From Candidatus Poribacteria bacterium (GTDB lineage: Bacteria; Poribacteria; WGA-4E; WGA-3G), in NCBI GenBank assembly GCA_026702755.1, contig JAPPBX010000110.1, positions 1 to 63,192 on the forward strand: DNA of 63,192 bases, written 5' to 3'. Below, piece by piece: positions 1 to 63,192 of this stretch; the first letter of the stretch is position 1; each line of letters starts with the position of its first letter. Position numbers and translations under genes: made by a program. The notes below the pieces were generated by a model, which ran no database searches, had not been told where the DNA came from, and saw only the letters and a program-made list of their open reading frames with translations.

Positions 1-3
1 CCG

Positions 4-321
4 ATGAGAGAGATGGGGAACTGGCGCGAGTATTTTATTGGATACCTTGCCGCCGACCGCGAGGCAGCAATTGATTATCTGCAGTTGACATTGGAAGAAT
101 ACCTTGCTGATGGCGACCTGCCTTTCTTTTGGAAGGGCATTCGGACTTTTGTAGAATCGCAAGGTGGCGTTTCCAAACTTTCCAAACGAACGGGTATTGA
201 AACTGAAACACTTTCAAACATGCTCTCTAACGAAGGTGCACCGCGGTTAGATACGTTCCAAAACTTATTGACAGCACTTAAGCGTTGTCTGAAAAATAAG
301 GATTATCCCAATTGTACTTGA
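4..321 (+). CDS. HigA/HI1420-type addiction module antitoxin, possibly cut at window edge
   Basis: This reads as a small helix-turn-helix antitoxin of the HI1420-like 'probable addiction module antidote' family. The N-terminal half has the family pattern WREYFIGYLAADREAAIDYL followed by LEEYLADGD. The C-terminal half has the HTH signature around residues 50-95 (GGVSKLSKRTGIETETLSNM, then GAPRLDTFQNLLTAL). Such proteins normally repress their own promoter and neutralise a RelE/HigB-type toxin encoded just upstream, which would lie outside the window. The frame is open to base 1, so the true start could be further left, although the length (105 aa) already matches the family. The NACHT gene follows about 200 bp downstream on the same strand. 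The family call is from motif recall; the toxin partner is inferred. Confidence 0.62.
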   Translation: MREMGNWREYFIGYLAADREAAIDYLQLTLEEYLADGDLPFFWKGIRTFVESQGGVSKLSKRTGIETETLSNMLSNEGAPRLDTFQNLLTALKRCLKNKDYPNCT

Positions 322-519
322 GCATTGCACTTGGCTAAATCATAGAATCAAGGATTTTGAAACTCTTCCCCACAAAGGCAAAAGGGAGCGAATACGTTAG
401 GCAAAAATGTTTGGCCCCACGAGTAGTTCTGTTAATAGAACACCCACCGGCATGCGCGCGATCTTTCACAGGTTTTTGTTCAACTAACACTGACACTAAT
501 TGGAGCAGAAGGGTAACCG

Positions 520-2901
520 ATGTTTGTGAAAATTGGAGCATGGATTTTAACAAAAGCGATTCCAGTATTTTTAAAAGAAGTCGGGGAGTGCGTTAAGAAG
601 GGATACCAAGATTCAAAAAGTGCCGCCCATGATTACGATACTCCCTACAAGGAACGTCACGATCAACCTCAGGTCTTTTGCGTTGGAATGGAAGCACAAA
701 GATCGCTTGACAACTTTTATGTAGTCGTTCAGTTCCTAGATAAGAGGAGGGCAACAAGGCATAACTCTATCGAAGACGTTAAAAAAACACTCCGAGAGAA
801 AGGTAAACAGTATTTCAATGCAACTTCAGATAAACGCCAGGGTGGGATGAGGATTGCCACTAACGAACAGTATCTGATGGTGCTTGGGGATCCCGGTGTC
901 GGAAAATCGACCTTTCTCCGCAAGGTTGGACTTGAGGCACTGAAAGGAGAGGATGGGAACTTTGAACATCAATGTATTCCGGTTTTTCTTGAACTGAAAA
1001 GATTCACCAAGGATTCGATTGATATTGAGGAATGGATTACCGAGGAGTTTAAGATATGTGGTCATCCATATCCCGAGCAGTGGGCAAATTCTAAGTTGAA
1101 ATCTGGTGAACTGCTAATACTTTTTGATGGTCTTGATGAGGTGCCGGAGTCGAACCTTAACAACGTCATCAATAAAATTAAGGATTTCGTCCATCAATAT
1201 AGCCAAAACCGCTTTATTGCTTCCTGCCGGGTAGGAGCGTACAAAGGAGGACTTACAGGTTTCGCAGTAGTGGAGATAGCAGATTTTGATGATTCACAGA
1301 TTCAGGCTTACATCAATAATTGGTTTGCATCAGCGTCCAATCAAAAGATGAAAACTGCTCAACGGTGTTGGCAAGCATTGAATGATCCAGAGCATCAAGC
1401 AACCAAAGCATTAGCACAGAATCCTTTGGCACTCGCGCTGCTGTGTCAGGTTTATGAAAAATCACAAGGTTTTTCATCAAGTCAAGCAAACCTGTATGAA
1501 GACATTTTTAACATTTTTCTGAAAAAATGGGCAGCAGAGAAAGGTGTTCATAGAGATCCACCAATGAGTCCGTATTTGGCCATCCCGACTGTAAAGGATC
1601 TACTTTCTGAAATTGCAGCAGAGAACTTTAAGGCAGACCGTCTAGTTTTCAGTGAAAACGAACTCATCAATCAGATTCAAGAATTCTACCAACAGAGGAC
1701 CGATATATTCTCAGGATTTGATGCTTCTGAGATCTTAGATGCAATTCTTGTGGATCCAGGGCTTTTCGTTGAAAGTGCTAGGCGTATCTACACTTTCTTT
1801 CATTTAACATTTCAGGAGTATTTAACGGCAAATCATTTTGTCAAAACACAATCAATTCAGAATTTGGTATCCAATCATTTACATGACGAACGGTGGCGAG
1901 AAGTTTTCTTATTCGCTGCTGAACTGATGGCTGGTAAAGCAGGCAGCTTACTTGCGCTGATGGAAGCAGAAGCCTCTAAGTGCGTCAACACCAATGGACT
2001 CAGAATACTGTTCCAATGGGCAAAACGTATTACAAATCCTTCAGACAACCGATATGACAAAATTGCCAAACAAATTTTTGCGATCCGCCAATACTTTTCT
2101 CTATGGTTTTTGAATGAAACTTATAAGGCAGTCAACAGCGACATTACTCAACTCCCATGTCTCGGACAAAACTTTGATCAAGATCGATACCTAGACCTTT
2201 ATGTAGACCGGGACCTTGACATGTATTTGTATCGCAAATATCCCAAAGGCTACCGAGATATCTACCAACGCCGAAAGCACTATCGCTATCAAGAATTCGA
2301 TCGTTACCTCGACTTCTACCTGAACTTGAATCTGTACGCGGGTCACCAGCTCGACAGGGGGATCAACCAAGCCCTTGGATACGATCTGGACCGAGAACTT
2401 GATTCAGAAGACCATTGCTACCAAGAACTCAGTTGCTACTTCAACTACCATGAAAAAATTAACAACTATCTTGATCCCTACTTTTACCAAGATCCCTATC
2501 AATATATGGATATGGATTTCTATCGTCTTGTTTCCGATCGATTAAGAGATCGATTGGAAAGTGAATTGCGGGGACGAACAATGCTTCTCAGACGTATGAA
2601 ACAGATGAAAATTTTCAAAAAGGCGAATTTACAGCGGATGATGGATCGGTTTAATTTACAAAGAGAGATCATCAAAGCAGTGAATAAAGGAGAAGATGTT
2701 GAACTGCCAGCGGAGTCTATTCACGACACATGGCTTTCCGTTTTCGGTATCACCAGCGACATGCTTTCGATTTCACACGAAGAATTAGAGAACTATCTTC
2801 AGTATCTCCGGGCAGTGGAACTCCTCCTTGCATGCAAAGAAGAGGCTGGTCGTGTTTCGCCTGAAGTATGGCAGAAAATTGAGAAGAAGCTGTTGGCTTA
2901 A
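520..2901 (+). CDS. NACHT-domain STAND NTPase, candidate anti-phage NLR-like protein
   Basis: A 793-aa STAND-type signalling ATPase. Residues 123-131 are the Walker A loop GDPGVGKST. Residues 198-210 are the NACHT Walker B block LLILFDGLDEVPE. Winged-helix-like helical segments follow to about residue 450, including YTFFHLTFQEYLTA, which is typical of NACHT proteins. Residues 1-25 form a hydrophobic or amphipathic segment with no recognised enzymatic effector domain. Residues about 550-670 are extraordinarily rich in Tyr, Asp, Leu and Arg in short repeats such as RYLDLYVDRDLDMYLY; similar D/L-rich tracts occur in cyanobacterial NACHT proteins. The last ~40 residues resemble the small C-terminal helical domain of those proteins. 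The start follows an AGAAGGG ribosome site. Bacterial NACHT proteins are known phage-defence ATPases; that role here is inferred from family and from the adjacent restriction-modification operon. Confidence 0.85.
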   Translation: MFVKIGAWILTKAIPVFLKEVGECVKKGYQDSKSAAHDYDTPYKERHDQPQVFCVGMEAQRSLDNFYVVVQFLDKRRATRHNSIEDVKKTLREKGKQYFNATSDKRQGGMRIATNEQYLMVLGDPGVGKSTFLRKVGLEALKGEDGNFEHQCIPVFLELKRFTKDSIDIEEWITEEFKICGHPYPEQWANSKLKSGELLILFDGLDEVPESNLNNVINKIKDFVHQYSQNRFIASCRVGAYKGGLTGFAVVEIADFDDSQIQAYINNWFASASNQKMKTAQRCWQALNDPEHQATKALAQNPLALALLCQVYEKSQGFSSSQANLYEDIFNIFLKKWAAEKGVHRDPPMSPYLAIPTVKDLLSEIAAENFKADRLVFSENELINQIQEFYQQRTDIFSGFDASEILDAILVDPGLFVESARRIYTFFHLTFQEYLTANHFVKTQSIQNLVSNHLHDERWREVFLFAAELMAGKAGSLLALMEAEASKCVNTNGLRILFQWAKRITNPSDNRYDKIAKQIFAIRQYFSLWFLNETYKAVNSDITQLPCLGQNFDQDRYLDLYVDRDLDMYLYRKYPKGYRDIYQRRKHYRYQEFDRYLDFYLNLNLYAGHQLDRGINQALGYDLDRELDSEDHCYQELSCYFNYHEKINNYLDPYFYQDPYQYMDMDFYRLVSDRLRDRLESELRGRTMLLRRMKQMKIFKKANLQRMMDRFNLQREIIKAVNKGEDVELPAESIHDTWLSVFGITSDMLSISHEELENYLQYLRAVELLLACKEEAGRVSPEVWQKIEKKLLA

Positions 2902-4280
2902 GAAACAGATTCCAACCAGTCAATAGCCGTCTGTTCGTCTTGTTCAATGGCGATTTCGACTGCGCGTTTGGCATGTTCTAAGAGGTCTTTAGCGTGCTTG
3001 CGTAGATTAAAGGATTCGATGACTTTCTGTTGGATTTCAGACTGCTTATCGGCTGTGATGAATGGGACAACGATTCTACCGAATTCCCCTCTATTGATTG
3101 CGGTAAGGATTGTCCCGCTACACCCTTTTTTGAGTTGTAACTGACCGACGCTACTTTTCAAAAGCACCAATAAAGTTTCCGAATTAAGCGCATCCGAATT
3201 GATAGCATGAAACCCAGTTGAACAGAGGGCATTATCATATTCCTCTGTTACCAAGGCTATGCTTTCCAGTGAGCCTTCAATAGATGAAGCAATTACATCT
3301 CCTGTGTTTACCTTGCATCGCGCTCTACTTGGCAAGTCTTGTCCTTGCGCTACCATACAATCCTTTATTTCTCCACTGCCCCCAATATCGGCAAGTTCAA
3401 TATAGTTGTATCCCGTTTCAGGTTCAGGTTTGAAACTGCTATCCTTTAAATGGACTTGATTCGCAATCACATCCCAACCCCCCGAATAATTTTTAATGGC
3501 ACTGATAATGTCCTCGTATTTTGGCTGGAAGTAATCCGCGTCAATGCGTTCTGCACGTTGCATGTTTGCATAATCCGTGGTAAAAGCTAACGTGTGCTTG
3601 GGTTGCCAATCGGCGAGTCCGAGTTCACGCAGAAGAAGGGTTTGGGTCTCGGCATACCGCGTCTTTGATAATTCCGTTAGTTTTTTTGAACGGAGATAGG
3701 TTTTCTCTATCTCGGTTTGAAGGTGTTCCCAATTCGGAACAGGAATTTGATACAAAAAAGGCGGAGCAATATGAGGCTGTGCACTACCATATTTACCCCT
3801 TTCTATCAATGCTTTACCATACCTACCGTTGAGGAAAATAGCGAGAAAGAAAGGATTTAAGATGCTGCTTCGGACAATAAGGGTATCGGACATTGATATA
3901 GCAGGACTATCTTCAAGGTAGATAGCACATTGACCGACATTTGCACCTGATCGCATTATCAAAATGTCTTTATAATGTATAGTGTTTTCCTTTAAACGTT
4001 CTGCATCTTCTTCCGATATATAAACTGGATTCGCTGTCAAATCAATGGAGAGCGGACGCACATTTTGCCCTCTTAATAACAAAACGCCATCATCCACATA
4101 ATTTCGCTTTATCTCTTTAGGATGTCTGATATTGGCTTGAAAATCAATGAGTTTGCGCGAACCAATTGCTTCAAGTCGGCGTTGCACCTGTAGATAATCA
4201 GGCCGAAAAAACTCTGCATCAAATCGCAGAGAATGGGAGGCATCCACTATGGATTGGTAATCAACGACAGAATACTGCAT
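2898..4280 (-). CDS. hsdS: Type I-like restriction-modification specificity subunit (two TRDs)
   Basis: A 460-aa S subunit with two target-recognition halves, each introduced by the same phrase. The first half has ERF-type wording at residues 18-30 (LRFDAEFFRPDYLQVQRRL) and the second half repeats it as ERIDADYFQPKYEDII. Each half ends in a helical conserved region (LTELSKTRYAETQTLLLREL; KHAKDLLEHAKRAVEIAIEQ). Such subunits choose the bipartite DNA target for the methylase. The gene starts one base after the DUF4145 stop (TAAATG), so translation is likely coupled. Its TAA stop overlaps the TAA stop of the converging NACHT gene in a 4-bp TTAA. No HsdR translocase is present beside it. Confidence in the family is high; the recognition sequence cannot be predicted. 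Confidence 0.88.
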   Translation of the reverse strand: MQYSVVDYQSIVDASHSLRFDAEFFRPDYLQVQRRLEAIGSRKLIDFQANIRHPKEIKRNYVDDGVLLLRGQNVRPLSIDLTANPVYISEEDAERLKENTIHYKDILIMRSGANVGQCAIYLEDSPAISMSDTLIVRSSILNPFFLAIFLNGRYGKALIERGKYGSAQPHIAPPFLYQIPVPNWEHLQTEIEKTYLRSKKLTELSKTRYAETQTLLLRELGLADWQPKHTLAFTTDYANMQRAERIDADYFQPKYEDIISAIKNYSGGWDVIANQVHLKDSSFKPEPETGYNYIELADIGGSGEIKDCMVAQGQDLPSRARCKVNTGDVIASSIEGSLESIALVTEEYDNALCSTGFHAINSDALNSETLLVLLKSSVGQLQLKKGCSGTILTAINRGEFGRIVVPFITADKQSEIQQKVIESFNLRKHAKDLLEHAKRAVEIAIEQDEQTAIDWLESVS

Positions 4281-4928
4281 TTATTCAGTTTTACCATCCC
4301 TTTTTTCTATCGCTTCCTTAGATTCCTTGGGAAGCCGAGCATAAAGTGCCTCAGTCTGTTTAGGTCGTGTGATTAAGAACTCAGCAATTACATTGATTAA
4401 GTTAAAAAGTCCTTGAACATCGGTAGTGTCGTCAAATATGATCTTTCCATCGTGAGCAGCATTGTTGCCTATCACTCGGACAATGTCAAGTGATTGTTGA
4501 ATTTCTTGCTTAATAATATCTTTTTCTACCAATTTTTTTATGTTGGTATTAAGATTCCCGGTCCTACCGAGGTGTTCGAGAAGCATTTCTACAGCCAACC
4601 TCAACAAAGCACAAGCGGCCCGGGGAGATTGATCGGCTATAGCGGCAGCTTCCTCATAAACTTGTTTTACATTGTCCGGTAAATCTCCATTTGCTTGCGG
4701 AGCAGAGTGCGTTGGAGGGTAGATAATTTTTTCTGCTAACCAAAAAGTTGCGCTCTCACAGTGTGAACAGATGGAGATTTCCACGTCCGCCTTTTCAATA
4801 CGAATCCTTATCTCATCATCGTAGTCATCGTAACCTATAATAGGTATCCAACGTTGCGATGCATAGACCTGACAATAAGGACAATGGAATTGCTTACTTT
4901 GATAGTGTGGTGGATAATATTCAGACAT
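4281..4928 (-). CDS. DUF4145 protein of the restriction-modification operon
   Basis: A 215-aa protein with an N-terminal zinc-ribbon-like pair, CPYC near residue 16 and CSHC near residue 54. A helical DUF4145 domain follows (SPRAACALLRLAVEMLLEHL, then IGNNAAHDGKI). The HD-like GNNAAH element is characteristic of this domain. DUF4145 proteins or domains are commonly fused to, or encoded beside, type I restriction subunits, but their biochemical role is not established. The gene sits 2 bp after the nuclease-methylase fusion gene and abuts hsdS, so the three are clearly one transcription unit. It could bind DNA or assist complex assembly; this is inference. Confidence 0.8.
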   Translation of the reverse strand: MSEYYPPHYQSKQFHCPYCQVYASQRWIPIIGYDDYDDEIRIRIEKADVEISICSHCESATFWLAEKIIYPPTHSAPQANGDLPDNVKQVYEEAAAIADQSPRAACALLRLAVEMLLEHLGRTGNLNTNIKKLVEKDIIKQEIQQSLDIVRVIGNNAAHDGKIIFDDTTDVQGLFNLINVIAEFLITRPKQTEALYARLPKESKEAIEKRDGKTE

Positions 4929-4930
4929 GT

Positions 4931-7018
4931 TTACCTCCAGAAACTCAAATTTTCACGTTTTGCCCATTCAATAAAGGCTTCTGCGATACCGTCGCGGAGC
5001 TCCTCGTTGTGGTTGTGGAGGTCGTGATCGACAATCAGGTGCCCGTTTTTGTCCAATTTGTGCTGCCCATCGCTATTTTCAAGAAAAATATAATCGCCAG
5101 AATTATCTTTACCACCCTTCTCACTCACTGCCAAAAAGACAGAATAGTTGCCCACTTTTCGACAAAGGGGTCCCACACTTGGGTCATCGTTCCACTTTTG
5201 CACGAACAGAACGCTCGTTTTGGTACCAGTATGCGGTTTGAAGGTGTTCCCGTGCAAACTGACGATAGCCAAGATACGGGCGCGTTCCGCGATAAATTCA
5301 CGGACGTATTTGTCAGATGTGTTGTTAAATCTGCCTTGCGGTAGTACAATCGCCATACGGCCACCGGGTTTGAGGAAGTCAAGGTTGCGTTCAATGAACA
5401 AAATATCTCGCCCAACTTTAGTGTGTGCTTTGCCGTTCTGCTTAAAGGTGAGGTTGTATTGATGAAGGATGCGACTCTCCTTGATGTCACCGGCAAAAGG
5501 TGGATTTGCCATCAGAATATCAAAACCATAAGACTTGTTCTCGTCTTGTTCCATCCTTAACGCTTTAAGGCGATCAAAACCATCGCCATAAGTGCGGACC
5601 CACCTGCTATTTCTCTCTGTATTGTCGTCCCACCGCTCATAGTCCAGTGTGTTGAGGTGCAAGACGTTGGTCTCACCGTCACCCGCAATCAGATTGAGGG
5701 TTCTCGCCACCCGGACGGTCTTTTCGTCGAAATCAATCCCAAATACCTTGAGGACATGCTCCTTGTCTGCTGCCGGGATTTCTGCATTGGTGAAGAGTGT
5801 CCCTGTCAGTTTGAAAACGGTATGCACCGGAAATCCGCAACTTCCAGCGGCGGTGTCAATCATATATTCCCCTGACTGAGGATTGAGCATCTTGACACAC
5901 ATATCTATAACATGGCGTGGTGTGAAGTATTGCCCCTTTTCGCCTTTCGCAGATTTACTCACCAGATACTCAAACGCTTCATCGACAATCTGCAAATTGG
6001 AGTTGAATAACTTTATATCCTGCAAACTGGACACACAGACTGATAGATGGCTGTCAGAAAGTTCAAACGCGGAATGTTCGGGAAAAACACCTCTCCACCG
6101 ATCTCTTGCATCGTCAAAAAGTCGTTGAATTTTGGTTTTGAGTTGGGAGTCGGTTTGTCCTGTGTTTCTAAACTCCATCGCGCGAAAATCGTCATCTGGG
6201 ATTTCTTCAACCGCTTTCTTCAAAACCTCATAATCTGGATTCTCAACGTCGTAAGATTGATCTGTTTCCTGAACAATCGTGCTGATTCTGTGTCGTAGGA
6301 GACGGTTGATAAACGTTTTATCTTCCTGACTCTTGAATTCGTCATAGAGTTTGGTGAAGATAAGTTTAAAAACCTCCTCAAAGACATCTACGCCTGCATT
6401 GGCGAGCACCTCATCCTCTAATTCCAAAATGACATCCTTTAAGGATTTATGCTCTGTGGCGAGTTTATCCTTAAGAATGAGATCTTTGAGCGTAAAACGT
6501 TCGTTGAGGATATCCGCCAAAGTCTGATCAGCGTTAGGAATATCGGTAATGTCTTCAAAGTAGTTTGGGTCTCTGCGGTGGTAGTGCGAAATCTGTTGTC
6601 CGTTTGTCCATACAGTAATGGGCGCGCCAGTGGCGTTGCAGTAAGAACGGAGTTGTGCCTTACCATCTTGGAGTTTTGGCTTTTTTACTTCAACGATAAT
6701 ATAAGGGGTATCGGCTCTGTCCTTGTCAAGGATAACAATGTCGGCGCGTTTCTTTTCTCTACCGAAGTTGACAAGATGCTCAAACCGCAAACGTTCTCGG
6801 GGATAATGATACCGGTTCAGGAGGCGTTCCACATACAGTTGGCGGATAAGTTCTTCAGGCTTTAGTTGGACTGCCTTCCCTCGAATAGGGCAATAGGTGA
6901 TGGGTGTTTTTTTGCCCTCTATCCGTTGACGTAAGCTCTGAATTTCAGATGTGTCGAATAGGTCAAGATGGTAATTGCTGTCTTTGAGAATAATTTGAAT
7001 GATGTCGGGTTGGGTCAC
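4931..7018 (-). CDS. HsdR-type nuclease domain fused to HsdM N6-adenine methylase
   Basis: A 695-aa fusion. Residues about 45-150 are an HSDR_N-like PD-(D/E)xK nuclease domain with D93 in KRADIVIL and E110-V-K112 in YIIVEVKKPK, so the catalytic set looks intact. Residues about 345-690 are an HsdM-type methylase: GQYFTPRHVI at 362-371, the SAM-binding motif DTAAGSCGF at 388-396, and the catalytic NPPF at 505-508. The helical region between resembles the HsdM N-terminal bundle. A single chain therefore carries cleavage and modification, and the partner hsdS gives specificity. This is the layout of BcgI-type (type IIB) enzymes rather than of type I complexes, since no SF2 translocase is encoded. 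The start lies 18 bp after the upstream methyltransferase stop. Confidence 0.88.
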   Translation of the reverse strand: MTQPDIIQIILKDSNYHLDLFDTSEIQSLRQRIEGKKTPITYCPIRGKAVQLKPEELIRQLYVERLLNRYHYPRERLRFEHLVNFGREKKRADIVILDKDRADTPYIIVEVKKPKLQDGKAQLRSYCNATGAPITVWTNGQQISHYHRRDPNYFEDITDIPNADQTLADILNERFTLKDLILKDKLATEHKSLKDVILELEDEVLANAGVDVFEEVFKLIFTKLYDEFKSQEDKTFINRLLRHRISTIVQETDQSYDVENPDYEVLKKAVEEIPDDDFRAMEFRNTGQTDSQLKTKIQRLFDDARDRWRGVFPEHSAFELSDSHLSVCVSSLQDIKLFNSNLQIVDEAFEYLVSKSAKGEKGQYFTPRHVIDMCVKMLNPQSGEYMIDTAAGSCGFPVHTVFKLTGTLFTNAEIPAADKEHVLKVFGIDFDEKTVRVARTLNLIAGDGETNVLHLNTLDYERWDDNTERNSRWVRTYGDGFDRLKALRMEQDENKSYGFDILMANPPFAGDIKESRILHQYNLTFKQNGKAHTKVGRDILFIERNLDFLKPGGRMAIVLPQGRFNNTSDKYVREFIAERARILAIVSLHGNTFKPHTGTKTSVLFVQKWNDDPSVGPLCRKVGNYSVFLAVSEKGGKDNSGDYIFLENSDGQHKLDKNGHLIVDHDLHNHNEELRDGIAEAFIEWAKRENLSFWR

Positions 7019-7036
7019 AGATTGCTCCGTTTTGAT

Positions 7037-8332
7037 TTATTTTTTCAGGACTAAAATCCAATCCGTGTGGATTCGTTCCTTTCTCGGCATTTTAAGGAAG
7101 TGTTTAATAATCTCTGAGCCGAAGTAAGTTTCGATCTCAAAACCAATATCTTCGGCAATTGGCATGAGATATTTCCAATTCTCAAATAGCTGCCCTCGGA
7201 TACGATTATTACCAACGACGATGACGTATCTACCACCCTCTCGGAGAACCTTGTAGACTTCAGTAAGGTTTTTCCGCATATCGTCAAGATATTTAAAGGC
7301 AATGTAGGCACGCCTGGGATCATTCTCAAAAATGTTCGCTATAACCCTATCCGCCTCAGGTCCCCCGATTTCATGCCGGACTTTATAATGGACAGCTGAA
7401 ACGCTTTCCGTCCCGACATTCTGCTTTTTCAAAGCCGTTAGAGAATCCTGCGCGAAACCTAACCAATACATCTCTAATTGGTGGGTTCTTGGATAGTCAA
7501 CGGCATTGACATACGGTGGTGAGGTTACGGCGATGTCAAAGTAATTTGCTTTGTATTTGATATTCCGTGCGTCCATGTCGGCTGGAAAATCGGTGGTTAT
7601 CCCTTTTGGATAATTTTGAGAGAATGCTATCATTTTTGGGACTTTGACGTGGAGTGCCTTCACGAATCGGTTGAGAGCATCAGAAGGGCGGACCAATTTT
7701 TTCAATTTTTTCCGAATCACCGTACGCGTACAATTGTCGTCGGCGTTGGAAACGGCACGGATGATAGACGAGAGGCAAACCTTAAAGAAGTCTTTAACTG
7801 CATCATAGGAATCAAGTTCTTGGATTCGCTTTTTTAAATAGGTTAGTTCCAAAAGAATTTCTTTGTTGAACCAATTATCTCTATAAGGGAAATCTGGTAG
7901 ATCGGATTCAGCGACGAGCGAAGGGCGGTAATCAAGGATAGCCTCCAGAAGTATTTTTTGCGAGGACTTGAGTTCTTTTTCCACTAAAGGCGTTACTTTC
8001 ACTTTTGAAATAAAACGTGAAAATGGATCCACATCAATTCCAACGGAGTGGCGCCTTGAGAGGAGTGCCTCAACATTTGTCGTGCCGCTTCCAGCAAATG
8101 GGTCGAGAATCCAATCGTTTTCTTGAGAATATCGTTTAATGAGCCAACGTGGTAATTCCGGGAAGAATTTGGCAGGGTACTTATGCAAACCGTGTGTCAG
8201 GAAGCTTTGGTCATGGCTGATGAATAGGAACCTATCGCCGTCCTTTGCTGGCAAGTCAATAGGGATGTCGCCGTCTACTCGAACAATGCTTTCGCCAAAG
8301 TTGTTTACAATTTTTTTAGTAATGTTTTTCAT
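7037..8332 (-). CDS. Stand-alone DNA methyltransferase (SPPY type)
   Basis: A 431-aa amino-methyltransferase. The family hallmark HGLHKYPAKFFPELPRWLI is at residues 48-66. The SAM-binding motif DPFAGSGTT is at 77-85 and the catalytic TSPPYVNAVDY at 270-280. Ser-Pro-Pro-Tyr is typical of N4-cytosine and some N6-adenine enzymes, so the modified base is uncertain. The roughly 185 residues between motif I and motif IV probably hold the target-recognition part. It is the first gene of a minus-strand operon with the nuclease-methylase fusion, DUF4145 and hsdS, only 18 bp upstream of the fusion gene. A second methylase in such an operon is unusual: it may protect a second strand or base, or regulate the locus. 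The start is the ATG at 8332, with only a weak ribosome site. Confidence 0.88.
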   Translation of the reverse strand: MKNITKKIVNNFGESIVRVDGDIPIDLPAKDGDRFLFISHDQSFLTHGLHKYPAKFFPELPRWLIKRYSQENDWILDPFAGSGTTNVEALLSRRHSVGIDVDPFSRFISKVKVTPLVEKELKSSQKILLEAILDYRPSLVAESDLPDFPYRDNWFNKEILLELTYLKKRIQELDSYDAVKDFFKVCLSSIIRAVSNADDNCTRTVIRKKLKKLVRPSDALNRFVKALHVKVPKMIAFSQNYPKGITTDFPADMDARNIKYKANYFDIAVTSPPYVNAVDYPRTHQLEMYWLGFAQDSLTALKKQNVGTESVSAVHYKVRHEIGGPEADRVIANIFENDPRRAYIAFKYLDDMRKNLTEVYKVLREGGRYVIVVGNNRIRGQLFENWKYLMPIAEDIGFEIETYFGSEIIKHFLKMPRKERIHTDWILVLKK

Positions 8333-8355
8333 TATTTTTTCTGTGGTTTAGTGGT

Positions 8356-8397
8356 GGCCTTCTCAATAATCAAGAAGGTCTTGAAAAAGGCTTCTTG
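8356..8397 (-). promoter_or_regulatory. Mutually exclusive hairpins in the restriction-modification leader
   Basis: Read on the minus strand, three short arms can pair in two ways. Arm 1 is CAAGAAG (8397-8391) and pairs perfectly with arm 2, CTTCTTG (8377-8371). Arm 2, extended as GACCTTCT (8380-8373), also pairs with arm 3, AGAAGGCC (8363-8356). Only one of these hairpins can form at a time, which is the geometry of an attenuator or RNA switch. They lie in the roughly 145-nt leader between the mapped promoter and the methyltransferase start. No U-run follows arm 3, so classical termination is not obvious. Confidence 0.4.
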
Positions 8398-8485
8398 TGC
8401 TTTCGCTTATTTTTAGTTAGGGTAGAGAATAAGAAAATGACACAGAATATTTCCTATTTTGGACTGTTTTTATCAAACGTCATGA

Positions 8486-8514
8486 ATTATAGCATAGTTG
8501 CTGACTGTTCGCAA
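8486..8514 (-). promoter_or_regulatory. Sigma-70-type promoter for the restriction-modification operon
   Basis: On the minus strand, TTGCGA at 8514-8509 and TATAAT at 8491-8486 are separated by exactly 17 bp. Transcription would begin near 8479, leaving a leader of about 145 nt before the methyltransferase start at 8332. The site lies just 9 bp beyond the stop of the upstream CPBP gene, so the operon can be transcribed independently of it. Confidence 0.6.
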
Positions 8515-8522
8515 TGAAATTC

Positions 8523-9257
8523 TTAACCCAAAAACCGCGGCAAGATAACAGCCACCACATCCATTGTCATCGCGACAAGCCAGTGGATCGCCGCTCCATA
8601 GATAAATGAGCGAGTTTCCAGTGCCAGCACACCGAGCAAAACACCGGCAATGATTGAACCGAGTGCCTCCGGCAGTGGCTTGGAATAGTGCATCACAGCA
8701 AATGGAATCGTCTGTATCAAGATGCTGTAGTTCCCGAATTTCCGTTCCAATCCAAAGAGCATAAACCCACGGAAAAAGAATTCCCACGAGAACATGTAAA
8801 CACCATAGGCGAGTTGGTACGGTAGGAATGTCTGCCAACTATTTGCGACTACCTTGCAGAGCGGATACTTTGCTACAAACGGTGGATACGCGATGACCGC
8901 GAGAATGACCACTGGAATCATCAGAATCCACGCGATACCCGTCACACGCCAGCCGAGTTTCTGGTTTCCGAGTTGGATTCCGTAGTTACCCAGTTTCTCT
9001 TTTGTTCCAAATTTCGCGACGAGGGCAGGCACGAGTAACAACGTGAATGCCGTGATTAGAAACCAGTAGTAGTATGGGTAGCTTTCTGCCAGAGGTCCAG
9101 TTCCAAGGTATTCTGCGAAGTGGCGTTTGAAAAAACTCCGTCGACTGTAATACCTATGCAGTGTTAGCAATAACGAAGAGGCAAGCAGGATAACAGTCGC
9201 CTGCTGTTCCCAACCGCGTAGATACTTTTCTTTTAAACTCTGAAGGTGGAAGATCAT
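8523..9257 (-). CDS. CPBP-family intramembrane protease (Abi/CAAX-like), variant active site
   Basis: A 244-aa membrane protein with about six to seven hydrophobic segments. The three CPBP motifs are recognisable: motif 1 FSWEFFFRGF with E159 and R163, motif 2 FAVMHY with H190, and motif 3 IHWLVAMTMD with H225. The first glutamate of the usual EExxxR motif is replaced by W158, so the metal-activating glutamate of Rce1-type enzymes is not in its normal place. Family members process prenylated or other membrane substrates, and some are linked to bacteriocin immunity or abortive phenotypes. The gene lies next to the restriction-modification operon on the same strand but upstream of that operon's own promoter. 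Its own promoter is shared back-to-back with the GT9 gene. The substrate is unknown. Confidence 0.82.
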   Translation of the reverse strand: MIFHLQSLKEKYLRGWEQQATVILLASSLLLTLHRYYSRRSFFKRHFAEYLGTGPLAESYPYYYWFLITAFTLLLVPALVAKFGTKEKLGNYGIQLGNQKLGWRVTGIAWILMIPVVILAVIAYPPFVAKYPLCKVVANSWQTFLPYQLAYGVYMFSWEFFFRGFMLFGLERKFGNYSILIQTIPFAVMHYSKPLPEALGSIIAGVLLGVLALETRSFIYGAAIHWLVAMTMDVVAVILPRFLG

Positions 9258-9258
9258 C

Positions 9259-9287
9259 TTGACATCCCGTCAGTTTTACGATATTAT
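9259..9287 (+). promoter_or_regulatory. Rightward half of a symmetric divergent promoter (for the GT9 gene)
   Basis: TTGACA at 9259-9264 and TATTAT at 9282-9287 are 17 bp apart. A start near 9294 would leave about 100 nt before the GT9 start at 9396, and rules out a GT9 start as far left as 9246. The -10 lies inside the perfect palindrome ACGATATTATATCGT (9279-9293). Confidence 0.65.
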
Positions 9288-9311
9288 ATCGTGACTCGCA
9301 AAAATTTACAA
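9283..9311 (-). promoter_or_regulatory. Leftward half of the same divergent promoter (for the CPBP gene)
   Basis: On the minus strand TTGTAA (9311-9306) and TATAAT (9288-9283) are 17 bp apart. This -10 is the opposite strand of the rightward -10, so RNA polymerase bound here could initiate in either direction. The predicted start near 9276 lies about 20 nt before the CPBP ATG at 9257. Confidence 0.58.
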
Positions 9312-9395
9312 TTGATGGATGAGAGCGTGTACTACGGCATTTTTCGGTGTTCTGTGAGCACTGTTGGTGTCAGTGGATATGGTAGAAGTTTCAGT

Positions 9396-10412
9396 ATGCT
9401 ACAACCTGAGCAGGTCGATCGCATCTTAATCATCAGGCTGGCACCGCTCGGCGAAACGGTTTTAACAACGCCTGTTATCCGTGCCTTACGTCAGCATTTC
9501 CGAGATGCCTATATTGCTTACATGGTGGCACCGACGCGAGAGGATTTGGTATCTGCAAATCCACATCTGAATGAGGTGCTTACCTATCAGGCTTCGATAC
9601 CGAAGTTGATTTATCAACTTATTCAGCGTAAATTCCAAATAGCGATTGTGCTGCAACCGACGTTTCGTTTGGTTCTTCACACGTTTCTTGCGAGGATTCC
9701 GTTCCGTGTTGGATTTGAAACGAACACCGGCAGGAAGAAATTATTGAGTCTCGCAGTGCCGAATAACACAGCACAGCATGAAACACAACGCTATCTTGAT
9801 GTGGTTCGCGCAATGGGCATTGATGTAACAGACGATGAGCCGGAAGTGTTTGTTGACAGTGCAGGGAGGTCGTGGGTGAATGACTTTCTTGCAAATCAGA
9901 GGCTTGGTGATAATAAGCCTATTATTGGTCTCAATCCCGGAGCCGCGACTGCTTATCGCCGTTGGCATGCAGCGAACTTTGCTACCCTCGGAGATCAACT
10001 CTACGAGGCGTACGGTGCGCATATCATCATCACAACCGGACCACGGGAGAGCGAGTTGGCAGCTCAGGTGGCGGAGCAGATGGCGTATTCGCCTATTATT
10101 GTCAATCAGGTAACCCCGATGCAACTTACGGCACTCCTGCAGCGGTGTGATCTCTATATCAGCAACGATACGGGACCGATGCATCTCAGTACCGCTGTGA
10201 AGACCCCAACGATTGCCCTGTTTGGCGCATCAAACCTGATTCAATGGGCACCGCCGTGGGGTAGACACGCAGTGGTTGCGCGCGAAGCGTGTGAGTTTAT
10301 GAGAACATTATCTTCCAAGGAGTGGGACGACCACCCAGAGCGGGCACGCGAAAATCTTGAGACAATCACCCCGGATATGGTCATGAGGACGGTGGAGGAA
10401 TTAACATGGTGA
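9396..10412 (+). CDS. Glycosyltransferase family 9 (ADP-heptose:LPS heptosyltransferase-like)
   Basis: A 338-aa GT9 enzyme with two Rossmann-like halves. The N-terminal half opens with VDRILIIRLAPLGETVLTTP, the family hallmark. The C-terminal half carries IIGLNPGAA and the nucleotide-sugar site YISNDTGPMHLSTAVKTPTI. Members transfer heptose to the lipopolysaccharide core on the inner face of the cytoplasmic membrane, which implies an outer membrane or a related surface glycan. I chose the ATG at 9396 because it gives the normal family N-terminus and lies downstream of the promoter at 9259-9287; an earlier in-frame ATG at 9315 is possible. The following gene overlaps its stop by 7 bp. The sugar donor is not provable from sequence. 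Confidence 0.87.
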   Translation: MLQPEQVDRILIIRLAPLGETVLTTPVIRALRQHFRDAYIAYMVAPTREDLVSANPHLNEVLTYQASIPKLIYQLIQRKFQIAIVLQPTFRLVLHTFLARIPFRVGFETNTGRKKLLSLAVPNNTAQHETQRYLDVVRAMGIDVTDDEPEVFVDSAGRSWVNDFLANQRLGDNKPIIGLNPGAATAYRRWHAANFATLGDQLYEAYGAHIIITTGPRESELAAQVAEQMAYSPIIVNQVTPMQLTALLQRCDLYISNDTGPMHLSTAVKTPTIALFGASNLIQWAPPWGRHAVVAREACEFMRTLSSKEWDDHPERARENLETITPDMVMRTVEELTW

Positions 10413-11893
10413 AGTCTGAACGGGACCAGATTGAGGATTTGGATGCACAATCCATCAGAAATTATCTTGTCTATATCCGCACCAGAATGTATCGGCAGAC
10501 ACTTTTGCAGACAATCACATCTGCTTTGTTCTGTGGGCTTATTCTGCTTACGATTCTGTTTTTTTTTGACCGAGTAATCTTACTGCCGATGCAGGTGTCA
10601 ACTGTCAGTTGGCTTACCATGTTTGTGGCGGTAATTATAGGTATCTGCCTCAGTGTCAGACATCGGACGGATTTGCTATCTGTGGCGCGTACGGTTGATC
10701 AAAAAATGGAGCTTGATGAACGACTTAGCACAGCATTCGAGTTAATGCAAACCAATCCTCAAGGCGAGTTCGCGCAACTTCAAATCCAAGATACTGCGGA
10801 GGCAGTATTGACCTTAGACGTCGCAGAGATAAGTCCGTATGGTATTCCAAAGTTCTTGAAACTATTTCCAGTTCCACTTTTGCTGATTGGACTCTCTTTC
10901 ACCGTTCCCACCTTTTATGAGGTGCCGAAACCACTGACGGAGGCACAGCAGCAGGCGTTGGATAGAACAACTCAACGTCTTGAAGGGAAACAGGTTGAAA
11001 ATTCTACGCTACAGGCGCGAATCAGTGAAACAGTGAATAAGTTAAAAACCGCAACAGATCTTGACACAGCACAAAGACATCTCAGCAGCCTCAAAAAAGA
11101 AGTTCGCAAACAGCAATCAACGCAGAATACTATCACCGAAGCCACAGAAGCGAGCCAAAGTTTTCAAGGTATGGCTGCCGACCAGTTCGCAGCAGAACTG
11201 AAAGCACTCATTGAACAGGATGAGATACCACCAGAACTTCAAGCGGAACTTATGAATATTTTTGAACGTTTGGCTGAGAGACTACCGAAGGGTACCCTCA
11301 GCGATTCACTAAACCAGATTCAAGGGAAGGCAGTCACGCCAGAGACGTTGCGGGATATCATTGCTGCACTTGAGGATATGGAAAAATCGGTGGACTTGGC
11401 GCAATTGGAGGCGCAGCTCGCGGCAAGTCAGAAGGATTTAGCATTGGCAACTATTGCACCTGAAACCTCAGAAGGTGGTGTTGCCAATACCGATGGTGCA
11501 CCTGGACAAGACGCAGGGACAAGCGAGGTGCAAGGTACTCGTGAAAATGCCTCAAATTCGGAAGCACAGACAACCGATGTGGGTGAAATGGGGAACGAAA
11601 CAGACACTGAAAATTCTACAACACCGTTGACTGGTGAGGAAGCATCTGCCTCACCAATTGACGGAGAACAATTGACACTTACGGCAGAGACCTCTGGCAC
11701 CGCTGAGAGTTTTTCTGGTGTCTTTACGGGTGAGACTCGTGACAATGCGCCTGTCTATTTACCTTTCAGCGATGTGGTCCTCAACGCTGAGCGTGCGTAT
11801 GCTGAAGCCATAGAAAATAACCGTATTCCTGTCCGATATCAGGCACAGATTAAAGCCTATTTGGAGGCACTTTCCAGAGACAATGAAAAATAA
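10406..11893 (+). CDS. Membrane-anchored coiled-coil protein of unknown function
   Basis: A 495-aa protein I do not recognise as a named family. It has two hydrophobic segments near residues 35-55 and 65-85, and a third near 150-168. A long helical region follows, rich in Gln, Glu and Lys (about residues 175-350) and likely a coiled coil. Residues about 350-440 are a Ser/Thr/Glu/Gly/Asn-rich, probably disordered linker. The last 45 residues are again ordered (YLPFSDVVLNAERAYAEAIE). The layout resembles DUF4175-like membrane proteins encoded near MoxR/BatA-type gene sets, but that link is weak. It overlaps the GT9 gene by 7 bp and the VTT gene by 11 bp, so the three are co-transcribed, hinting at an envelope role. 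Confidence 0.75.
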   Translation: MVKSERDQIEDLDAQSIRNYLVYIRTRMYRQTLLQTITSALFCGLILLTILFFFDRVILLPMQVSTVSWLTMFVAVIIGICLSVRHRTDLLSVARTVDQKMELDERLSTAFELMQTNPQGEFAQLQIQDTAEAVLTLDVAEISPYGIPKFLKLFPVPLLLIGLSFTVPTFYEVPKPLTEAQQQALDRTTQRLEGKQVENSTLQARISETVNKLKTATDLDTAQRHLSSLKKEVRKQQSTQNTITEATEASQSFQGMAADQFAAELKALIEQDEIPPELQAELMNIFERLAERLPKGTLSDSLNQIQGKAVTPETLRDIIAALEDMEKSVDLAQLEAQLAASQKDLALATIAPETSEGGVANTDGAPGQDAGTSEVQGTRENASNSEAQTTDVGEMGNETDTENSTTPLTGEEASASPIDGEQLTLTAETSGTAESFSGVFTGETRDNAPVYLPFSDVVLNAERAYAEAIENNRIPVRYQAQIKAYLEALSRDNEK

Positions 11894-12557
11894 CATCATT
11901 AAAATTGTAGTTACTGTCGGCATCGTTGCGATCGTTTATCTCGTGTTGAGGCACTATGGCATAACAGACGATATTCGGTTGGAAAACGTACCAAAAATCA
12001 AAACATGGGTGGCGAGTTTTGGAAGGATAGCACCCTTCGTCTACATCGGACTCTACCTTGTATCTACTGTCTTTTTTCTCCCTGGCACTCCGGTAACCGT
12101 ATTAGCGGGGTTCGTCTTTGGACCCTTGTGGGGTGTTTTCTACGCTTCTATAGCCTCTATTATCTCCGTCTCTGTTGCTTTTCTCATTGCACGCTATGTT
12201 GCCCGCGGCATTGTTGAGAATTGGGTCAAGGACAACGCACAATTCCGAAAAATAGATGAACAGGTTGAGGAACAGGGATGGCGCATCTTGATGTTTACAC
12301 GTTTGGTCCCCATATTTCCGTTTAACCTTCAAAACTATGCTTATGGACTCACCAGTATTCGGTTCACCACTTATGTCCTTGTCTCCGCGATTTTTATGTT
12401 ACCGGGAACGGCGGTGTTGGTCCAATTCGGGGGCGCGTTTGTCAGTGGTGAGGGCAATATTGGTAAGACGATCCTCTATCTCGGAATTGCTGGTGTGTTG
12501 ATGCTCTTACTCTCGTTGATTCCGAGATTTCTACGAAAAAACCAAACGAAATTGTAG
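11883..12557 (+). CDS. TVP38/TMEM64 (VTT/DedA-like) membrane protein
   Basis: A 224-aa integral membrane protein with about five hydrophobic segments. The central VTT (SNARE-associated) region contains FLPGTPVTVLAGFVFGPLWG and ARYVARGIVENW, followed by FTRLVPIFPFNLQNYAYGLT with the conserved Arg and the F/P-rich re-entrant segment. DedA/VTT proteins move lipids or support membrane homeostasis, and some flip undecaprenyl phosphate or phosphatidylethanolamine. It overlaps the preceding coiled-coil gene by 11 bp. Its stop is one base from the converging CCA gene stop. The family is certain enough; the lipid substrate is unknown. Confidence 0.85.
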   Translation: MKNNIIKIVVTVGIVAIVYLVLRHYGITDDIRLENVPKIKTWVASFGRIAPFVYIGLYLVSTVFFLPGTPVTVLAGFVFGPLWGVFYASIASIISVSVAFLIARYVARGIVENWVKDNAQFRKIDEQVEEQGWRILMFTRLVPIFPFNLQNYAYGLTSIRFTTYVLVSAIFMLPGTAVLVQFGGAFVSGEGNIGKTILYLGIAGVLMLLLSLIPRFLRKNQTKL

Positions 12558-12558
12558 T

Positions 12559-13890
12559 TCAAAGCAAGCGATTAGACGATTGAATTAACGCTGCTACGGC
12601 AGCGAGTGCTTCCTCACGAGTTCGGATTTCGCCATCAAACTGACGTTCTTCAATCTGTTCTAAGAGATCGCCAATCTGTTTACCTTCTTTCAATTGGAAA
12701 ATTTGAATCAAATCCTTTCCGGTGATGAGCCTACCCTGTTTACAGACCGGTAGGATATGTTTATAGTAAATGTTAGCGATCTCTTTGAGAAGTGCTGCAT
12801 TGATTGAATCTGATGCTGCCGCATAGAGAAGCACACCACACCAATCCGACCTATAACTTCTGAGAAAGCGAATAATCTGTTTCTGTGTCAGATGTTGGCT
12901 TGCCTCTTTAAGTTGTTTGCCGCCCACGATGAGATGTCCTATGAACTGGGTCGCTTTTTGGCTCAGTCGGAGGCGTTTGCCAATATTACCTGGGTCATCT
13001 GCTAAAAGAAGACTGAGCTTAATCAGTGAACCACGGTTGACCCCCATGCCTAATTCCGCTTTGAGATAGCCATTAATTTCGTTGTAATAAGGGCTGAGTG
13101 CCTTCGGAATTGGGGTTTCCTCGAAAATCTCAAGTGGACTCCAAGATTTATTTATGTTCGGAACGACTTGTGTGAGTAGTTCGGCTGCTTCCATTTGCTG
13201 TAGATACAGATGTGCCCCCTTAACATTGAGAATTTTCATTAATTCATCACGGCATCGTTCCGCTGCTATGTTAGAAAGTAAGGAGCTGTGCTTTTTTACC
13301 AGATGTATTGCGTTTTGAGATATTTTGAAATCCAACTGCGCCGCGAATCTGTAAATTCGTAGAAGGCGGATCGGATCCTCGCGCACTACCTTCTCGCTCG
13401 GAAATTGGAGCAGCCCTGCCGCTAAGTCGTTCATACCACCACACGGGTCAATTACATGAAGCGGGTTTTGCTTACACGCACTGTTTGCAGCTGCCTCCGC
13501 ATTTTCAAACGCAATAGCCATCGCGTTGATTGTCAGATCCCGCAAACATAGATCCTCGGTAAGCGATGCAGCGCGGAATTGTACGAAATCCATGCTGGGT
13601 TGTGGTGTCTGTGGAATGTCGTGCTGCTTGACAATCACGCGGGCAGTGGATGGGTTCTCTTCCAGCGCAATGCAGGTTGCTCCGATACTTGTCGCAAAGG
13701 CTTTGGCAAATTGGATTGCATCCGAAGCCAACGCAAAATCAACATCTGTTGTCTGCCGTCTCAACAATAAATCCCTCACGCTGCCACCAACAAAATACAG
13801 TTGCACGTCTCGTTCTTTTGCGAAAGTACTCAGTGCTTGTATGGTGTGATTGCTAAATAGTTCTTTGAGGAACTCTACTGTTGTCCGCAT
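12559..13890 (-). CDS. cca: Class II CCA tRNA nucleotidyltransferase / poly(A) polymerase family
   Basis: A 443-aa nucleotidyltransferase that adds or repairs the CCA end of tRNAs. The N-terminal catalytic head has FVGGSVRDLLL followed by the metal-binding DVDF, and later LRDLTINAMAI. The neck region has EDPIRLLRIYRFAAQLDFKI, then an RNA-binding helical body. The C-terminal part is divergent and no HD phosphohydrolase motif is seen. A much longer open frame exists upstream, but the ATG at 13890 overlaps the stop of the YdjM-like gene (TAATG) and gives the normal family N-terminus, so I place the start there. A poly(A) polymerase function cannot be excluded by sequence alone. Confidence 0.88.
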   Translation of the reverse strand: MRTTVEFLKELFSNHTIQALSTFAKERDVQLYFVGGSVRDLLLRRQTTDVDFALASDAIQFAKAFATSIGATCIALEENPSTARVIVKQHDIPQTPQPSMDFVQFRAASLTEDLCLRDLTINAMAIAFENAEAAANSACKQNPLHVIDPCGGMNDLAAGLLQFPSEKVVREDPIRLLRIYRFAAQLDFKISQNAIHLVKKHSSLLSNIAAERCRDELMKILNVKGAHLYLQQMEAAELLTQVVPNINKSWSPLEIFEETPIPKALSPYYNEINGYLKAELGMGVNRGSLIKLSLLLADDPGNIGKRLRLSQKATQFIGHLIVGGKQLKEASQHLTQKQIIRFLRSYRSDWCGVLLYAAASDSINAALLKEIANIYYKHILPVCKQGRLITGKDLIQIFQLKEGKQIGDLLEQIEERQFDGEIRTREEALAAVAALIQSSNRLL

Positions 13891-14507
13891 TAGTTTGTTT
13901 GCGCCTTTTTTCGTTGTGCTTTTCGGGAACGAAATAGGATACCATCGAGGTGGAGATGCGACGCATAGCCGATGAAACTTGCTACATAGAATGGCACCCC
14001 GCTCCGCAGGGTGTCCGTGAGTCCATCCCATTCTACCAATGCATTGAATAGGTCTACGAGATTACCATTTGTTGCCCATTCTGAATGTGCGGAATAAATC
14101 GGAATTAACAGAAACACGCTGGGGAGCAAAATCATCGTAATTCTGGCGTGTGTCCATCCACGATGTTTGCTCATAATCGGGAGCATCGCGAATAAACCTA
14201 ATAACGCAGATTCCAGATACTTTTGCAGAAAAACGATCAGAACCAGATTCACTGCAAACAACACACTATAAAATATCTTTTGGCTCTTGCTTTTGATATC
14301 GACATCTGGCCACAATCCGAACAGCACTGCGACAGCAAAACAGCCGATGATTTTTAAAGGTGCTGCTATCGGTGGAATAGTCAGGTTCCACCCTTGCGCT
14401 ACGCCATCATGAAAGATTGGAACGGCGAAGGTAGCGATAAGCGAGATGACGAAGAAGGTACTATAGGCGACTAATCCACCGATCCAGTGTTCACGAAACA
14501 TGCTCAT
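13890..14507 (-). CDS. YdjM-like membrane-bound metal-dependent hydrolase (DUF457)
   Basis: A 205-aa polytopic membrane protein with about five hydrophobic segments. Conserved polar motifs sit between them: FGLWPDVDIKSKSQ, HRGWTHA and GYASHLHLDG. These Asp and His clusters are the family signature and are thought to bind metal. E. coli YdjM is an SOS-regulated inner-membrane member; its substrate is unknown. The stop overlaps the cca start by one base, so the two genes form an operon. A TATAAT at 14520-14515 on the minus strand would place transcription start almost at the ATG, so the leader may be very short; no good -35 is seen there. Confidence 0.78.
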   Translation of the reverse strand: MSMFREHWIGGLVAYSTFFVISLIATFAVPIFHDGVAQGWNLTIPPIAAPLKIIGCFAVAVLFGLWPDVDIKSKSQKIFYSVLFAVNLVLIVFLQKYLESALLGLFAMLPIMSKHRGWTHARITMILLPSVFLLIPIYSAHSEWATNGNLVDLFNALVEWDGLTDTLRSGVPFYVASFIGYASHLHLDGILFRSRKAQRKKAQTN

Positions 14508-14665
14508 GAAAGATATTATAACGTAACTTATGCAAAAATAAAAATCACTTTCTGGACATCAGGCAGAGTGATTCAGTTTTCTTATGATTTTATGTCAGAA
14601 GTCGCGATCAGGAAATTGCTCCTACAGAAAGATTGAATACCATTGGAGTGTTATTATTTTAAAAT

Positions 14666-14694
14666 TTGACTTTTCGTACACAGTATGATACAAT
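14666..14694 (+). promoter_or_regulatory. Distal sigma-70-type promoter of the rimP-nusA cluster
   Basis: TTGACT (14666-14671) and TACAAT (14689-14694) are separated by 17 bp. It lies about 320 bp upstream of rimP, so it could drive the cluster with a long leader or a small RNA ending before the second promoter. Confidence 0.5.
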
Positions 14695-14809
14695 TGTACT
14701 ATATCCTGTTGGGTGCGGGCGTTTGAAGGATTGCAGTTTGTGTTTGTCATTGAGTTTTTTCAAACACGCTGATTTTTGCTCACAAAATTGAGTTGACTGA
14801 CTAATTGGC

Positions 14810-14838
14810 TTGACTAAAAGAAGGAAAACGGGTATTAT
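14810..14838 (+). promoter_or_regulatory. Proximal sigma-70-type promoter of the rimP-nusA cluster
   Basis: TTGACT (14810-14815) and TATTAT (14833-14838) are separated by exactly 17 bp, a better match than the distal site. A second TTGACT lies at 14793-14798. The predicted start is near 14845. Confidence 0.62.
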
Positions 14839-15019
14839 GTAACAATATGAGGTAGATGGGCGAGAATTAATACCCCTGTTGCTTTGACATCGGTAGTAGT
14901 CGTAAAGTGCAGTCCTTGGTTTACCTATTCCTCTCAACTGTGCGCTGCGACATTAAAATGAACCGCGAAGAACCTCTGCTGTTGGGATGTATCGCGTTTT
15001 TTTTATATTTTATATAAAT

Positions 15020-15469
15020 ATGACAACAGCTGAGAAAAACGCTATTATTGAGATGTTAGCACCAATGCTTGATTTGGATGGCATTGAGCTTGTAGATGTT
15101 GAAGTACATGCGCAGACATTGCGCCTCCTCATCCACAAACCCGATGGGCTTTCGGTGAGGGATTGCCAAATGGTGAATCAAACCGTACGTCCAGTTTTAG
15201 AAGTGCATGAGCATTTGGCAAGTTACGCACAGTTAGAGGTTGCTTCGCCGGGCATAGATAGACCTTTAAGAACTGCTAAAGATTTCCAGCGAAATTGCGG
15301 GCGAGCGGTTCAGATAGAAGTCATCTCAAAGGACGGAGGGAAGCGTGAGGTACAAGGCACCGTTGTAGAAGTACACTCTGGGAAGGTAGTCTTGGAGGTG
15401 TCTAACGGAAAGTCTATCTCCGTTAAGATTTCGCAAATTCTCAATGCACACATACAACTGATGTGGTAA
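15020..15469 (+). CDS. rimP: Ribosome maturation factor RimP
   Basis: A 149-aa RimP, which assists 30S subunit assembly at the 16S rRNA 3' minor/central pseudoknot region. The N-terminal alpha/beta domain contains LDGIELVDVEVHAQTLRLLI, and the family signature YAQLEVASPGIDRPLRTAKDF follows at the domain junction. The C-terminal SH3-like barrel ends with KISQILNAHIQL. I start at the ATG at 15020, which gives the usual MTTAEK-type beginning; an in-frame ATG at 14987 would add 11 hydrophobic residues not typical of the family. Neither start has a strong ribosome site. It heads the conserved rimP-nusA-infB cluster. Confidence 0.9.
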   Translation: MTTAEKNAIIEMLAPMLDLDGIELVDVEVHAQTLRLLIHKPDGLSVRDCQMVNQTVRPVLEVHEHLASYAQLEVASPGIDRPLRTAKDFQRNCGRAVQIEVISKDGGKREVQGTVVEVHSGKVVLEVSNGKSISVKISQILNAHIQLMW

Positions 15470-15540
15470 TCAGCAAGAGTCAAGGGTGTAGACTGCAAGC
15501 CGATATAAGAAAATTGGAAAGGAGCACGCGGACTGAACCG

Positions 15541-15568
15541 ATACAGGCTGCTATTCGCTAGCCTGTAT
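15541..15568 (+). promoter_or_regulatory. Perfect 9-bp hairpin in the rimP-nusA gap
   Basis: ATACAGGCT (15541-15549) and AGCCTGTAT (15560-15568) form a perfect stem with a 10-nt loop, ending 27 bp before the nusA start. No U-run follows. It could be an RNA-processing or regulatory hairpin; nusA leaders are often controlled, but no function is shown by the sequence. Confidence 0.4.
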
Positions 15569-15595
15569 AGAAAGGTGCCGCGGATATCAATTATT

Positions 15596-16894
15596 ATGTT
15601 AGAGAACCTCCAAAACGCTATTCGTCAAAATACAGCGCAGACGGATCTGCCAGAACAAGTCTTTGTTGAGGCGATAGAAGAGGCACTTCGCGCTGCTGCA
15701 CGCCGAGTTTACGGTGCCGATGCCAACATTTCTGTTGAAGTTAATTTAGAAAAAGGGGATATACGTTGCTATGTTCCTAAAAAAGTCGTTAATATTATGC
15801 GCGATTTCTCCACAGAGATTCCGATTGAGGAAGCCGTGAAACTTCAGGAAGATGTTGAACTCGGTCAGATGCTAAAGGTCGAAATCAACCCGAGTGATTT
15901 TGGACGGATCCCCGCACAATTGGCAAAGCAAATCCTTTTCCAAAAAATAAAGCAGGCGGAACGAGAGAAAATCTATGAGGAATTTGCTGGACGAGAAGGT
16001 GAGGTTGTCACCGGTTATGTCCAGCGTTTTGAACGCGGTGGTATCGTCTTGGACCTTGAACAGACAGAGGCATTTTTACCACCGCGAGAGATACCGCGTT
16101 CACAAAATTACGAACGTGGTAAGCGGTTGCAGTGTTTAATTTTGTCGGTAAAAAGTGAAACGCGCGGTGCTCCTATCATCGTATCCCGAACACATCGCGA
16201 TCTTGTCACAATGCTCTTTGAACAAGAGGTACCCGAAATCTATGAAGGGCAGGTCCGTGTTATGGCGGTTGCACGTGATCCGGGCAATCGCGCAAAAGTT
16301 GCTGTCTTAGCAACTGAAGAAGGTATTGATGCTATTGGGACGTGTGTTGGGGTCAAGGGAATTCGGGTCCAAACTATTACTGGTGAGCTTGATGGTGAAA
16401 GAATAGACGTGCTTGACTGGAGCGAGGATCCGAGTGTCTTCATCGCTAACGCTTTGGGGCATGTTTCTGTGCGTAGGGTGGAACTCAATGAGGAAGACAG
16501 AAGTGCTCGCGTGGTTGTACCGGACAATGAACTCTCCTTGGCGATCGGGCAACGCGGGCAGAATGCAAGGCTCGCTGCAAAATTAACGGGTTGGAAGGTT
16601 GACATAAAGGGTGAGTCCGAAACAACTGTTTCGATTGACGAACTTTTTAAACCTGTTGAGGAAGAAGAGAATCCTGATGTAGCAGCTGAGAGTCCACCGG
16701 ATACCTCGGAAGAGGAGGCAGATGCAAGTACGCTTACGCAGGAATCTGAGGCAACAAATTCTGAACAGGTAGTAAGTTCAGCAGAGGATGACCAAGAAGA
16801 TGCCGATACGGAGATTTTTGAAGCGGAAGCAGCGGACGTAACCAGTGAAAATGTGCCTGTCGTTGATGCCGACGAGGATTTTGAAACAGAGTGA
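15596..16894 (+). CDS. nusA: Transcription termination/antitermination factor NusA
   Basis: A 432-aa NusA. Order: N-terminal RNA polymerase-binding domain (residues 1-125), S1 domain (about 130-195, REGEVVTGYVQRFERGGIVL), KH1 (about 225-290, GTCVGVKGIRVQTITGELDG), and KH2 (about 295-345, NELSLAIGQRGQNARLAAKL). After KH2 the protein continues as about 85 residues rich in Glu, Asp, Ser and Thr rather than the AR repeats found in E. coli. I start at the ATG at 15596 (MLENLQNAI), which fits the family better than the one 21 bp upstream. Oddly, the frame stays open for 14 further acidic codons after the TGA, up to TAA at 16937-16939. It binds RNA polymerase and RNA to modulate pausing. Confidence 0.93.
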   Translation: MLENLQNAIRQNTAQTDLPEQVFVEAIEEALRAAARRVYGADANISVEVNLEKGDIRCYVPKKVVNIMRDFSTEIPIEEAVKLQEDVELGQMLKVEINPSDFGRIPAQLAKQILFQKIKQAEREKIYEEFAGREGEVVTGYVQRFERGGIVLDLEQTEAFLPPREIPRSQNYERGKRLQCLILSVKSETRGAPIIVSRTHRDLVTMLFEQEVPEIYEGQVRVMAVARDPGNRAKVAVLATEEGIDAIGTCVGVKGIRVQTITGELDGERIDVLDWSEDPSVFIANALGHVSVRRVELNEEDRSARVVVPDNELSLAIGQRGQNARLAAKLTGWKVDIKGESETTVSIDELFKPVEEEENPDVAAESPPDTSEEEADASTLTQESEATNSEQVVSSAEDDQEDADTEIFEAEAADVTSENVPVVDADEDFETE

Positions 16895-17030
16895 GTTGGC
16901 ACTGCTGAAGGTGATGATGCCGATGTTAAGTCTGAATAATCTTCAAAGGTGTCCCTTGTTGCCTCGGCTATCTGGATGTGACTATGAATAGGTTGATTGA
17001 TTCGGAGCAAGTTGAAAAAAGTGGGTGAGG

Positions 17031-17324
17031 ATGTTGAGGAATGTTATTCGCACTTGCATTGGGTGCCGTCAGAAGTTTCCACAGAAAACATTGATTCGAT
17101 TCGTGTGTCAGCAGGACAAAGAATTGCAAATTGACTGTCGAAAACGGTTACATGGGCGTGGGGTTTACGTTTGCCTTTCTCAAGCCTGCATTCAGAAAGC
17201 GTTTAAGTCTCCCAGACGGATTAATTCTTTATTACGTGTGCAGCTGACGAATAAGGTTATAATGCGGTTTGAACAGGTGCTTCTTCAATGGACCCAGCAA
17301 TCCGCACGCACAACAGAAGAGTAA
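17031..17324 (+). CDS. rnpM: YlxR/RnpM RNA-binding protein
   Basis: A 97-aa YlxR-family protein with the diagnostic RTCIGCRQKFPQKTLIRFV near the N-terminus and HGRGVYVCLSQACIQKA in the middle, which supplies the second cysteine pair. In Bacillus this protein binds RNase P RNA and modulates its activity, hence the symbol. Its place between nusA and infB is the classic one, although the L7Ae-like ylxQ gene that often accompanies it is missing. The ATG at 17031 is preferred; an in-frame GTG at 17025 is the alternative. It lies 12 bp before infB. Confidence 0.85.
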   Translation: MLRNVIRTCIGCRQKFPQKTLIRFVCQQDKELQIDCRKRLHGRGVYVCLSQACIQKAFKSPRRINSLLRVQLTNKVIMRFEQVLLQWTQQSARTTEE

Positions 17325-17336
17325 GGAGGAATTACT

Positions 17337-19376
17337 ATGAGGGAATCCGCACAAGAGCGGCAGAGGTCCCCTAAAGGTGACCGTAAAGAAAATAAAAGCC
17401 GGAATATACGGGTTTATGAATTAGCAAAGCAATACGACTTAACAAACAAAGAGTTGATCGCACTGCTTGAAGAGCATGGTGTTCGTGTTAAGAGTGGTAT
17501 GAGTGGTCTTGATCCAGATACTGTCGCGCTTATTGAGTCGGAGTTGGTTGATGACCTCGTGGAGGACACTGTCTCTACAACCGAAGATTCCGTTGAAGAT
17601 ATCTCAAAGCCAGAAACTGACATGACCGATGGTTTGCAGATCCCGGAGGGGACAACTGTCGCTGATCTTGCTGCATCGCTTGAATTACAACCTTCAGCAT
17701 TGATTATGCAACTTATGAAGTTAAAGGTGATAGCGAATATCAACCAACGGCTTGATTACGATACACTTGTAATGCTTGGGGATCACTTGAAGTTTGAAGC
17801 AGTTAAATTGAAAACACTTGAAGAAGAACTGTTAATCGATACACCAGATGCCCCGGAATCTTTACAACCTCGTGCTCCAGTTGTTACAATTATGGGCCAC
17901 GTTGACCACGGTAAAACTTCTCTTCTGGATTCTATTCGTCAATCAAATATCAGTGAGTCTGAAGCGGGGAATATAACGCAGCATATCGGTGCTTATCACG
18001 TAACGTTGGAAAATGGAAGTGTTGTTTTTTTAGATACGCCCGGACACGCGGCTTTTACCGCGATGCGAGCACGTGGCGCACAAGTGACCGATATTGTGGT
18101 ACTGATTGTCGCTGCTGATGACGGGGTTATGCCTCAGACAATTGAAGCGATCAGTCACGCAAAAGCTGCTAAGGTTCCAATCGTGGTCGCTATTAATAAA
18201 ATAGATGTCCCCGGTGCCCGACCAGACTATGTCAAACAGCAATTGGCAGAGCAGGAACTCGTTCCAGAAGAATGGGGCGGACAAACAATTTGTGTTGAAA
18301 CCTCCGCAACGGAAGGGACAGGCATTGACTTTTTGCTTGAAATGCTTCTTCTGGAAGCGGCTTTACTTGAACTCAAGGCGAACCCGAATAAACCAGCACG
18401 AGGTATTGTTATTGAGGCACAGGTTGATAAAGGACGTGGTGCTGTTTCGACCGTCCTCGTCCAGTCTGGGACATTGAGGGTTGGCGATGTGTTTGTTTCA
18501 GGTAGGTACTCTGGAAAAGTTAGGGCAATGATGGATGATCACGGGAAGCGGATGAAGGAAGCCGCTCCCTCGTGTCCTGTTGAGGTACTCGGTTTTACCG
18601 GCGTGCCAGAAGCTGGCGACAGATTCTATGTCGTTGAGTCCGATAAGGATGCCCGTGCAATCAGTGAAACTCGCCAAGACCAGTACCGCAATGAGCAGCT
18701 TGGCGCAAACAGCCACGTCAGTCTGGAAAACTTGTTCCAACAGATTCAGGAAGGTGAGATTAAAGAGTTAAACGTTGTTCTTAAAGGTGATGTGCAGGGT
18801 TCTGTGCAAGCAGTTGCCTCGTCACTGCTTGAGTTAAGTACGGATGAAGTTAAAATCAACATTATTCATCAAGCAGTCGGCGGAATTACCGAAACCGACA
18901 TTTTGCTCGCTTCCGCATCTGATGCTATTGTTGTCGGTTTCAACGTTCATCCTACCACAGAAGCAGTGCAAGCTAAGGAAACCGAGGGAATTGATGTTCG
19001 GACCTACAACGTTATTTATAACCTCATTTCCTATATCCATTCTGCTATGGAGGGCTTGCTTGATCCTGAGGTGCGGGAAGTCGTTATCGGACGGGCAGAG
19101 GTGCGTGAGCTGTTTAGAGTGCCACGTCTCGGTTTAGTTGCTGGTAGTTACGTCAATTGGGGGCGGATTTCCTATAACCAACCCCTCCGTATCCTTCGCG
19201 ATAATAGATTGATTCACGAAGGCAAAGTCAATTCGCTCCGACGGTTCAAGGACAATGTAAACGAGGTACAAGCGAATTATGAATGCGGGATCGGTATTGA
19301 GACATTTGACGATCTACAGATTGGTGATGTGCTTGAGTGTTATGTTCACGAGCAGGTGGCACGCTCACTTTCGTAG
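17337..19376 (+). CDS. infB: Translation initiation factor IF-2
   Basis: A 679-aa IF-2 GTPase that places initiator tRNA on the 30S subunit and promotes subunit joining. It carries two short IF2_N-like modules (about residues 22-60, [20 protein letters not shown]; about 100-155). The GTPase domain follows with G1 GHVDHGKT at 187-194, then DTPGHAAF and NKID. Domains II, III and the C-terminal fMet-tRNA-binding domain complete it (ending [17 protein letters not shown]). The N-terminal extension is short compared with E. coli. A perfect-looking AAGGAGG ribosome site precedes the ATG. Highly confident. Confidence 0.96.
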
Positions 19377-19483
19377 ACTGTCTTTGTTTATTTGATAGCC
19401 TGTTGTCATAGCAGGTGCCGTTAATTTAAATTTTAAACGCCATAAAAGCGCGCCTACAATTAATTAACTGATTAACATTTTCT

Positions 19484-19768
19484 ATGCACATCGGTGTTTG
19501 TAAAATCCGTCTCCGTATCCCGGATAGCCACTCGTTGAAAGCGAAACGCCGGGTTGTAAAAAGCCTTATCGCGAAGCTCAAAAATCGTTTCAATATTGCT
19601 ATTGCCGAAGTTGAAGCGTTGGACGCACATCAAGTCGCGATATTAGCCGCCGTTTCAGTTTCCAATGACGTAGTGCATCTTAATAAAATTATCTCACATG
19701 TTGTCGCTTTCGTTGAGGCAAATATAGATGCTGAGTTAGTGGATTACGAAACGGAATTTTTCTTTTAA
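19484..19768 (+). CDS. ylxP: YlxP-like DUF503 protein
   Basis: A 94-aa DUF503 protein. The family core is visible as IPDSHSLKAKRRVVKSLIAK and the alternating beta/alpha pattern that follows. YlxP is encoded between infB and rbfA in many bacteria; it has been suggested to help ribosome biogenesis but its role is not settled. A 107-bp gap separates it from infB and 39 bp from rbfA. No strong ribosome site is seen upstream of the ATG. Confidence 0.82.
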   Translation: MHIGVCKIRLRIPDSHSLKAKRRVVKSLIAKLKNRFNIAIAEVEALDAHQVAILAAVSVSNDVVHLNKIISHVVAFVEANIDAELVDYETEFFF

Positions 19769-19807
19769 TAAGTTCTCCCAGAACTTGCTGCTAAAGATAG
19801 GAACATC

Positions 19808-20167
19808 ATGATAGATAATAGAAGGCAAGATCGAGTCGGAGCCCTCATCCAACGAGAGTTAAGCGAGATTATCCAACGTTCTGTCAAAGATCCGCGTATC
19901 ACATTTTGTACTGTTACGCAGGCTTCTGTATCACCGGATCTAAAATATGTAGATGTAAAAGTCAGTGTTATCGGCGATGAGGCGCAGAAAAGTGAAACAC
20001 TCGCTGGGCTAAAGAGTGCAGCGGGGTTTCTTCGACGCGAAATCGGGAACCGCCTGACGCTGCGCTATTCGCCTGAGCTTCGGTTTGCTATAGATGAATC
20101 CGCTGACTACCTCTTTAAAATAGATGGACTCCTCAAGTCTGTTAAGTCCGAGGACGAAACAACCTAA
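19808..20167 (+). CDS. rbfA: Ribosome-binding factor A
   Basis: A 119-aa RbfA with a single KH-like fold. Key stretches are RVGALIQRELSEIIQ, KDPRITFCTVTQASVSPDLK and LTLRYSPELRFAIDESADYL. It binds the 30S subunit late in maturation, near the 16S 5' helix, and helps cold adaptation. The ATG at 19808 gives the normal length. It precedes nrnA by 20 bp in the conserved cluster. Confidence 0.92.
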   Translation: MIDNRRQDRVGALIQRELSEIIQRSVKDPRITFCTVTQASVSPDLKYVDVKVSVIGDEAQKSETLAGLKSAAGFLRREIGNRLTLRYSPELRFAIDESADYLFKIDGLLKSVKSEDETT

Positions 20168-20187
20168 AACCATGCAGCGGACATTTC

Positions 20188-21219
20188 ATGGACACCCAAC
20201 AGATGGTTGATATGCAGAACTATAGCACTCTTTGTAATTTATTTGACCGGTATCATAACTTCGCGCTCTCGACACATATTAACCCTGATGGCGATGCAAT
20301 CGGTTCCGAACTGGGTCTTTACTTGTTTCTCACGGGACTCGGAAAGTCTGTTAAAATGTTTAATACAGACGCGGTGCCCGCTAATTATAGATTTCTCCCG
20401 TTTTGGGATAGTATTGAGAGCACCCATTCTGTTGGAAGCTATTGTCCAGAGGTGTTGATCGTATTGGATGCCAGCACACTTGAGCGAATCGGCAAAGCAC
20501 TGTCCAAAACCTTGCTGCCTACACACTGCCTCATTAACATTGACCATCACGCCACCGCAGAGACGTTCGGCGATATCAACCTCATTGTGCCCTCTGCCTC
20601 TTCCACCTCAGAGATTGTTTACAAACTCATTAAATACCATCAGACCCCAATAGACAAAGCGTGCGCGCTTTGTCTCTATACAGGGTTGATGTTTGATACT
20701 GGCTGTTTTCGCCATAGTAATACCACAGCCGAGACACATCAAATTGCCGCGGAATTAATTGAAATAGGCGGGTTCGCTCCAGATGAGGTCTATCGAAACG
20801 TCTATGAGCATGTCCCTGTTGCGAAGATACACCTCTTGAGTGAAGTCCTCCGCACATTGGAAGTGACGGATGATGGGAAGATAGCATCGGTGTATGTAAC
20901 ACAGACAATGTTTCGCAAAACTGGAACGACTGCTGACGCTGTCGAGGGTATTGTAAATCAAATTCAAGCGATTGCCGGTGTTGAAGTGGCACTCTGCGCG
21001 TCTGAAATGATGGATCGAAGTACGAAAGTAAGTCTGCGGAGTCAGGGGTGTGTTGATGTCAGTCAACTCGCTGCAGAGTTCGAGGGTGGAGGGCATGCGC
21101 GCGCCGCTGGCTGTCGCATTACTATGCCTTACCTCTTGGCGATTGCTGCCCTTATTCAAGCTGCACAACGCTATATCCATCCAAGTCACGCGGAACAAGC
21201 TGATTGCCAGAAGGATTGA
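20188..21219 (+). CDS. nrnA: DHH/DHHA1 nanoRNase / pAp phosphatase NrnA
   Basis: A 343-aa DHH-superfamily phosphoesterase. The metal-binding motifs are HINPDGDAIGSELGL, a following Asp in VLDAS, NIDHHATAETF (the DHH motif), and FDTGCFRHSNTTAETH. The C-terminal DHHA1 domain carries the substrate-binding GGGHARAAGC. NrnA degrades 2-5 nt RNAs and dephosphorylates pAp. It sits in the standard position after rbfA. In most genomes truB follows; here ribF follows instead, six bases after this stop (or overlapping if a TTG start is used). Confidence 0.92.
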   Translation: MDTQQMVDMQNYSTLCNLFDRYHNFALSTHINPDGDAIGSELGLYLFLTGLGKSVKMFNTDAVPANYRFLPFWDSIESTHSVGSYCPEVLIVLDASTLERIGKALSKTLLPTHCLINIDHHATAETFGDINLIVPSASSTSEIVYKLIKYHQTPIDKACALCLYTGLMFDTGCFRHSNTTAETHQIAAELIEIGGFAPDEVYRNVYEHVPVAKIHLLSEVLRTLEVTDDGKIASVYVTQTMFRKTGTTADAVEGIVNQIQAIAGVEVALCASEMMDRSTKVSLRSQGCVDVSQLAAEFEGGGHARAAGCRITMPYLLAIAALIQAAQRYIHPSHAEQADCQKD

Positions 21220-21224
21220 ACGCC

Positions 21225-22196
21225 GTGGAAAACGCCTGTAGTAGGAGCGATCTACAGGTCGCAACTACAATTTATAGTTTAGACGACATAGTTGAATTCG
21301 GCAGAGAAACCGTTGTTACTTTTGGTGTGTTTGATGGCATCCATGTTGGTCACCAAGCGGTTATTAACACCCTTCTTCAGCGGGCTGCGCAAGATAAGTT
21401 AATGAGCGTATTGGTTGGTTTCTACCCCCATCCGCTTGCCTTCCTTGCCCCAGAACGATGTCCCCCCGTTCTGACGCCTCTCTCTAAACGCGTTGAAGTC
21501 CTTCAACAGTTTCGCATTGACAAAATCATCATGCTTAGTTTTGATGCCCAAATTGCATCGATGTCTCCCGAATTCTTTGTGGAGCGGGTACTCTTAGAGA
21601 AATGCCGAGCCAGACATGTCGTCGTGGGGTATGCTTGTCAGTTTGGTAAAGACCGCGCCGGCAATGCGGAACGGTTAGCCGAGCTGAGTCGAGCGTATCC
21701 GTTCAATGTTTCCATTGTTCCTCCTACCGAAGTAAATGGGGCACCTGTTCATAGTACCCGTATCCGCGAAGCACTCGCGCGAGGGGATCTTAAGTGCAGT
21801 TCTCAGTTATTGGGGCGTCTCTATTCCTTAATGGGTAATGTTGTTCGCGGCGATGGGCGTGGCAGAACAATTGGATTTCCGACTGCCAATATAGACTTTC
21901 AGAATCAAGTCTGTCCTCCTAATGGTGTTTATGCTATCCGGGCAAAGTTAGAGGAACGATTGTTAGACGGCGTATTGAATGTCGGGACCCGCCCTACATT
22001 TAACGGCAGAGATGTTCAGGTAGAAGGACACTTCTTTAATTTTGATGAAATGATTTATGACGAACCTATAGAAATATTTTTCGTAGAGAAAATTAGAAGT
22101 GAGCGGAAGTTTCCGAATCCAGAACTTTTGATTCAACAGATACAACGCGACATTGCAAATGCTGTGGACATTCTTTCGGTGTCTACCTCTTTGTAG
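21225..22196 (+). CDS. ribF: Bifunctional riboflavin kinase/FAD synthetase RibF
   Basis: A 323-aa enzyme making FMN and FAD. The N-terminal FAD-synthetase domain has VVTFGVFDGIHVGHQAVI with the nucleotide-binding GxxDGxHxGH motif, and VPPTEVNGAPVHSTRIREAL. The C-terminal kinase domain has GNVVRGDGRGRTIGFPTANI and LNVGTRPTF. Homologues usually begin only a few residues before the segment IYSLDDIV. Here the only in-frame starts are GTG 21225 (chosen, with AGAAGG upstream) and TTG 21204. The first ~15 residues are thus translated from a palindromic repeat at 21235-21268. Confidence 0.9.
   Translation: MENACSRSDLQVATTIYSLDDIVEFGRETVVTFGVFDGIHVGHQAVINTLLQRAAQDKLMSVLVGFYPHPLAFLAPERCPPVLTPLSKRVEVLQQFRIDKIIMLSFDAQIASMSPEFFVERVLLEKCRARHVVVGYACQFGKDRAGNAERLAELSRAYPFNVSIVPPTEVNGAPVHSTRIREALARGDLKCSSQLLGRLYSLMGNVVRGDGRGRTIGFPTANIDFQNQVCPPNGVYAIRAKLEERLLDGVLNVGTRPTFNGRDVQVEGHFFNFDEMIYDEPIEIFFVEKIRSERKFPNPELLIQQIQRDIANAVDILSVSTSL
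21235..21268 (+). repeat. Palindromic repeat at the nrnA-ribF junction, read into ribF
   Basis: CCTGTAG (21235-21241) pairs with CTACAGG (21252-21258). Alternatively GTAG..GCGA (21241-21250) pairs with TCGC..CTAC (21259-21268). It resembles a REP-like intergenic element and forms part of the coding sequence for the RibF N-terminus. Confidence 0.5.
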
Positions 22197-22242
22197 GAAC
22201 TACCCTTTAAATCTAAATACTACTTGGCGACGTGAGTTTAAT

Positions 22243-22271
22243 TTGAATTTTGGGTTGATTTGTGGTATTAT
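22243..22271 (+). promoter_or_regulatory. Sigma-70-type promoter for rpsO-pnp
   Basis: TTGAAT (22243-22248) and TATTAT (22266-22271) are 17 bp apart. The predicted start near 22278 gives rpsO a leader of about 155 nt. It allows rpsO and pnp to be transcribed apart from the upstream cluster. Confidence 0.6.
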
Positions 22272-22282
22272 ATATGTATCAA

Positions 22283-22417
22283 ATGTCGGGAAAATGGAAG
22301 CGATGTCCTGAATGTGGCTTAGCCTCCTTCTCATGCAGTGTTGTAGAATTTCGTTTATGGGATTATTTTCTCGAGTTTCGCAAGTTTCTAAACCTTGCTG
22401 TTAGTTGTACAACTTAA
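22283..22417 (+). CDS. Possible 44-residue leader ORF with a CPEC motif ahead of rpsO
   Basis: An open frame beginning MSGKWKRCPECGLASFSC runs to a TAA at 22415-22417. That stop overlaps the first bases of the rpsO ribosome-binding site (TAAAGGAGG). The ATG lies only about 5 nt from the predicted transcription start, so it would be translated leaderless. An in-frame ATG at 22274 falls before that start. No family is recognised. It may be chance; its attraction is the exact position of the stop on the rpsO ribosome site. Confidence 0.2.
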   Translation: MSGKWKRCPECGLASFSCSVVEFRLWDYFLEFRKFLNLAVSCTT

Positions 22418-22432
22418 AGGAGGTGAACGCAA

Positions 22433-22711
22433 TTGGCAATTGATGCAGCAGAGAAGAAGGAATTGATCCAACAGTACCAGATACACCAACAAGACACCGG
22501 TTCCCCGGAGGCTCAAGTGGCAATTTTGACTGCGCGTATTCAACAGTTAACTGAACACTTTCAGACGCACCGGAAAGACTACCATTCGCGTCATGGACTT
22601 TACCGACTCGTTGGCAAACAGCGCCGCCTGTTACGGTACCTTTACAAAAAAGACGTTACGCGCTATTACCGTTTAATTAATGAACTCGGAATTCGTGACA
22701 CTATTGGATAG
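22433..22711 (+). CDS. rpsO: 30S ribosomal protein S15
   Basis: A 92-aa S15 with the family signatures [40 protein letters not shown] and [20 protein letters not shown]. It binds the central domain of 16S rRNA early in assembly. The start is a TTG, decided by the near-perfect AAAGGAGGTGA ribosome site 8 bp upstream and by the family N-terminus ([11 protein letters not shown]). It is paired with pnp as in many bacteria. Confidence 0.95.
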
Positions 22712-22732
22712 AGGAGCAGTTAGATTTTGTAC

Positions 22733-22762
22733 TGGCACCAATCCAGTTTCTGTTTGGTGTCA
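22733..22762 (+). promoter_or_regulatory. Stem-loop in the rpsO-pnp gap
   Basis: TGGCACCAA (22733-22741) pairs with TTGGTGTCA (22754-22762) with one G-U wobble and a 12-nt loop. In E. coli a hairpin in the pnp leader is cut by RNase III and is needed for pnp autoregulation. This one is in the equivalent place, but that function is inference. Confidence 0.4.
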
Positions 22763-22766
22763 AGCG

Positions 22767-22806
22767 GAAGATGAATAGACGCTAGCTATTCTTCAACCGT
22801 CTTTTT
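22767..22806 (+). terminator. Weak terminator-like hairpin before pnp
   Basis: GAATAG (22773-22778) pairs with CTATTC (22786-22791) and can be extended with a bulge by flanking GAAG/CTTC. The run CTTTTT follows at 22801-22806. It may cause partial termination between rpsO and pnp. Pairing is imperfect. Confidence 0.3.
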
Positions 22807-22863
22807 AGTGTTCATATTTAGTGACACGGCGAAAAAAATGGAAATATAGGAGTAGCATATAGA

Positions 22864-25197
22864 ATGAAAGTTGAAATGCAACTTGGGAGCGAGAAGTTAT
22901 CAATTGAGACCGGAAAAGTTGCGAAACAGGCAGACGGTGCCGTTTGGGTACAATACGGTGGAACGGTTGTCTTAGTCACGGTGGTAGCCGATGATGGCGA
23001 TCATGACCTCGATTTCTTTCCGTTAACAGTAGATTATCGCGAGAGGGCTTACGCTACAGGACGTATACCGACAGTCTATGGTAGACGCGAACCACGTCCC
23101 GGAACATCAGAACAGTTGGTGGCTCGTTTAATAGACCACTGCATCCGTCCCCTCTTTCCAAAAGACTTTAAGGCTGAAGTCCAAATTTTATGTAACGTGT
23201 TTTCATCCGATGGCATTCATCCCGCGGATGTTCCGGCTCTTATTGGGACATCTGCCGCATTATCAATTTCTGATATACCCTTTAACGGACCTGTAGCTGC
23301 CGTTACTGTTGGAAAAGTTGAAGACCAGTTAATCATCAATCCAAGCTACGAAGAGTTACATGCCTCTGCGATGGAGTTGTTCGTCAGCGGTAAAGCAGAC
23401 GCTGTAATGTCTGTTGAAGGCGGTGGGCATGAAATTCCTGAAGATGAAGTCATTGATACAATTATCACCGCCCACGAACAGATAAAAGAAATTATAAAAC
23501 TTCAAGAAGGGCTAGCTGCGGGGTGCAGTAACACAAAACGAGACTATGCATCCAAGAGTGTTGAATCCGACCTCAGTAGCCGTGTCCGACATCTCGCTAC
23601 GTCACGCATTCGAGAATCTATCGGGATGGCAGATAAGAAAGTGCGTGAAGATTATCTTGAACAGGTACAAGAAGAGGTCCTCTCCGAAATCCTTGAGGAT
23701 ATGCCTGAAGAGGTCGATCCGAACGCGACAAAAGATACTATCTCTATCTTGAGTGAAATTGAAAAAGAAGAGATGCGTGAAGCGATTCTTACCCAAGGGA
23801 AACGTGTTGATGGTCGCGGTGTAACCGACATTCGTTCCATTTCGGGAGAAGTCGGGTTGCTCCCGCATACCCACGGTTCCTCCCTATTTAGCAGAGGGCA
23901 GACACAGGCACTCTGTGTAACAACACTCGGCACATCTGGCGACGAAGACGTACAACGTGGGCTTGATGGCGAGGCAAGGCGTGCCTTCTTCCTACACTAT
24001 AACTTCCCTCCGTTCAGCACTGGTGAGGTCAAACGTATGATGGGACCCGGGCGTCGAGAAATAGGACACGGTGCGCTTGCAGAAAAGGCACTTGAACCGG
24101 TTATCCCAAATAAAGACGAATTTCACTACACCATCCGAATCGTCTCTGAAATTTTGGAATCCAATGCATCATCTTCAATGGCAACCGTTTGTGGTGCAAC
24201 TCTCGCACTATTAGATGCGGGGGTCCCCATTAAAAGACCTGTGGCTGGGATTGGTGTCGGTCTTATCAAGGAAGGTGAGCAGGAAGCGATCCTGACCGAT
24301 ATGCTCGGTACCGAAGATTTTCTCGGCGATATGGACTTCAAGGTCGCTGGGACTAGTGACGGTGTCACTGCCATACAGATGGATATCAAGATTGAAGGTG
24401 TCACACCTGAGTTGATGCGCCGTGCGATTCATCAGGCAAAAGAGGCACGTTTGTCGGTCATTGAACAGATGAACGCGGTCATCGCTGAGCCGCGTGCAGA
24501 ACTTTCACCTTACGCGCCGCGAATTTACTCTCTCCAAATTGCACAGCAGAAAATCAAGGACCTCATTGGACCGCGTGGTAAAACTGTGCAAGGTATTCAG
24601 GAAGAGACAAGCACAACTATCAACATTGAAGATGATGGCACTGTGGAAATCGCCGCAACGAGCGCGGAAGATGTCAAACGTGCAGAGGAAAAAATTCGGG
24701 CGATCACTGCTATGCCTGAAATTGGCAAAGAGTACACTGGTAAAGTCGTCCGAACTGCACCTTTCGGAGCGTTTGTGGAGATATTGCCGGGTAAGGATGG
24801 ACTTGTTCATATTTCGCAGATGGGCGACGGATATGTCCGCCGCGCTGAGGACGTTATGCAGGTTGGCGACGAAGTCACCGTCCGTATCCTTACGATTGAC
24901 GAACAGGATCGCGTAGATCTAACGCTCGTTGCTGCAGGTGGCGTGCCGGTTGAGGAACTGAATATCGAGTCGTCGGATGAGGATCGCGAGTTCTCATCTG
25001 ATTGGAATGCTGGTAGAGACTCCCGCGAGGGTGGACGTTCTAACAACTACCGTGAGAATCGAGACTCGCGCGAATACCGTGACAGGCGTTCCAATGACTC
25101 CCGCGAACGGCGTGGAAATCGGTATGATCAACGAGATAATTCTCGCGATTTCCGTGATCGACGTTCACCACGGATTCCCAAAGGACGCTCTCGATAG
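22864..25197 (+). CDS. pnp: Polynucleotide phosphorylase with basic/acidic repeat tail
   Basis: A 777-aa PNPase, a 3'-5' phosphorolytic RNA exonuclease of the degradosome type. It has two RNase PH domains (about residues 1-220 and 305-545) joined by a helical linker. A KH domain follows (about 550-615, KIKDLIGPRGKTVQGIQEET), then an S1 domain (about 620-690, GKVVRTAPFGAFVEILPGKD). The final ~75 residues are almost entirely Arg, Asp, Ser, Asn, Glu and Tyr in degenerate repeats such as SREYRDRRSNDSRERRGN. This looks disordered and suited to RNA or partner binding. It is followed by a strong terminator at 25241-25275. Confidence 0.95.
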   Translation: MKVEMQLGSEKLSIETGKVAKQADGAVWVQYGGTVVLVTVVADDGDHDLDFFPLTVDYRERAYATGRIPTVYGRREPRPGTSEQLVARLIDHCIRPLFPKDFKAEVQILCNVFSSDGIHPADVPALIGTSAALSISDIPFNGPVAAVTVGKVEDQLIINPSYEELHASAMELFVSGKADAVMSVEGGGHEIPEDEVIDTIITAHEQIKEIIKLQEGLAAGCSNTKRDYASKSVESDLSSRVRHLATSRIRESIGMADKKVREDYLEQVQEEVLSEILEDMPEEVDPNATKDTISILSEIEKEEMREAILTQGKRVDGRGVTDIRSISGEVGLLPHTHGSSLFSRGQTQALCVTTLGTSGDEDVQRGLDGEARRAFFLHYNFPPFSTGEVKRMMGPGRREIGHGALAEKALEPVIPNKDEFHYTIRIVSEILESNASSSMATVCGATLALLDAGVPIKRPVAGIGVGLIKEGEQEAILTDMLGTEDFLGDMDFKVAGTSDGVTAIQMDIKIEGVTPELMRRAIHQAKEARLSVIEQMNAVIAEPRAELSPYAPRIYSLQIAQQKIKDLIGPRGKTVQGIQEETSTTINIEDDGTVEIAATSAEDVKRAEEKIRAITAMPEIGKEYTGKVVRTAPFGAFVEILPGKDGLVHISQMGDGYVRRAEDVMQVGDEVTVRILTIDEQDRVDLTLVAAGGVPVEELNIESSDEDREFSSDWNAGRDSREGGRSNNYRENRDSREYRDRRSNDSRERRGNRYDQRDNSRDFRDRRSPRIPKGRSR

Positions 25198-25240
25198 TAG
25201 GAACGCATCGTAACCAGCGATTTACAAAAGACATGAAATG

Positions 25241-25275
25241 GGGTGAAGGATAATTCCTTTGCCCTATTTTTATTT
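25241..25275 (+). terminator. Strong intrinsic terminator after pnp
   Basis: GGGTGAAGGA (25241-25250) pairs with TCCTTTGCCC (25255-25264) around the loop TAAT, with two G-U pairs. TATTTTTATTT follows. This is a textbook rho-independent terminator that closes the rimP-to-pnp cluster. Confidence 0.82.
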
Positions 25276-25434
25276 CGACTTACGCAAAATGAGCAGAAAA
25301 GGGACGCAAAAATGCTTTGCGGTGAAAGTATCTCGGTATTTTTAACCTCCTAAATCCGCTTTATCAGGGGACTTTATAGTAGAATCCGAAAATATGTTTA
25401 CAGTTCGTCTGGAAACAAACCCTCCACCGCTGCT

Positions 25435-25455
25435 GGCGAGGATTGTATCCTCGCC
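25435..25455. repeat. Perfect 9-bp palindrome with 3-nt loop
   Basis: GGCGAGGAT (25435-25443) and ATCCTCGCC (25447-25455) flank TGT. There is no U-run. It resembles the other short GC-rich palindromes in this window and is probably a dispersed REP-like element. Confidence 0.6.
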
Positions 25456-25522
25456 CTTGTGTTGGTGTATAAATCATTACGGGTTTTACTATAAAAGGAA
25501 ATGCGTAAGTCCTATTAAAATT

Positions 25523-25551
25523 TTGCATGTTATCTGTTTTTGTGCTATAAT
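25523..25551 (+). promoter_or_regulatory. Sigma-70-type promoter for the 25.6-kb gene group
   Basis: TTGCAT (25523-25528) and TATAAT (25546-25551) are separated by 17 bp. Transcription would start near 25558, about 90 nt before the small membrane protein gene. Confidence 0.62.
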
Positions 25552-25648
25552 TTTGAATATTGAGAAGTCAGCGAATCTCTAATAAAAGTAGTAGGGCGAA
25601 CCTCTATGAATAAAGTAAAATATACCAGTGAAATGAGGAGTTAAACTG

Positions 25649-25903
25649 ATGAAATCACGACGTATTATTGCCAGACAAGCCTTTAATAAAGGGGATCTGC
25701 TCGATCAAAGATGGCTAACCTATTTACTCGCTATTGTTCTTATACTCCTTGTTCTTATTTTCGTTGTTCTATTGACCCCTGAATATAAGCAATATGTTGT
25801 TGATACCGTCAGATCTATATTTTATGGTGGGAAGCAGGAAGCACCACGTCCGAAGGCTGCTCCGGTAAAGTTTCAAGTGCCTGTGCTGTTAGATGGATTC
25901 TAA
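25649..25903 (+). CDS. Small single-pass membrane protein, unknown function
   Basis: An 84-aa protein with a basic N-terminus (MKSRRIIARQAF), one hydrophobic segment at about residues 25-43, and a Pro/Lys-rich C-terminal tail. The charge pattern suggests the N-terminus stays in the cytoplasm. A GAGGAG-like ribosome site precedes the ATG. I do not recognise a family. It follows a good promoter and precedes an LptE-like lipoprotein gene by 94 bp, so a link to the envelope is possible but unproven. Confidence 0.6.
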   Translation: MKSRRIIARQAFNKGDLLDQRWLTYLLAIVLILLVLIFVVLLTPEYKQYVVDTVRSIFYGGKQEAPRPKAAPVKFQVPVLLDGF

Positions 25904-25997
25904 ACGGAGCACACGAAATGAGCGCGGCGAGAAGCGCGAAGCCTAACCTTAGAATACCAGCTGGATTACGTTTTCCTATGAAATTTGGGAGAAGAAA

Positions 25998-26513
25998 ATG
26001 TCTAAAACGATGTTCATGTTAGCACTACCGATATGGCTGAGTTTAATCTCTGGATGCGGTTATGTTTCCAAGTCAGAGTACTTGGAACATATCAACACCA
26101 TTCGTATTCCACCTATTGATATTCTGGATGCAGATTTCGCTTACGATGAGACATCACAGAGGGGCTATGATGAAGTCATTCATGAGAAATTAATTCAACG
26201 CTTTAATCGGAAATGGCGAGACGGAAACGATGCTGAATTTACGATGCGAATACAGGATTACGAACTAAGGGAGCACGGATTTGGACCGAACGGTGAACCC
26301 GAATTGTTGCGTATGAGCCTACAGATAGAATATCAGTTTATAGACCGGGTTCGCAATACTATAATTGATGAAAGTGATAACTACATCCAGGTCCATGATT
26401 TCTATATTGTACCAAATCGGTCTGAACCTATGGAAAGCGTTCCACAGGCAAAAAATCTTATTGTAGACGAATTGATAGAAGACCTTTACAATCAACTTGC
26501 TGAACAGTGGTAA
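25998..26513 (+). CDS. LptE-like outer-membrane assembly lipoprotein
   Basis: A 171-aa predicted lipoprotein. The signal peptide ends in the lipobox LISGC, so the mature protein starts at Cys20. The mature part begins GYVSKSEYLEHINTIRIPPI, followed by RGYDEVIHEKLIQRFNRKWR and an alternating strand pattern. This is like LptE/secretin-associated small lipoproteins (short strand, long helix, then strands), which cap LptD and help insert lipopolysaccharide. Sequence similarity in this family is always low, so the LptE call is tentative; the lipoprotein call is firm. It is followed closely by another lipoprotein gene. Confidence 0.6.
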   Translation: MSKTMFMLALPIWLSLISGCGYVSKSEYLEHINTIRIPPIDILDADFAYDETSQRGYDEVIHEKLIQRFNRKWRDGNDAEFTMRIQDYELREHGFGPNGEPELLRMSLQIEYQFIDRVRNTIIDESDNYIQVHDFYIVPNRSEPMESVPQAKNLIVDELIEDLYNQLAEQW

Positions 26514-26542
26514 CAGGACGCATCACGGGAGCTTGCACGCGA

Positions 26543-27586
26543 ATGAAACGCAAGGCAGGACGTATTCTTCATAAACTCTACTATTGCTTGTTCGGTATGC
26601 CGCTTTTCTTAAGTTTGATGTTAATTTCGTGTAGTGGGCAACAGGGGGACTGGACAGTAGTTCAACAGGAAGGTGAGTATATCTACGGTGTCTGGCACAG
26701 TGCTACAGTGAAGAAAGCAGAGCAGACGATGTTGAAGGTTGTCAAAAACATTAAGAGCGCGTCGATACTGTCGGAGGAACCGCCAACGATAGAAGAAATA
26801 GAGCAAGCAGCTATTTCGCCGGAGCATCTCTTGCCGGGTGATGGTGAATTCTTGGATTGGGTACAGTCGCGTGCACCATCAACATATCAGGGTAAAACCC
26901 TCTATCGGGATAGAGCCGCCTCACCTGATCTTTACCACGCTTACGGTTTCCAACGACAAGCGGAGGTGGAATATCAGGCACCTCAATTCGGTTCAAAACC
27001 GCTGATACTGCTTGAAATCTTCGATATGGGCATGCCAGAAAATGCCTTCGGAATATACAACTTTCACACTTATCCGCAAGCCAAGTTTGAATGGGTGGGC
27101 AGCAAGGCGATGCTTTCAGGCGGGTATCTCCGGTTTTCAAAAGGGAGGTATTTCGTTCAGATTGAGGGCTATGAGTTCGCAACGGGTATTCGTGAAGCGA
27201 TGATTGCAATTGCAAAGGCTGTTGCTTCAGAAATTAAAGACCCTCCCCCAGAACCACGAATCCTTACGCTACTCCCACGCAATAAGGTGAGTGGAAGTGT
27301 CAAATTGTTCCGCTCAAATTGGGCACTGCGCCAAATCTATAGTACATTACCTGTCAATGTGCCACAATTAAGTGATCCAGCACTCGGTATCTCCGCTCGC
27401 TATCGGGATAACGCTGATTCGGCGAATTGGCTGGATGCCCAGATTGTTTTTATTATCCGTTTTTCTGATACCTCTGCGGCGGAATCTGCCTACACGCTTT
27501 ACCGGGATGCTGTCCTCAAGGACGCGGTACCTTTTGAAGCAGGAACCAGTGGAGCGATTCTTACCAACCAAGGGGATGCTCGGTAA
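26543..27586 (+). CDS. DUF6599-family lipoprotein
   Basis: A 347-aa predicted lipoprotein with a basic start, a hydrophobic segment and the lipobox LMLISC at about residues 25-30. The mature protein has the pattern of DUF6599 proteins: YRDRAASPDLYHAYGFQRQ, then LILLEIFDMGMPENAFGIYN, and a second matching repeat (LIFRSNWALRQIY-type segment onwards). The function of this family is unknown. I start at the ATG at 26543; a GTG at 26507 overlaps the preceding gene and lies before a proper signal peptide. The last residues are polar and end abruptly, just before a heptad-repeat element at 27602, so the C-terminus may have been altered by that element. Confidence 0.68.
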   Translation: MKRKAGRILHKLYYCLFGMPLFLSLMLISCSGQQGDWTVVQQEGEYIYGVWHSATVKKAEQTMLKVVKNIKSASILSEEPPTIEEIEQAAISPEHLLPGDGEFLDWVQSRAPSTYQGKTLYRDRAASPDLYHAYGFQRQAEVEYQAPQFGSKPLILLEIFDMGMPENAFGIYNFHTYPQAKFEWVGSKAMLSGGYLRFSKGRYFVQIEGYEFATGIREAMIAIAKAVASEIKDPPPEPRILTLLPRNKVSGSVKLFRSNWALRQIYSTLPVNVPQLSDPALGISARYRDNADSANWLDAQIVFIIRFSDTSAAESAYTLYRDAVLKDAVPFEAGTSGAILTNQGDAR

Positions 27587-27601
27587 CAGAGATAAAAGGA
27601 G

Positions 27602-27756
27602 GTCAGTTGTCGGTTATCGGTAAGGATGGGCGTTTGTAACAATCTATCCTATTTTAGAATATTCTATTCTTACCGTCAATTGTTAACTCAGGACCCCTTA
27701 ACTCTCACTGCGAGGCAAACTGATAAATCTCACTGCGATGCAAACCGATAACTATT
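27602..27756. repeat. Heptad-repeat intergenic element, copy 1
   Basis: The left end carries TGTCGGT-TATCGGT units (27606-27622) and the right end carries ACCGATA-type units (27743-27751), i.e. inverted relative to each other. Inside lies a near-identical tandem pair of about 25 bp, CTCACTGCGAGGCAAACTGA at 27703 and CTCACTGCGATGCAAACCGA at 27729. The element ends just before the amidohydrolase ribosome site. Confidence 0.55.
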
Positions 27757-27771
27757 AAAAGGAGCTTTCTC

Positions 27772-28524
27772 ATGCGAGGCGATTTTGAAGCCTATCTCAA
27801 CGATTCTTTCCGTGATGAAAATGGCAAACTTGATTTAACGGCATTGTTGGCGTTGGAAGACGAAGCCGACATGGATGTTGCTGTTATCATGCCGAATACC
27901 CAACCGCTTCCCCAAAACGATGAGCTTGCCGATGCGATTCGTGGCAATTCGCGCGCCCTTGGTTGCGCACTTGTACATCCGACAGAACCAGAGCCTACTG
28001 AACAGGTCAGATTGGCTGCCGAGGCGTGGGGGATGCGTGGGATTAAACTGATGCCCGCTGTCCACAACTACAATGTCGATGACCCAATCGTGCGTCCCGT
28101 TGTTGAAGCCGCCCGCGACTATGGTCTTATCGTCTCAATTCATTCAGGACCTAACAATTGTCATCCCAACCGGATCGGCACTGTCGCAAGTTGGGTACCA
28201 GAGACCCCTATTATCATGGATCACATGGGGTTTCCTGACGATTTAGACGCGGGTATCTCTGTCGCAAAAGCGAATAAGAATGTTTCGCTCGGAACCACTA
28301 TCTTAAGATTTCATCGCCGTTGGGGGACCGATCCGGACACCGTTGTGCCAACTGAAGTGAAAACGGCAGTTGACGAACTCGGACCCGAGCAGATCGTCTT
28401 CGGTTCTAATTTGCCTGAATACCGTCCTATTCAGGTTATCAACGCCCTCAAACGATTGGAACTCGGCGATGATGCGGAGGCACTGATCTTCGGTGGAAAT
28501 CTCGCGCGCATTTATGGGCTTTAA
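27772..28524 (+). CDS. Short amidohydrolase-2-like TIM-barrel protein lacking the HxH strand
   Basis: A 250-aa member of the amidohydrolase (metal-dependent hydrolase) superfamily. Recognisable elements are VAVIMPNTQPLP, WGMRGIKLMPAV, LIVSIHSGPNN (metal-binding His), TPIIMDHMGF and QIVFGSNLPEYRP near the C-terminus. Typical members start with a DxHxH strand that binds metal; this one starts directly at the next element (MRGDFEAYLNDSF) with a good AAAGGAG ribosome site. It therefore lacks the first two metal ligands and may be an inactive or N-terminally shortened form. No substrate can be assigned. The element directly upstream is a repeat, which may explain the loss. Confidence 0.7.
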   Translation: MRGDFEAYLNDSFRDENGKLDLTALLALEDEADMDVAVIMPNTQPLPQNDELADAIRGNSRALGCALVHPTEPEPTEQVRLAAEAWGMRGIKLMPAVHNYNVDDPIVRPVVEAARDYGLIVSIHSGPNNCHPNRIGTVASWVPETPIIMDHMGFPDDLDAGISVAKANKNVSLGTTILRFHRRWGTDPDTVVPTEVKTAVDELGPEQIVFGSNLPEYRPIQVINALKRLELGDDAEALIFGGNLARIYGL

Positions 28525-28559
28525 ATACGCGCAATCTTCGGCGTGTTTGGTGACTACAA

Positions 28560-29657
28560 ATGAAGAGAACACCCCTTTATCAGGTTCATGAATCCCTTAA
28601 TGCGAAATTCACCGAATTCGGTGGCTGGGAGATGCCGCTTCAATATAGTAGTATTGTTAAGGAGCATCTATCTGTTCGGACGAATGTGGGCTTATTTGAC
28701 CTGTCGCACATGGGAGAGATTGAAGTTTCTGGGCAGGGTGCGAACGAATTGGTACAGAAACTCAGCACGAACGATGTCGGACGTTTAACTGATGGTCGTG
28801 TGTTGTATACGCTATTCTGTAATGAAACGGGCGGAATCGTTGATGATCTTCTCATCTATCGGTACACTGATAACCATTATATGCTGGTGGTCAATGCTGC
28901 CAATATTGACAAGGATTTGACATGGGTAGAAACCCACAACAACACAGGCACGGACATAAAAAATATAAGTGAGGACACGGCTCTCATCGCACTACAAGGT
29001 CCAAAGTCAATAGACATTCTGAATCCTTTCGTTCCCGAACGGGATGTTTCTGAAATTTCGTTTTTTCGCTTTGTCGTAGATGAAGTTGCTGGTATCCGTA
29101 CCACCATTTCACGAACTGGGTATACGGGGGAAGTCGGTTTTGAGTTATACGTTGATGCAAGCGAGGCGGAGGATTTGTGGAATGTGCTCTACCCTGTTGT
29201 GATAGAAGTAGATGGACAACCGGTAGGACTGGGCGCGCGCGACACCCTACGACTTGAAGCCGGACTTCGCCTCTACGGCATGGACATGAACGAAGACACA
29301 AACCCGTTTGAAGTTGGCCTCGGTAAGTTTGTCAAATCCAAAGGGCGACAGTTTGTTGGAAAAGACGCACTCCTGGCCGCAAAAAAGAAGGGTATCGCGA
29401 AACAGATGGTAGGATTTCAGATGCTTGACCGTGCTGTGGCGCGTGCGGGTTATGCTGTTTATCAAGGGGGTGAATGTATAGGCAGCGTAACCAGCGGAGC
29501 ACCTTCACCGAGTCTCAAATATGGTATCGGGTTCGCTTCTATCAAAAGTAGTAGGCACACGCCGTTGTGCCGGAACAGAAATGAAAATATTGACATAAAA
29601 ATTCGAGGTAAACTCCACTCCGCCAAAATTGTGGAAGTGCCCTTTATCAAGAACTAA
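28560..29657 (+). CDS. gcvT: Glycine cleavage system T protein (aminomethyltransferase)
   Basis: A 365-aa GcvT that moves the aminomethyl carbon from the lipoyl arm of H protein to tetrahydrofolate, releasing ammonia. Family stretches: TPLYQVHESLNAKFTEFGGW, VGLFDLSHMGEIEVSG, RTGYTGEVGFELYVD and GLGARDTLRLEAGLRLYGMD (with the folate-site acidic residues). It begins a gcvT-x-x-gcvH-gcvP cluster. There is only a weak ribosome site before the ATG. Confident. Confidence 0.95.
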   Translation: MKRTPLYQVHESLNAKFTEFGGWEMPLQYSSIVKEHLSVRTNVGLFDLSHMGEIEVSGQGANELVQKLSTNDVGRLTDGRVLYTLFCNETGGIVDDLLIYRYTDNHYMLVVNAANIDKDLTWVETHNNTGTDIKNISEDTALIALQGPKSIDILNPFVPERDVSEISFFRFVVDEVAGIRTTISRTGYTGEVGFELYVDASEAEDLWNVLYPVVIEVDGQPVGLGARDTLRLEAGLRLYGMDMNEDTNPFEVGLGKFVKSKGRQFVGKDALLAAKKKGIAKQMVGFQMLDRAVARAGYAVYQGGECIGSVTSGAPSPSLKYGIGFASIKSSRHTPLCRNRNENIDIKIRGKLHSAKIVEVPFIKN

Positions 29658-29687
29658 CGATGCCTTAATTCAGGCGCGGAGTATTTT

Positions 29688-30029
29688 ATGGAAAACCAGA
29701 ACATTGATGAAATGTATCTTAACGAAAGAATTGAATCTATCGGGACGCAAGTCCAGGAGCCTAATGAAGCGGTCAGTGAGGTCGAATGGCGTTTGAATAA
29801 CCAGATTCGGGTAGTTAAAGAGGACCTCAAGCAGGACATCAAAGATGTCAAGGAGGACCTTAAGGAGGACATCAGGGAAGTCAAAACCGACCTTGAGAAC
29901 GACATTAACGGCGTTAAGAGGGACCTCAAGAGCGACATCTCAGACTTAAAGGGATTTATAACTATACTCGTTACGATTGCTGGCTTCATCATCAGTGGCG
30001 TTATAACAGTTGTTGTTAAGTTTCTATAG
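29688..30029 (+). CDS. Small membrane-anchored hendecad coiled-coil protein
   Basis: A 113-aa protein. Residues 43-86 are four tandem 11-residue units (VKEDLKQDIKD, VKEDLKEDIRE, VKTDLENDING, VKRDLKSDISD) matching a 33-bp DNA repeat at 29814-29945. Eleven-residue periodicity predicts a slightly right-handed coiled coil. The C-terminal 25 residues are one hydrophobic membrane segment. Such coiled coil plus tail-anchor proteins resemble the DUF1640/Bdr group in form only. It sits between gcvT and gcvH; a role in glycine cleavage is not suggested by its sequence. Confidence 0.65.
   Translation: MENQNIDEMYLNERIESIGTQVQEPNEAVSEVEWRLNNQIRVVKEDLKQDIKDVKEDLKEDIREVKTDLENDINGVKRDLKSDISDLKGFITILVTIAGFIISGVITVVVKFL
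29814..29945 (+). repeat. Four 33-bp tandem coding repeats
   Basis: Units at 29814, 29847, 29880 and 29913, each 33 bp, share the frame-keeping pattern GTYAAR..GACCT.....GACAT. They encode the hendecad units of the coiled-coil protein and could expand or contract without a frameshift. Confidence 0.75.
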
Positions 30030-30047
30030 TTAGCAAGGAGGTTGGCA

Positions 30048-30347
30048 ATGTCAGAGAAACTGAGTGGTAAGGAAAAATATACACCTACCTGTTTAGAATG
30101 GCTCGTAGTCATGTTAAATTCTACTTTTCATTTCTATGATATAAATCGTGATGGGTTTGAGTTAGTATATTTACCCACGGAAGATGGCGAGAGTATTCAA
30201 ATGATAGTTACCCATTACGCGCATGTGAATGGAGCCCGCATGAGCAAAGCCGTTGAGTCTGGACAGAGAATAGCTCTTTCACTCGCTGAATCTTATAATT
30301 GGAATTCGTGGGTCAACATTGAAGTAGATTTTAGAGAAATAAGGTGA
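30048..30347 (+). CDS. Small protein of unknown function
   Basis: A 99-aa protein with no family I recognise. It begins MSEKLSGKEKYTPTCLEWLV and contains the segments FHFYDINRDGFELVYLPTED and MIVTHYAHVNGARMSKAVES. It has no signal peptide or membrane segment. The ATG at 30048 is chosen because AAGGAGG lies 6 bp upstream; a TTG at 30042 is the alternative. It lies 18 bp after the coiled-coil gene, so the two are probably co-expressed inside the glycine cleavage cluster. Confidence 0.6.
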   Translation: MSEKLSGKEKYTPTCLEWLVVMLNSTFHFYDINRDGFELVYLPTEDGESIQMIVTHYAHVNGARMSKAVESGQRIALSLAESYNWNSWVNIEVDFREIR

Positions 30348-30430
30348 ACCACAAAGGTTTACAATATGACAGAGGCAAGAGTCGAACCCAGAAAGTTAAA
30401 TTACAGCATAACACAGAAAGTAAGGCAAAA

Positions 30431-30817
30431 ATGATTCCACAAAACTTAAAATACATGGAAAGCCATGAATGGGCTAAGCAAGAAGGTGACATTGTCACTA
30501 TCGGTATCAGCGACTATGCCCAATCCGAAATTCAGGATATCGTCTATGTTGAATTGCCGGAAGTTGGTACTGAGCTCACACAGAAAACGGAGTTCGGCGT
30601 GATAGAATCTGTCAAAGCAGCGTTTGACCTATATGCGCCTGTTAGTGGTGAGGTGATTGATGTCAACGAATCCCTCCTTGATGCCCCGGAACAGGTTAAT
30701 GAATCCCCTTACGATGAGGGATGGTTTCTGAAAATCAAAATGACCGATCCCAATGAACTTGATGGCCTTCTTGATGCCGATGGTTATCAAGCACATATTG
30801 AGGCAGAGCATGCCTGA
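30431..30817 (+). CDS. gcvH: Glycine cleavage system H protein
   Basis: A 128-aa lipoyl carrier protein that shuttles the aminomethyl group between P, T and L proteins. The N-terminus reads [20 protein letters not shown]. The lipoylation site is the Lys in [15 protein letters not shown], and the C-terminus has [20 protein letters not shown] use the ATG at 30431, which gives the standard length; an upstream in-frame GTG at 30344 would add 29 unrelated residues. Its stop overlaps the gcvP start by 8 bp. Confidence 0.95.
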
Positions 30818-33722
30818 AAAAGAAAAAGACAAAAGCTACTTTTCAGATCGACATATCGGTCCCCGCTCGGAAGATATTGAACTGATGTTGACAACGCTCG
30901 GCTATTCTTCAATGGCAGATTTCATTGAGGATGTTGTGCCAGCGGATATTCGTTTGTCGTCAACCTTGAATCTAAGTGGAAATTCCAGTGGTTTAGGACG
31001 TGGTTTGCAAGCCCATATTGCAAAATCAGAATCGGAAGTACTTGCGGTGCTGAAAGAACTTGCTTCCCAGAATCAAGTCTTCCGCTCCTTTATCGGGATG
31101 GGCTACTATAATTGTTTTGTGCCGCCAGTCATCCAACGTAACATTTTGGAAAATCCGGGCTGGTATACGCAATATACACCGTATCAGGCTGAGATTTCAC
31201 AAGGACGTTTGGAGGCATTGCTCAATTTCCAAACAATGGTTATCGATTTGACCGGTTTACCCATTGCGAACGCTTCACTCCTTGACGAGGCAACAGCTGC
31301 TGCGGAAGCAATGGGAATGTGTTTTGCAAATGTGCCGCGGAAGATCACTCGAAACTTTTTTGTATCAGAAACCTGTCATCCACAAACAATCGCTGTTCTA
31401 CAAACACGCGCTGAACCCCTCGGTATTGAATTACAAATCGGTGACCATCGTGATGTCAATTTTGACACACCCATCTTAGGTGCCATCGTGCAATATCCCG
31501 CCACAGATGGTGCGATTTACGACTATCATCAATTCGCTGAACAGGTACACGCTGCTGGTGGTTTATTTATTGCTGCAACAGATCTGTTGGCACTAACACT
31601 CCTACGTCCACCCGGTGAGTTTGGTGTGGACATTGCTATCGGTAGTGCACAGCGGTTTGGTGTGCCCCTTGGATATGGCGGTCCTCACGCAGCTTTTCTT
31701 TCCACACATGAGGAGCTTAAACGTAGTATCCCCGGACGGATTGCTGGCGTATCTCACGATGCAAACGGCAAGCCTGCTATTCGCTTAGCACTCCAGACGC
31801 GGGAACAGCACATCCGGCGTGAAAAGGCAACGAGCAACATCTGCACTGCACAAGTACTGCTCGCTGTGATGGCAGGGATGTACGCTGTCTATCACGGACC
31901 CACAGGACTTAGGCAGATTGCGGAACGTGTACATTCACTTACCTATCGGTTACGGGCAGAACTTGAAAAACTTGGCTATACCACCGGAGAAGCCCCAAGT
32001 TTTGATACCTTCTCTGTTACTGTCCCAACGGAAGTAACAGGCGAATTGCACGCTTCTGCACGAGCGAGACGGATAAACCTTCGGGAAATTGATGCAACAC
32101 ATATCGGCGTTTCCTTAGATGAAACAACAACATCTGCGGATGTTGAAGAACTTCAGCAGATTTTCGCGGAAAACAGCAAGGAAGGCACAAAGCACACGTC
32201 GCCTCTTCCGCCCTTCCAGTCTTCCCCTTCTATCCCTGTAGAATTTCAGCGTGAAACGCCCTATCTGACGCATCCTGTTTTCAATAGTTACCATTCTGAA
32301 ACTGAGATGCTCCGCTATATCCATAGACTCCAAATCAAAGACCTCTCCCTTGTGAACGCGATGATTCCGCTCGGTTCTTGTACGATGAAACTCAACGCTA
32401 CAACGGAGATGGTGCCGGTGACATGGAGCGAATTCGGGGATCTACACCCATTCGCGCCGCAGGAGCAAGCGGAAGGTTACCGACATCTATTTTCGCAATT
32501 GGAGGAGTGGTTGGCTGAGATAACGGGTTACAGTGGTATCTCACTGCAGCCGAACGCAGGTTCACAGGGCGAATATGCCGGGCTGTTAGTCATCCGTAAA
32601 TACCACGAGAGTCGCAGTGAAGCGCATCGTAACGTCTGTTTGATCCCGACTTCTGCACACGGTACAAATCCCGCGAGTGCTGTGATGGCAGGCATGAAAG
32701 TCGTTGTCGTGGCGTGCGATCTGGAGGGAAATATTGACCTTGACGATCTCCGAGAGAAAGCAGATACACACTGTGACAATCTTGCTGCTGCCATGATTAC
32801 ATACCCTTCAACGCACGGTGTATTTGAAGAGAAAATTCGGGAGATTTGCGACATTGTTCATCAATCCGGTGGACAAGTCTACATGGACGGTGCGAATCTA
32901 AATGCCCTTGTTGGTATCGCACAACCAGCGGGTGTCGGAGCAGATGTCTGCCATTTAAACCTCCACAAAACCTTCTGCATCCCTCACGGCGGTGGTGGAC
33001 CGGGGATGGGACCCATTGGGGTCAAGGCGCACCTCACGGATTTTTTACCGACACATCCACTCGTCAATGTTGGTGGCAGTGCCGGGATTGGTGCTGTGTC
33101 TGCAGCACCGTGGGGAAGTCCCGGAATTTTACCGATCTCTTGGGCGTATATAGCGATGATGGGAGCAGAGGGACTTACGTCGGCAACAAAAGTCGCGATT
33201 CTTAACGCCAACTATATCGCGAAGAAACTCGCCCCGCACTATCCTGTGCTTTATACAGGGAAACAGGGCTTAGTCGCACATGAATGTATCATTGATTTGC
33301 GTGCCTTCAAAAAGAGTGCTGACATAGATGTAACGGATGTTGCAAAGCGATTGATGGATTACGGATTCCACGCACCGACGGTTTCTTGGCCCGTGCCGGG
33401 CGCGATGATGATTGAACCGACAGAAAGCGAATCAAGAGCCGAGTTAGATCGGTTCTGTGACGCGCTCATCTCAATACGTGAAGAAATAGCGGAGATTGAG
33501 GCAGGCATCGCTGATCAGGTAGACAATGTGCTGAAAAATGCACCTCACACGGTAGAAATGGCTACACAATCTGAATGGTGTCATCCGTATCCGCGCGAAA
33601 AAGCGGCGTTTCCCAAACCGTGGGTGCGCGATGCTAAATTTTGGCCCGCTGTGGCACGTATTAACGAAGTCTATGGGGACAGAAATCTTATGTGTGCTTG
33701 CCCACCGCTCGACGAATATTAA
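30810..33722 (+). CDS. gcvP: Glycine dehydrogenase (decarboxylating), single-chain P protein
   Basis: A 970-aa PLP enzyme that decarboxylates glycine and loads the H-protein lipoyl arm. Both halves found as separate subunits in many bacteria are fused here: N-terminal half ([29 protein letters not shown]) and C-terminal half with the PLP-lysine motif [18 protein letters not shown] short less conserved linker (about residues 450-480) joins them. The ATG at 30810 overlaps gcvH (coupled translation) and gives the right N-terminus. Confident. Confidence 0.96.
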
Positions 33723-33723
33723 C

Positions 33724-33756
33724 GCAAACCGATACTAACTGGCAACTGACAACTAT
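33724..33756. repeat. Heptad-repeat element, copy 2 (half element)
   Basis: ACCGATA, ACTGGCA and ACTGACA-type 7-bp units lie between gcvP and trkA, ending about 7 bp before the trkA ATG. Only the right-hand half of the inverted element is present. Confidence 0.55.
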
Positions 33757-33762
33757 AAAAAC

Positions 33763-35169
33763 ATGAAAGCAATAATTATAGGCGCAGGAGAGGTTGGGTT
33801 TCATATTGCCAAGCTCCTCACTGTCCAAGATAACGATGTTGTTCTCATTGATGAATCCGATGCCGCCTGCAACCGAGTCAATGAACAGTTGGACTTGCAG
33901 ACGTTGCGTGGACCAGGGGCATCGCCACGTCTCCTGAAAACCGCCGGGATTGACGAAGCCGATCTCCTCATTGCCGTTACCAATAGTGATGAGATTAATA
34001 TGCTCGCTTGTCAAATAGCTGACAGGTACAGCGTTAACACAAAAATCGCTCGTGTTTCAAATCCTGACTACTTCTCCATGGAAAGTGGGCTGACCCCCAA
34101 CGATTTCGGTATCAATCTTCTGGTTAATCCGGAGCATCTCTGTGTTGCTGAATTTGTTAGACTTCTACAAATACCTGAAGCGAGAGAGATCGTCGAATTT
34201 GAGGATGGTAAAGTCCAACTCGTTTCCTTTCGAGCGAAACAGTCAAACCCTTTAATAGGAAGATCGCTTGCTGAATTAGATGCAAGTGGGCTTCTCACGG
34301 ATACCCGCTTTGCTGCAATTAGTCGCCGGGGTCGTTCCAATAACGGAGACCCTACTCAGAACGGGAACAGGCATATTATCATTCCAAGGGGTGATGATGC
34401 TTTACGACAGGGTGATGAGGTTTTTGTCATCGGTAGTTCGTTGGCAGTTGAACAATTGCTACGCATCAGTGGTATCACGTTCAATCAGCAGCTTGACCGC
34501 GTTATCATTATTGGTGCAAGTCCTATCGGTATTGAGCTTGCCCGTGTGCTTGAAGAAAACGATACCAACGTCAAACTCATTGAGGAGGATCAAGCGAAAG
34601 CCCGACAAGCATCCCAAATGCTAAAGCGGACGACCGTTTTACAGGGCAATTACCTCCAATTTAGGCTCCTTGAAGAAGCTGGTGTGGATGGGGTCAACGG
34701 ATTCGTTTCCGTTACGGGGGACGATGAAAACGATATTATGGCATGTATGACGGCGAAGGAACAAGGTGCTCAACGTGTGCTCGCGCTCGTTCAACAGCCG
34801 CGTTATCTCCCCTTGTTAGCGCGTATTCCGAGGCTTGATGGGGCAGTGAGTCGGCATCTCACTGTTGTGAGTAATATCCTACGACTCATCCGCCGCGGTA
34901 ACATAGTGTCCGTTGCTTCGCTTCATGGAATAGAGGCAGAAGTCATTGAGATCGTTGCTGGTGTCAACTCTAAAATTGTTCACAAAGAACTTACCACCTT
35001 TAAAACAACATTTCCTGAGAACGCCTTCATCGGTGCCGTTATTCGGCGGGAAAGACTCATTATTCCGACCGGACAATCTGTTATCCAACCTGCGGATCGC
35101 GTGATTGTTTTCAGTATGCCTGGGGCGATTCCGGTTGTCGAAGACTTATTCGCTGAACGGAGAAACTAA
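33763..35169 (+). CDS. trkA: Trk potassium uptake regulatory subunit TrkA
   Basis: A 468-aa peripheral membrane protein with two RCK repeats, each an NAD-binding Rossmann domain plus TrkA-C domain. The first opens MKAIIIGAGEVGFHIAKLL, with the acidic end of strand 2 in VVLIDESD. The second opens DRVIIIGASPIGIELARVLE. Length and order match E. coli TrkA. It gates the TrkH channel in response to nucleotides. TrkH is encoded next on the same strand, separated by a 142-bp gap filled by a heptad-repeat element. Confidence 0.94.
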   Translation: MKAIIIGAGEVGFHIAKLLTVQDNDVVLIDESDAACNRVNEQLDLQTLRGPGASPRLLKTAGIDEADLLIAVTNSDEINMLACQIADRYSVNTKIARVSNPDYFSMESGLTPNDFGINLLVNPEHLCVAEFVRLLQIPEAREIVEFEDGKVQLVSFRAKQSNPLIGRSLAELDASGLLTDTRFAAISRRGRSNNGDPTQNGNRHIIIPRGDDALRQGDEVFVIGSSLAVEQLLRISGITFNQQLDRVIIIGASPIGIELARVLEENDTNVKLIEEDQAKARQASQMLKRTTVLQGNYLQFRLLEEAGVDGVNGFVSVTGDDENDIMACMTAKEQGAQRVLALVQQPRYLPLLARIPRLDGAVSRHLTVVSNILRLIRRGNIVSVASLHGIEAEVIEIVAGVNSKIVHKELTTFKTTFPENAFIGAVIRRERLIIPTGQSVIQPADRVIVFSMPGAIPVVEDLFAERRN

Positions 35170-35173
35170 AGGG

Positions 35174-35303
35174 CTATCAGTTGTCAGTTGTCAGAGGAAT
35201 GGTTATCAGTTTTCAGTTAAGAGGTTTTGGAAGTATCCCACCCCTCTTGTAACTGACAACTGAAAGGTTTTTCGCAGAAAAACCGTACTGATAACTGACA
35301 ACT
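35174..35303. repeat. Heptad-repeat intergenic element, copy 3 (trkA-trkH)
   Basis: The left half contains TATCAGT-TGTCAGT-TGTCAG units and the right half ACTGATA-ACTGACA units. The interior arms CAGTT..CAGTTA..AGAGG and CCTCTTGTAACTGACAACTG are near-perfect inverted repeats, so the transcript can fold into a long hairpin. It ends about 7 bp before the trkH start. Confidence 0.75.
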
Positions 35304-35310
35304 AAAAAAC

Positions 35311-36816
35311 ATGAGTCTTAAATTAATCTTTTATACCCTCGGTAATTTACTTATCTGTCTCGCGGGGAGCATGTTATTCCCTTTGGCTGTGGCTATCTAT
35401 TACCGGGCAACCGCAGGTGAAACCCAGAACGATTTGATGGCATTTGTCATCTCGGCGATAATCACTCTGATTATCGGTTTAATTCTCCGCTTCAGTATTC
35501 GATCTCGACAAGAAGAACTCGGTATCCGCGAGGGGTTTGCTGTTGTTGCATTAGGATGGGTAACAGTCGCACTCTTTGGTACGCTTCCATACCTATTTGC
35601 TGGCGTATTTCACATTGATGGACGCTCGCCGTGGACAGTGTTCTCTTTCTGCTATTTTGAATCTATGGCGGGATTTTCAACAACCGGTGCGACTGTCTTG
35701 ACGGAGATTGAACATCTTTCACACGCCGTACTCTTCTGGCGGAGTTTCTCCCATTGGCTCGGTGGAATGGGAATTGTTGTTCTTGCTGTTGCTATTCTTC
35801 CGATGCTCGGTATCGGTGGTATGCAGCTTTTTCGCGCCGAAGCACCCGGACCGCAAACGGATCGGCTCACACCCCGCATCGCGCAGACGGCTAAGCTGCT
35901 CTGGGGTGTTTATCTACTTTTCTCTTTTCTTGAAACTGTACTCTTGATGCTGGGCGGTATGACGCTCTTTGATGCACTCTGCCACACCTTCGGAACTATG
36001 GCAACCGGTGGGTTCTCTACAAAAAATGCCAGTATCGGTCACTACGATAGTGTCTATATTGATATGGTGATCTGCTGTTTCATGTTCTTCGCAGGCACCA
36101 ATTTCGCGCTCCACTATCGTGTACTCCGAGGTGATGTCAAAAGTTATTTCCGAGATACAGAATTTAAGTTCTACTGCCTTGTTATCGCAGTGAGTATCAC
36201 CTTAATTTCATGGAACACCATCAGGTTTCAGGTTGATGAACAGGTGCCTTACGATTCAATGTGGACATCGCTCCGTTATGCTACATTCCAGGTAATGTCT
36301 ATCATCACAACGACGGGCTATGGCACTGCCGATTTTGAACAGTGGCCCGCACTTTCCCAATTTATCTTGGTGACACTTATGTTTTACGGTGGCTGTGCAG
36401 GTTCCACCGGCGGCGGCATGAAACAGGTGCGGTTCCTCCTCCTTATCAAGCAGAGCGGGGCAGAAATTAAACGTCTCATCTTCCCACATGCTGTACTCCC
36501 TATTCGTGTTAACGATCGCGCAGTTCCGCCCGAAGTTATGACGAACGTCCTCGGTTTTTTCTTCTTTTTTATCGGAATTTTCGCGATTGTAACCTGCCTC
36601 ATGGCAACCTTGGGGCTTGACCTCGTGAGTGCTGCGGGAGCAACGATCGCTACGATGGGTAACATCGGCCCCGGTCTCGGCAGCGTGGGACCGGCTGATA
36701 ATTACGCGCATATTCACACGACTGGAAAATATGTCCTATCTTTCTGCATGTTACTCGGACGCTTAGAACTCTATACAGTACTTATCCTCTTTTCACCGAA
36801 TTTCTGGAAAGGATAA
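35311..36816 (+). CDS. trkH: Trk potassium uptake channel subunit TrkH
   Basis: A 501-aa integral membrane protein with about ten to twelve hydrophobic segments. Four selectivity-filter P-loops are visible: FSTTGATVL, TGGFSTKNA, TTTGYGTADF and GNIGPGLGSV. This is the SKT-family K+ channel partner of TrkA. No separate ribosome site is strong. It is the second gene of the trkAH pair. Confident. Confidence 0.95.
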   Translation: MSLKLIFYTLGNLLICLAGSMLFPLAVAIYYRATAGETQNDLMAFVISAIITLIIGLILRFSIRSRQEELGIREGFAVVALGWVTVALFGTLPYLFAGVFHIDGRSPWTVFSFCYFESMAGFSTTGATVLTEIEHLSHAVLFWRSFSHWLGGMGIVVLAVAILPMLGIGGMQLFRAEAPGPQTDRLTPRIAQTAKLLWGVYLLFSFLETVLLMLGGMTLFDALCHTFGTMATGGFSTKNASIGHYDSVYIDMVICCFMFFAGTNFALHYRVLRGDVKSYFRDTEFKFYCLVIAVSITLISWNTIRFQVDEQVPYDSMWTSLRYATFQVMSIITTTGYGTADFEQWPALSQFILVTLMFYGGCAGSTGGGMKQVRFLLLIKQSGAEIKRLIFPHAVLPIRVNDRAVPPEVMTNVLGFFFFFIGIFAIVTCLMATLGLDLVSAAGATIATMGNIGPGLGSVGPADNYAHIHTTGKYVLSFCMLLGRLELYTVLILFSPNFWKG

Positions 36817-36830
36817 GTATTTTATTGTAA

Positions 36831-36928
36831 CAGTTATCGGTCTTCGGCTATCGGTTAAAGAGAAGTCTGATTTACCCAAAAATCTCTTAACTGATAACCG
36901 ATAACTGATAACTGACAACTGACAACTA
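36831..36928. repeat. Heptad-repeat intergenic element, copy 4 (trkH-pdxH)
   Basis: The left half is TATCGGT-CTTCGGC-TATCGGT; the right half is ACTGATA-ACCGATA-ACTGATA-ACTGACA-ACTGACA. The inner arms AAAGAGA and TCTCTTAA are complementary, giving a large hairpin. It ends 9 bp before the pdxH start. Confidence 0.78.
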
Positions 36929-36936
36929 TTTTAATT

Positions 36937-37581
36937 ATGAACACAGATGAACTCCGCAGAGAATACAGAGTCCACAAAGAACATCTTCTTGAGCAGAACG
37001 TCGCATCCGATCCGTTTGAACAGTTTGAAAGGTGGTTTGCAGATGCGGTCGACGCTAAACTTGATCTACCAGATGCGATGACATTAGCAACCGCTACACC
37101 GCAAGGGGTTCCCTCTGCCCGAATGGTCGTACTCAGAGGCTTTGATGTGAGAGGGTTCTGTTTCTACACCGATTATGGGAGCCAAAAGGGAAAGGAACTG
37201 GCTGAGAATCCCAATGCAGCGGTGGTCTTCTATTGGCGTGAACTTGACCGACAGGTTCGGAGTACCGGCATCATTGAAAAGATGACCTCGGCAGAATCGG
37301 ATGCCTATTTTGCCAGTCGTCCTGTTGAGAGTCAACTCGCCGTCCAGACAGAACGCCAAAGTATCGTTGTTGACAGTCGAGAACACCTCACGGAAGGTTT
37401 CCAACGCGCAGAGCAGACATATCCATCTGATACTATTCCACGTCCGCCTCATTGGGGTGGATATCGACTTGTGCCCAATATGCTTGAATTTTGGCAGGGG
37501 TGTCCAAACCGCCTCCACGATCGGCTCTGCTATACACTGCAACCCGATGGAACATGGGAGATGACGCGGCTTTCCCCGTAA
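36937..37581 (+). CDS. pdxH: Pyridoxamine 5'-phosphate oxidase
   Basis: A 214-aa FMN-dependent oxidase that makes pyridoxal 5'-phosphate from PNP or PMP. Signatures are ATPQGVPSARMVVLRGFDVR, FYTDYGSQKGKEL (FMN phosphate site), and the C-terminal LEFWQGCPNRLHDRL with WTFRL-type end WEMTRLSP. PLP is the cofactor of the GcvP enzyme encoded 3 kb upstream, but no direct regulatory link is seen. Confident. Confidence 0.94.
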   Translation: MNTDELRREYRVHKEHLLEQNVASDPFEQFERWFADAVDAKLDLPDAMTLATATPQGVPSARMVVLRGFDVRGFCFYTDYGSQKGKELAENPNAAVVFYWRELDRQVRSTGIIEKMTSAESDAYFASRPVESQLAVQTERQSIVVDSREHLTEGFQRAEQTYPSDTIPRPPHWGGYRLVPNMLEFWQGCPNRLHDRLCYTLQPDGTWEMTRLSP

Positions 37582-37624
37582 ATTTACTGTTTTGTTAGAG
37601 GCATCAAAAATTCTCGAAAATTAC

Positions 37625-37654
37625 TTGACATCCGCTCCAGATTCCTATTACACT
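37625..37654 (+). promoter_or_regulatory. Sigma-70-type promoter for the LamG-like gene
   Basis: TTGACA (37625-37630) is followed after 18 bp by TACACT (37649-37654). The predicted start near 37661 lies about 37 nt before the frameshifted gene's ATG at 37698. Confidence 0.5.
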
Positions 37655-37697
37655 ATGGGCACTTGCGAAGAACATTAAAAAAGAAAGGAGACTCCTG

Positions 37698-38443
37698 ATG
37701 AAATTCACGCTGATTGTAGCAGCACTTTTCTACTCTCCTTCTCTGCAGGGGCAGGCACATTTTTGGAAACCTTTGATGATGGGGATTTCGACGGATGGCA
37801 GGAACTTGCTAAGTGGGATGAGATACCTGGTTCTTGGGAGGTTGTTAATGGTGGACTTCATGGGACAGGTCATGATGGATTTCTGCGTTTCCTCACAACC
37901 GGGGATGACACATGGATGGATTACACAGTCGAGTTTGATGTTAGACCTCTTAAAAAACACGGTCGTCCGACTATCGCAATTGCAGCGCGGGTTAAGGAGA
38001 AATGGTTGGTGCGTTGCTCTATTTCGGATCCAGTAGTTGTATTGCCCGGTGGTGCCAATGCCCCCGCAAGAGGATGGGTGTTTTGTGGAGCTGGCAGCTT
38101 GCGTCGGGGAACGTTTAATGGACTTTTCTTTAGTCCTCATCCACTCTTAAAATTAAACAGATGGGCACATCTAAAGTTAAGCGTTGAAGGCGATATTTTC
38201 ACCTTCTGGATTAATGATGAGCAGGTTATGGAACCTACAGAACTCCGTATTTTCAGAAACCGTGAAGGCTTTGCGGACTTTCCCGATTTTCAGACCGGGG
38301 GTGTCGGTTTTGGTGTCTCGAATTATACGGCACGTTTTGATAATATCACTGTCACCGGTGATAGCATTCCAAACAGCGGTGCATTCGACGTAACGCCTCA
38401 AGGGAAACTCGCTGCAACGTGGGCACAATTGAAGCAATTCTAA
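37698..38443 (+). pseudogene. Secreted concanavalin/LamG-like protein broken by a 1-base frameshift
   Basis: The ATG at 37698 has a good AAAGGAG site and starts a signal peptide (MKFTLIVAALF), but its frame then becomes meaningless. The true body runs in another frame from about 37736 to 38443, with AGTFLETFDDGDFDGW and a concanavalin A-like fold pattern ending VGFGVSNYTARFDNITVTGD. Adding one T to the TTTT run at 37726-37729 restores a continuous protein of about 248 residues whose signal peptide becomes MKFTLIVAALFLLSFSAGAG. So either the gene has a recent one-base deletion, or this is a sequencing error. Relatives are common among proteins of the 3-keto-disaccharide hydrolase/DUF1080 type and bind or cleave glycans; no catalytic residue can be assigned. 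Confidence 0.72.
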
Positions 38444-38674
38444 ATATGTATTTTACCTATTTCAAGTCTATACTGAAAATCTTAGTCTCAAAATTGACAC
38501 TACAACAGACCGAGCGAGAAATTTGTTTATCTTGTATTTTTTTTCAAAAAAACTTGACAATGTTTTTGAAATATGAGAAACTATTAAGCATACTTAGAAG
38601 CGTCTAAATTAATCTTCACTTTGGCGAATGCAAGCCATATTAATAACGTATGAGGACAAAATAGATTAAAAACA

Positions 38675-39043
38675 ATGCTAATAGAGTATCTTCCGATCTT
38701 GTTGTTAGGACTATTCGCAGTCCTCTTTGCGGGTATTAATCTCGCCCTGACCCATATTCTTGGACCCAAACGCCCGAACCGTGTCAAACTCTCCGTTTAC
38801 GAATCCGGCGTTCAACCAATTGGCGATGCAAGGCAACGGTTTACCATCCGGTTTGACCTCATCGCGATGCTCTTTATCATCTTTGATATTGAAGTGGTTT
38901 TCCTCTACCCGTGGGCGGTGGTCTTTAAGAAATTCTCTGAGACGAGCGGTTTATTTATTTTAATTGAAATGCTGGTGTTTATCGGTATTCTTCTTCTGGG
39001 CTATATCTATGCTTGGAGGAAAGGAGGCTTAACATGGGATTAG
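38675..39043 (+). CDS. nuoA: NADH-quinone oxidoreductase subunit A
   Basis: A 122-aa membrane subunit with three hydrophobic helices. The conserved loop [20 protein letters not shown] and [20 protein letters not shown], with acidic residues in helix 2, identify NuoA. It is the first gene of the complex I operon. A TTGACA at 38554-38559 is a possible -35, but I see no good -10 at the right distance. It overlaps nuoB by 10 bp. Confidence 0.94.
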
Positions 39044-39549
39044 ATTTTGTTGGACAAGGTGCCGGACAGACGGATGGTAACATCATCACCACGACTATTG
39101 ATAAGGTCGTCAACTGGGGACGAAAGAACTCGTTGTGGCCGATGCCCTTCGGGACAGCGTGCTGTGCAATCGAGATGATGGCGACCTTGGCTTCTAAATT
39201 TGACCTCTCTCGGTTCGGTTCTGAGGCGATCCGCTTTTCACCGCGCCAATCCGATCTACTCATCGTTTCCGGCAGAATCTCCATCAAAATGATGCCGGTG
39301 CTGAAACGTATCTATGACCAGATGCCGGATCCGAAATGGGTAATTTCGATGGGAGCATGCGCTTCCTGCGGTGGGGTGTTCGATACCTATACTCTTATCC
39401 AAGGTGTCGATCAGTTTATTCCTGTGGATGTATACATTCCTGGATGTCCACCACGCCCCGAAGACCTCATTGATGCGGTGCTACAGGTGCAGCAGAAAAT
39501 CACCAGTGGTGCCTCACCTAAAGGCGTAGAGCATCTCCTTGAAACTTGA
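39034..39549 (+). CDS. nuoB: NADH-quinone oxidoreductase subunit B
   Basis: A 171-aa subunit that carries iron-sulfur cluster N2, the last centre before quinone. The ligands are visible as [19 protein letters not shown] and [13 protein letters not shown] use the ATG at 39034, 7 bp after AAAGGAGG, rather than the in-frame codon at 39013. It overlaps the end of nuoA. Confident. Confidence 0.95.
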
Positions 39550-39578
39550 AAATGAAATAGGAACAGCAGAGGCACTTT

Positions 39579-40124
39579 ATGAATGAAGAAAAAGAAGTTG
39601 AAGAACAATCAAAACCGCTTGTCCTTGAAAAATTAGAGGAACATCACGCGGATGCACTCTTAGCACAGGACGAAGCGCGCGGCACCGTCGTTGTTATACG
39701 TAAAGAACAGGCTTACGCGGTTTTGGAATATCTAAAAACAGATCCTGAACTCGCCTATACCTTTCTTGTTGATGTTACTGCTCTTGACAATTCACAGATG
39801 GAATCCGAGTTGATACAGTTTGACTACGCGAGGTTCATGGTTGTCTATCAGCTCTATTCCTATCAGGGACAGGGGCGTGTTCGAGTAAAGGTGCCTGTGC
39901 ATGAAAACGACCTGAACGTCACATCTGTTACTGGGTTGTGGCAGGGCGCGAATTGGTTGGAGCGTGAGACCTACGACATGTTCGGTATCAATTTTGAGGG
40001 GCATCCCGATCTCCGTCGAATTTTAATGCCTGACGATTTTGAGGGACACCCACTTCGGAAAGATTATCCGCTCCGTGGACGTGGCGAGCGTGAACGCTTT
40101 AATTTTGATAAGCAGAATGTGTAG
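39579..40124 (+). CDS. nuoC: NADH-quinone oxidoreductase subunit C
   Basis: A 181-aa hydrophilic subunit of the quinone module. The family signature is [20 protein letters not shown] followed by [20 protein letters not shown]. It is not fused to NuoD, unlike in E. coli. The first 25 residues are acidic and variable. A heptad-repeat element of about 140 bp separates it from nuoD. Confidence 0.93.
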
Positions 40125-40131
40125 ATTTAAT

Positions 40132-40272
40132 AGTTATCAGTTTTCAGTTACAAGAGGTTTTTGATAAAGTCATATTCCTCTTTTTTAAAAATTAGTCGTT
40201 ACAAGAGTCCACTGATACATCAGTAAACTCTTTAACTGACAACCGACAACTGATAACCGAAAACCGATAACT
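40132..40272. repeat. Heptad-repeat intergenic element, copy 5 (nuoC-nuoD)
   Basis: The left half has TATCAGT and CAGTTACAAGAGG; the right half has ACTGACA-ACCGACA-ACTGATA-ACCGAAA-ACCGATA. AGAGG and CCTCTT arms lie between. The last unit ends about 12 bp before the nuoD ribosome site AAAGGAG. Confidence 0.75.
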
Positions 40273-40291
40273 ATAAAAAAAGGAGTATTCT

Positions 40292-41488
40292 ATGCAAGGT
40301 GGGCTGGAACGAGCGACAGGCGAGAAGATGATTCTCAGCTTCGGTCCGCAACATCCTGCGACACACGGTACCCTTCGTATTGTGTTAGAACTTGATGGCG
40401 AATCCGTTTTGAAAGCGACACCACATGCTGGCTACCTGCATACCGGATTCGAGAAACTCGGTGAACATCTGGATTACAACCAGTACATTGTTGTGACAGA
40501 TCGGATGAACTATTTGTCGCCACTGTCGAACAATTTCGGATATGTACTTGCCGTCGAACAGCTGCTCGGCATTGAAGTCACAAAACGGTGTCAATATATT
40601 CGTATTTTAATGGCGGAACTCTCGCGACTTGCTGATCATCTATTATGGTTGGGAACCGCTGCACTCGATTTAGGGGCATTTTCAGTATTCCTCTATAGTT
40701 TCCGCGAACGTGAAAAGTTGTATAGCATCTTTGAAAAGACAACCGGAGCAAGGTTGACGACGAGTTACACCCGCGTAGGGGGTGTTCTCCGAGATTTGTA
40801 TGATGGGTGTGAAGAAGATATCCGTCAATTCATCGGCAACTTCCCAAAAGCACTAAAAGAGACCCATACCCTGCTCACACGGAATCGGATCTGGATGGAT
40901 CGCACGAAAGGTGTTGGAGCCATTTCAGCTGATGATGCTATTGGTTATGGATTAACGGGTCCTTGCCTCCGCGCCACTGGCATAGCACATGATATACGTA
41001 AGGCTGAACCATATTCCAGTTACGAGGAAGTCACCTTTGATGTACCAGTTGGAACTAACGGTGATGCCTATGATCGTTACCTCGTTCGGATGGAGGAGAT
41101 GATTCAGAGTTGTGGTATCGTTACCCAAGTTTTGGATAATATGCCTGACGGACCGGTCAATCTTGAAGATAACAAGGTTACAATGCCGGACAAGTCCGAT
41201 GCCTATGGGCATATTGAGGGATTAATCCATCACTTTAAGATTGTTATGGATGGGCACGGCGTGCAACCGCCACAAGGCGAACACTATTGTGCAACCGAAT
41301 CACCGAACGGCGAACTTGGTTTTTATATAGTCAGCGATGGCAGCGGCACCGCTTATCGTATCCGTATCCGTCCGCCGAGTTTCCTGCACTTCCAGGCACT
41401 GCCGCGTATGTTAGAGGGTGGAATGGTTTCTGACACTGTAGCAGTGTTGGGGAGTCTCAATGTCATCGCGGGTGAATTAGATCGGTAA
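40292..41488 (+). CDS. nuoD: NADH-quinone oxidoreductase subunit D
   Basis: A 398-aa subunit forming the quinone-binding pocket with NuoB. Typical elements are SFGPQHPATHGTLRIVLELD, LHTGFEKLGEHLDYNQYIV and the end GSLNVIAGELDR. The quinone-site His and Tyr lie in the first and third of these. An AAAGGAG site precedes the ATG. Confident. Confidence 0.96.
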   Translation: MQGGLERATGEKMILSFGPQHPATHGTLRIVLELDGESVLKATPHAGYLHTGFEKLGEHLDYNQYIVVTDRMNYLSPLSNNFGYVLAVEQLLGIEVTKRCQYIRILMAELSRLADHLLWLGTAALDLGAFSVFLYSFREREKLYSIFEKTTGARLTTSYTRVGGVLRDLYDGCEEDIRQFIGNFPKALKETHTLLTRNRIWMDRTKGVGAISADDAIGYGLTGPCLRATGIAHDIRKAEPYSSYEEVTFDVPVGTNGDAYDRYLVRMEEMIQSCGIVTQVLDNMPDGPVNLEDNKVTMPDKSDAYGHIEGLIHHFKIVMDGHGVQPPQGEHYCATESPNGELGFYIVSDGSGTAYRIRIRPPSFLHFQALPRMLEGGMVSDTVAVLGSLNVIAGELDR

Positions 41489-41525
41489 CTTTGTCAGAGT
41501 CTACTGTCTGTTTTAGGAGGTGTCA

Positions 41526-41870
41526 ATGGAACTCAAAGGCATTATGCTTTTCGTCAAAGACATGAAGACTGTCATCGCGTTTTATAGGGATGTCATCGGA
41601 TTGACTCCTGACGAAGATCAACCGTTCCCGGAACACCGCTTTTTTCGCTTTAACGCAGGTGCTTGCACGTTGTGTCTCCATAGTGCCAGCAAACCCAACG
41701 AAGGGAGACAAAAACTGATGTTCCACGTTGAAAGCGTGAGTGCCGTTCATCAGCACATAAAATCGAAAGGGAAGCGATTACGGAAACTTGAAAAGAACGA
41801 CGATGGGCATGCCATTTTCGATATCCGCGATCCAGAAGGCAACCGTATTCAGTTTTACGGCAATTATTGA
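41526..41870 (+). CDS. VOC-family (glyoxalase-like) protein inside the nuo operon
   Basis: A 114-aa protein of one vicinal-oxygen-chelate repeat pair: GIMLFVKDMKTVIAFYRDVI at the start and FDIRDPEGNRIQFYG at the end, with the metal-type Glu/His positions only partly conserved. VOC proteins include glyoxalases, dioxygenases and resistance proteins; no substrate is suggested. The ATG at 41526 is preferred because TAGGAGG lies 5 bp upstream; a GTG at 41520 overlaps that site. It is a passenger gene between nuoD and nuoE. Confidence 0.83.
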   Translation: MELKGIMLFVKDMKTVIAFYRDVIGLTPDEDQPFPEHRFFRFNAGACTLCLHSASKPNEGRQKLMFHVESVSAVHQHIKSKGKRLRKLEKNDDGHAIFDIRDPEGNRIQFYGNY

Positions 41871-41931
41871 TTTTGGAAGTTTTCACAAAGACAGATAAAG
41901 TAATTTTGATGGGAGTGGACTTAATAAATTC

Positions 41932-42303
41932 ATGAAACTAAAAGTCATTATCCATAAAGCTGAAGAAGGCGGATATTGGGCGGAAGTGCCATCACTTGCT
42001 GGTTGTGCTACACAAGGTGACACTTTTGAAGAATTACTTGAAAACATCTATAAAGCAATTGAAGGGTATTTATCCGTAGATGTTAACTTAGAAACCCAAT
42101 TTGCGCTTTGCATCGAAAACAAAAGTTGTGAAGACATAGAGAAGCGAAAATTCTACCGAATTCTGCCTGATGAAAAAGCGACCCGTGAAGGCTATCTGCG
42201 AGTCATTGATGAATCTCAGGAAGACTACTTGTATCCCGAATCTTATTTTATTTCTCTTGAACTACCTCGCAAAGTACAGGAGGCATTCGTAGCGGCAGTC
42301 TAA
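41932..42303 (+). CDS. HicB-like protein with an extra C-terminal domain
   Basis: A 123-aa protein. Residues 1-55 match the HicB-type antitoxin fold ([40 protein letters not shown]). Residues about 70-123 are a separate small module ([20 protein letters not shown]) like short stand-alone proteins seen in cyanobacteria and relatives. There is no HicA toxin gene beside it, and no DNA-binding tail as in true HicB antitoxins. It is the second passenger between nuoD and nuoE, so it may be a solitary HicB-fold protein rather than part of a toxin-antitoxin pair. Confidence 0.7.
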
Positions 42304-42438
42304 TGGAAGGGTTTTTGATAAACCTAATATCTCTCTTCTCAGCCTAAGACCGCAAGCCCGAAACGAAGTGGAGGGGTTTTTGATTGGGTGTTTCTTCAGC
42401 TCTTGAGCGAAAGCGTCAAAGCACAAACCACGTCCTTT

Positions 42439-42466
42439 AACCGCAAGGAAAGTTAAAAATATGTCA
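42439..42466 (+). repeat. Duplicated translation-start segment, copy at nuoE
   Basis: A 28-bp stretch from AACCGCAAGGAAA to the nuoE ATG and its next codon is repeated with one mismatch at 48502-48529 before nuoK. It supplies the AAGGAAA ribosome site of both genes. Confidence 0.65.
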
Positions 42467-42985
42467 GATGAACTCATTCAAATCGAAACGCCTTTCGCGT
42501 TTAACGAAGAAAATCAGCGTGAATTCGACGAATTGATAGGGCGGTATCCTATTAAGGAGGCGGCGATGCTGCCGACGCTCCATCTCGCGCAGAATCAGGC
42601 AGGCTATATCACTCCTGCAGTCATGAAGTATGTCGCAGAGCAACTTGAGGTCTCCGTGATGAAGGTCAAGGATGTTGTCACTTTCTATCCGATGTTCTTT
42701 GAAGAACCGGTGGGACAGTACGTGATTCGGGTATGCCATACGCTACCTTGTGCGTTGCGAGACTGTAAAGTTGTTTTGGACCATCTTAAGACGAAACTGA
42801 ACACAGATGTCGCTTCCGAAACCAACCTCGCGAAAGGTACAACAGCTGACGGTAAGTTCACGCTCATGAAAGTAGAATGCCTCGCTTCGTGCGATGTTGC
42901 GCCCGTCATTATGGTGAATGGCGATTTACATAAAAATTTAACCCCGGAAAAAGTTGATGAGCTTTTAGCGACGCTTGCGAGCTAA
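42461..42985 (+). CDS. nuoE: NADH-quinone oxidoreductase subunit E
   Basis: A 174-aa thioredoxin-fold subunit with a [2Fe-2S] cluster. The four ligands are in VCHTLPCALRD and VECLASCDVAP. The N-terminal helical part reads IGRYPIKEAAMLPTLHLAQN. The start segment is shared nearly word for word with nuoK. The stop lies within the first copy of a 37-bp tandem duplication. Confidence 0.93.
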   Translation: MSDELIQIETPFAFNEENQREFDELIGRYPIKEAAMLPTLHLAQNQAGYITPAVMKYVAEQLEVSVMKVKDVVTFYPMFFEEPVGQYVIRVCHTLPCALRDCKVVLDHLKTKLNTDVASETNLAKGTTADGKFTLMKVECLASCDVAPVIMVNGDLHKNLTPEKVDELLATLAS

Positions 42986-43039
42986 AACTTGCTATACTAA
43001 AGTAGCGACGCTTGCAAGCTAAAACTTGCTATACTAAAG
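42966..43039. repeat. 37-bp tandem duplication at the end of nuoE
   Basis: Copies at 42966-43002 and 43003-43039 differ at one base (GCGAGC versus GCAAGC). The first copy includes the last nuoE codons and its TAA; the second reproduces them out of the gene. The second copy also contains the palindrome GCTTGCAAGC. Confidence 0.85.
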
Positions 43040-43063
43040 TAGACAATTTGTAGAGGAGAAGGT

Positions 43064-44539
43064 ATGGTTGAAGAAAGACGGATTCTCTACGAGCATCTGG
43101 ATGTACCTGATATTAACACGTTCGATGTCTTTCGGCAATATGACGGCTACACCCGTTTTGAGAAAGCAATTGCGGAATATCAACCTGAAGAGATCGCTAA
43201 AATGGTGTTGGATTCAGGCTTGAAAGGCAGAGGCGGTGCCGGTTTTTCTACTGGGGAAAAATGGAGTTTTGTCCCAAGGGATATAAAGCCCTGCTACCTC
43301 TGTTGCAACGCCGATGAAAGCGAACCAGGGACATTCAGTAACCGTTACGTCTTGGAGAAAAATCCACACCTATTGATTGAAGGTATCCTGATCTGCTGCT
43401 ATGCGATGGGCATTGAGACAACTTACGTCTACATTCGGGGTGAATTTACGCTCGGTAAAAAGATGTTGGATGCTGCCATCAAGGAGGCTTATGAAAAAGG
43501 TTACCTCGGCAAAAATATTCGTGGCACGGGACTCAACATTGACATCTATACACACCCGGGAGCCGGTGCCTATATCTGTGGCGAGGAGACGGGATTAATT
43601 GAATCGCTTGAGGGCAAACGCGGACAGCCTCGAAACAAACCGCCGTTCCCTGCTGTCGAAGGTGTGTTCAGAAAACCCACCGTCGTGCAGAATGTTGAGA
43701 CGTTATGCAACCTACCTTTCATTATCGGTAATGGTGTTGAATGGTACACACAGATGGGCCCGACGTATGCCGATACGCGGTTTGATCCACCGAAACCTGA
43801 TGCCAATACCGGCACAAAACTCTATTGCATTAGTGGTGATGTCAATGAACCGGGTGTTTATGAACTTGATCTCGGCTTGACGTGTACAGAACTCATTGAG
43901 GTTGCAGGTGGTTTACGTGGCGAAGAGGTGAAAGCCGTCATCCCGGGTGGCAGTTCCGCACCGATTTTGACGCACTATGAGTTAGACACGCGGCTCGATT
44001 TTACCTCACTTACACTCGCCAAGTCGATGCTCGGTTCCGGTGGTATCATCGTCATGAACGAGACCCGCAATATCGTGGATTGTTTGCTCAACATCATGAA
44101 GTTCTATGCCCATGAATCGTGCGGACAGTGCACGCCGTGCCGTTGGGGTACACCGTGGGTGCGCGATATTGTTCAACGGATTGCCGATGGAAACGGACGA
44201 AAAGACACTATCACACGACCCAAATTCGGTGTCGCTGAAGGCGGCAGATGGGGCGATACCGGCGAAACGGAAGAGATTTACGAAGACTTGGATCTGCTGG
44301 AGAGTGTCGCCAATAACATTGCGAATGTGGACACGATGACATGGAATACGATATGTGTCTTTGGCATTGCTGTCTCGTGGCCAGCCGTGAGTTATATGCG
44401 CAAATTCCGGCCCGAATTTGAAGCCGCCATTCGTGAAAGTAAACTTGTTACCTTGCCTGTTGCCGAGGCGACAGTCCCACCGGAGGAAAACTACGCATAT
44501 CAGCAGCGGTTTGTTCCAAAAGAGTTCGCTGACCTATAG
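43064..44539 (+). CDS. nuoF: NADH-quinone oxidoreductase subunit F (NADH/FMN-binding)
   Basis: A 491-aa subunit that oxidises NADH through FMN and passes electrons to cluster N3. The NADH/FMN site is GLKGRGGAGFSTGEKW and CNADESEPGTFSNR. The [4Fe-4S] ligands are ESCGQCTPCRWGTPW and a later Cys in NTICVFG. It is longer than the usual ~430-445 residues, mainly by an insertion (KFGVAEGGRWGDTGETEEIY) between the third and fourth cluster ligands. GAGGAG lies before the ATG. Confidence 0.95.
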   Translation: MVEERRILYEHLDVPDINTFDVFRQYDGYTRFEKAIAEYQPEEIAKMVLDSGLKGRGGAGFSTGEKWSFVPRDIKPCYLCCNADESEPGTFSNRYVLEKNPHLLIEGILICCYAMGIETTYVYIRGEFTLGKKMLDAAIKEAYEKGYLGKNIRGTGLNIDIYTHPGAGAYICGEETGLIESLEGKRGQPRNKPPFPAVEGVFRKPTVVQNVETLCNLPFIIGNGVEWYTQMGPTYADTRFDPPKPDANTGTKLYCISGDVNEPGVYELDLGLTCTELIEVAGGLRGEEVKAVIPGGSSAPILTHYELDTRLDFTSLTLAKSMLGSGGIIVMNETRNIVDCLLNIMKFYAHESCGQCTPCRWGTPWVRDIVQRIADGNGRKDTITRPKFGVAEGGRWGDTGETEEIYEDLDLLESVANNIANVDTMTWNTICVFGIAVSWPAVSYMRKFRPEFEAAIRESKLVTLPVAEATVPPEENYAYQQRFVPKEFADL

Positions 44540-44571
44540 GGCATAACTGGCGATAGCCGAAAGGAACACCT

Positions 44572-44874
44572 ATGATGAAAACCTTGTTTTTTGCCATTGT
44601 GGGCCTTTTATGCCTGAGCACTGTCACTACCGCCGAACTGAGTGTTGAGGGTTTAGAGAAGATCCGGCAAATTGTTAACGAAGCCGAGGTGCGTTTAGAA
44701 AAGCGCATCACTGAACGCTTCACAGAGCAGAGCAAAAGGTTAGACTTTCTGGGAACATTGGTAATAACACTCATCGGCGCGCTTATAGCCTTTGTAGGTG
44801 TCCCATTAGCCCTCATTGCGTATCAGCAGAACAGACGCACACAACAAGAGGATACCATAAAGCACAAGCCATAG
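44572..44874 (+). CDS. Small secreted/membrane coiled-coil protein, C-terminus probably frameshifted
   Basis: A 100-aa protein with a signal peptide (MMKTLFFAIVGLLCLSTVTT), a charged helical stretch (LEKIRQIVNEAEVRLEKRIT) and one membrane segment at about residues 60-82. After KHKP the frame stops. In the alternative frame the sequence continues as AQAIEIQVLREKIETLEKLL to a TGA at 44925-44927, a good coiled coil. This suggests a one-base change near 44840-44865 that shortened the protein. It is a passenger between nuoF and nuoG; the family is unknown. Confidence 0.55.
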   Translation: MMKTLFFAIVGLLCLSTVTTAELSVEGLEKIRQIVNEAEVRLEKRITERFTEQSKRLDFLGTLVITLIGALIAFVGVPLALIAYQQNRRTQQEDTIKHKP

Positions 44875-44970
44875 AGATCCAGGTATTGCGCGAGAAAATT
44901 GAGACACTTGAAAAATTGTTAAGTTGACGTAAGCGTAATTTCCCTGGTAGGAATACATTGGAGTAAATTT

Positions 44971-46620
44971 ATGGCACTAATTAAATTGAATGACCTTGAG
45001 ATAGAGGTTGAAGATGGAACGAATGTAGTCGAGGCAGCAAGGCAACACGGCATTGAGGTGCCTCACTACTGTTATCACCCTGGATTGACCCGTCCTGCGA
45101 ATTGTAGGATGTGCCTCGTTGAACCACACGAATTCTTTCCACCTGCTGGCGCGATTGTTCCGGCACGACAACTCGCGACAGGATGCACAATGGTGCTGAG
45201 AACAGCACCTCCCGAAAGGAAACTTGACGGAAAGTACGACTCCATTGTCTATACAGATAGTCCGCGCGTCAAAAAGGCACGCGAGGACATACTGGAATTT
45301 CTGCTCGTGCATCATCCACTTGACTGTCCCGTCTGTGATCAGGCTGGTGAATGCGACCTGCAAGACTATAGTTATCGGCATGGACATGATAAAAGCCGGT
45401 ATATTGAGGTCAAAAATGTTCCACCCAAGAAAGACTTGGGACCGGATGTGCTCCTTTACTCAACGCGCTGTGTCGTCTGTACCCGGTGTATCCGATTTGC
45501 GGAAGAGGTTTCAGGAACTGGTGAATTAGGCTTAATTAACCGCGGTTCCCATGATGAAATTGATATTCCGAGAAGCCACGAAGGCGTTCCTTTGCAGGTA
45601 TTAGATAACAAGTTGGCGGGAAATGTCGTTGACATTTGCCCCGTCGGGGCATTGATTAGCAAAGATTTCCTGTTCAAGTCTCGTCCGTGGTTTATGGAGA
45701 AGGCGAACAGTGTCTGTTCAGGATGTAGTGTCGGCTGTAATATTACTGTAGAATATAAAGCCGATGGCGTATATAGACTCAAGCCGCGTTTCCACGAGGA
45801 TATTAACCAGCATTGGATGTGTGACGATGGTCGTCTCGGTTACCACTATGTGAACAGTGATGACCGTCTCCAACTCCCGCTTAAACGGGTAGATGACGAA
45901 CTCTCTCCGACACATTGGGCAGATGCCATAGCAACAATCACAGAAAAATTGTCCGAAGTGGAAGCTGAGGATATCGTGGTTATTGGCTCTGCACAAGGCA
46001 CGAATGAGGATAACTACGTTCTGCAGCAGTTTGCTCACGATGTACTGAAGACAACGCAATTGGGACTCTTTGGGCAGTCGCCGGGTGAAGAACATAAATT
46101 CCCACAATTTACAATTGAAGCGGACAAGAATCCGAATACCGCTGGTGCGCGAACCATACTCGGTTCCGCGAACGGGAACGTCGTTTTAGAAGGCGACGCG
46201 CTTTGGGAGAAGGTATCGGATGCCAAAGTGGTTTACCTTGTTAGCGGCGCGTCTGAACGTATCCTTGAGGATGCCGAAAAAGCTGCATTAGAGAGTGTCG
46301 ATTTTCTTATCGTGCAGGACGTTTTACCATCAGAGGTGACGCAATTAGCAGATGTGGTGTTGCCCGGAACGACCTTCGCGGAGAAAGATGGCACTTTCAC
46401 CAATTCGACGGGTTGGGTACAACGGATTCGCAAAACAATTGATCCACCGGGTGAAGCGCGTGTAGATTGGGAGATTACACAGCAGCTTGCCAAGCAGTTG
46501 GGTGGTGAGATGAACTACCACTTTGCTGGTGAGATTGCGCTCGCGATTGCTGAAAATGTGCCAGGCTATACTGACGCAACACATCAGAAAATTGGGGATG
46601 CGGGAATTAAGTTAACCTAA
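44971..46620 (+). CDS. nuoG: NADH-quinone oxidoreductase subunit G, short form
   Basis: A 549-aa subunit with several iron-sulfur clusters. The [2Fe-2S] ligands are in CYHPGL and NCRMC plus a later Cys in ATGCTM. The next set is HHPLDCPVCDQAGECDL (His and Cys ligands), followed by CVVCTRCIRF with CPVGAL, and the molybdopterin-type CSGCSVGCNI with a Cys in HWMCDDG. The C-terminal molybdopterin-like region is much shorter than in E. coli (about 900 aa). Still, the cluster-binding N-terminal part looks intact. Confidence 0.94.
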   Translation: MALIKLNDLEIEVEDGTNVVEAARQHGIEVPHYCYHPGLTRPANCRMCLVEPHEFFPPAGAIVPARQLATGCTMVLRTAPPERKLDGKYDSIVYTDSPRVKKAREDILEFLLVHHPLDCPVCDQAGECDLQDYSYRHGHDKSRYIEVKNVPPKKDLGPDVLLYSTRCVVCTRCIRFAEEVSGTGELGLINRGSHDEIDIPRSHEGVPLQVLDNKLAGNVVDICPVGALISKDFLFKSRPWFMEKANSVCSGCSVGCNITVEYKADGVYRLKPRFHEDINQHWMCDDGRLGYHYVNSDDRLQLPLKRVDDELSPTHWADAIATITEKLSEVEAEDIVVIGSAQGTNEDNYVLQQFAHDVLKTTQLGLFGQSPGEEHKFPQFTIEADKNPNTAGARTILGSANGNVVLEGDALWEKVSDAKVVYLVSGASERILEDAEKAALESVDFLIVQDVLPSEVTQLADVVLPGTTFAEKDGTFTNSTGWVQRIRKTIDPPGEARVDWEITQQLAKQLGGEMNYHFAGEIALAIAENVPGYTDATHQKIGDAGIKLT

Positions 46621-46657
46621 GTCTGTAGTCTTTTGGAACTATCAAGAAGGAGAAAAT

Positions 46658-47842
46658 ATGCCTCTTCTCGTTTTAATCCTCAGTTCAGCTGTCAAAATCG
46701 TCATCATTGTCCATCTGCTGCTTATCGGTGTGATGGCAATGATATGGTCGGAACGCCGGGTGAGCGGATGGATGCAGGATCGGTTGGGACCGAATCGTGT
46801 TGGACCGCAAGGGCTGCTCCAACCTATCGCAGACGGGCTTAAATTCCTGTTTAAAGAGGATCTTATCCCGGATCACGTAGATAAGCCGCTTTACGTGCTT
46901 GCGCCAGCAATGTTGTTAGTCCCCGCACTTGTTACGGTGGCAGTTGTGCCATTTGGGAATGCTATCACGCTATTTGGGTATGAGATACCTCTCCAGATCG
47001 CGGACATCAACATCGGCATTCTGTACGTCTTAGCGATAACGTCGCTTGGAGTCTACGGCGTTGTGCTTGGGGCGTGGGCATCGAATAATAAGTACTCGCT
47101 TTTGGGTGGTTTGCGTTCGTCCGCGCAGATGATTAGTTACGAGTTGACACTCGGATTGGCGATTATTGGTGTATTGATGCTGACAAGTTCGCTCAGCCTT
47201 CGGACAATCGCGATAGAACAAGGGGCGTATCCTTGGCAGTGGAACTTCCTAATTCACTTCCCGGCGTTTCTTGCGTTCACGACTGCGATGTATGCGGAAA
47301 CGAACCGGTTACCGTTTGACCTTGCAGAAGCCGAACAGGAACTCGTCGCGGGGTATCACACCGAATACAGCAGCATGAAATTCGCGATGTTTTTCATGGC
47401 GGAATATATGAACATGATTGTCGGTTCCGCTGTGACAGTAACGCTCTTTTTAGGCGGATGGCATTTCTTCGGCTTGGAAAACGTCGGAGGTCCTGTGTGG
47501 AGTGGACTTATCTCGTTCGGTATCTTCTTTGCCAAGACAGCGATTTTCCTGTTCGTGTTTATTTGGGTCCGCTGGACACTGCCTCGGTTCCGCTACGATC
47601 AGCTCATGAACTTAGGTTGGAAATTCTTGTTACCTGTTGCCTTGAGTTCAATTGTCGTAACCGGTACCTTATGGATAACGACTGGCTCTCGTCTGATGGT
47701 GGGTATTGGCAACGTGGTTGCGGCGTTCATCGTTGTGTCAATAGTGGCAGGGCTGCTTGTCATGAACAAGACACCTGAACCAGCAATACAGGATAGCAAT
47801 CAGCAAATTACCCCCAGCAGCGCACTGGACGCTATAGAATAG
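46658..47842 (+). CDS. nuoH: NADH-quinone oxidoreductase subunit H
   Basis: A 394-aa membrane subunit that links the quinone site to the proton-pumping arm, with about eight to nine hydrophobic segments. Family signatures are SERRVSGWMQDRLGPNRVGP near the N-terminus, and ETNRLPFDLAEAEQELVAGY in the middle (with quinone-channel acidic residues). The C-terminal tail of ~25 polar residues is unusual. nuoJ starts only 11 bp after its stop: nuoI, normally here, is missing. Confidence 0.95.
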   Translation: MPLLVLILSSAVKIVIIVHLLLIGVMAMIWSERRVSGWMQDRLGPNRVGPQGLLQPIADGLKFLFKEDLIPDHVDKPLYVLAPAMLLVPALVTVAVVPFGNAITLFGYEIPLQIADINIGILYVLAITSLGVYGVVLGAWASNNKYSLLGGLRSSAQMISYELTLGLAIIGVLMLTSSLSLRTIAIEQGAYPWQWNFLIHFPAFLAFTTAMYAETNRLPFDLAEAEQELVAGYHTEYSSMKFAMFFMAEYMNMIVGSAVTVTLFLGGWHFFGLENVGGPVWSGLISFGIFFAKTAIFLFVFIWVRWTLPRFRYDQLMNLGWKFLLPVALSSIVVTGTLWITTGSRLMVGIGNVVAAFIVVSIVAGLLVMNKTPEPAIQDSNQQITPSSALDAIE

Positions 47843-47853
47843 GAGGCGTGTGA

Positions 47854-48381
47854 ATGAATCCAGAACAGATACTATTTATTCTCTTTGGAGCGGTCGCGCT
47901 GATTGGTGCGATTGCTGTTATTTCGTTTCGACATCCAATTTATAGCGCGCTTTCGCTGATTGTAACGTTCTTCGCGCAAGCAGGGCTTTTCGTCCTGTTG
48001 GGTGCACATTTCGTTGCGGCTGTCCAAGTAATCGTCTATGCCGGCGCAATCATGGTCCTGTTCCTCTTTGTGATTATGCTCCTGAACCTCGGCACACTCT
48101 CGGCGAAAGGGGCTATTGGACGGAAACTCAAAGGTTTCGCGATAATCTTAGGTATTCTCTTGGCTGCTGAGGGCATCTATATCGCAATGAATGCGATCAA
48201 CGATACCGCGGTTGCATCTGCACAGACTGCTACGGAATCGGTAACGACGACCACTTATGACATTGGCGAACTTTTGTTCAGCAAGTATCTCTTGCCATTT
48301 GAGGTTACCTCGCTTATTTTGTTGGCGGCATTGATTGGTGTTATCGTCTTGGTAAAACGCGAAAGTCAAGAAGAAAATTAA
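47854..48381 (+). CDS. nuoJ: NADH-quinone oxidoreductase subunit J
   Basis: A 175-aa membrane subunit with five hydrophobic helices. Typical elements are FRHPIYSALSLIVTFFAQAG and VIVYAGAIMVLFLFVIMLLN, the pi-bulge helix of TM3. The GAGGCG ribosome site overlaps the end of nuoH. It is followed by a 142-bp gap with the hairpin TGTTAT..ATAACA (48411-48426) and the duplicated nuoK start segment. Confidence 0.93.
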   Translation: MNPEQILFILFGAVALIGAIAVISFRHPIYSALSLIVTFFAQAGLFVLLGAHFVAAVQVIVYAGAIMVLFLFVIMLLNLGTLSAKGAIGRKLKGFAIILGILLAAEGIYIAMNAINDTAVASAQTATESVTTTTYDIGELLFSKYLLPFEVTSLILLAALIGVIVLVKRESQEEN

Positions 48382-48501
48382 AGTCGGTAATCACCAGTCG
48401 GTAGATGAGGTGTTATCTTTATAACATCAAGAACATAGCCTGTAATGTAATGGAAGGCGGGTCTACGGCGGTAGCTGTTGAAGTTCCAAGTCCCTTGACC
48501 G

Positions 48502-48529
48502 AACCGCAAGGAAAATTAAAAATATGTCA
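48502..48529 (+). repeat. Duplicated translation-start segment, copy at nuoK
   Basis: Matches 42439-42466 with a single mismatch and ends in the ATG and second codon of nuoK. Confidence 0.65.
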
Positions 48530-48823
48530 TTAGAGTATTATCTCATATTGAGCGCACTCTTGTTTACAATCGGAGTAATCGGAGTCCTCATCCGCAGGAA
48601 CGCTATTATCATCTTTATGTGTATTGAGTTGATGCTGAATGCGGCGAACCTCGCCTTTGTAGCAATCGGCCGGAGCCTCGGTGAGGCAACTGGACAGGTG
48701 TTCGTTTTCTTCGTGATGACCGTTGCTGCCGCTGAGGTCGCAATTGGGCTCGCAATCATTGTAAGCGTTTTCAAACATCGACAGACAATTAACGTAGATG
48801 AGGTTAATTCGTTAAAAGGCTAA
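48524..48823 (+). CDS. nuoK: NADH-quinone oxidoreductase subunit K
   Basis: A 99-aa MrpC-like membrane subunit with three helices. Conserved acidic residues for proton transfer are in [17 protein letters not shown] and [14 protein letters not shown]. Normal length. The start uses the same upstream segment as nuoE. The next gap to nuoL holds a heptad-repeat element. Confidence 0.95.
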
Positions 48824-48824
48824 A

Positions 48825-48920
48825 GTTAGCAGTCGGTAGTCAGCCATCGGCTTTCGATATGTGGTAGGTGCGTATCGTTTGCACGCTACAAGCGATTCTT
48901 TACTGATAGCCGATAGCCAT
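48825..48920. repeat. Heptad-repeat intergenic element, copy 6 (nuoK-nuoL)
   Basis: Left half: units of the CAGTCGG/TAGTCAG type. Right half: CTGATAGCCGATAGCC, giving 7-bp spaced CGATAG units. The element ends about 13 bp before the nuoL ATG. Confidence 0.65.
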
Positions 48921-48933
48921 AAAAGGATAAAAT

Positions 48934-50823
48934 ATGTCACAAGAACTAATTGTTGTCCTGTTAGTTGCCCCGCTTGTTGGGTTTCTGATTAATGGGTTAT
49001 TTGGAAAATGGCTAAAAAGTAACGAGAAACTGAGCGGATGGATAGGTGCGCTTGCAGTGCTTGTCTCCTTAGTCTGTTCGATTATAGCCTTTACCAGTTT
49101 GAACGGCGGTGCTGCCCCGTTTGATGAAGTGCTTTATGAATGGATTACGGGCGAGTCGTTCGCTTTCAATATCGGCTTTCGCGTCGACGCGTTGACAGCA
49201 GTCATGTTGTTGGTCATTACGGGTGTCGGTTTCCTCATCCATGTCTATTCAATCGGTTACATGCACGGCGATGAAGGATATACCCGCTATTTTGCCTACC
49301 TAAATCTGTTTGTTTTCGCAATGTTAATTCTCGTCCTCGGCAACAACTACCTGATGATGTTTGTCGGATGGGAAGGCGTTGGTCTCTGCTCTTATTTACT
49401 GATTGGGTTCTGGTATGACAAGCAATCAGCAACGGATGCTGGGAAAAAGGCTTTTATTGTGAACCGGATTGGTGATTTCGGTTTCCTGCTGGGGATGTTT
49501 ACGCTGTTTGCAGCCTTCGGAACCCTCGATTTCGGGGCAATGTTTGAAGCCGCTGAAGCAGATAATTTTCAGAAAGTCTTTGGAGCCAGTACCCTCGTGG
49601 TCGCAACATTGCTACTCTTCGTCGGCGCGATTGGTAAATCAGCGCAGATACCGCTCTATGTATGGCTACCGGACGCAATGGAAGGTCCAACGCCCGTTAG
49701 TGCGTTGATTCACGCTGCGACAATGGTAACCGCAGGGGTGTATATGATAGCACGCTCGGCTGTGCTTTACGACATCGCGCATACCGGTGAGGTTGTCGCA
49801 TGGATTGGTGTCCTGACTGCGTTCCTCGCTGCAACGATAGCACTTGCACAAAACGATATTAAACGCATCCTCGCCTATTCCACCGTGAGTCAGCTCGGTT
49901 ATATGTTCGTTGGCGTTGGGGTTGGTGCTTATGCGTCAGGTGTGTTCCACTTGGTAACGCATGCCTTCTTTAAAGGATTGATGTTCCTTACCGCCGGTAG
50001 TGTAATGCACGCGATGGCGAATGAACTGGATATGCGGAAGATGGGCGGCTTGAAGGCGAAGATGCCGATAACGCATTGGACATTTTTGATCGGCGCACTT
50101 GCCATCGCAGGATTTCCGTTTCTTAGCGGTTTCTGGAGCAAGGATGAAATCCTACACAGTGCATGGAGCAGCTCTCCCATAATTTACGTTATCGGGTTAG
50201 TGACAGCGTTCCTAACAGCGTTTTATATGTTCCGCTTAATCTTTGTGACATTTTATGGTGAATCTCGCGTTGAATCCGAAGTTGAATCGCATCTGCACGA
50301 ATCACCGCCAGTCATGTGGCTGCCGTTGGCGATCTTAGCGATTCCTTCTGCTTTGATCGGTTTGCTATTGGGCTGGGGCGGACATGGAAGTTGGTTCCAT
50401 CATTTCACGAAGAGCGTTTTTCCAGAGGCACATCATGATGCATCGGGGAATGTTATCTTGTTTATGGTAATTTCATCGGTCGTTGGTTTGGCAGGTATTG
50501 CGTTTGCATGGATGCGTTATAGCAAACGGGTGCCGTCTGATGAACCTACCAATGCGATACATAAATTTGTTGCAAATAAGTACTACGTTGATGAGGTTTA
50601 TAACTCGCTTATTGTGCAACCGATCAAGAATGCTTCTCACTATCTATTGTGGCGGATTGTAGATAACGGCGTTATCGACGGAATTGTCAATGGCGTGGCT
50701 GCTATCATTCGGGTGATTGGTGGAACATTACGACGACTCCAGACAGGACTCGTCCAGGCTTACATCGTGTCAATGGTTTTAGGAATTGTGTTATTCCTTG
50801 CCTACTATCTATTTTTTGCTTAG
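48934..50823 (+). CDS. nuoL: NADH-quinone oxidoreductase subunit L
   Basis: A 629-aa antiporter-like proton-pumping subunit with about 14-16 membrane segments. Signatures are GWEGVGLCSYLLIGFWY (TM5 Glu region), QIPLYVWLPDAMEGPTPVSA and ALIHAATMVTAGVYMIARS. The long lateral helix region follows at the C-terminus. Normal length. It precedes the DUF5069 gene and nuoM. Confidence 0.96.
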   Translation: MSQELIVVLLVAPLVGFLINGLFGKWLKSNEKLSGWIGALAVLVSLVCSIIAFTSLNGGAAPFDEVLYEWITGESFAFNIGFRVDALTAVMLLVITGVGFLIHVYSIGYMHGDEGYTRYFAYLNLFVFAMLILVLGNNYLMMFVGWEGVGLCSYLLIGFWYDKQSATDAGKKAFIVNRIGDFGFLLGMFTLFAAFGTLDFGAMFEAAEADNFQKVFGASTLVVATLLLFVGAIGKSAQIPLYVWLPDAMEGPTPVSALIHAATMVTAGVYMIARSAVLYDIAHTGEVVAWIGVLTAFLAATIALAQNDIKRILAYSTVSQLGYMFVGVGVGAYASGVFHLVTHAFFKGLMFLTAGSVMHAMANELDMRKMGGLKAKMPITHWTFLIGALAIAGFPFLSGFWSKDEILHSAWSSSPIIYVIGLVTAFLTAFYMFRLIFVTFYGESRVESEVESHLHESPPVMWLPLAILAIPSALIGLLLGWGGHGSWFHHFTKSVFPEAHHDASGNVILFMVISSVVGLAGIAFAWMRYSKRVPSDEPTNAIHKFVANKYYVDEVYNSLIVQPIKNASHYLLWRIVDNGVIDGIVNGVAAIIRVIGGTLRRLQTGLVQAYIVSMVLGIVLFLAYYLFFA

Positions 50824-50900
50824 GCTGACTGGATTTTGATGTGGCGCGAGGTATTCCTACCTTGCAATCCTTTTTTAGGCAGTGCTAACGGAGAATGAAG

Positions 50901-51329
50901 ATGGGAAAGAGCACTTTTCGACCGCGGGATATAATCAACAAAGAGGTTGCCGGTATCTGCGGTGTTGCAAGGTTAACAGATAAAGCACGAGCCGCACATG
51001 CTGGTGAAATCGGAAATTATAAGTACGGTGCTGAATCCACACAGGATACAGGAATTTTGTCCTTTCTCGGTATTTCAGCGGAGGCTTTTCAGGAAGCCGC
51101 TGTGCATATTGACAATGATGTCAAGCTTGGAGCATGGATTTTGGATAACTCCAAGAAGTCATCTGAGGAAATATCGGCGTTCAATCGTAAGATGAAAACT
51201 TGGTGGCAGAACAACATGCCGAGTGACGACTTTTCAAAACGTCGCCGCAAATTAGCTGAAAAAGATGAAGACCGTTGGCTTTTTTGGTTCTTCCCTTCGG
51301 CGTGGCTCTGGAAACGTTTTTTTAAATAG
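50901..51329 (+). CDS. DUF5069-family protein inside the nuo operon
   Basis: A 142-aa protein resembling DUF5069 (RLTDKARAAHAGEIGNYKYG, then ILSFLGISAEAFQEAAV and a trailing helical region). The function of this family is unknown. The C-terminal end is aromatic (WLFWFFPSAWLWKRFF), which might attach it to the membrane. The ATG at 50901 sits 7 bp after GGAG; the ATG at 50895 is only one base from it. It is a passenger between nuoL and nuoM. Confidence 0.7.
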   Translation: MGKSTFRPRDIINKEVAGICGVARLTDKARAAHAGEIGNYKYGAESTQDTGILSFLGISAEAFQEAAVHIDNDVKLGAWILDNSKKSSEEISAFNRKMKTWWQNNMPSDDFSKRRRKLAEKDEDRWLFWFFPSAWLWKRFFK

Positions 51330-51360
51330 TAACTTATTTCTTCGAGAGAGAAGATCCCGG

Positions 51361-51374
51361 TTGGCGTACGCCAA
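51361..51374. repeat. Perfect 14-bp palindrome upstream of nuoM
   Basis: TTGGCGTACGCCAA reads the same on both strands. It could be a binding site for a dimeric regulator, or a remnant repeat; no neighbouring -35/-10 pair supports a promoter there. Confidence 0.45.
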
Positions 51375-51407
51375 GTTGGGGTAAACTGTTACATACAGAG
51401 GCTCTTA

Positions 51408-51439
51408 ACCGACGATTGACAACCGATAACCGATAACCA
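51408..51439. repeat. Heptad-repeat element, copy 7 (half element before nuoM)
   Basis: Units ACCGACG, ATTGACA, ACCGATA, ACCGATA in tandem, ending about 8 bp before the nuoM ribosome site. Only the right-hand half is present. Confidence 0.6.
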
Positions 51440-51456
51440 TTAAAACGGAGGTTTCC

Positions 51457-53019
51457 TTGTTACTTTCAATAGTCATTTTTTTACCATTACTTGGCGTGAT
51501 AGCAATCGCATTGCTCAGGGGACTCGGCGCAACCGCTGTGAAAGGCATCGCGCTTGTCATTGGGCTTCTGACGTTTGTTATCTCGTTGGGGCTTTATACC
51601 GGGTTTGACGCAACCACTGCAACATTCCAGAATGTCACTCAAGAAGAATGGATCCCCGGTTTAGGCACAAAATACCACATCGGTATAGATGGTATTTCGT
51701 TGTGGTTAGTGTTGTTGACAACGTTCCTGACCCCAGTGTGTATCCTTGCCGCATGGAATTCTGTGGAAAAAGGGTTGAGCGGTTTTATGATGTCGCTTCT
51801 CGCACTTGAAACCGGGATGTTGGGTGTCTTCTGTGCTTTGGATCTGTTCCTCTTTTTCGTCTTTTGGGAGGCGATGCTAATCCCGATGTACTTCCTCATC
51901 GGTATCTGGGGTGGGGAACGTCGGATTTATGCCACCGTGAAGTTCGTCCTTTATACGATGGCAGGCAGCGCGCTTATGCTCGTCGGCATTTTGGTGCTGT
52001 ACTTCCAAAACGGGAACAGTTTTGACTTCACAACGCTCAGCGGTCCATTTGAACATTCGCATCTGTTATTCCTCGCGTTTTTTATCGCGTTTGCGATTAA
52101 GGTGCCCCTCTTTCCGTTCCATACGTGGCTCCCAGATGCCCACGTTGAAGCACCTACGGTCGGGAGTGTAATCCTTGCCGGAGTCCTACTGAAGATGGGA
52201 ACTTATGGAATCGTCCGATTTTGCCTACCGCTCTTTCCCGATGCCGCTACGCAATTCACACCTTTGATTGTAACCCTCGCTGTCATCGGCATCATCTATG
52301 GAGCGTTGGTAGCCATGGTGCAACCAGATCTGAAAAAGCTGGTGGCATACTCCAGTGTGAGTCACCTCGGTTTTGTTGTATTGGGACTCTTTTCAAAGAG
52401 TGCTGCAGCAATTCAGGGAAGCGTGTTGCAAATGATTAATCACGGCTTAAGTACAGGGGCGTTGTTCCTCTTAGTCGGGATGATTTATGAACGACGGCAC
52501 AGTAGGATGATTGTTGATTTCGGTGGCTTGTCAAAACGGATGCCGATTTTTGCTGTAATTTTTATGATTGTAACGTTGTCATCCATTGGACTACCGGGTT
52601 TGAACGGGTTCGTTGGCGAATATATGATATTGTTCGGAAGTTTTGATCAGGGTGCTTTCTCTAAAGTATACGTCGTCTTCGCAACCGCAGGTGTGATCCT
52701 GGCAGCCGTATATATGCTGTGGATGTTCCAACGGGTGATGTTCGGAACACTTGATAAAACTAATGCAGAGTTGCCTGACTTGAACGCGCGCGAAGTTGTT
52801 GTGATGCTTCCACTACTTCTGTTCATCGTCTGGATCGGTGTTTATCCAAAGCCTTTTCTGAGTAAGATGGAGAAATCGGTAGGTCTTGTTGTGACAAAAG
52901 TGCAGACCGAACCTGCTATGGGTCGCGCTGAAAAACAGATGCTCGGAGACCCTCAACTCGTACTACAAGAGACGCAGCGCGCACAACGTGAAGATATTGA
53001 AAAGGAGGCACGGCAGTAG
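51457..53019 (+). CDS. nuoM: NADH-quinone oxidoreductase subunit M
   Basis: A 520-aa antiporter-like subunit with about 14 membrane segments. Hallmarks are FWEAMLIPMYFLIGIWGGER and PLFPFHTWLPDAHVEAPTVG, plus the conserved LKKLVAYSSVSHLG. The start is a TTG, supported by GGAGG upstream and by the family N-terminus. The C-terminal ~50 residues are polar and rich in Gln/Arg. It is followed by the NhaD gene rather than nuoN. Confidence 0.95.
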   Translation: MLLSIVIFLPLLGVIAIALLRGLGATAVKGIALVIGLLTFVISLGLYTGFDATTATFQNVTQEEWIPGLGTKYHIGIDGISLWLVLLTTFLTPVCILAAWNSVEKGLSGFMMSLLALETGMLGVFCALDLFLFFVFWEAMLIPMYFLIGIWGGERRIYATVKFVLYTMAGSALMLVGILVLYFQNGNSFDFTTLSGPFEHSHLLFLAFFIAFAIKVPLFPFHTWLPDAHVEAPTVGSVILAGVLLKMGTYGIVRFCLPLFPDAATQFTPLIVTLAVIGIIYGALVAMVQPDLKKLVAYSSVSHLGFVVLGLFSKSAAAIQGSVLQMINHGLSTGALFLLVGMIYERRHSRMIVDFGGLSKRMPIFAVIFMIVTLSSIGLPGLNGFVGEYMILFGSFDQGAFSKVYVVFATAGVILAAVYMLWMFQRVMFGTLDKTNAELPDLNAREVVVMLPLLLFIVWIGVYPKPFLSKMEKSVGLVVTKVQTEPAMGRAEKQMLGDPQLVLQETQRAQREDIEKEARQ

Positions 53020-53020
53020 G

Positions 53021-53038
53021 CGCGATCTCCGTATCGCG
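53021..53038. repeat. Short palindrome in the nuoM-nhaD gap
   Basis: CGCGAT (53021-53026) and ATCGCG (53033-53038) flank CTCCGT. It occupies most of the 33-bp gap and resembles the other REP-like palindromes of this window. Confidence 0.5.
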
Positions 53039-53052
53039 ACTCTCGATTATAA

Positions 53053-54543
53053 ATGAAGTTTAAACTTGCATCTTGTCTTATTCTCTGTGTAATTTTCGGA
53101 CTTGTATTAGCTGTTTCAATGGAAGCCTTGGGCGCAGATGACCCGCATGGCGGCGAAGGTGCACATCATGGTCATGGCGTAGACGGCGCAAAATTGCCTA
53201 TCTGGAGTATTATTCCTTTCGTTGGTATTTTGCTATCGATTGCAATTTTCCCACTTGTGTTAGACTCACACTTTCTCGTTCATCACGGTGGGAAAATGTC
53301 GTTGGTCTGGGCATCAGTCTTCGCGATCCCCTATCTTGTTGCTTTTCGAGGAGAAGCTTTTTACGACATCCTGCACATCTATCTATTAGACTATATCCCA
53401 TTCATCCTTCTTTTGTGGGGTTTGTTCACAGTTGCGGGTGGGATTCTCGTGCGTGGCACGTTGCGTGGCACACCGGTCCTCAATACGTTCTTACTGTTAA
53501 TCGGCACAGTGATCGCATCATGGGTCGGAACTACAGGCGCATCAATGCTCCTGATCCGTCCTTTAATCCGAGCAAATGCATACCGAAAGAATAAGGTTCA
53601 TCTAATTGTCTTTTTCATCTTTCTCGTAAGTAACATCGGTGGTTCTTTAACACCAATAGGAGACCCCCCTCTATTCCTCGGGTTTCTCCGCGGCGTGCCG
53701 TTCTTCTGGACAACTACGGCATTATTCCCGCACATGTTACTTATAAGCGTAGTGTTACTTATTCTGTTCTTTATATTTGACACTTTGATGTTTAAACGCG
53801 AAGGAGGCGTGGTACCAGACGATGGAACCAATGAACCTGTTCGCGTAGAGGGACTTTTCAACCTCGTCTTCCTGTTCGGGATCATTGCTGCTGTTCTCAT
53901 GAGCGGTACTTTCAAGTGGGGCGAGGTCAACATCCTTGGCGTTCATGTATATTGGCAAAATATTGCGCGTGAAGCCTTGATTGTTATTATGGGGTTACTG
54001 TCACTTAAATATACACCCTTCAGTGGTGAATTACGTCAATCCAACGAATTTTCATGGGAGCCGATTGAAGAGGTTGCCAAGGTGTTTGCTGGTATCTTTA
54101 TGACCATTATTCCAGCATTGGCAATCCTGAAAGCAGGGGAGAACGGCGCGCTGGCAGGTTTAATTGGTGCTATGCAACAACCGTACCACTATTTCTGGAT
54201 TACTGGTGTTTTGTCCAGTTTCTTGGACAATGCCCCAACATATTTGACATTCTTCAATACCGCACTTGGAAAATTACACCTTACTGAAACAGTTGTACCG
54301 CAAATTCTGACAGGTCAATTGACGGAACCACAACACCTTGAGTTTATCAAATTGCTAACGGCTATCTCTGTCGGAGCAGTTTTCATGGGCGCGAATACCT
54401 ATATCGGCAATGCCCCGAATTTCATGGTCAAAGCAATCGCGGAACAAAGCGGTATCCGCATGCCAAGCTTTTTCGGGTATATGCTCTGGTCAGTGGTGAT
54501 CTTATTCCCGCTCTTTGTGGTTGTAACATTTGTGTTCCTGTAA
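53053..54543 (+). CDS. nhaD: NhaD-type Na+/H+ antiporter embedded in the nuo operon
   Basis: A 496-aa ion transporter of the ArsB/NhaD permease superfamily, with about 12 hydrophobic segments. The diagnostic block is NIGGSLTPIGDPPLFLGFLR, with VGTTGASMLLIRPLIRANAY before it and GAVFMGANTYIGNAPNFMVK near the C-terminus. After a signal-like first helix there is a His-rich loop, DPHGGEGAHHGHGVDG (about residues 29-44), perhaps a pH- or metal-sensing segment. NhaD exchanges Na+ or Li+ for protons. Its place between nuoM and nuoN suggests that the complex I proton gradient is coupled to sodium export in this organism; this is inference. It is not homologous to nuoL/M/N. Confidence 0.87.
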   Translation: MKFKLASCLILCVIFGLVLAVSMEALGADDPHGGEGAHHGHGVDGAKLPIWSIIPFVGILLSIAIFPLVLDSHFLVHHGGKMSLVWASVFAIPYLVAFRGEAFYDILHIYLLDYIPFILLLWGLFTVAGGILVRGTLRGTPVLNTFLLLIGTVIASWVGTTGASMLLIRPLIRANAYRKNKVHLIVFFIFLVSNIGGSLTPIGDPPLFLGFLRGVPFFWTTTALFPHMLLISVVLLILFFIFDTLMFKREGGVVPDDGTNEPVRVEGLFNLVFLFGIIAAVLMSGTFKWGEVNILGVHVYWQNIAREALIVIMGLLSLKYTPFSGELRQSNEFSWEPIEEVAKVFAGIFMTIIPALAILKAGENGALAGLIGAMQQPYHYFWITGVLSSFLDNAPTYLTFFNTALGKLHLTETVVPQILTGQLTEPQHLEFIKLLTAISVGAVFMGANTYIGNAPNFMVKAIAEQSGIRMPSFFGYMLWSVVILFPLFVVVTFVFL

Positions 54544-54649
54544 TGGCAGTCGGCAGTCAGCAGTCGGCTTTCAGTGTTTGGCAGTTGCGTATTACTTCAC
54601 TGCCCTAATTACTCTTTACTGACAACCGATAGCCGATAGCCGATAGCCA
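54544..54649. repeat. Heptad-repeat intergenic element, copy 8 (nhaD-nuoN)
   Basis: The left half has CAGTCGG-CAGTCAG-CAGTCGG units; the right half has ACTGACA followed by CCGATAG repeated three times in tandem. It ends 7 bp before the nuoN ribosome site. Confidence 0.75.
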
Positions 54650-54668
54650 CAAAAAAAGGAGATTTTAA

Positions 54669-56099
54669 ATGCCGGTAATTAACTGGGGATTGCTGATGCC
54701 GGAACTGGTTATCGCTTTAACGCTGCTCATTGTCCTCGTTTTTGACCTGTTTGACTCGATCTCAAAAGCAGTCCTTGGCTGGATGACGATCGTTGGGGCT
54801 GGGATCGCGCTGTGGGTTTCTATACAGATGCACCACGCTGGCACGGTCGGCACCCAATTCAATGAAATGTTTAAAGTAGATAATTTCTCGCTCTTCTTCA
54901 ACATCATCTTCCTCGTCTCCACGATTTTGGTTGCGTTGATTTCGATGAGTTATTTGGACAGAAATGACAGGAAGCAGGGACCTTATTATCTACTTATTTT
55001 GCTGGCAACGCTGGGTATGATGTTAATGGCTGCTGGCAACGAACTGATTATCGTCTTCCTCGGCTTGGAACTGATGTCGTTGTCGCTGTATGTGTTGGCG
55101 GGTTATTTTCGGGAAAGTCCCGCTTCGAGCGAAGCTGGGATGAAGTACTTATTGCTCGGTGCATTTGCGAGTGCGTTTTTCTTGTACGGAATTGCGCTAA
55201 TTTATGGCGGTGCTGGCACAACAAGTGTACCCGCAATTGCTGAGGCAATTGCAGCCCCGAATAAATCGCCTCTGTTGTTAGCAGGGATGTTCTTGCTCAT
55301 CGTTGGGTTTGGGTTTAAAGTTGCGATTGTTCCATTCCATCAGTGGGCACCTGATGTTTACGAAGGCGCGCCGACAACAATAGCGGCGTTTATCTCCGCC
55401 GGACCGAAGGCGGCTGGATTTGCAGCGTTCCTCAGAATTTTCATGGAAGCACTACCGAACCTACAAGTGGAGTGGGGAAGCGTTCTCATTGTATTGGCGA
55501 TGTTGACAATGACCGTTGGCAATGTTATTGCAATTGCCCAAACGAACATCAAACGGATGCTCGCGTATTCCAGTATTGCGCATGCTGGTTATGTCTTAAT
55601 TGGATTGGCGGCTGCAAATAACGATGGGATCTCCAGTGCGATGCTTTATCTGCTCATTTATTGTGTGATGAACATTGGTGCATTCGGTGCGGTTATCTTG
55701 GCGAAAACGGAAGATGGTGAGAGTCTAATGATTTCTGATTACGCTGGACTTGGACTCCGAAAGCCGCTACTCGCGATGTTTATGACGGTAATGCTTTTAT
55801 CGCTCGCCGGTTTTCCACCAACTGCCGGATTTGTTGGGAAATTATATATCTTCAAATCCGCGGTTCAAGCGGGGCATATCTGGCTCGTCATTATCGGTGC
55901 TATAAACACCGCAATATCGGCGTTCTATTACCTGCGCGTCGTCGTAACGATGTATATGCGTGAGCCGGAAGAGGAACTGACGTTCACCTCGTATCCGAGC
56001 ACACTTGTTGTGGGGTTAGTCCTCGCAGCGATTGGTGTGCTGCTTATCGGTATTCTACCATCGCTCATGCTCACACCAGCACAGAATTCTGTTTTTTAA
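54669..56099 (+). CDS. nuoN: NADH-quinone oxidoreductase subunit N
   Basis: A 476-aa antiporter-like membrane subunit with about 14 segments. Signatures are IVFLGLELMSLSLYVLAGY (TM5 Glu), VPFHQWAPDVYEGAPTTIAA and NIKRMLAYSSIAHAGYVLIG. Normal length. AAAGGAG lies before the ATG. It closes the operon and is followed by a hairpin at 56110-56145. Confidence 0.95.
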   Translation: MPVINWGLLMPELVIALTLLIVLVFDLFDSISKAVLGWMTIVGAGIALWVSIQMHHAGTVGTQFNEMFKVDNFSLFFNIIFLVSTILVALISMSYLDRNDRKQGPYYLLILLATLGMMLMAAGNELIIVFLGLELMSLSLYVLAGYFRESPASSEAGMKYLLLGAFASAFFLYGIALIYGGAGTTSVPAIAEAIAAPNKSPLLLAGMFLLIVGFGFKVAIVPFHQWAPDVYEGAPTTIAAFISAGPKAAGFAAFLRIFMEALPNLQVEWGSVLIVLAMLTMTVGNVIAIAQTNIKRMLAYSSIAHAGYVLIGLAAANNDGISSAMLYLLIYCVMNIGAFGAVILAKTEDGESLMISDYAGLGLRKPLLAMFMTVMLLSLAGFPPTAGFVGKLYIFKSAVQAGHIWLVIIGAINTAISAFYYLRVVVTMYMREPEEELTFTSYPSTLVVGLVLAAIGVLLIGILPSLMLTPAQNSVF

Positions 56100-56109
56100 T
56101 GGCTTTCAA

Positions 56110-56145
56110 CCATCGGCAGTCAGCCTGCGGACTGAAAACCGATGG
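56110..56145 (+). terminator. Hairpin after nuoN
   Basis: CCATCGG-CAGTC (56110-56121) pairs with GACTG (56130-56134) and CCGATGG (56139-56145), a 12-bp stem with a 4-base bulge. It is followed by only a short AT stretch, so it may protect the 3' end rather than terminate strongly. Its arms look derived from the heptad element. Confidence 0.42.
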
Positions 56146-56273
56146 ATATTAAACTGAGGTGCGGAAGGATAGAAAATGAACCTCCAGTCTTCCACACTTC
56201 CATTCTTCCATTGTGCTAATAACAAAGTGAGTAATTTTGCATAAGTCTTAAGGAAAACGAAAAAGAGGACGCT

Positions 56274-57242
56274 ATGTCAGATGTTAGATTAGGCTTTATC
56301 GGCACAGGTGGCAACATGAATCGCCATCTGCGCGAATTAACCGAGATAGGCGGCTCAACATTCGTCGCCTTCTGTGATATTGTAGTTGAGAAAGCGGAAC
56401 AGGCTGTCACGCAGTACGGCGGTAAAGCCTACGCCGACTATAACCAGATGCTCGCACATGAGGAATTGGATGCTGTTTATATCTCAATTCCGCCTTTTGC
56501 CCACGGGGCACCTGAGCGTGCTGTTGTTGCTGCCGGACTACCGATGTTTGTGGAAAAACCTGTCCACATGGATACCGATGATGCGAAGGACATTGCAGCG
56601 GAAATAGAAGAAAAAGGTATCATAACCGCTGCCGGATACCAGGAACGTTATCTTGACATCATCGACAAAGCGCAGGAACTCCTTGCTTCCCGACGCGTCG
56701 GATTCTTCATGGGCTACTGGATGGGCGGCATGCCCGGTGGATGGTGGCGCGAGAAAGCGAAATCTGGTGGACAGCTCATGGAGCAGACGACACACGAATT
56801 TGATATGGCGCGGTACCTCTTCGGCGAAGTCAAAACCGTTTATGCCGTCGCACGCTACGATTTAATTCCAGATACCGATTACGATATTGAGGAAGCGTCT
56901 GCGGTCTCTTTACAATTTGAAAGTGGTGTTTTCGGCATTATGTTCTCCGCTTGCTTCACAACGAATGGAATGCGGCGTTCTGGGTTAGACATCTTTTGTG
57001 AGGACGGTTCGCTTGAATACCATCTCCGTAGTGCCCTTGTGCTCTCTACTGCCGATGAGAAAACCACGTGGAACCCGCAAAACAATTGTACGATTGATAT
57101 GGATAGTACCTTTATTGAGGCAGTTCGCACCGGAGATGGCAGTGCAATCCGATCCCCCTACGCTGATGCCGCGAAAACTGCTATTTTATCTATCGCTGCC
57201 AATGAATCTCTGGAAACTGGCCTACCTGTGCATCTAACATAG
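56274..57242 (+). CDS. Gfo/Idh/MocA-family oxidoreductase
   Basis: A 322-aa NAD(P)-dependent sugar or cyclitol dehydrogenase-like enzyme. The Rossmann start is LGFIGTGGNMNRHL, the conserved EKP motif is in LPMFVEKPVHMDTDD, and the C-terminal alpha/beta domain has MEQTTHEFDMARYLFGEVKT. The catalytic Lys lies in EKP and a His in TTHEFD is in the usual place. The substrate cannot be assigned. It is flanked by noncoding gaps of about 175 and 185 bp, so it is likely a single-gene unit. Confidence 0.9.
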   Translation: MSDVRLGFIGTGGNMNRHLRELTEIGGSTFVAFCDIVVEKAEQAVTQYGGKAYADYNQMLAHEELDAVYISIPPFAHGAPERAVVAAGLPMFVEKPVHMDTDDAKDIAAEIEEKGIITAAGYQERYLDIIDKAQELLASRRVGFFMGYWMGGMPGGWWREKAKSGGQLMEQTTHEFDMARYLFGEVKTVYAVARYDLIPDTDYDIEEASAVSLQFESGVFGIMFSACFTTNGMRRSGLDIFCEDGSLEYHLRSALVLSTADEKTTWNPQNNCTIDMDSTFIEAVRTGDGSAIRSPYADAAKTAILSIAANESLETGLPVHLT

Positions 57243-57268
57243 CAGATTGTGTCCGAATTATATTTTCA

Positions 57269-57290
57269 GGGCAGGTATGCGTACCTGCCC
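57269..57290. repeat. Perfect 9-bp palindrome after the oxidoreductase gene
   Basis: GGGCAGGTA (57269-57277) and TACCTGCCC (57282-57290) flank TGCG. On the minus strand TGAAAATATAA follows, so no U-run is present on the plus strand. It is a REP-like element that may also end transcription. Confidence 0.6.
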
Positions 57291-57399
57291 TATGAGAGCA
57301 ATCCCTACATTCCGATAAAAACAGCCTTCCTAACATATATCGTTATTCAGTACACCCCATTTTGATAAAAGATTTTGACGACATCATACACTTCTTTAA

Positions 57400-57425
57400 A
57401 CTGACAACTGATAACCGGTAACTAT
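57400..57425. repeat. Heptad-repeat element, copy 9 (half element before copA)
   Basis: ACTGACA, ACTGATA and ACCGGTA in tandem end directly before the copA ATG. Confidence 0.6.
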
Positions 57426-57426
57426 T

Positions 57427-59652
57427 ATGGAACAACAAATTAACCTCCCTATCACCGGAATGCACTGCGAAAACTGTACAAGTACTATCACACGGCATCT
57501 TAAAAAGATGGATGGTATCCTTGCCGCAGAGGTTAGCCTCGCCACCGAATATGCAGCGGTTACCTTCGATACATCCACACTCAGCGAGGAAACCATCGTT
57601 GATAAGATCCGAGATCTCGGTTTTGACGTTGTCGGTGAGGACGAAGAGGACGAAGCTCGCGCTGAGGAATCCCGACGGCAAAAGATACAATTCACTGTCG
57701 GTGTAATCTTCACGCTCCCACTTTTTCTCCTCAGCATGGGTAGAGACATGAACCTGTTGGGTGAGTGGGCATCTGCGCACTGGGTTAACTGGCTGATGTT
57801 TGGTTTAGCATTACCGGTGCAGGGTTATGTCGCCTGGGACTATTACATCGGCGGCTTTAAGGCACTGCGCAACCGATCCGCCAATATGGATGTACTCGTT
57901 GCAATGGGCACATCCGTAGCGTTTTTCTATAGTCTCGTTGTAACGATTGCACTAACAGCGGGCGGGGGGGAACGCTTCGGCGCGCATGTCTATTTTGAGA
58001 CAGCCGCAGTTATCGTTACGTTGATTAAGTTAGGGAAACTACTTGAAGCACGTGCCAAAGGTAAGATAAACGCAGCCCTCAAAAAACTCCCGAAACTTTT
58101 TCCCGAAACAGCGTGCCGCTTAGAAAACGGCGAGGAACAACACGTTCCTATTGAACAGGTCGGTGTTGGAGATGTCCTTCTTGTGCGTCCCGGCGAAAGT
58201 ATTCCTGTTGATGGTGTGGTGCGCAGCGGCACAAGTGCCATTGATGAAAGCGTCTTCACCGGAGAAAGCGTACCTGTAGATAAGGTACCGGGCGACGCTG
58301 TGATCGCGGCGACGATGAATCAGAGTGGCATGCTCACAATGGAAGCCACACATATAGGGGCAGAAACGGCACTTGCCCGTCTTGTCCAATTGGTACGGAC
58401 AACGCAACAGAGCAAACCTCCCATCCAACGCGCTGCCGATGCAGTCACAAATGTGTTTGTACCTGTTGTCACCGCGATTGCCGTTGTGACGTTTCTCGTG
58501 TGGTGGTTTCTCATCGGAGCAGGATTCACCCCGGCAATGCTCCGTTTAGTTGCAATCCTCGTCACAGCCTGCCCTTGTGCATTGGGACTTGCCACCCCGA
58601 CCGCCGTTATGATGGGAACCGGTATCGGTGCGCAGCGCGGCATCCTCTTCCGAAACGGTGAAGCACTTGAACGCGCTGGGGACTTAACCACAATTGTGCT
58701 CGATAAAACAGGCACCTTGACAGAGGGCAAACTCACGCTTACCGATATTCTCACAGATAAAGACGAATCGGAACTCCTACAACTGTCTGCTGCTGCGGAG
58801 CGTGGCAGTGAACATCCCATCGGAAAAGCAGTTGTCCAAGCCGCTAAGGAACGTGGACTGGACATCGCTACGCCAAGTGCGTTTGAGGCAGTTGTTGGGC
58901 ACGGTATCGCTGCACAAGTGGGTGAAAATAGTGTCATCATAGGCAATTTACCCTTAATTCAACAACACAGTGTTCCCACGAACGGATTTGAAGAAGAAGC
59001 AGCGCGTCTACAGACTGAGGCGAAAACTGTCCTATGGGTTGCTGTTGATGGGTACGTTGTTGGGCTTTTGGCGGTCGCGGACACGTTGAAACCCGAAGCA
59101 CAAGCTGCAGTCTCGGAGCTCTACGAACTTGGATGTACTGTAACAATGATGACGGGGGATAACCGCGTTACGGCTGATACGATCGCCAAGGCTGCACGGA
59201 TTAGCGATGTCATGGCAGAACTCAAACCCGAAGATAAAGCGGCAGCTGTTAAGAAGCTACAGACGGAAAATGGTGGACTCGTTGCAATGGTAGGCGATGG
59301 CATTAACGATACCCCCGCATTGGCACAAGCCGATATTGGCATCTCACTCGGCACAGGCACCGATATTGCCAGAGAGACAGCACACGTGACGCTCATGCAC
59401 AGCGATTTGCGTGGACTCCCAGATGCCATTCGGCTGAGCCGCTCAACGATGCGCACGATTAAACAGAACCTGTTCTGGGCATTTTTCTACAATGTGCTTT
59501 TAATTCCTATCGCAGCAGGCGCACTTTATCCACTATCTTTCGTGCCGACAATGTTCCGAGAACTACACCCGATGCTTGCCGCGTTTGCAATGGCATTTAG
59601 CAGTGTATCGGTTGTGCTGAATAGTCTGCGGCTCCAATGGAGAAAATCATGA
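57427..59652 (+). CDS. copA: Cu(I)-type P1B ATPase with one metal-binding domain
   Basis: A 741-aa heavy-metal exporter. Residues 5-70 are one HMA domain with the CxxC at C14/C17 (GMHCENCTS). Eight membrane segments follow, with the transport motif CPC at 382-384 (TACPCALGLATP), the phosphorylated Asp426 in DKTGTLT, the HP motif in GSEHPIGKAV, and GDGINDTPAL. The CPC motif and HMA form indicate Cu+ (or Ag+) export from the cytoplasm. A heptad element lies directly upstream. The start of the helicase gene overlaps its stop (ATGA), an unusual pairing. Confidence 0.93.
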   Translation: MEQQINLPITGMHCENCTSTITRHLKKMDGILAAEVSLATEYAAVTFDTSTLSEETIVDKIRDLGFDVVGEDEEDEARAEESRRQKIQFTVGVIFTLPLFLLSMGRDMNLLGEWASAHWVNWLMFGLALPVQGYVAWDYYIGGFKALRNRSANMDVLVAMGTSVAFFYSLVVTIALTAGGGERFGAHVYFETAAVIVTLIKLGKLLEARAKGKINAALKKLPKLFPETACRLENGEEQHVPIEQVGVGDVLLVRPGESIPVDGVVRSGTSAIDESVFTGESVPVDKVPGDAVIAATMNQSGMLTMEATHIGAETALARLVQLVRTTQQSKPPIQRAADAVTNVFVPVVTAIAVVTFLVWWFLIGAGFTPAMLRLVAILVTACPCALGLATPTAVMMGTGIGAQRGILFRNGEALERAGDLTTIVLDKTGTLTEGKLTLTDILTDKDESELLQLSAAAERGSEHPIGKAVVQAAKERGLDIATPSAFEAVVGHGIAAQVGENSVIIGNLPLIQQHSVPTNGFEEEAARLQTEAKTVLWVAVDGYVVGLLAVADTLKPEAQAAVSELYELGCTVTMMTGDNRVTADTIAKAARISDVMAELKPEDKAAAVKKLQTENGGLVAMVGDGINDTPALAQADIGISLGTGTDIARETAHVTLMHSDLRGLPDAIRLSRSTMRTIKQNLFWAFFYNVLLIPIAAGALYPLSFVPTMFRELHPMLAAFAMAFSSVSVVLNSLRLQWRKS

Positions 59653-62600
59653 TTTCTGATATTACTTACGGTACAATAGTTGAAGGACCTCTCTGGTCCG
59701 AACCAGTTCAAGTTTTGGCTTATCAGCCACTTCCAGACGGTGGTTTTCACATTGTTGGGACCCTGACGAATTCACAGACATCTATCAATGAGGAAATTAC
59801 TACAGTAGAAGCGGATGAATTGCGTCGTGTTACAACACAAGTAGATTTTACAGGTAATGCTCGTCACGCCTTTCTTGGACTTGAGGCGAAACGCTACCGA
59901 TATGCGGCTCTCTACGATCCAACCTTTGCGATTAGCATCTCAAAGGTTGACCCGCTACCGCATCAGATTGAAGCGGTGTGGCAGGTTCTCAAGCAGACGC
60001 GTATCCGCTTTCTCATAGCTGATGACCCGGGATCTGGTAAAACGATTATGGCGGGGCTCATTGCGAAGGAACTTAAACTCCGAAATCAGGTTAAACGTAT
60101 CTTAATTGTTGCTCCGGGGCACCTAATCACGCAGTGGACACAAGAGATGAAGACACGATTTGAGGAGAACTTTACTCATGTCACGCGTGCCTACGTCAAT
60201 TCACATCAACATGAAAACGTCTGGCATCGTGAACAACAATTGATTACCTCCATGGATTTTGCTCGCCAAGATGAAATCCGTGAGACAATAGCCAACACTC
60301 ATTTTGACCTGATTATTGTTGACGAGGCGCATAAGATGGCTGCCGATCAGTACGGTGAAACTAAGAGGTATAAGTTGGGTAAATGTCTCTCTAACTGCAC
60401 AACACACCTTCTCTTTCTCACGGCAACACCGCATCGGGGCGATTCTGAAAACTTTCGACTTTTCCTCGATTTACTTGAGCCTGGTTTCTTTGCAGATCCA
60501 ACCCAAGTTCAAGAATCCATTAGAAAGAAGGATAATCCGCTCTTCATCCGGCGAGTAAAGGAAGACCTTAAAGATTTTGAAGGAAAACCCCTTTTCTTAC
60601 CTCGCCACGTCCAGACCAAACCGTTTCGCCTTGGTGCAGAATCTGAACGCGAAATGGAACTTTATAACGCGCTCTCCGAGTACATCCGTGAGCAGTACAA
60701 CCGATTTTCTGAGGATTCACAGAAGCGAAACAATGTCGCTTTTGCACTGGTTATCTTGCAACGACGACTTGCCTCCAGTACCTACGCGCTCTGCATCTCA
60801 CTTCAACGCCGACAAAAACGTCTAACAGAATTACTTGAGAGTGTCACACTTCAAGTGGATACAGCACCGACCGAGCAGCAGCGCGACGAAATAGAAGATC
60901 TCGGTGAAGCCGAACGCTGGGAGCGGGAGCAGCAATGGGAAGTCCTCTCCGTTGCCGAAAACAGGGAGGAGTTAGAAGATGAGATCGAGACGCTCAAATA
61001 CCTTGAACGTAAGGCACAACAGATTATTGACAGTGAAAAGGAAATTAAGCTACAACAATTCAAAAAAGCACTTGATGAACTAAACGGGCAACACTCTAAT
61101 GAAAAGATTCTCATCTTCACTGAGTACTTTGATACGCTGGATTACCTAGCCCAGAAGGTGAAGGCATGGGGTTTTTCTGTATCCGTCATCCATGGAAAAA
61201 TGCCACACGAAAAGCGGGTAGAAACACAACAAATCTTTGAAGACGAAACGCAGATCCTCATTGCAACGGAGGCTGCAGGCGAGGGTATTAATCTCCAATT
61301 CTGTCACTTGATGATTAACTACGACTTACCGTGGAATCCGAATCGTCTTGAGCAGCGGATGGGACGAATTCATCGCTACGGACAAAAAAACGAGGTTCAT
61401 GTTATCAACCTTGTCGCGTCCGATACTCGGGAAGGGGCTGTTTTTAACCGCCTCTTTGAAAAACTTGATACCATCCGAGATGCGCTCGGCAGAGATCGCG
61501 TCTATGATGTTATTGGAGAACTTTTTCCCAAGAGGAATTTGGCACAACTCATGCTTGAAGCTGCTGCAAGCACACGTAACCATGCCCAACTTCTTGAGGA
61601 AATTGACACCACCCTTGATGCTGGACAGTTAAACTTCTTTAAGAATTTCAACGAGGATACGCTTGTCTCGCCTTATATCAACCTGCCTCAAGTAAATGAG
61701 CTCCAGCAACAGGCGCGCGAACACGGACTTATCCCTGAATATACACGTGAGTTTTTCCGAAAAACTTTTGAAACTCTCAATCGTACTCTTCATAAACGCC
61801 AAGATGGTTTATTTAAAATTGAACGTGTACCTTCCCAAATAGCGAAAATCAGCGAGGACTTGCAGTTCAGGCAGATGTACCCGGCGTTGACACGCGGAAG
61901 TTACCCAAAAGTAACGTTTGATAAAGCGCATGCCTCTATAGATCCAACAGCTGAATTCATTTCTTTCGGTCATCCACTTTTTGAAGCAACTGTGCGATAT
62001 GCCGAACAAACTTACGCCGAAGCTCTCAAAATGGGTGCCTGCTTTGAAGATCCAGATGGTATATATAAGGGGGTTATTGTATTCTATGAAGGTGAAATCC
62101 GAGATGGAGCGGAGAATGTAACAGGAAAACGTCTCTTTGCGTTTTATCTCGGTGATGGCTCGGACACTATAAAAAAAGTTAACCCAGTGCTTATCTGGGA
62201 CTTCCGAGAAGTAGAAGCGGGACCAGTCCGAGAACCCATAGAGATACAAGAACTTGAAGAAAAATTTGGAACACAAGTACGCATTCACTTAGAGCAATAT
62301 AAGCAAGAGCTTACCGAAGAACGGGAACGACAGGTGAACATCAAAAGAAAATACGGTATCGCCTCATTAGATCAACTCATCCTTAAATTGGATCGTGAAC
62401 TGCTTGAACTTGGGGCGCGTAGTGAAAAGGGCGAAGATGTCAGATTGGTTACCCAAAACAAGGCGGAACAGAAACGTCACTATGAGGAAGAAAAAGAAAG
62501 ATTAGAAGAAACATGTCGGCAAGAGGTGACGCTCGCCAGAAAACCACCGACCTTTGCTGGGGCAATTCGCATCATACCTGCTACTCAGGTCGATGATACA

Positions 62601-62993
62601 GACACTCAACCGTATAACAAATCGGAAATTGAACGGATCGGTATGGAGTCTGCTACGCGTCATGAAGAAAAACAGGGGCACATCGTAGAGGATATCTCGG
62701 CAGAGAATCTGGGCTTCGATCTCCGCTCAAAAACCCCGGATGGCAAAGTCCGATGCATTGAAGTGAAAGCTCGCGCGGACCGCGCACCTGTTACGCTCAC
62801 TTCCAACGAGTGGTTCAGAGCCAAGCAACTCAAGGACGATTACTTTCTCTACGTCGTTCTTAATGTTGCAACGCAACCGGAACTTTATATTATACGGAAT
62901 CCTGCTAACCAGATAACCGATATAATACAGGTTAAGGAAGTAAGGTATCAAGTTCCACTTTCAGAGATAACAGGAAGTGACAAACTTGCCTAA
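59649..62993 (+). CDS. SNF2-type helicase with C-terminal DUF3883 nuclease-like domain
   Basis: A 1114-aa SF2/SNF2 ATPase. The first helicase domain has LPHQIEAVW, Walker A DDPGSGKT at 125-132, DEAH at 225-228 and TATPHRG. The second has ILIFTEYFDTLDYLAQ near 486, EAAGEGINLQ and QRMGRIHRYGQ near 569. A long charged coiled-coil insert lies between about 400 and 480. The C-terminal DUF3883 domain has GFDLRS at about 1021 and IEVKARA at about 1037, a PD-(D/E)xK-like pair. Such helicases are found beside DUF1156 methylases and DUF499 ATPases, or as the SNF2 component of DISARM-like systems; the neighbours that would decide are beyond the window. The ATG at 59649 overlaps the copA stop; ATG 59637 is also in frame. 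Confidence 0.86.
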   Translation: MISDITYGTIVEGPLWSEPVQVLAYQPLPDGGFHIVGTLTNSQTSINEEITTVEADELRRVTTQVDFTGNARHAFLGLEAKRYRYAALYDPTFAISISKVDPLPHQIEAVWQVLKQTRIRFLIADDPGSGKTIMAGLIAKELKLRNQVKRILIVAPGHLITQWTQEMKTRFEENFTHVTRAYVNSHQHENVWHREQQLITSMDFARQDEIRETIANTHFDLIIVDEAHKMAADQYGETKRYKLGKCLSNCTTHLLFLTATPHRGDSENFRLFLDLLEPGFFADPTQVQESIRKKDNPLFIRRVKEDLKDFEGKPLFLPRHVQTKPFRLGAESEREMELYNALSEYIREQYNRFSEDSQKRNNVAFALVILQRRLASSTYALCISLQRRQKRLTELLESVTLQVDTAPTEQQRDEIEDLGEAERWEREQQWEVLSVAENREELEDEIETLKYLERKAQQIIDSEKEIKLQQFKKALDELNGQHSNEKILIFTEYFDTLDYLAQKVKAWGFSVSVIHGKMPHEKRVETQQIFEDETQILIATEAAGEGINLQFCHLMINYDLPWNPNRLEQRMGRIHRYGQKNEVHVINLVASDTREGAVFNRLFEKLDTIRDALGRDRVYDVIGELFPKRNLAQLMLEAAASTRNHAQLLEEIDTTLDAGQLNFFKNFNEDTLVSPYINLPQVNELQQQAREHGLIPEYTREFFRKTFETLNRTLHKRQDGLFKIERVPSQIAKISEDLQFRQMYPALTRGSYPKVTFDKAHASIDPTAEFISFGHPLFEATVRYAEQTYAEALKMGACFEDPDGIYKGVIVFYEGEIRDGAENVTGKRLFAFYLGDGSDTIKKVNPVLIWDFREVEAGPVREPIEIQELEEKFGTQVRIHLEQYKQELTEERERQVNIKRKYGIASLDQLILKLDRELLELGARSEKGEDVRLVTQNKAEQKRHYEEEKERLEETCRQEVTLARKPPTFAGAIRIIPATQVDDTDTQPYNKSEIERIGMESATRHEEKQGHIVEDISAENLGFDLRSKTPDGKVRCIEVKARADRAPVTLTSNEWFRAKQLKDDYFLYVVLNVATQPELYIIRNPANQITDIIQVKEVRYQVPLSEITGSDKLA

Positions 62994-63102
62994 ACGTAAA
63001 GGAATCTCTATATCCCGTATTCACTTCTTATCCGTTTTTGGGAAAATTGATTTGCCGCAGAATCATTCAATTGTCCATTTTTCGATCGGATTTTCACCGC
63101 TA

Positions 63103-63192
63103 GGACCGGTAGATGCGGTTTCTTAACCGCACCATAGGTGTCAATTTAAGAAAAAACAACTGTCGCAAATCCAGTCTGGTAGGTTCGGTTTC
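63103..63192. repeat. REP-like palindromes at the window end, two copies, second truncated
   Basis: TGCGGTT (63114-63120) and AACCGCA (63125-63131) form a perfect stem. It is preceded by GGACCGGTAGA, and a similar start (CTGGTAGGTTCGGTTTC) recurs at 63176-63192 and runs off the window. The rest of this 199-bp end region shows no supported gene. Confidence 0.55.

Follow-up and report, generated by a model that had tools for sequence, protein, structure and literature searches.

The complex I operon of a Candidatus Poribacteria genome carries an NhaE-type gene, nhaE, inserted between nuoM and nuoN. Its product is likely an IT-superfamily Na+/H+ antiporter that is expressed together with complex I and works as a converter of ion currency rather than as a fixed subunit of the enzyme. 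The gene was found in a window of 63,192 nucleotides, the whole stretch of DNA that was analysed, and its relatives recur beside complex I, Na+-NQR or F-ATP synthase genes in Poribacteria and in other phyla.

The operon spans 38675-56099 with all genes on the plus strand, in the order nuoA-B-C-D-E-F-G-H-J-K-L-M-(nhaE)-N (Table 1). The nhaE reading frame starts with ATG, is complete and lies exactly at 53053-54543, and the complete antiporter gene that the preliminary description had placed between nuoM and nuoN was thus borne out by the frame itself and by the TIGR01972 and TIGR01770 models of its neighbours. It is separated from nuoM by 33 bp and from nuoN by 125 bp. Neither promoter-like nor terminator-like sites were found on the plus strand in these two gaps, and base composition (GC) is steady across the gene. 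True nuoM and nuoN flanks on the same strand, short gaps and the lack of a terminator make nhaE a member of the complex I operon. Other unrelated genes also reside between the nuo genes, namely a glyoxalase-like and a HicB-like/UPF0150 gene in the nuoD/nuoE gap, one small ORF in the nuoF/nuoG gap and a DUF5069 gene in the nuoL/nuoM gap, the latter being present in most loci near the window genus and missing from several more distant ones. In the nuoL/nuoM gap of some Poribacteria (L248, L249), DNA methyltransferase-like genes stand beside DUF5069.

Table 1. Features of the complex I operon of the window and of the inserted antiporter gene
Feature	Coordinates	Strand	Basis
nuoA	38675..39043	+	PF00507 127 bits
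nuoB	39013..39549	+	PF01058 98 bits
nuoC	39579..40124	+	translation; 38% match to second-cluster NuoC
nuoD	40292..41488	+	translation; 43% match to second-cluster NuoD
nuoE	42461..42985	+	PF01257; TIGR01958 above cut-off
nuoF	43064..44539	+	PF01512, PF10589
nuoG	44971..46620	+	Nqo3 ferredoxin-like, NADH-G 4Fe-4S, molybdopterin domains
nuoH	46658..47842	+	PF00146 416 bits
nuoJ	47854..48381	+	position and translation; homologues at same place in relatives
nuoK	48524..48823	+	NF004320 134 bits
nuoL	48934..50823	+	TIGR01974 783 bits
DUF5069 gene, nuoL/nuoM gap	50895..51329	+	PF16798 64.8 bits
nuoM	51457..53019	+	TIGR01972 619 bits (cut-off 263.8)
Predicted NhaE-type Na+/H+ antiporter gene (nhaE), 496 aa	53053..54543	+	PF16980 590.8 bits, full length
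Signal-peptide-like N-terminus (aa 1-27), then His-rich low-confidence tail (aa ~28-44)	53053..53184	+	sequence; pLDDT < 50 at 28-39
nhaE-nuoN intergenic region	54544..54668	+	strong imperfect hairpin just upstream of nuoN ribosome-binding site
nuoN	54669..56099	+	TIGR01770 461 bits (cut-off 332.6)

No nuoI was found between nuoH and nuoJ in the window (46658-48381) or in L240, L246 and L250; a NuoI-like protein of the window genome is encoded in a second nuo cluster. This second cluster (G000:C18, locus L284, 8757-19823) has the order nuoB-C-D-H-I-J-K-L-M-N, and its nuoM and nuoN, both recognized by curated models, are separated by 7 bp that hold no insert. No nuoE, nuoF or nuoG was found in the fetched stretch of this cluster, and its NuoL has 749 aa.

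The window protein matches PF16980 over the whole profile (E 2e-177) and PF03600 (CitMHS) with 52.7 bits, both above the Pfam gathering score, and its nearest named relatives all come from Candidatus Poribacteria MAGs, at no more than 92% identity. It is homologous over its full length (39% identity, 454 residues, E 2e-83) to a protein from a Rhodothermus marinus-like genome (L146), which itself scores 459 bits with PF16980. We take this genome to be that of R. marinus (DSM 4252), an assumption with which its nhaE-pcd gene pair also agrees. The R. marinus antiporter is the founder of a separate family, NhaE (PMC9408914), and full-length homology to this founder points to the window protein belonging with the NhaE family (TC 2.A.111; R. 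marinus, Neisseria meningitidis), with a common IT-superfamily fold and predicted antiport. The preliminary description had called the protein NhaD, a label that is wrong at the family level, as the NhaD model TIGR00775 gave no match with it up to E 10, and a search of the whole window genome with the same model found no NhaD. The NhaD family (TC 2.A.62) belongs to the same IT superfamily and Na+/H+ exchange would likewise be expected for the window protein, but that family differs from it in being recognized by TIGR00775.

An AlphaFold2 model of the protein (pLDDT 86.6, pTM 0.84) was aligned with VIA-align to ArsB (Z 30.2, 391 residues, rmsd 3.7) and to NaS1 and NaDC3 (Z 24), and Foldseek found VcINDY (E 5e-6), Pho90 and NaS1 as neighbours; a sequence search of the PDB gave no match, while the fold search did. 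The model thus predicts an IT-superfamily fold of the ArsB/SLC13 type, as in ArsB and VcINDY. Pfam names PF16980 'putative citrate transport', a name that leaves the substrate of the window protein unproven. Transport of an organic or inorganic anion, citrate/dicarboxylate-like, coupled to Na+ or H+ and feeding respiration, would agree with the names of PF16980 and PF03600 and with ArsB and SLC13-type anion transporters being the best structural neighbours of the model. Nevertheless, this reading is improbable, since the PF16980 relative with a reported function, that of R. marinus, is a Na+/H+ antiporter, the IT superfamily takes in the Na+/H+ antiporters NhaB to NhaE (PMC9408914) and the gene linkage described below is to ion-motive machines. 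When produced in Escherichia coli, the R. marinus antiporter gave resistance to Na+ and not to Li+ (PMC9408914).

Alignment of 31 diverse family members revealed invariant core motifs near residues 160-169, 194-206, 387-400 and 443-459, among them GDPP (203-206), DNAPTYL (~392-398) and YIGNAPN (450-456). This core is conserved whatever the gene context. The 'His-rich loop' reported earlier corresponds in fact to a short low-confidence N-terminal tail (~28-44) that follows a signal-peptide-like helix; it differs between species, and homologues outside nuo operons carry one too.

Among 85 Poribacteria genomes, 79 contain a PF16980 protein, 77 of them above the cut-off. The order nuoM-nhaE-nuoN was observed in 29 of the first 30 Poribacteria loci inspected and in ten more loci from other Poribacteria genera and families, deeply branching families of the class included, and the nuoM and nhaE frames of some relatives overlap by 1-4 bases. 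At locus L242, nuoM adjoins nhaE and no nuoN stands beside it, and two loci, L239 (genome G038) and L241 (G042), carry nhaE without nuo neighbours. The same order in single-contig genomes, three from the window genus (G005, G021 and G028; L017, L018 and L013) and G044 (L240), and in many MAGs from independent studies excludes an artefact of assembly or binning. Restriction of the insertion to a single assembly, on which the preliminary description had let its claim fall, was ruled out by these single-contig genomes and MAGs. In G002, G025 and G084, nhaE is in two halves, each close to or at the end of a contig; nuoM flanks one side and nuoN the other, which indicates an assembly break and not a split gene. 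Literature searches on nhaD in nuo operons and on antiporters in Poribacteria returned no earlier report for Poribacteria.

Given the several unrelated ORFs between other nuo genes of the window operon and the variable nuoL-nuoM gap, with its methyltransferase genes in L248, nhaE could be one more neutral passenger hitch-hiking among DUF5069, glyoxalase-like, HicB-like and small ORFs. However, it is retained throughout the class whereas the other inserts appear and disappear, unrelated lineages reach the same slot repeatedly and nothing is inserted between nuoM and nuoN of the second nuo cluster, so that a mere passenger appears very unlikely.

A precedent is available in R. marinus. Melo et al. 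are said to have located an antiporter gene and a pcd gene between nqo13 and nqo14 in 2005 and to have reported their co-transcription, and the antiporter was reportedly characterised by Melo et al. in 2006. In the R. marinus-like genome (L146) the order is nuoJ-K-L-M-nhaE-pcd-nuoN, and of 20 genomes examined in that part of the class, 19 share M-nhaE-pcd-N. The 2005 study (BBA 1709:95-103, PMID 16023073), as far as it is cited in PMC8063116, found an antiporter gene and a pcd gene within the R. marinus gene set for complex I. Together with the L146 gene order, this report as cited makes the arrangement already known in kind, and the statement of the preliminary description that no standard nuo operon was known to have this insertion does not hold. 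As in the window, a PF16980 antiporter occupies the nuoM/nuoN slot in the same direction, whereas in R. marinus pcd separates nhaE from nuoN; Poribacteria have no pcd there and encode Pcd elsewhere in the genome. The two proteins, only 39% identical, sit on separate long branches, which suggests either that the placements are independent or that one gene was replaced. What is new is the class-wide conservation, the repeated filling of the slot (or replacement within it), the nuo/nqr/atp pattern and the second complex I without insertion.

Beyond Poribacteria, nuoM-nhaE-nuoN was found in several Fidelibacterota genomes and in a single genome each of Gemmatimonadota and Latescibacterota; among 60 genomes sampled around the Gemmatimonadota one, nhaE is rare (4 carriers). 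Other positions also occur: in Balneolales nhaE occupies the nuoK/nuoL gap on the opposite strand, with pcd between nuoM and nuoN, and in a KSB1 genome it lies upstream of nuoJ. Family members are present as well in Moorella, Herbaspirillum, Calditrichota, Myxococcota and others, so the link to a marine or sponge-associated life that had been proposed is not supported, the family not being specific to it.

Trees of 82-109 family members distribute the nuoM-nuoN placement over separate clades. A single clade for all nuoM-nhaE-nuoN placements was rejected (AU p 5e-40), and with it one origin for all of them, and it was rejected too when Rhodothermales were left out (AU p 8e-40); leaving out both Rhodothermales and L191 gave AU p 0.10, which is not a rejection. 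The groups were named by gene context, the subsets were chosen after the tree was seen and the branches are long. The trees and AU tests point to at least three independent fillings of the slot, or to its refilling through in-place replacement by distant relatives.

The family is not linked to complex I alone. A genome-collection scan by protein similarity alone gave 80 homologous loci, which do not represent independent events; in 42 of them, nuo, nqr or atp genes lie within 4.5 kb: 27 have nuo, eight nqr, five atp and two nuo plus atp. As for the rest, 22 have no linkage despite at least 2.5 kb on both sides and 16 are unlinked with flanks that are too short; about one third of the well-flanked homologues (22 of 64) have therefore no such neighbour. 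Neighbours were found with Nqr and Atp protein queries that were checked by models (nqrF TIGR01941 644 bits, nqrE TIGR01940, nqrC TIGR01938, NqrM, ApbE, and ATP synthase a, c and alpha). Among the 46 loci outside Poribacteria with linkage or with flanks of 2.5 kb or more on both sides, 24 are linked, whereas by our rough estimate a random gene would be expected this close to such operons in a few per cent of cases.

Several Poribacteria families have the order nuo...M-nhaE-N-atp. In G038 the nhaE-type nuo operon is gone from its place and nhaE directly precedes atp, and in G042 nhaE is flanked on one side by atp and on the other by an nqr cluster that includes apbE and nqrM, one unrelated gene intervening. 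Na+-NQR and F-ATP synthase clusters in Fidelibacterota, Myxococcota and some Poribacteria have the same antiporter family beside a primary ion-motive machine, although the primary pump differs from the complex I of the window. No earlier report of NhaE-type linkage to nqr or atp clusters was found in the papers searched. For a possible Na+-specific ATP synthase next to nhaE, the c-subunits were compared with the Na+ motif of Ilyobacter, and the agreement was mixed: f5 Poribacteria, Gemmatimonadota and Latescibacterota carry E-L or E-G, and Q plus E-S was seen in f3/f4 Poribacteria. The link between respiration and sodium balance put forward in the preliminary description is in keeping with operon position, class-wide conservation and nuo/nqr/atp linkage; the NhaD label and the tie to a marine or sponge-associated life are not supported.

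NuoL, NuoM and NuoN of complex I are relatives of antiporters. NhaE might be an accessory subunit built into the membrane arm, where it would add a Na+ path, as its fixed place between two antiporter-like subunits in several lineages and the attribution of Na+/H+ exchange to the R. marinus complex itself (PMC5662883; PMC4607728) could suggest. Yet the constant association with complex I genes expected of a subunit was not observed, as homologues occur alone or with nqr or atp. Moreover, nhaE is kept in G038 and G042 without that nuo operon, it takes the opposite strand in the nuoK/nuoL gap of Balneolales, and its core is conserved irrespective of context. The persistence of nhaE beside atp when the neighbouring NADH dehydrogenase changes also argues against a structural role, and such a subunit is hardly probable.

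For the favoured converter, we infer antiport and its direction, co-transcription with the nuo genes and a physiological role in Poribacteria along the following lines. Complex I would pump protons outward, and the antiporter would use part of this proton gradient to move Na+ out and H+ in, which would keep cytoplasmic Na+ low and build a sodium gradient for Na+-driven uptake. Beside Na+-NQR it might run in reverse and turn the sodium gradient into a proton gradient for ATP synthase. As a long branch separates the R. marinus protein from the Poribacteria clade, the activity could differ between them. More tentatively, and with somewhat less than even confidence, NhaE-type antiporters may form a general converter module that was repeatedly and independently recruited beside complex I, Na+-NQR or F-ATP synthase, including several nuoM/nuoN insertions, and whose direction is set by the neighbouring pump. 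The recurrence of one antiporter family next to nuo, nqr or atp points to a rule, open to testing, for the interconversion of H+ and Na+ gradients in bacteria.

Na+ exchange by complex I is debated, and R. marinus is a main example (PMC5662883). As Na+/H+ antiport was attributed there to complex I, the operon-encoded antiporter is an alternative to exclude in that organism. More broadly, a dedicated antiporter inside the complex I operon may also contribute Na+/H+ exchange to such membranes and needs controlling for.

The hairpin before nuoN has an MFE of -39.1 kcal/mol (z -3.66), and its region varies among relatives, with other sequence instead in some close ones. Imperfect palindromes of ~7-base units (GATAGCC-like) were observed at 54544-54668, 48824-48933, 51330-51456 and 40125-40291. 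About 2 kb upstream of nuoA, trkA and trkH (33763-36816) encode K+ uptake, so that one region combines K+ uptake, complex I and the predicted Na+/H+ antiporter. Outside Poribacteria, nhaE homologues are directly adjoined by universal stress protein genes in L203 (model-checked), L176 and L052 and by a small unnamed family of ~190-210 aa in L196, L071 and L080. Finally, in Calditrichota (L055, L058, L059) the homologue was seen by eye to be flanked by low-molecular-weight phosphatase-like and mutL-like genes.
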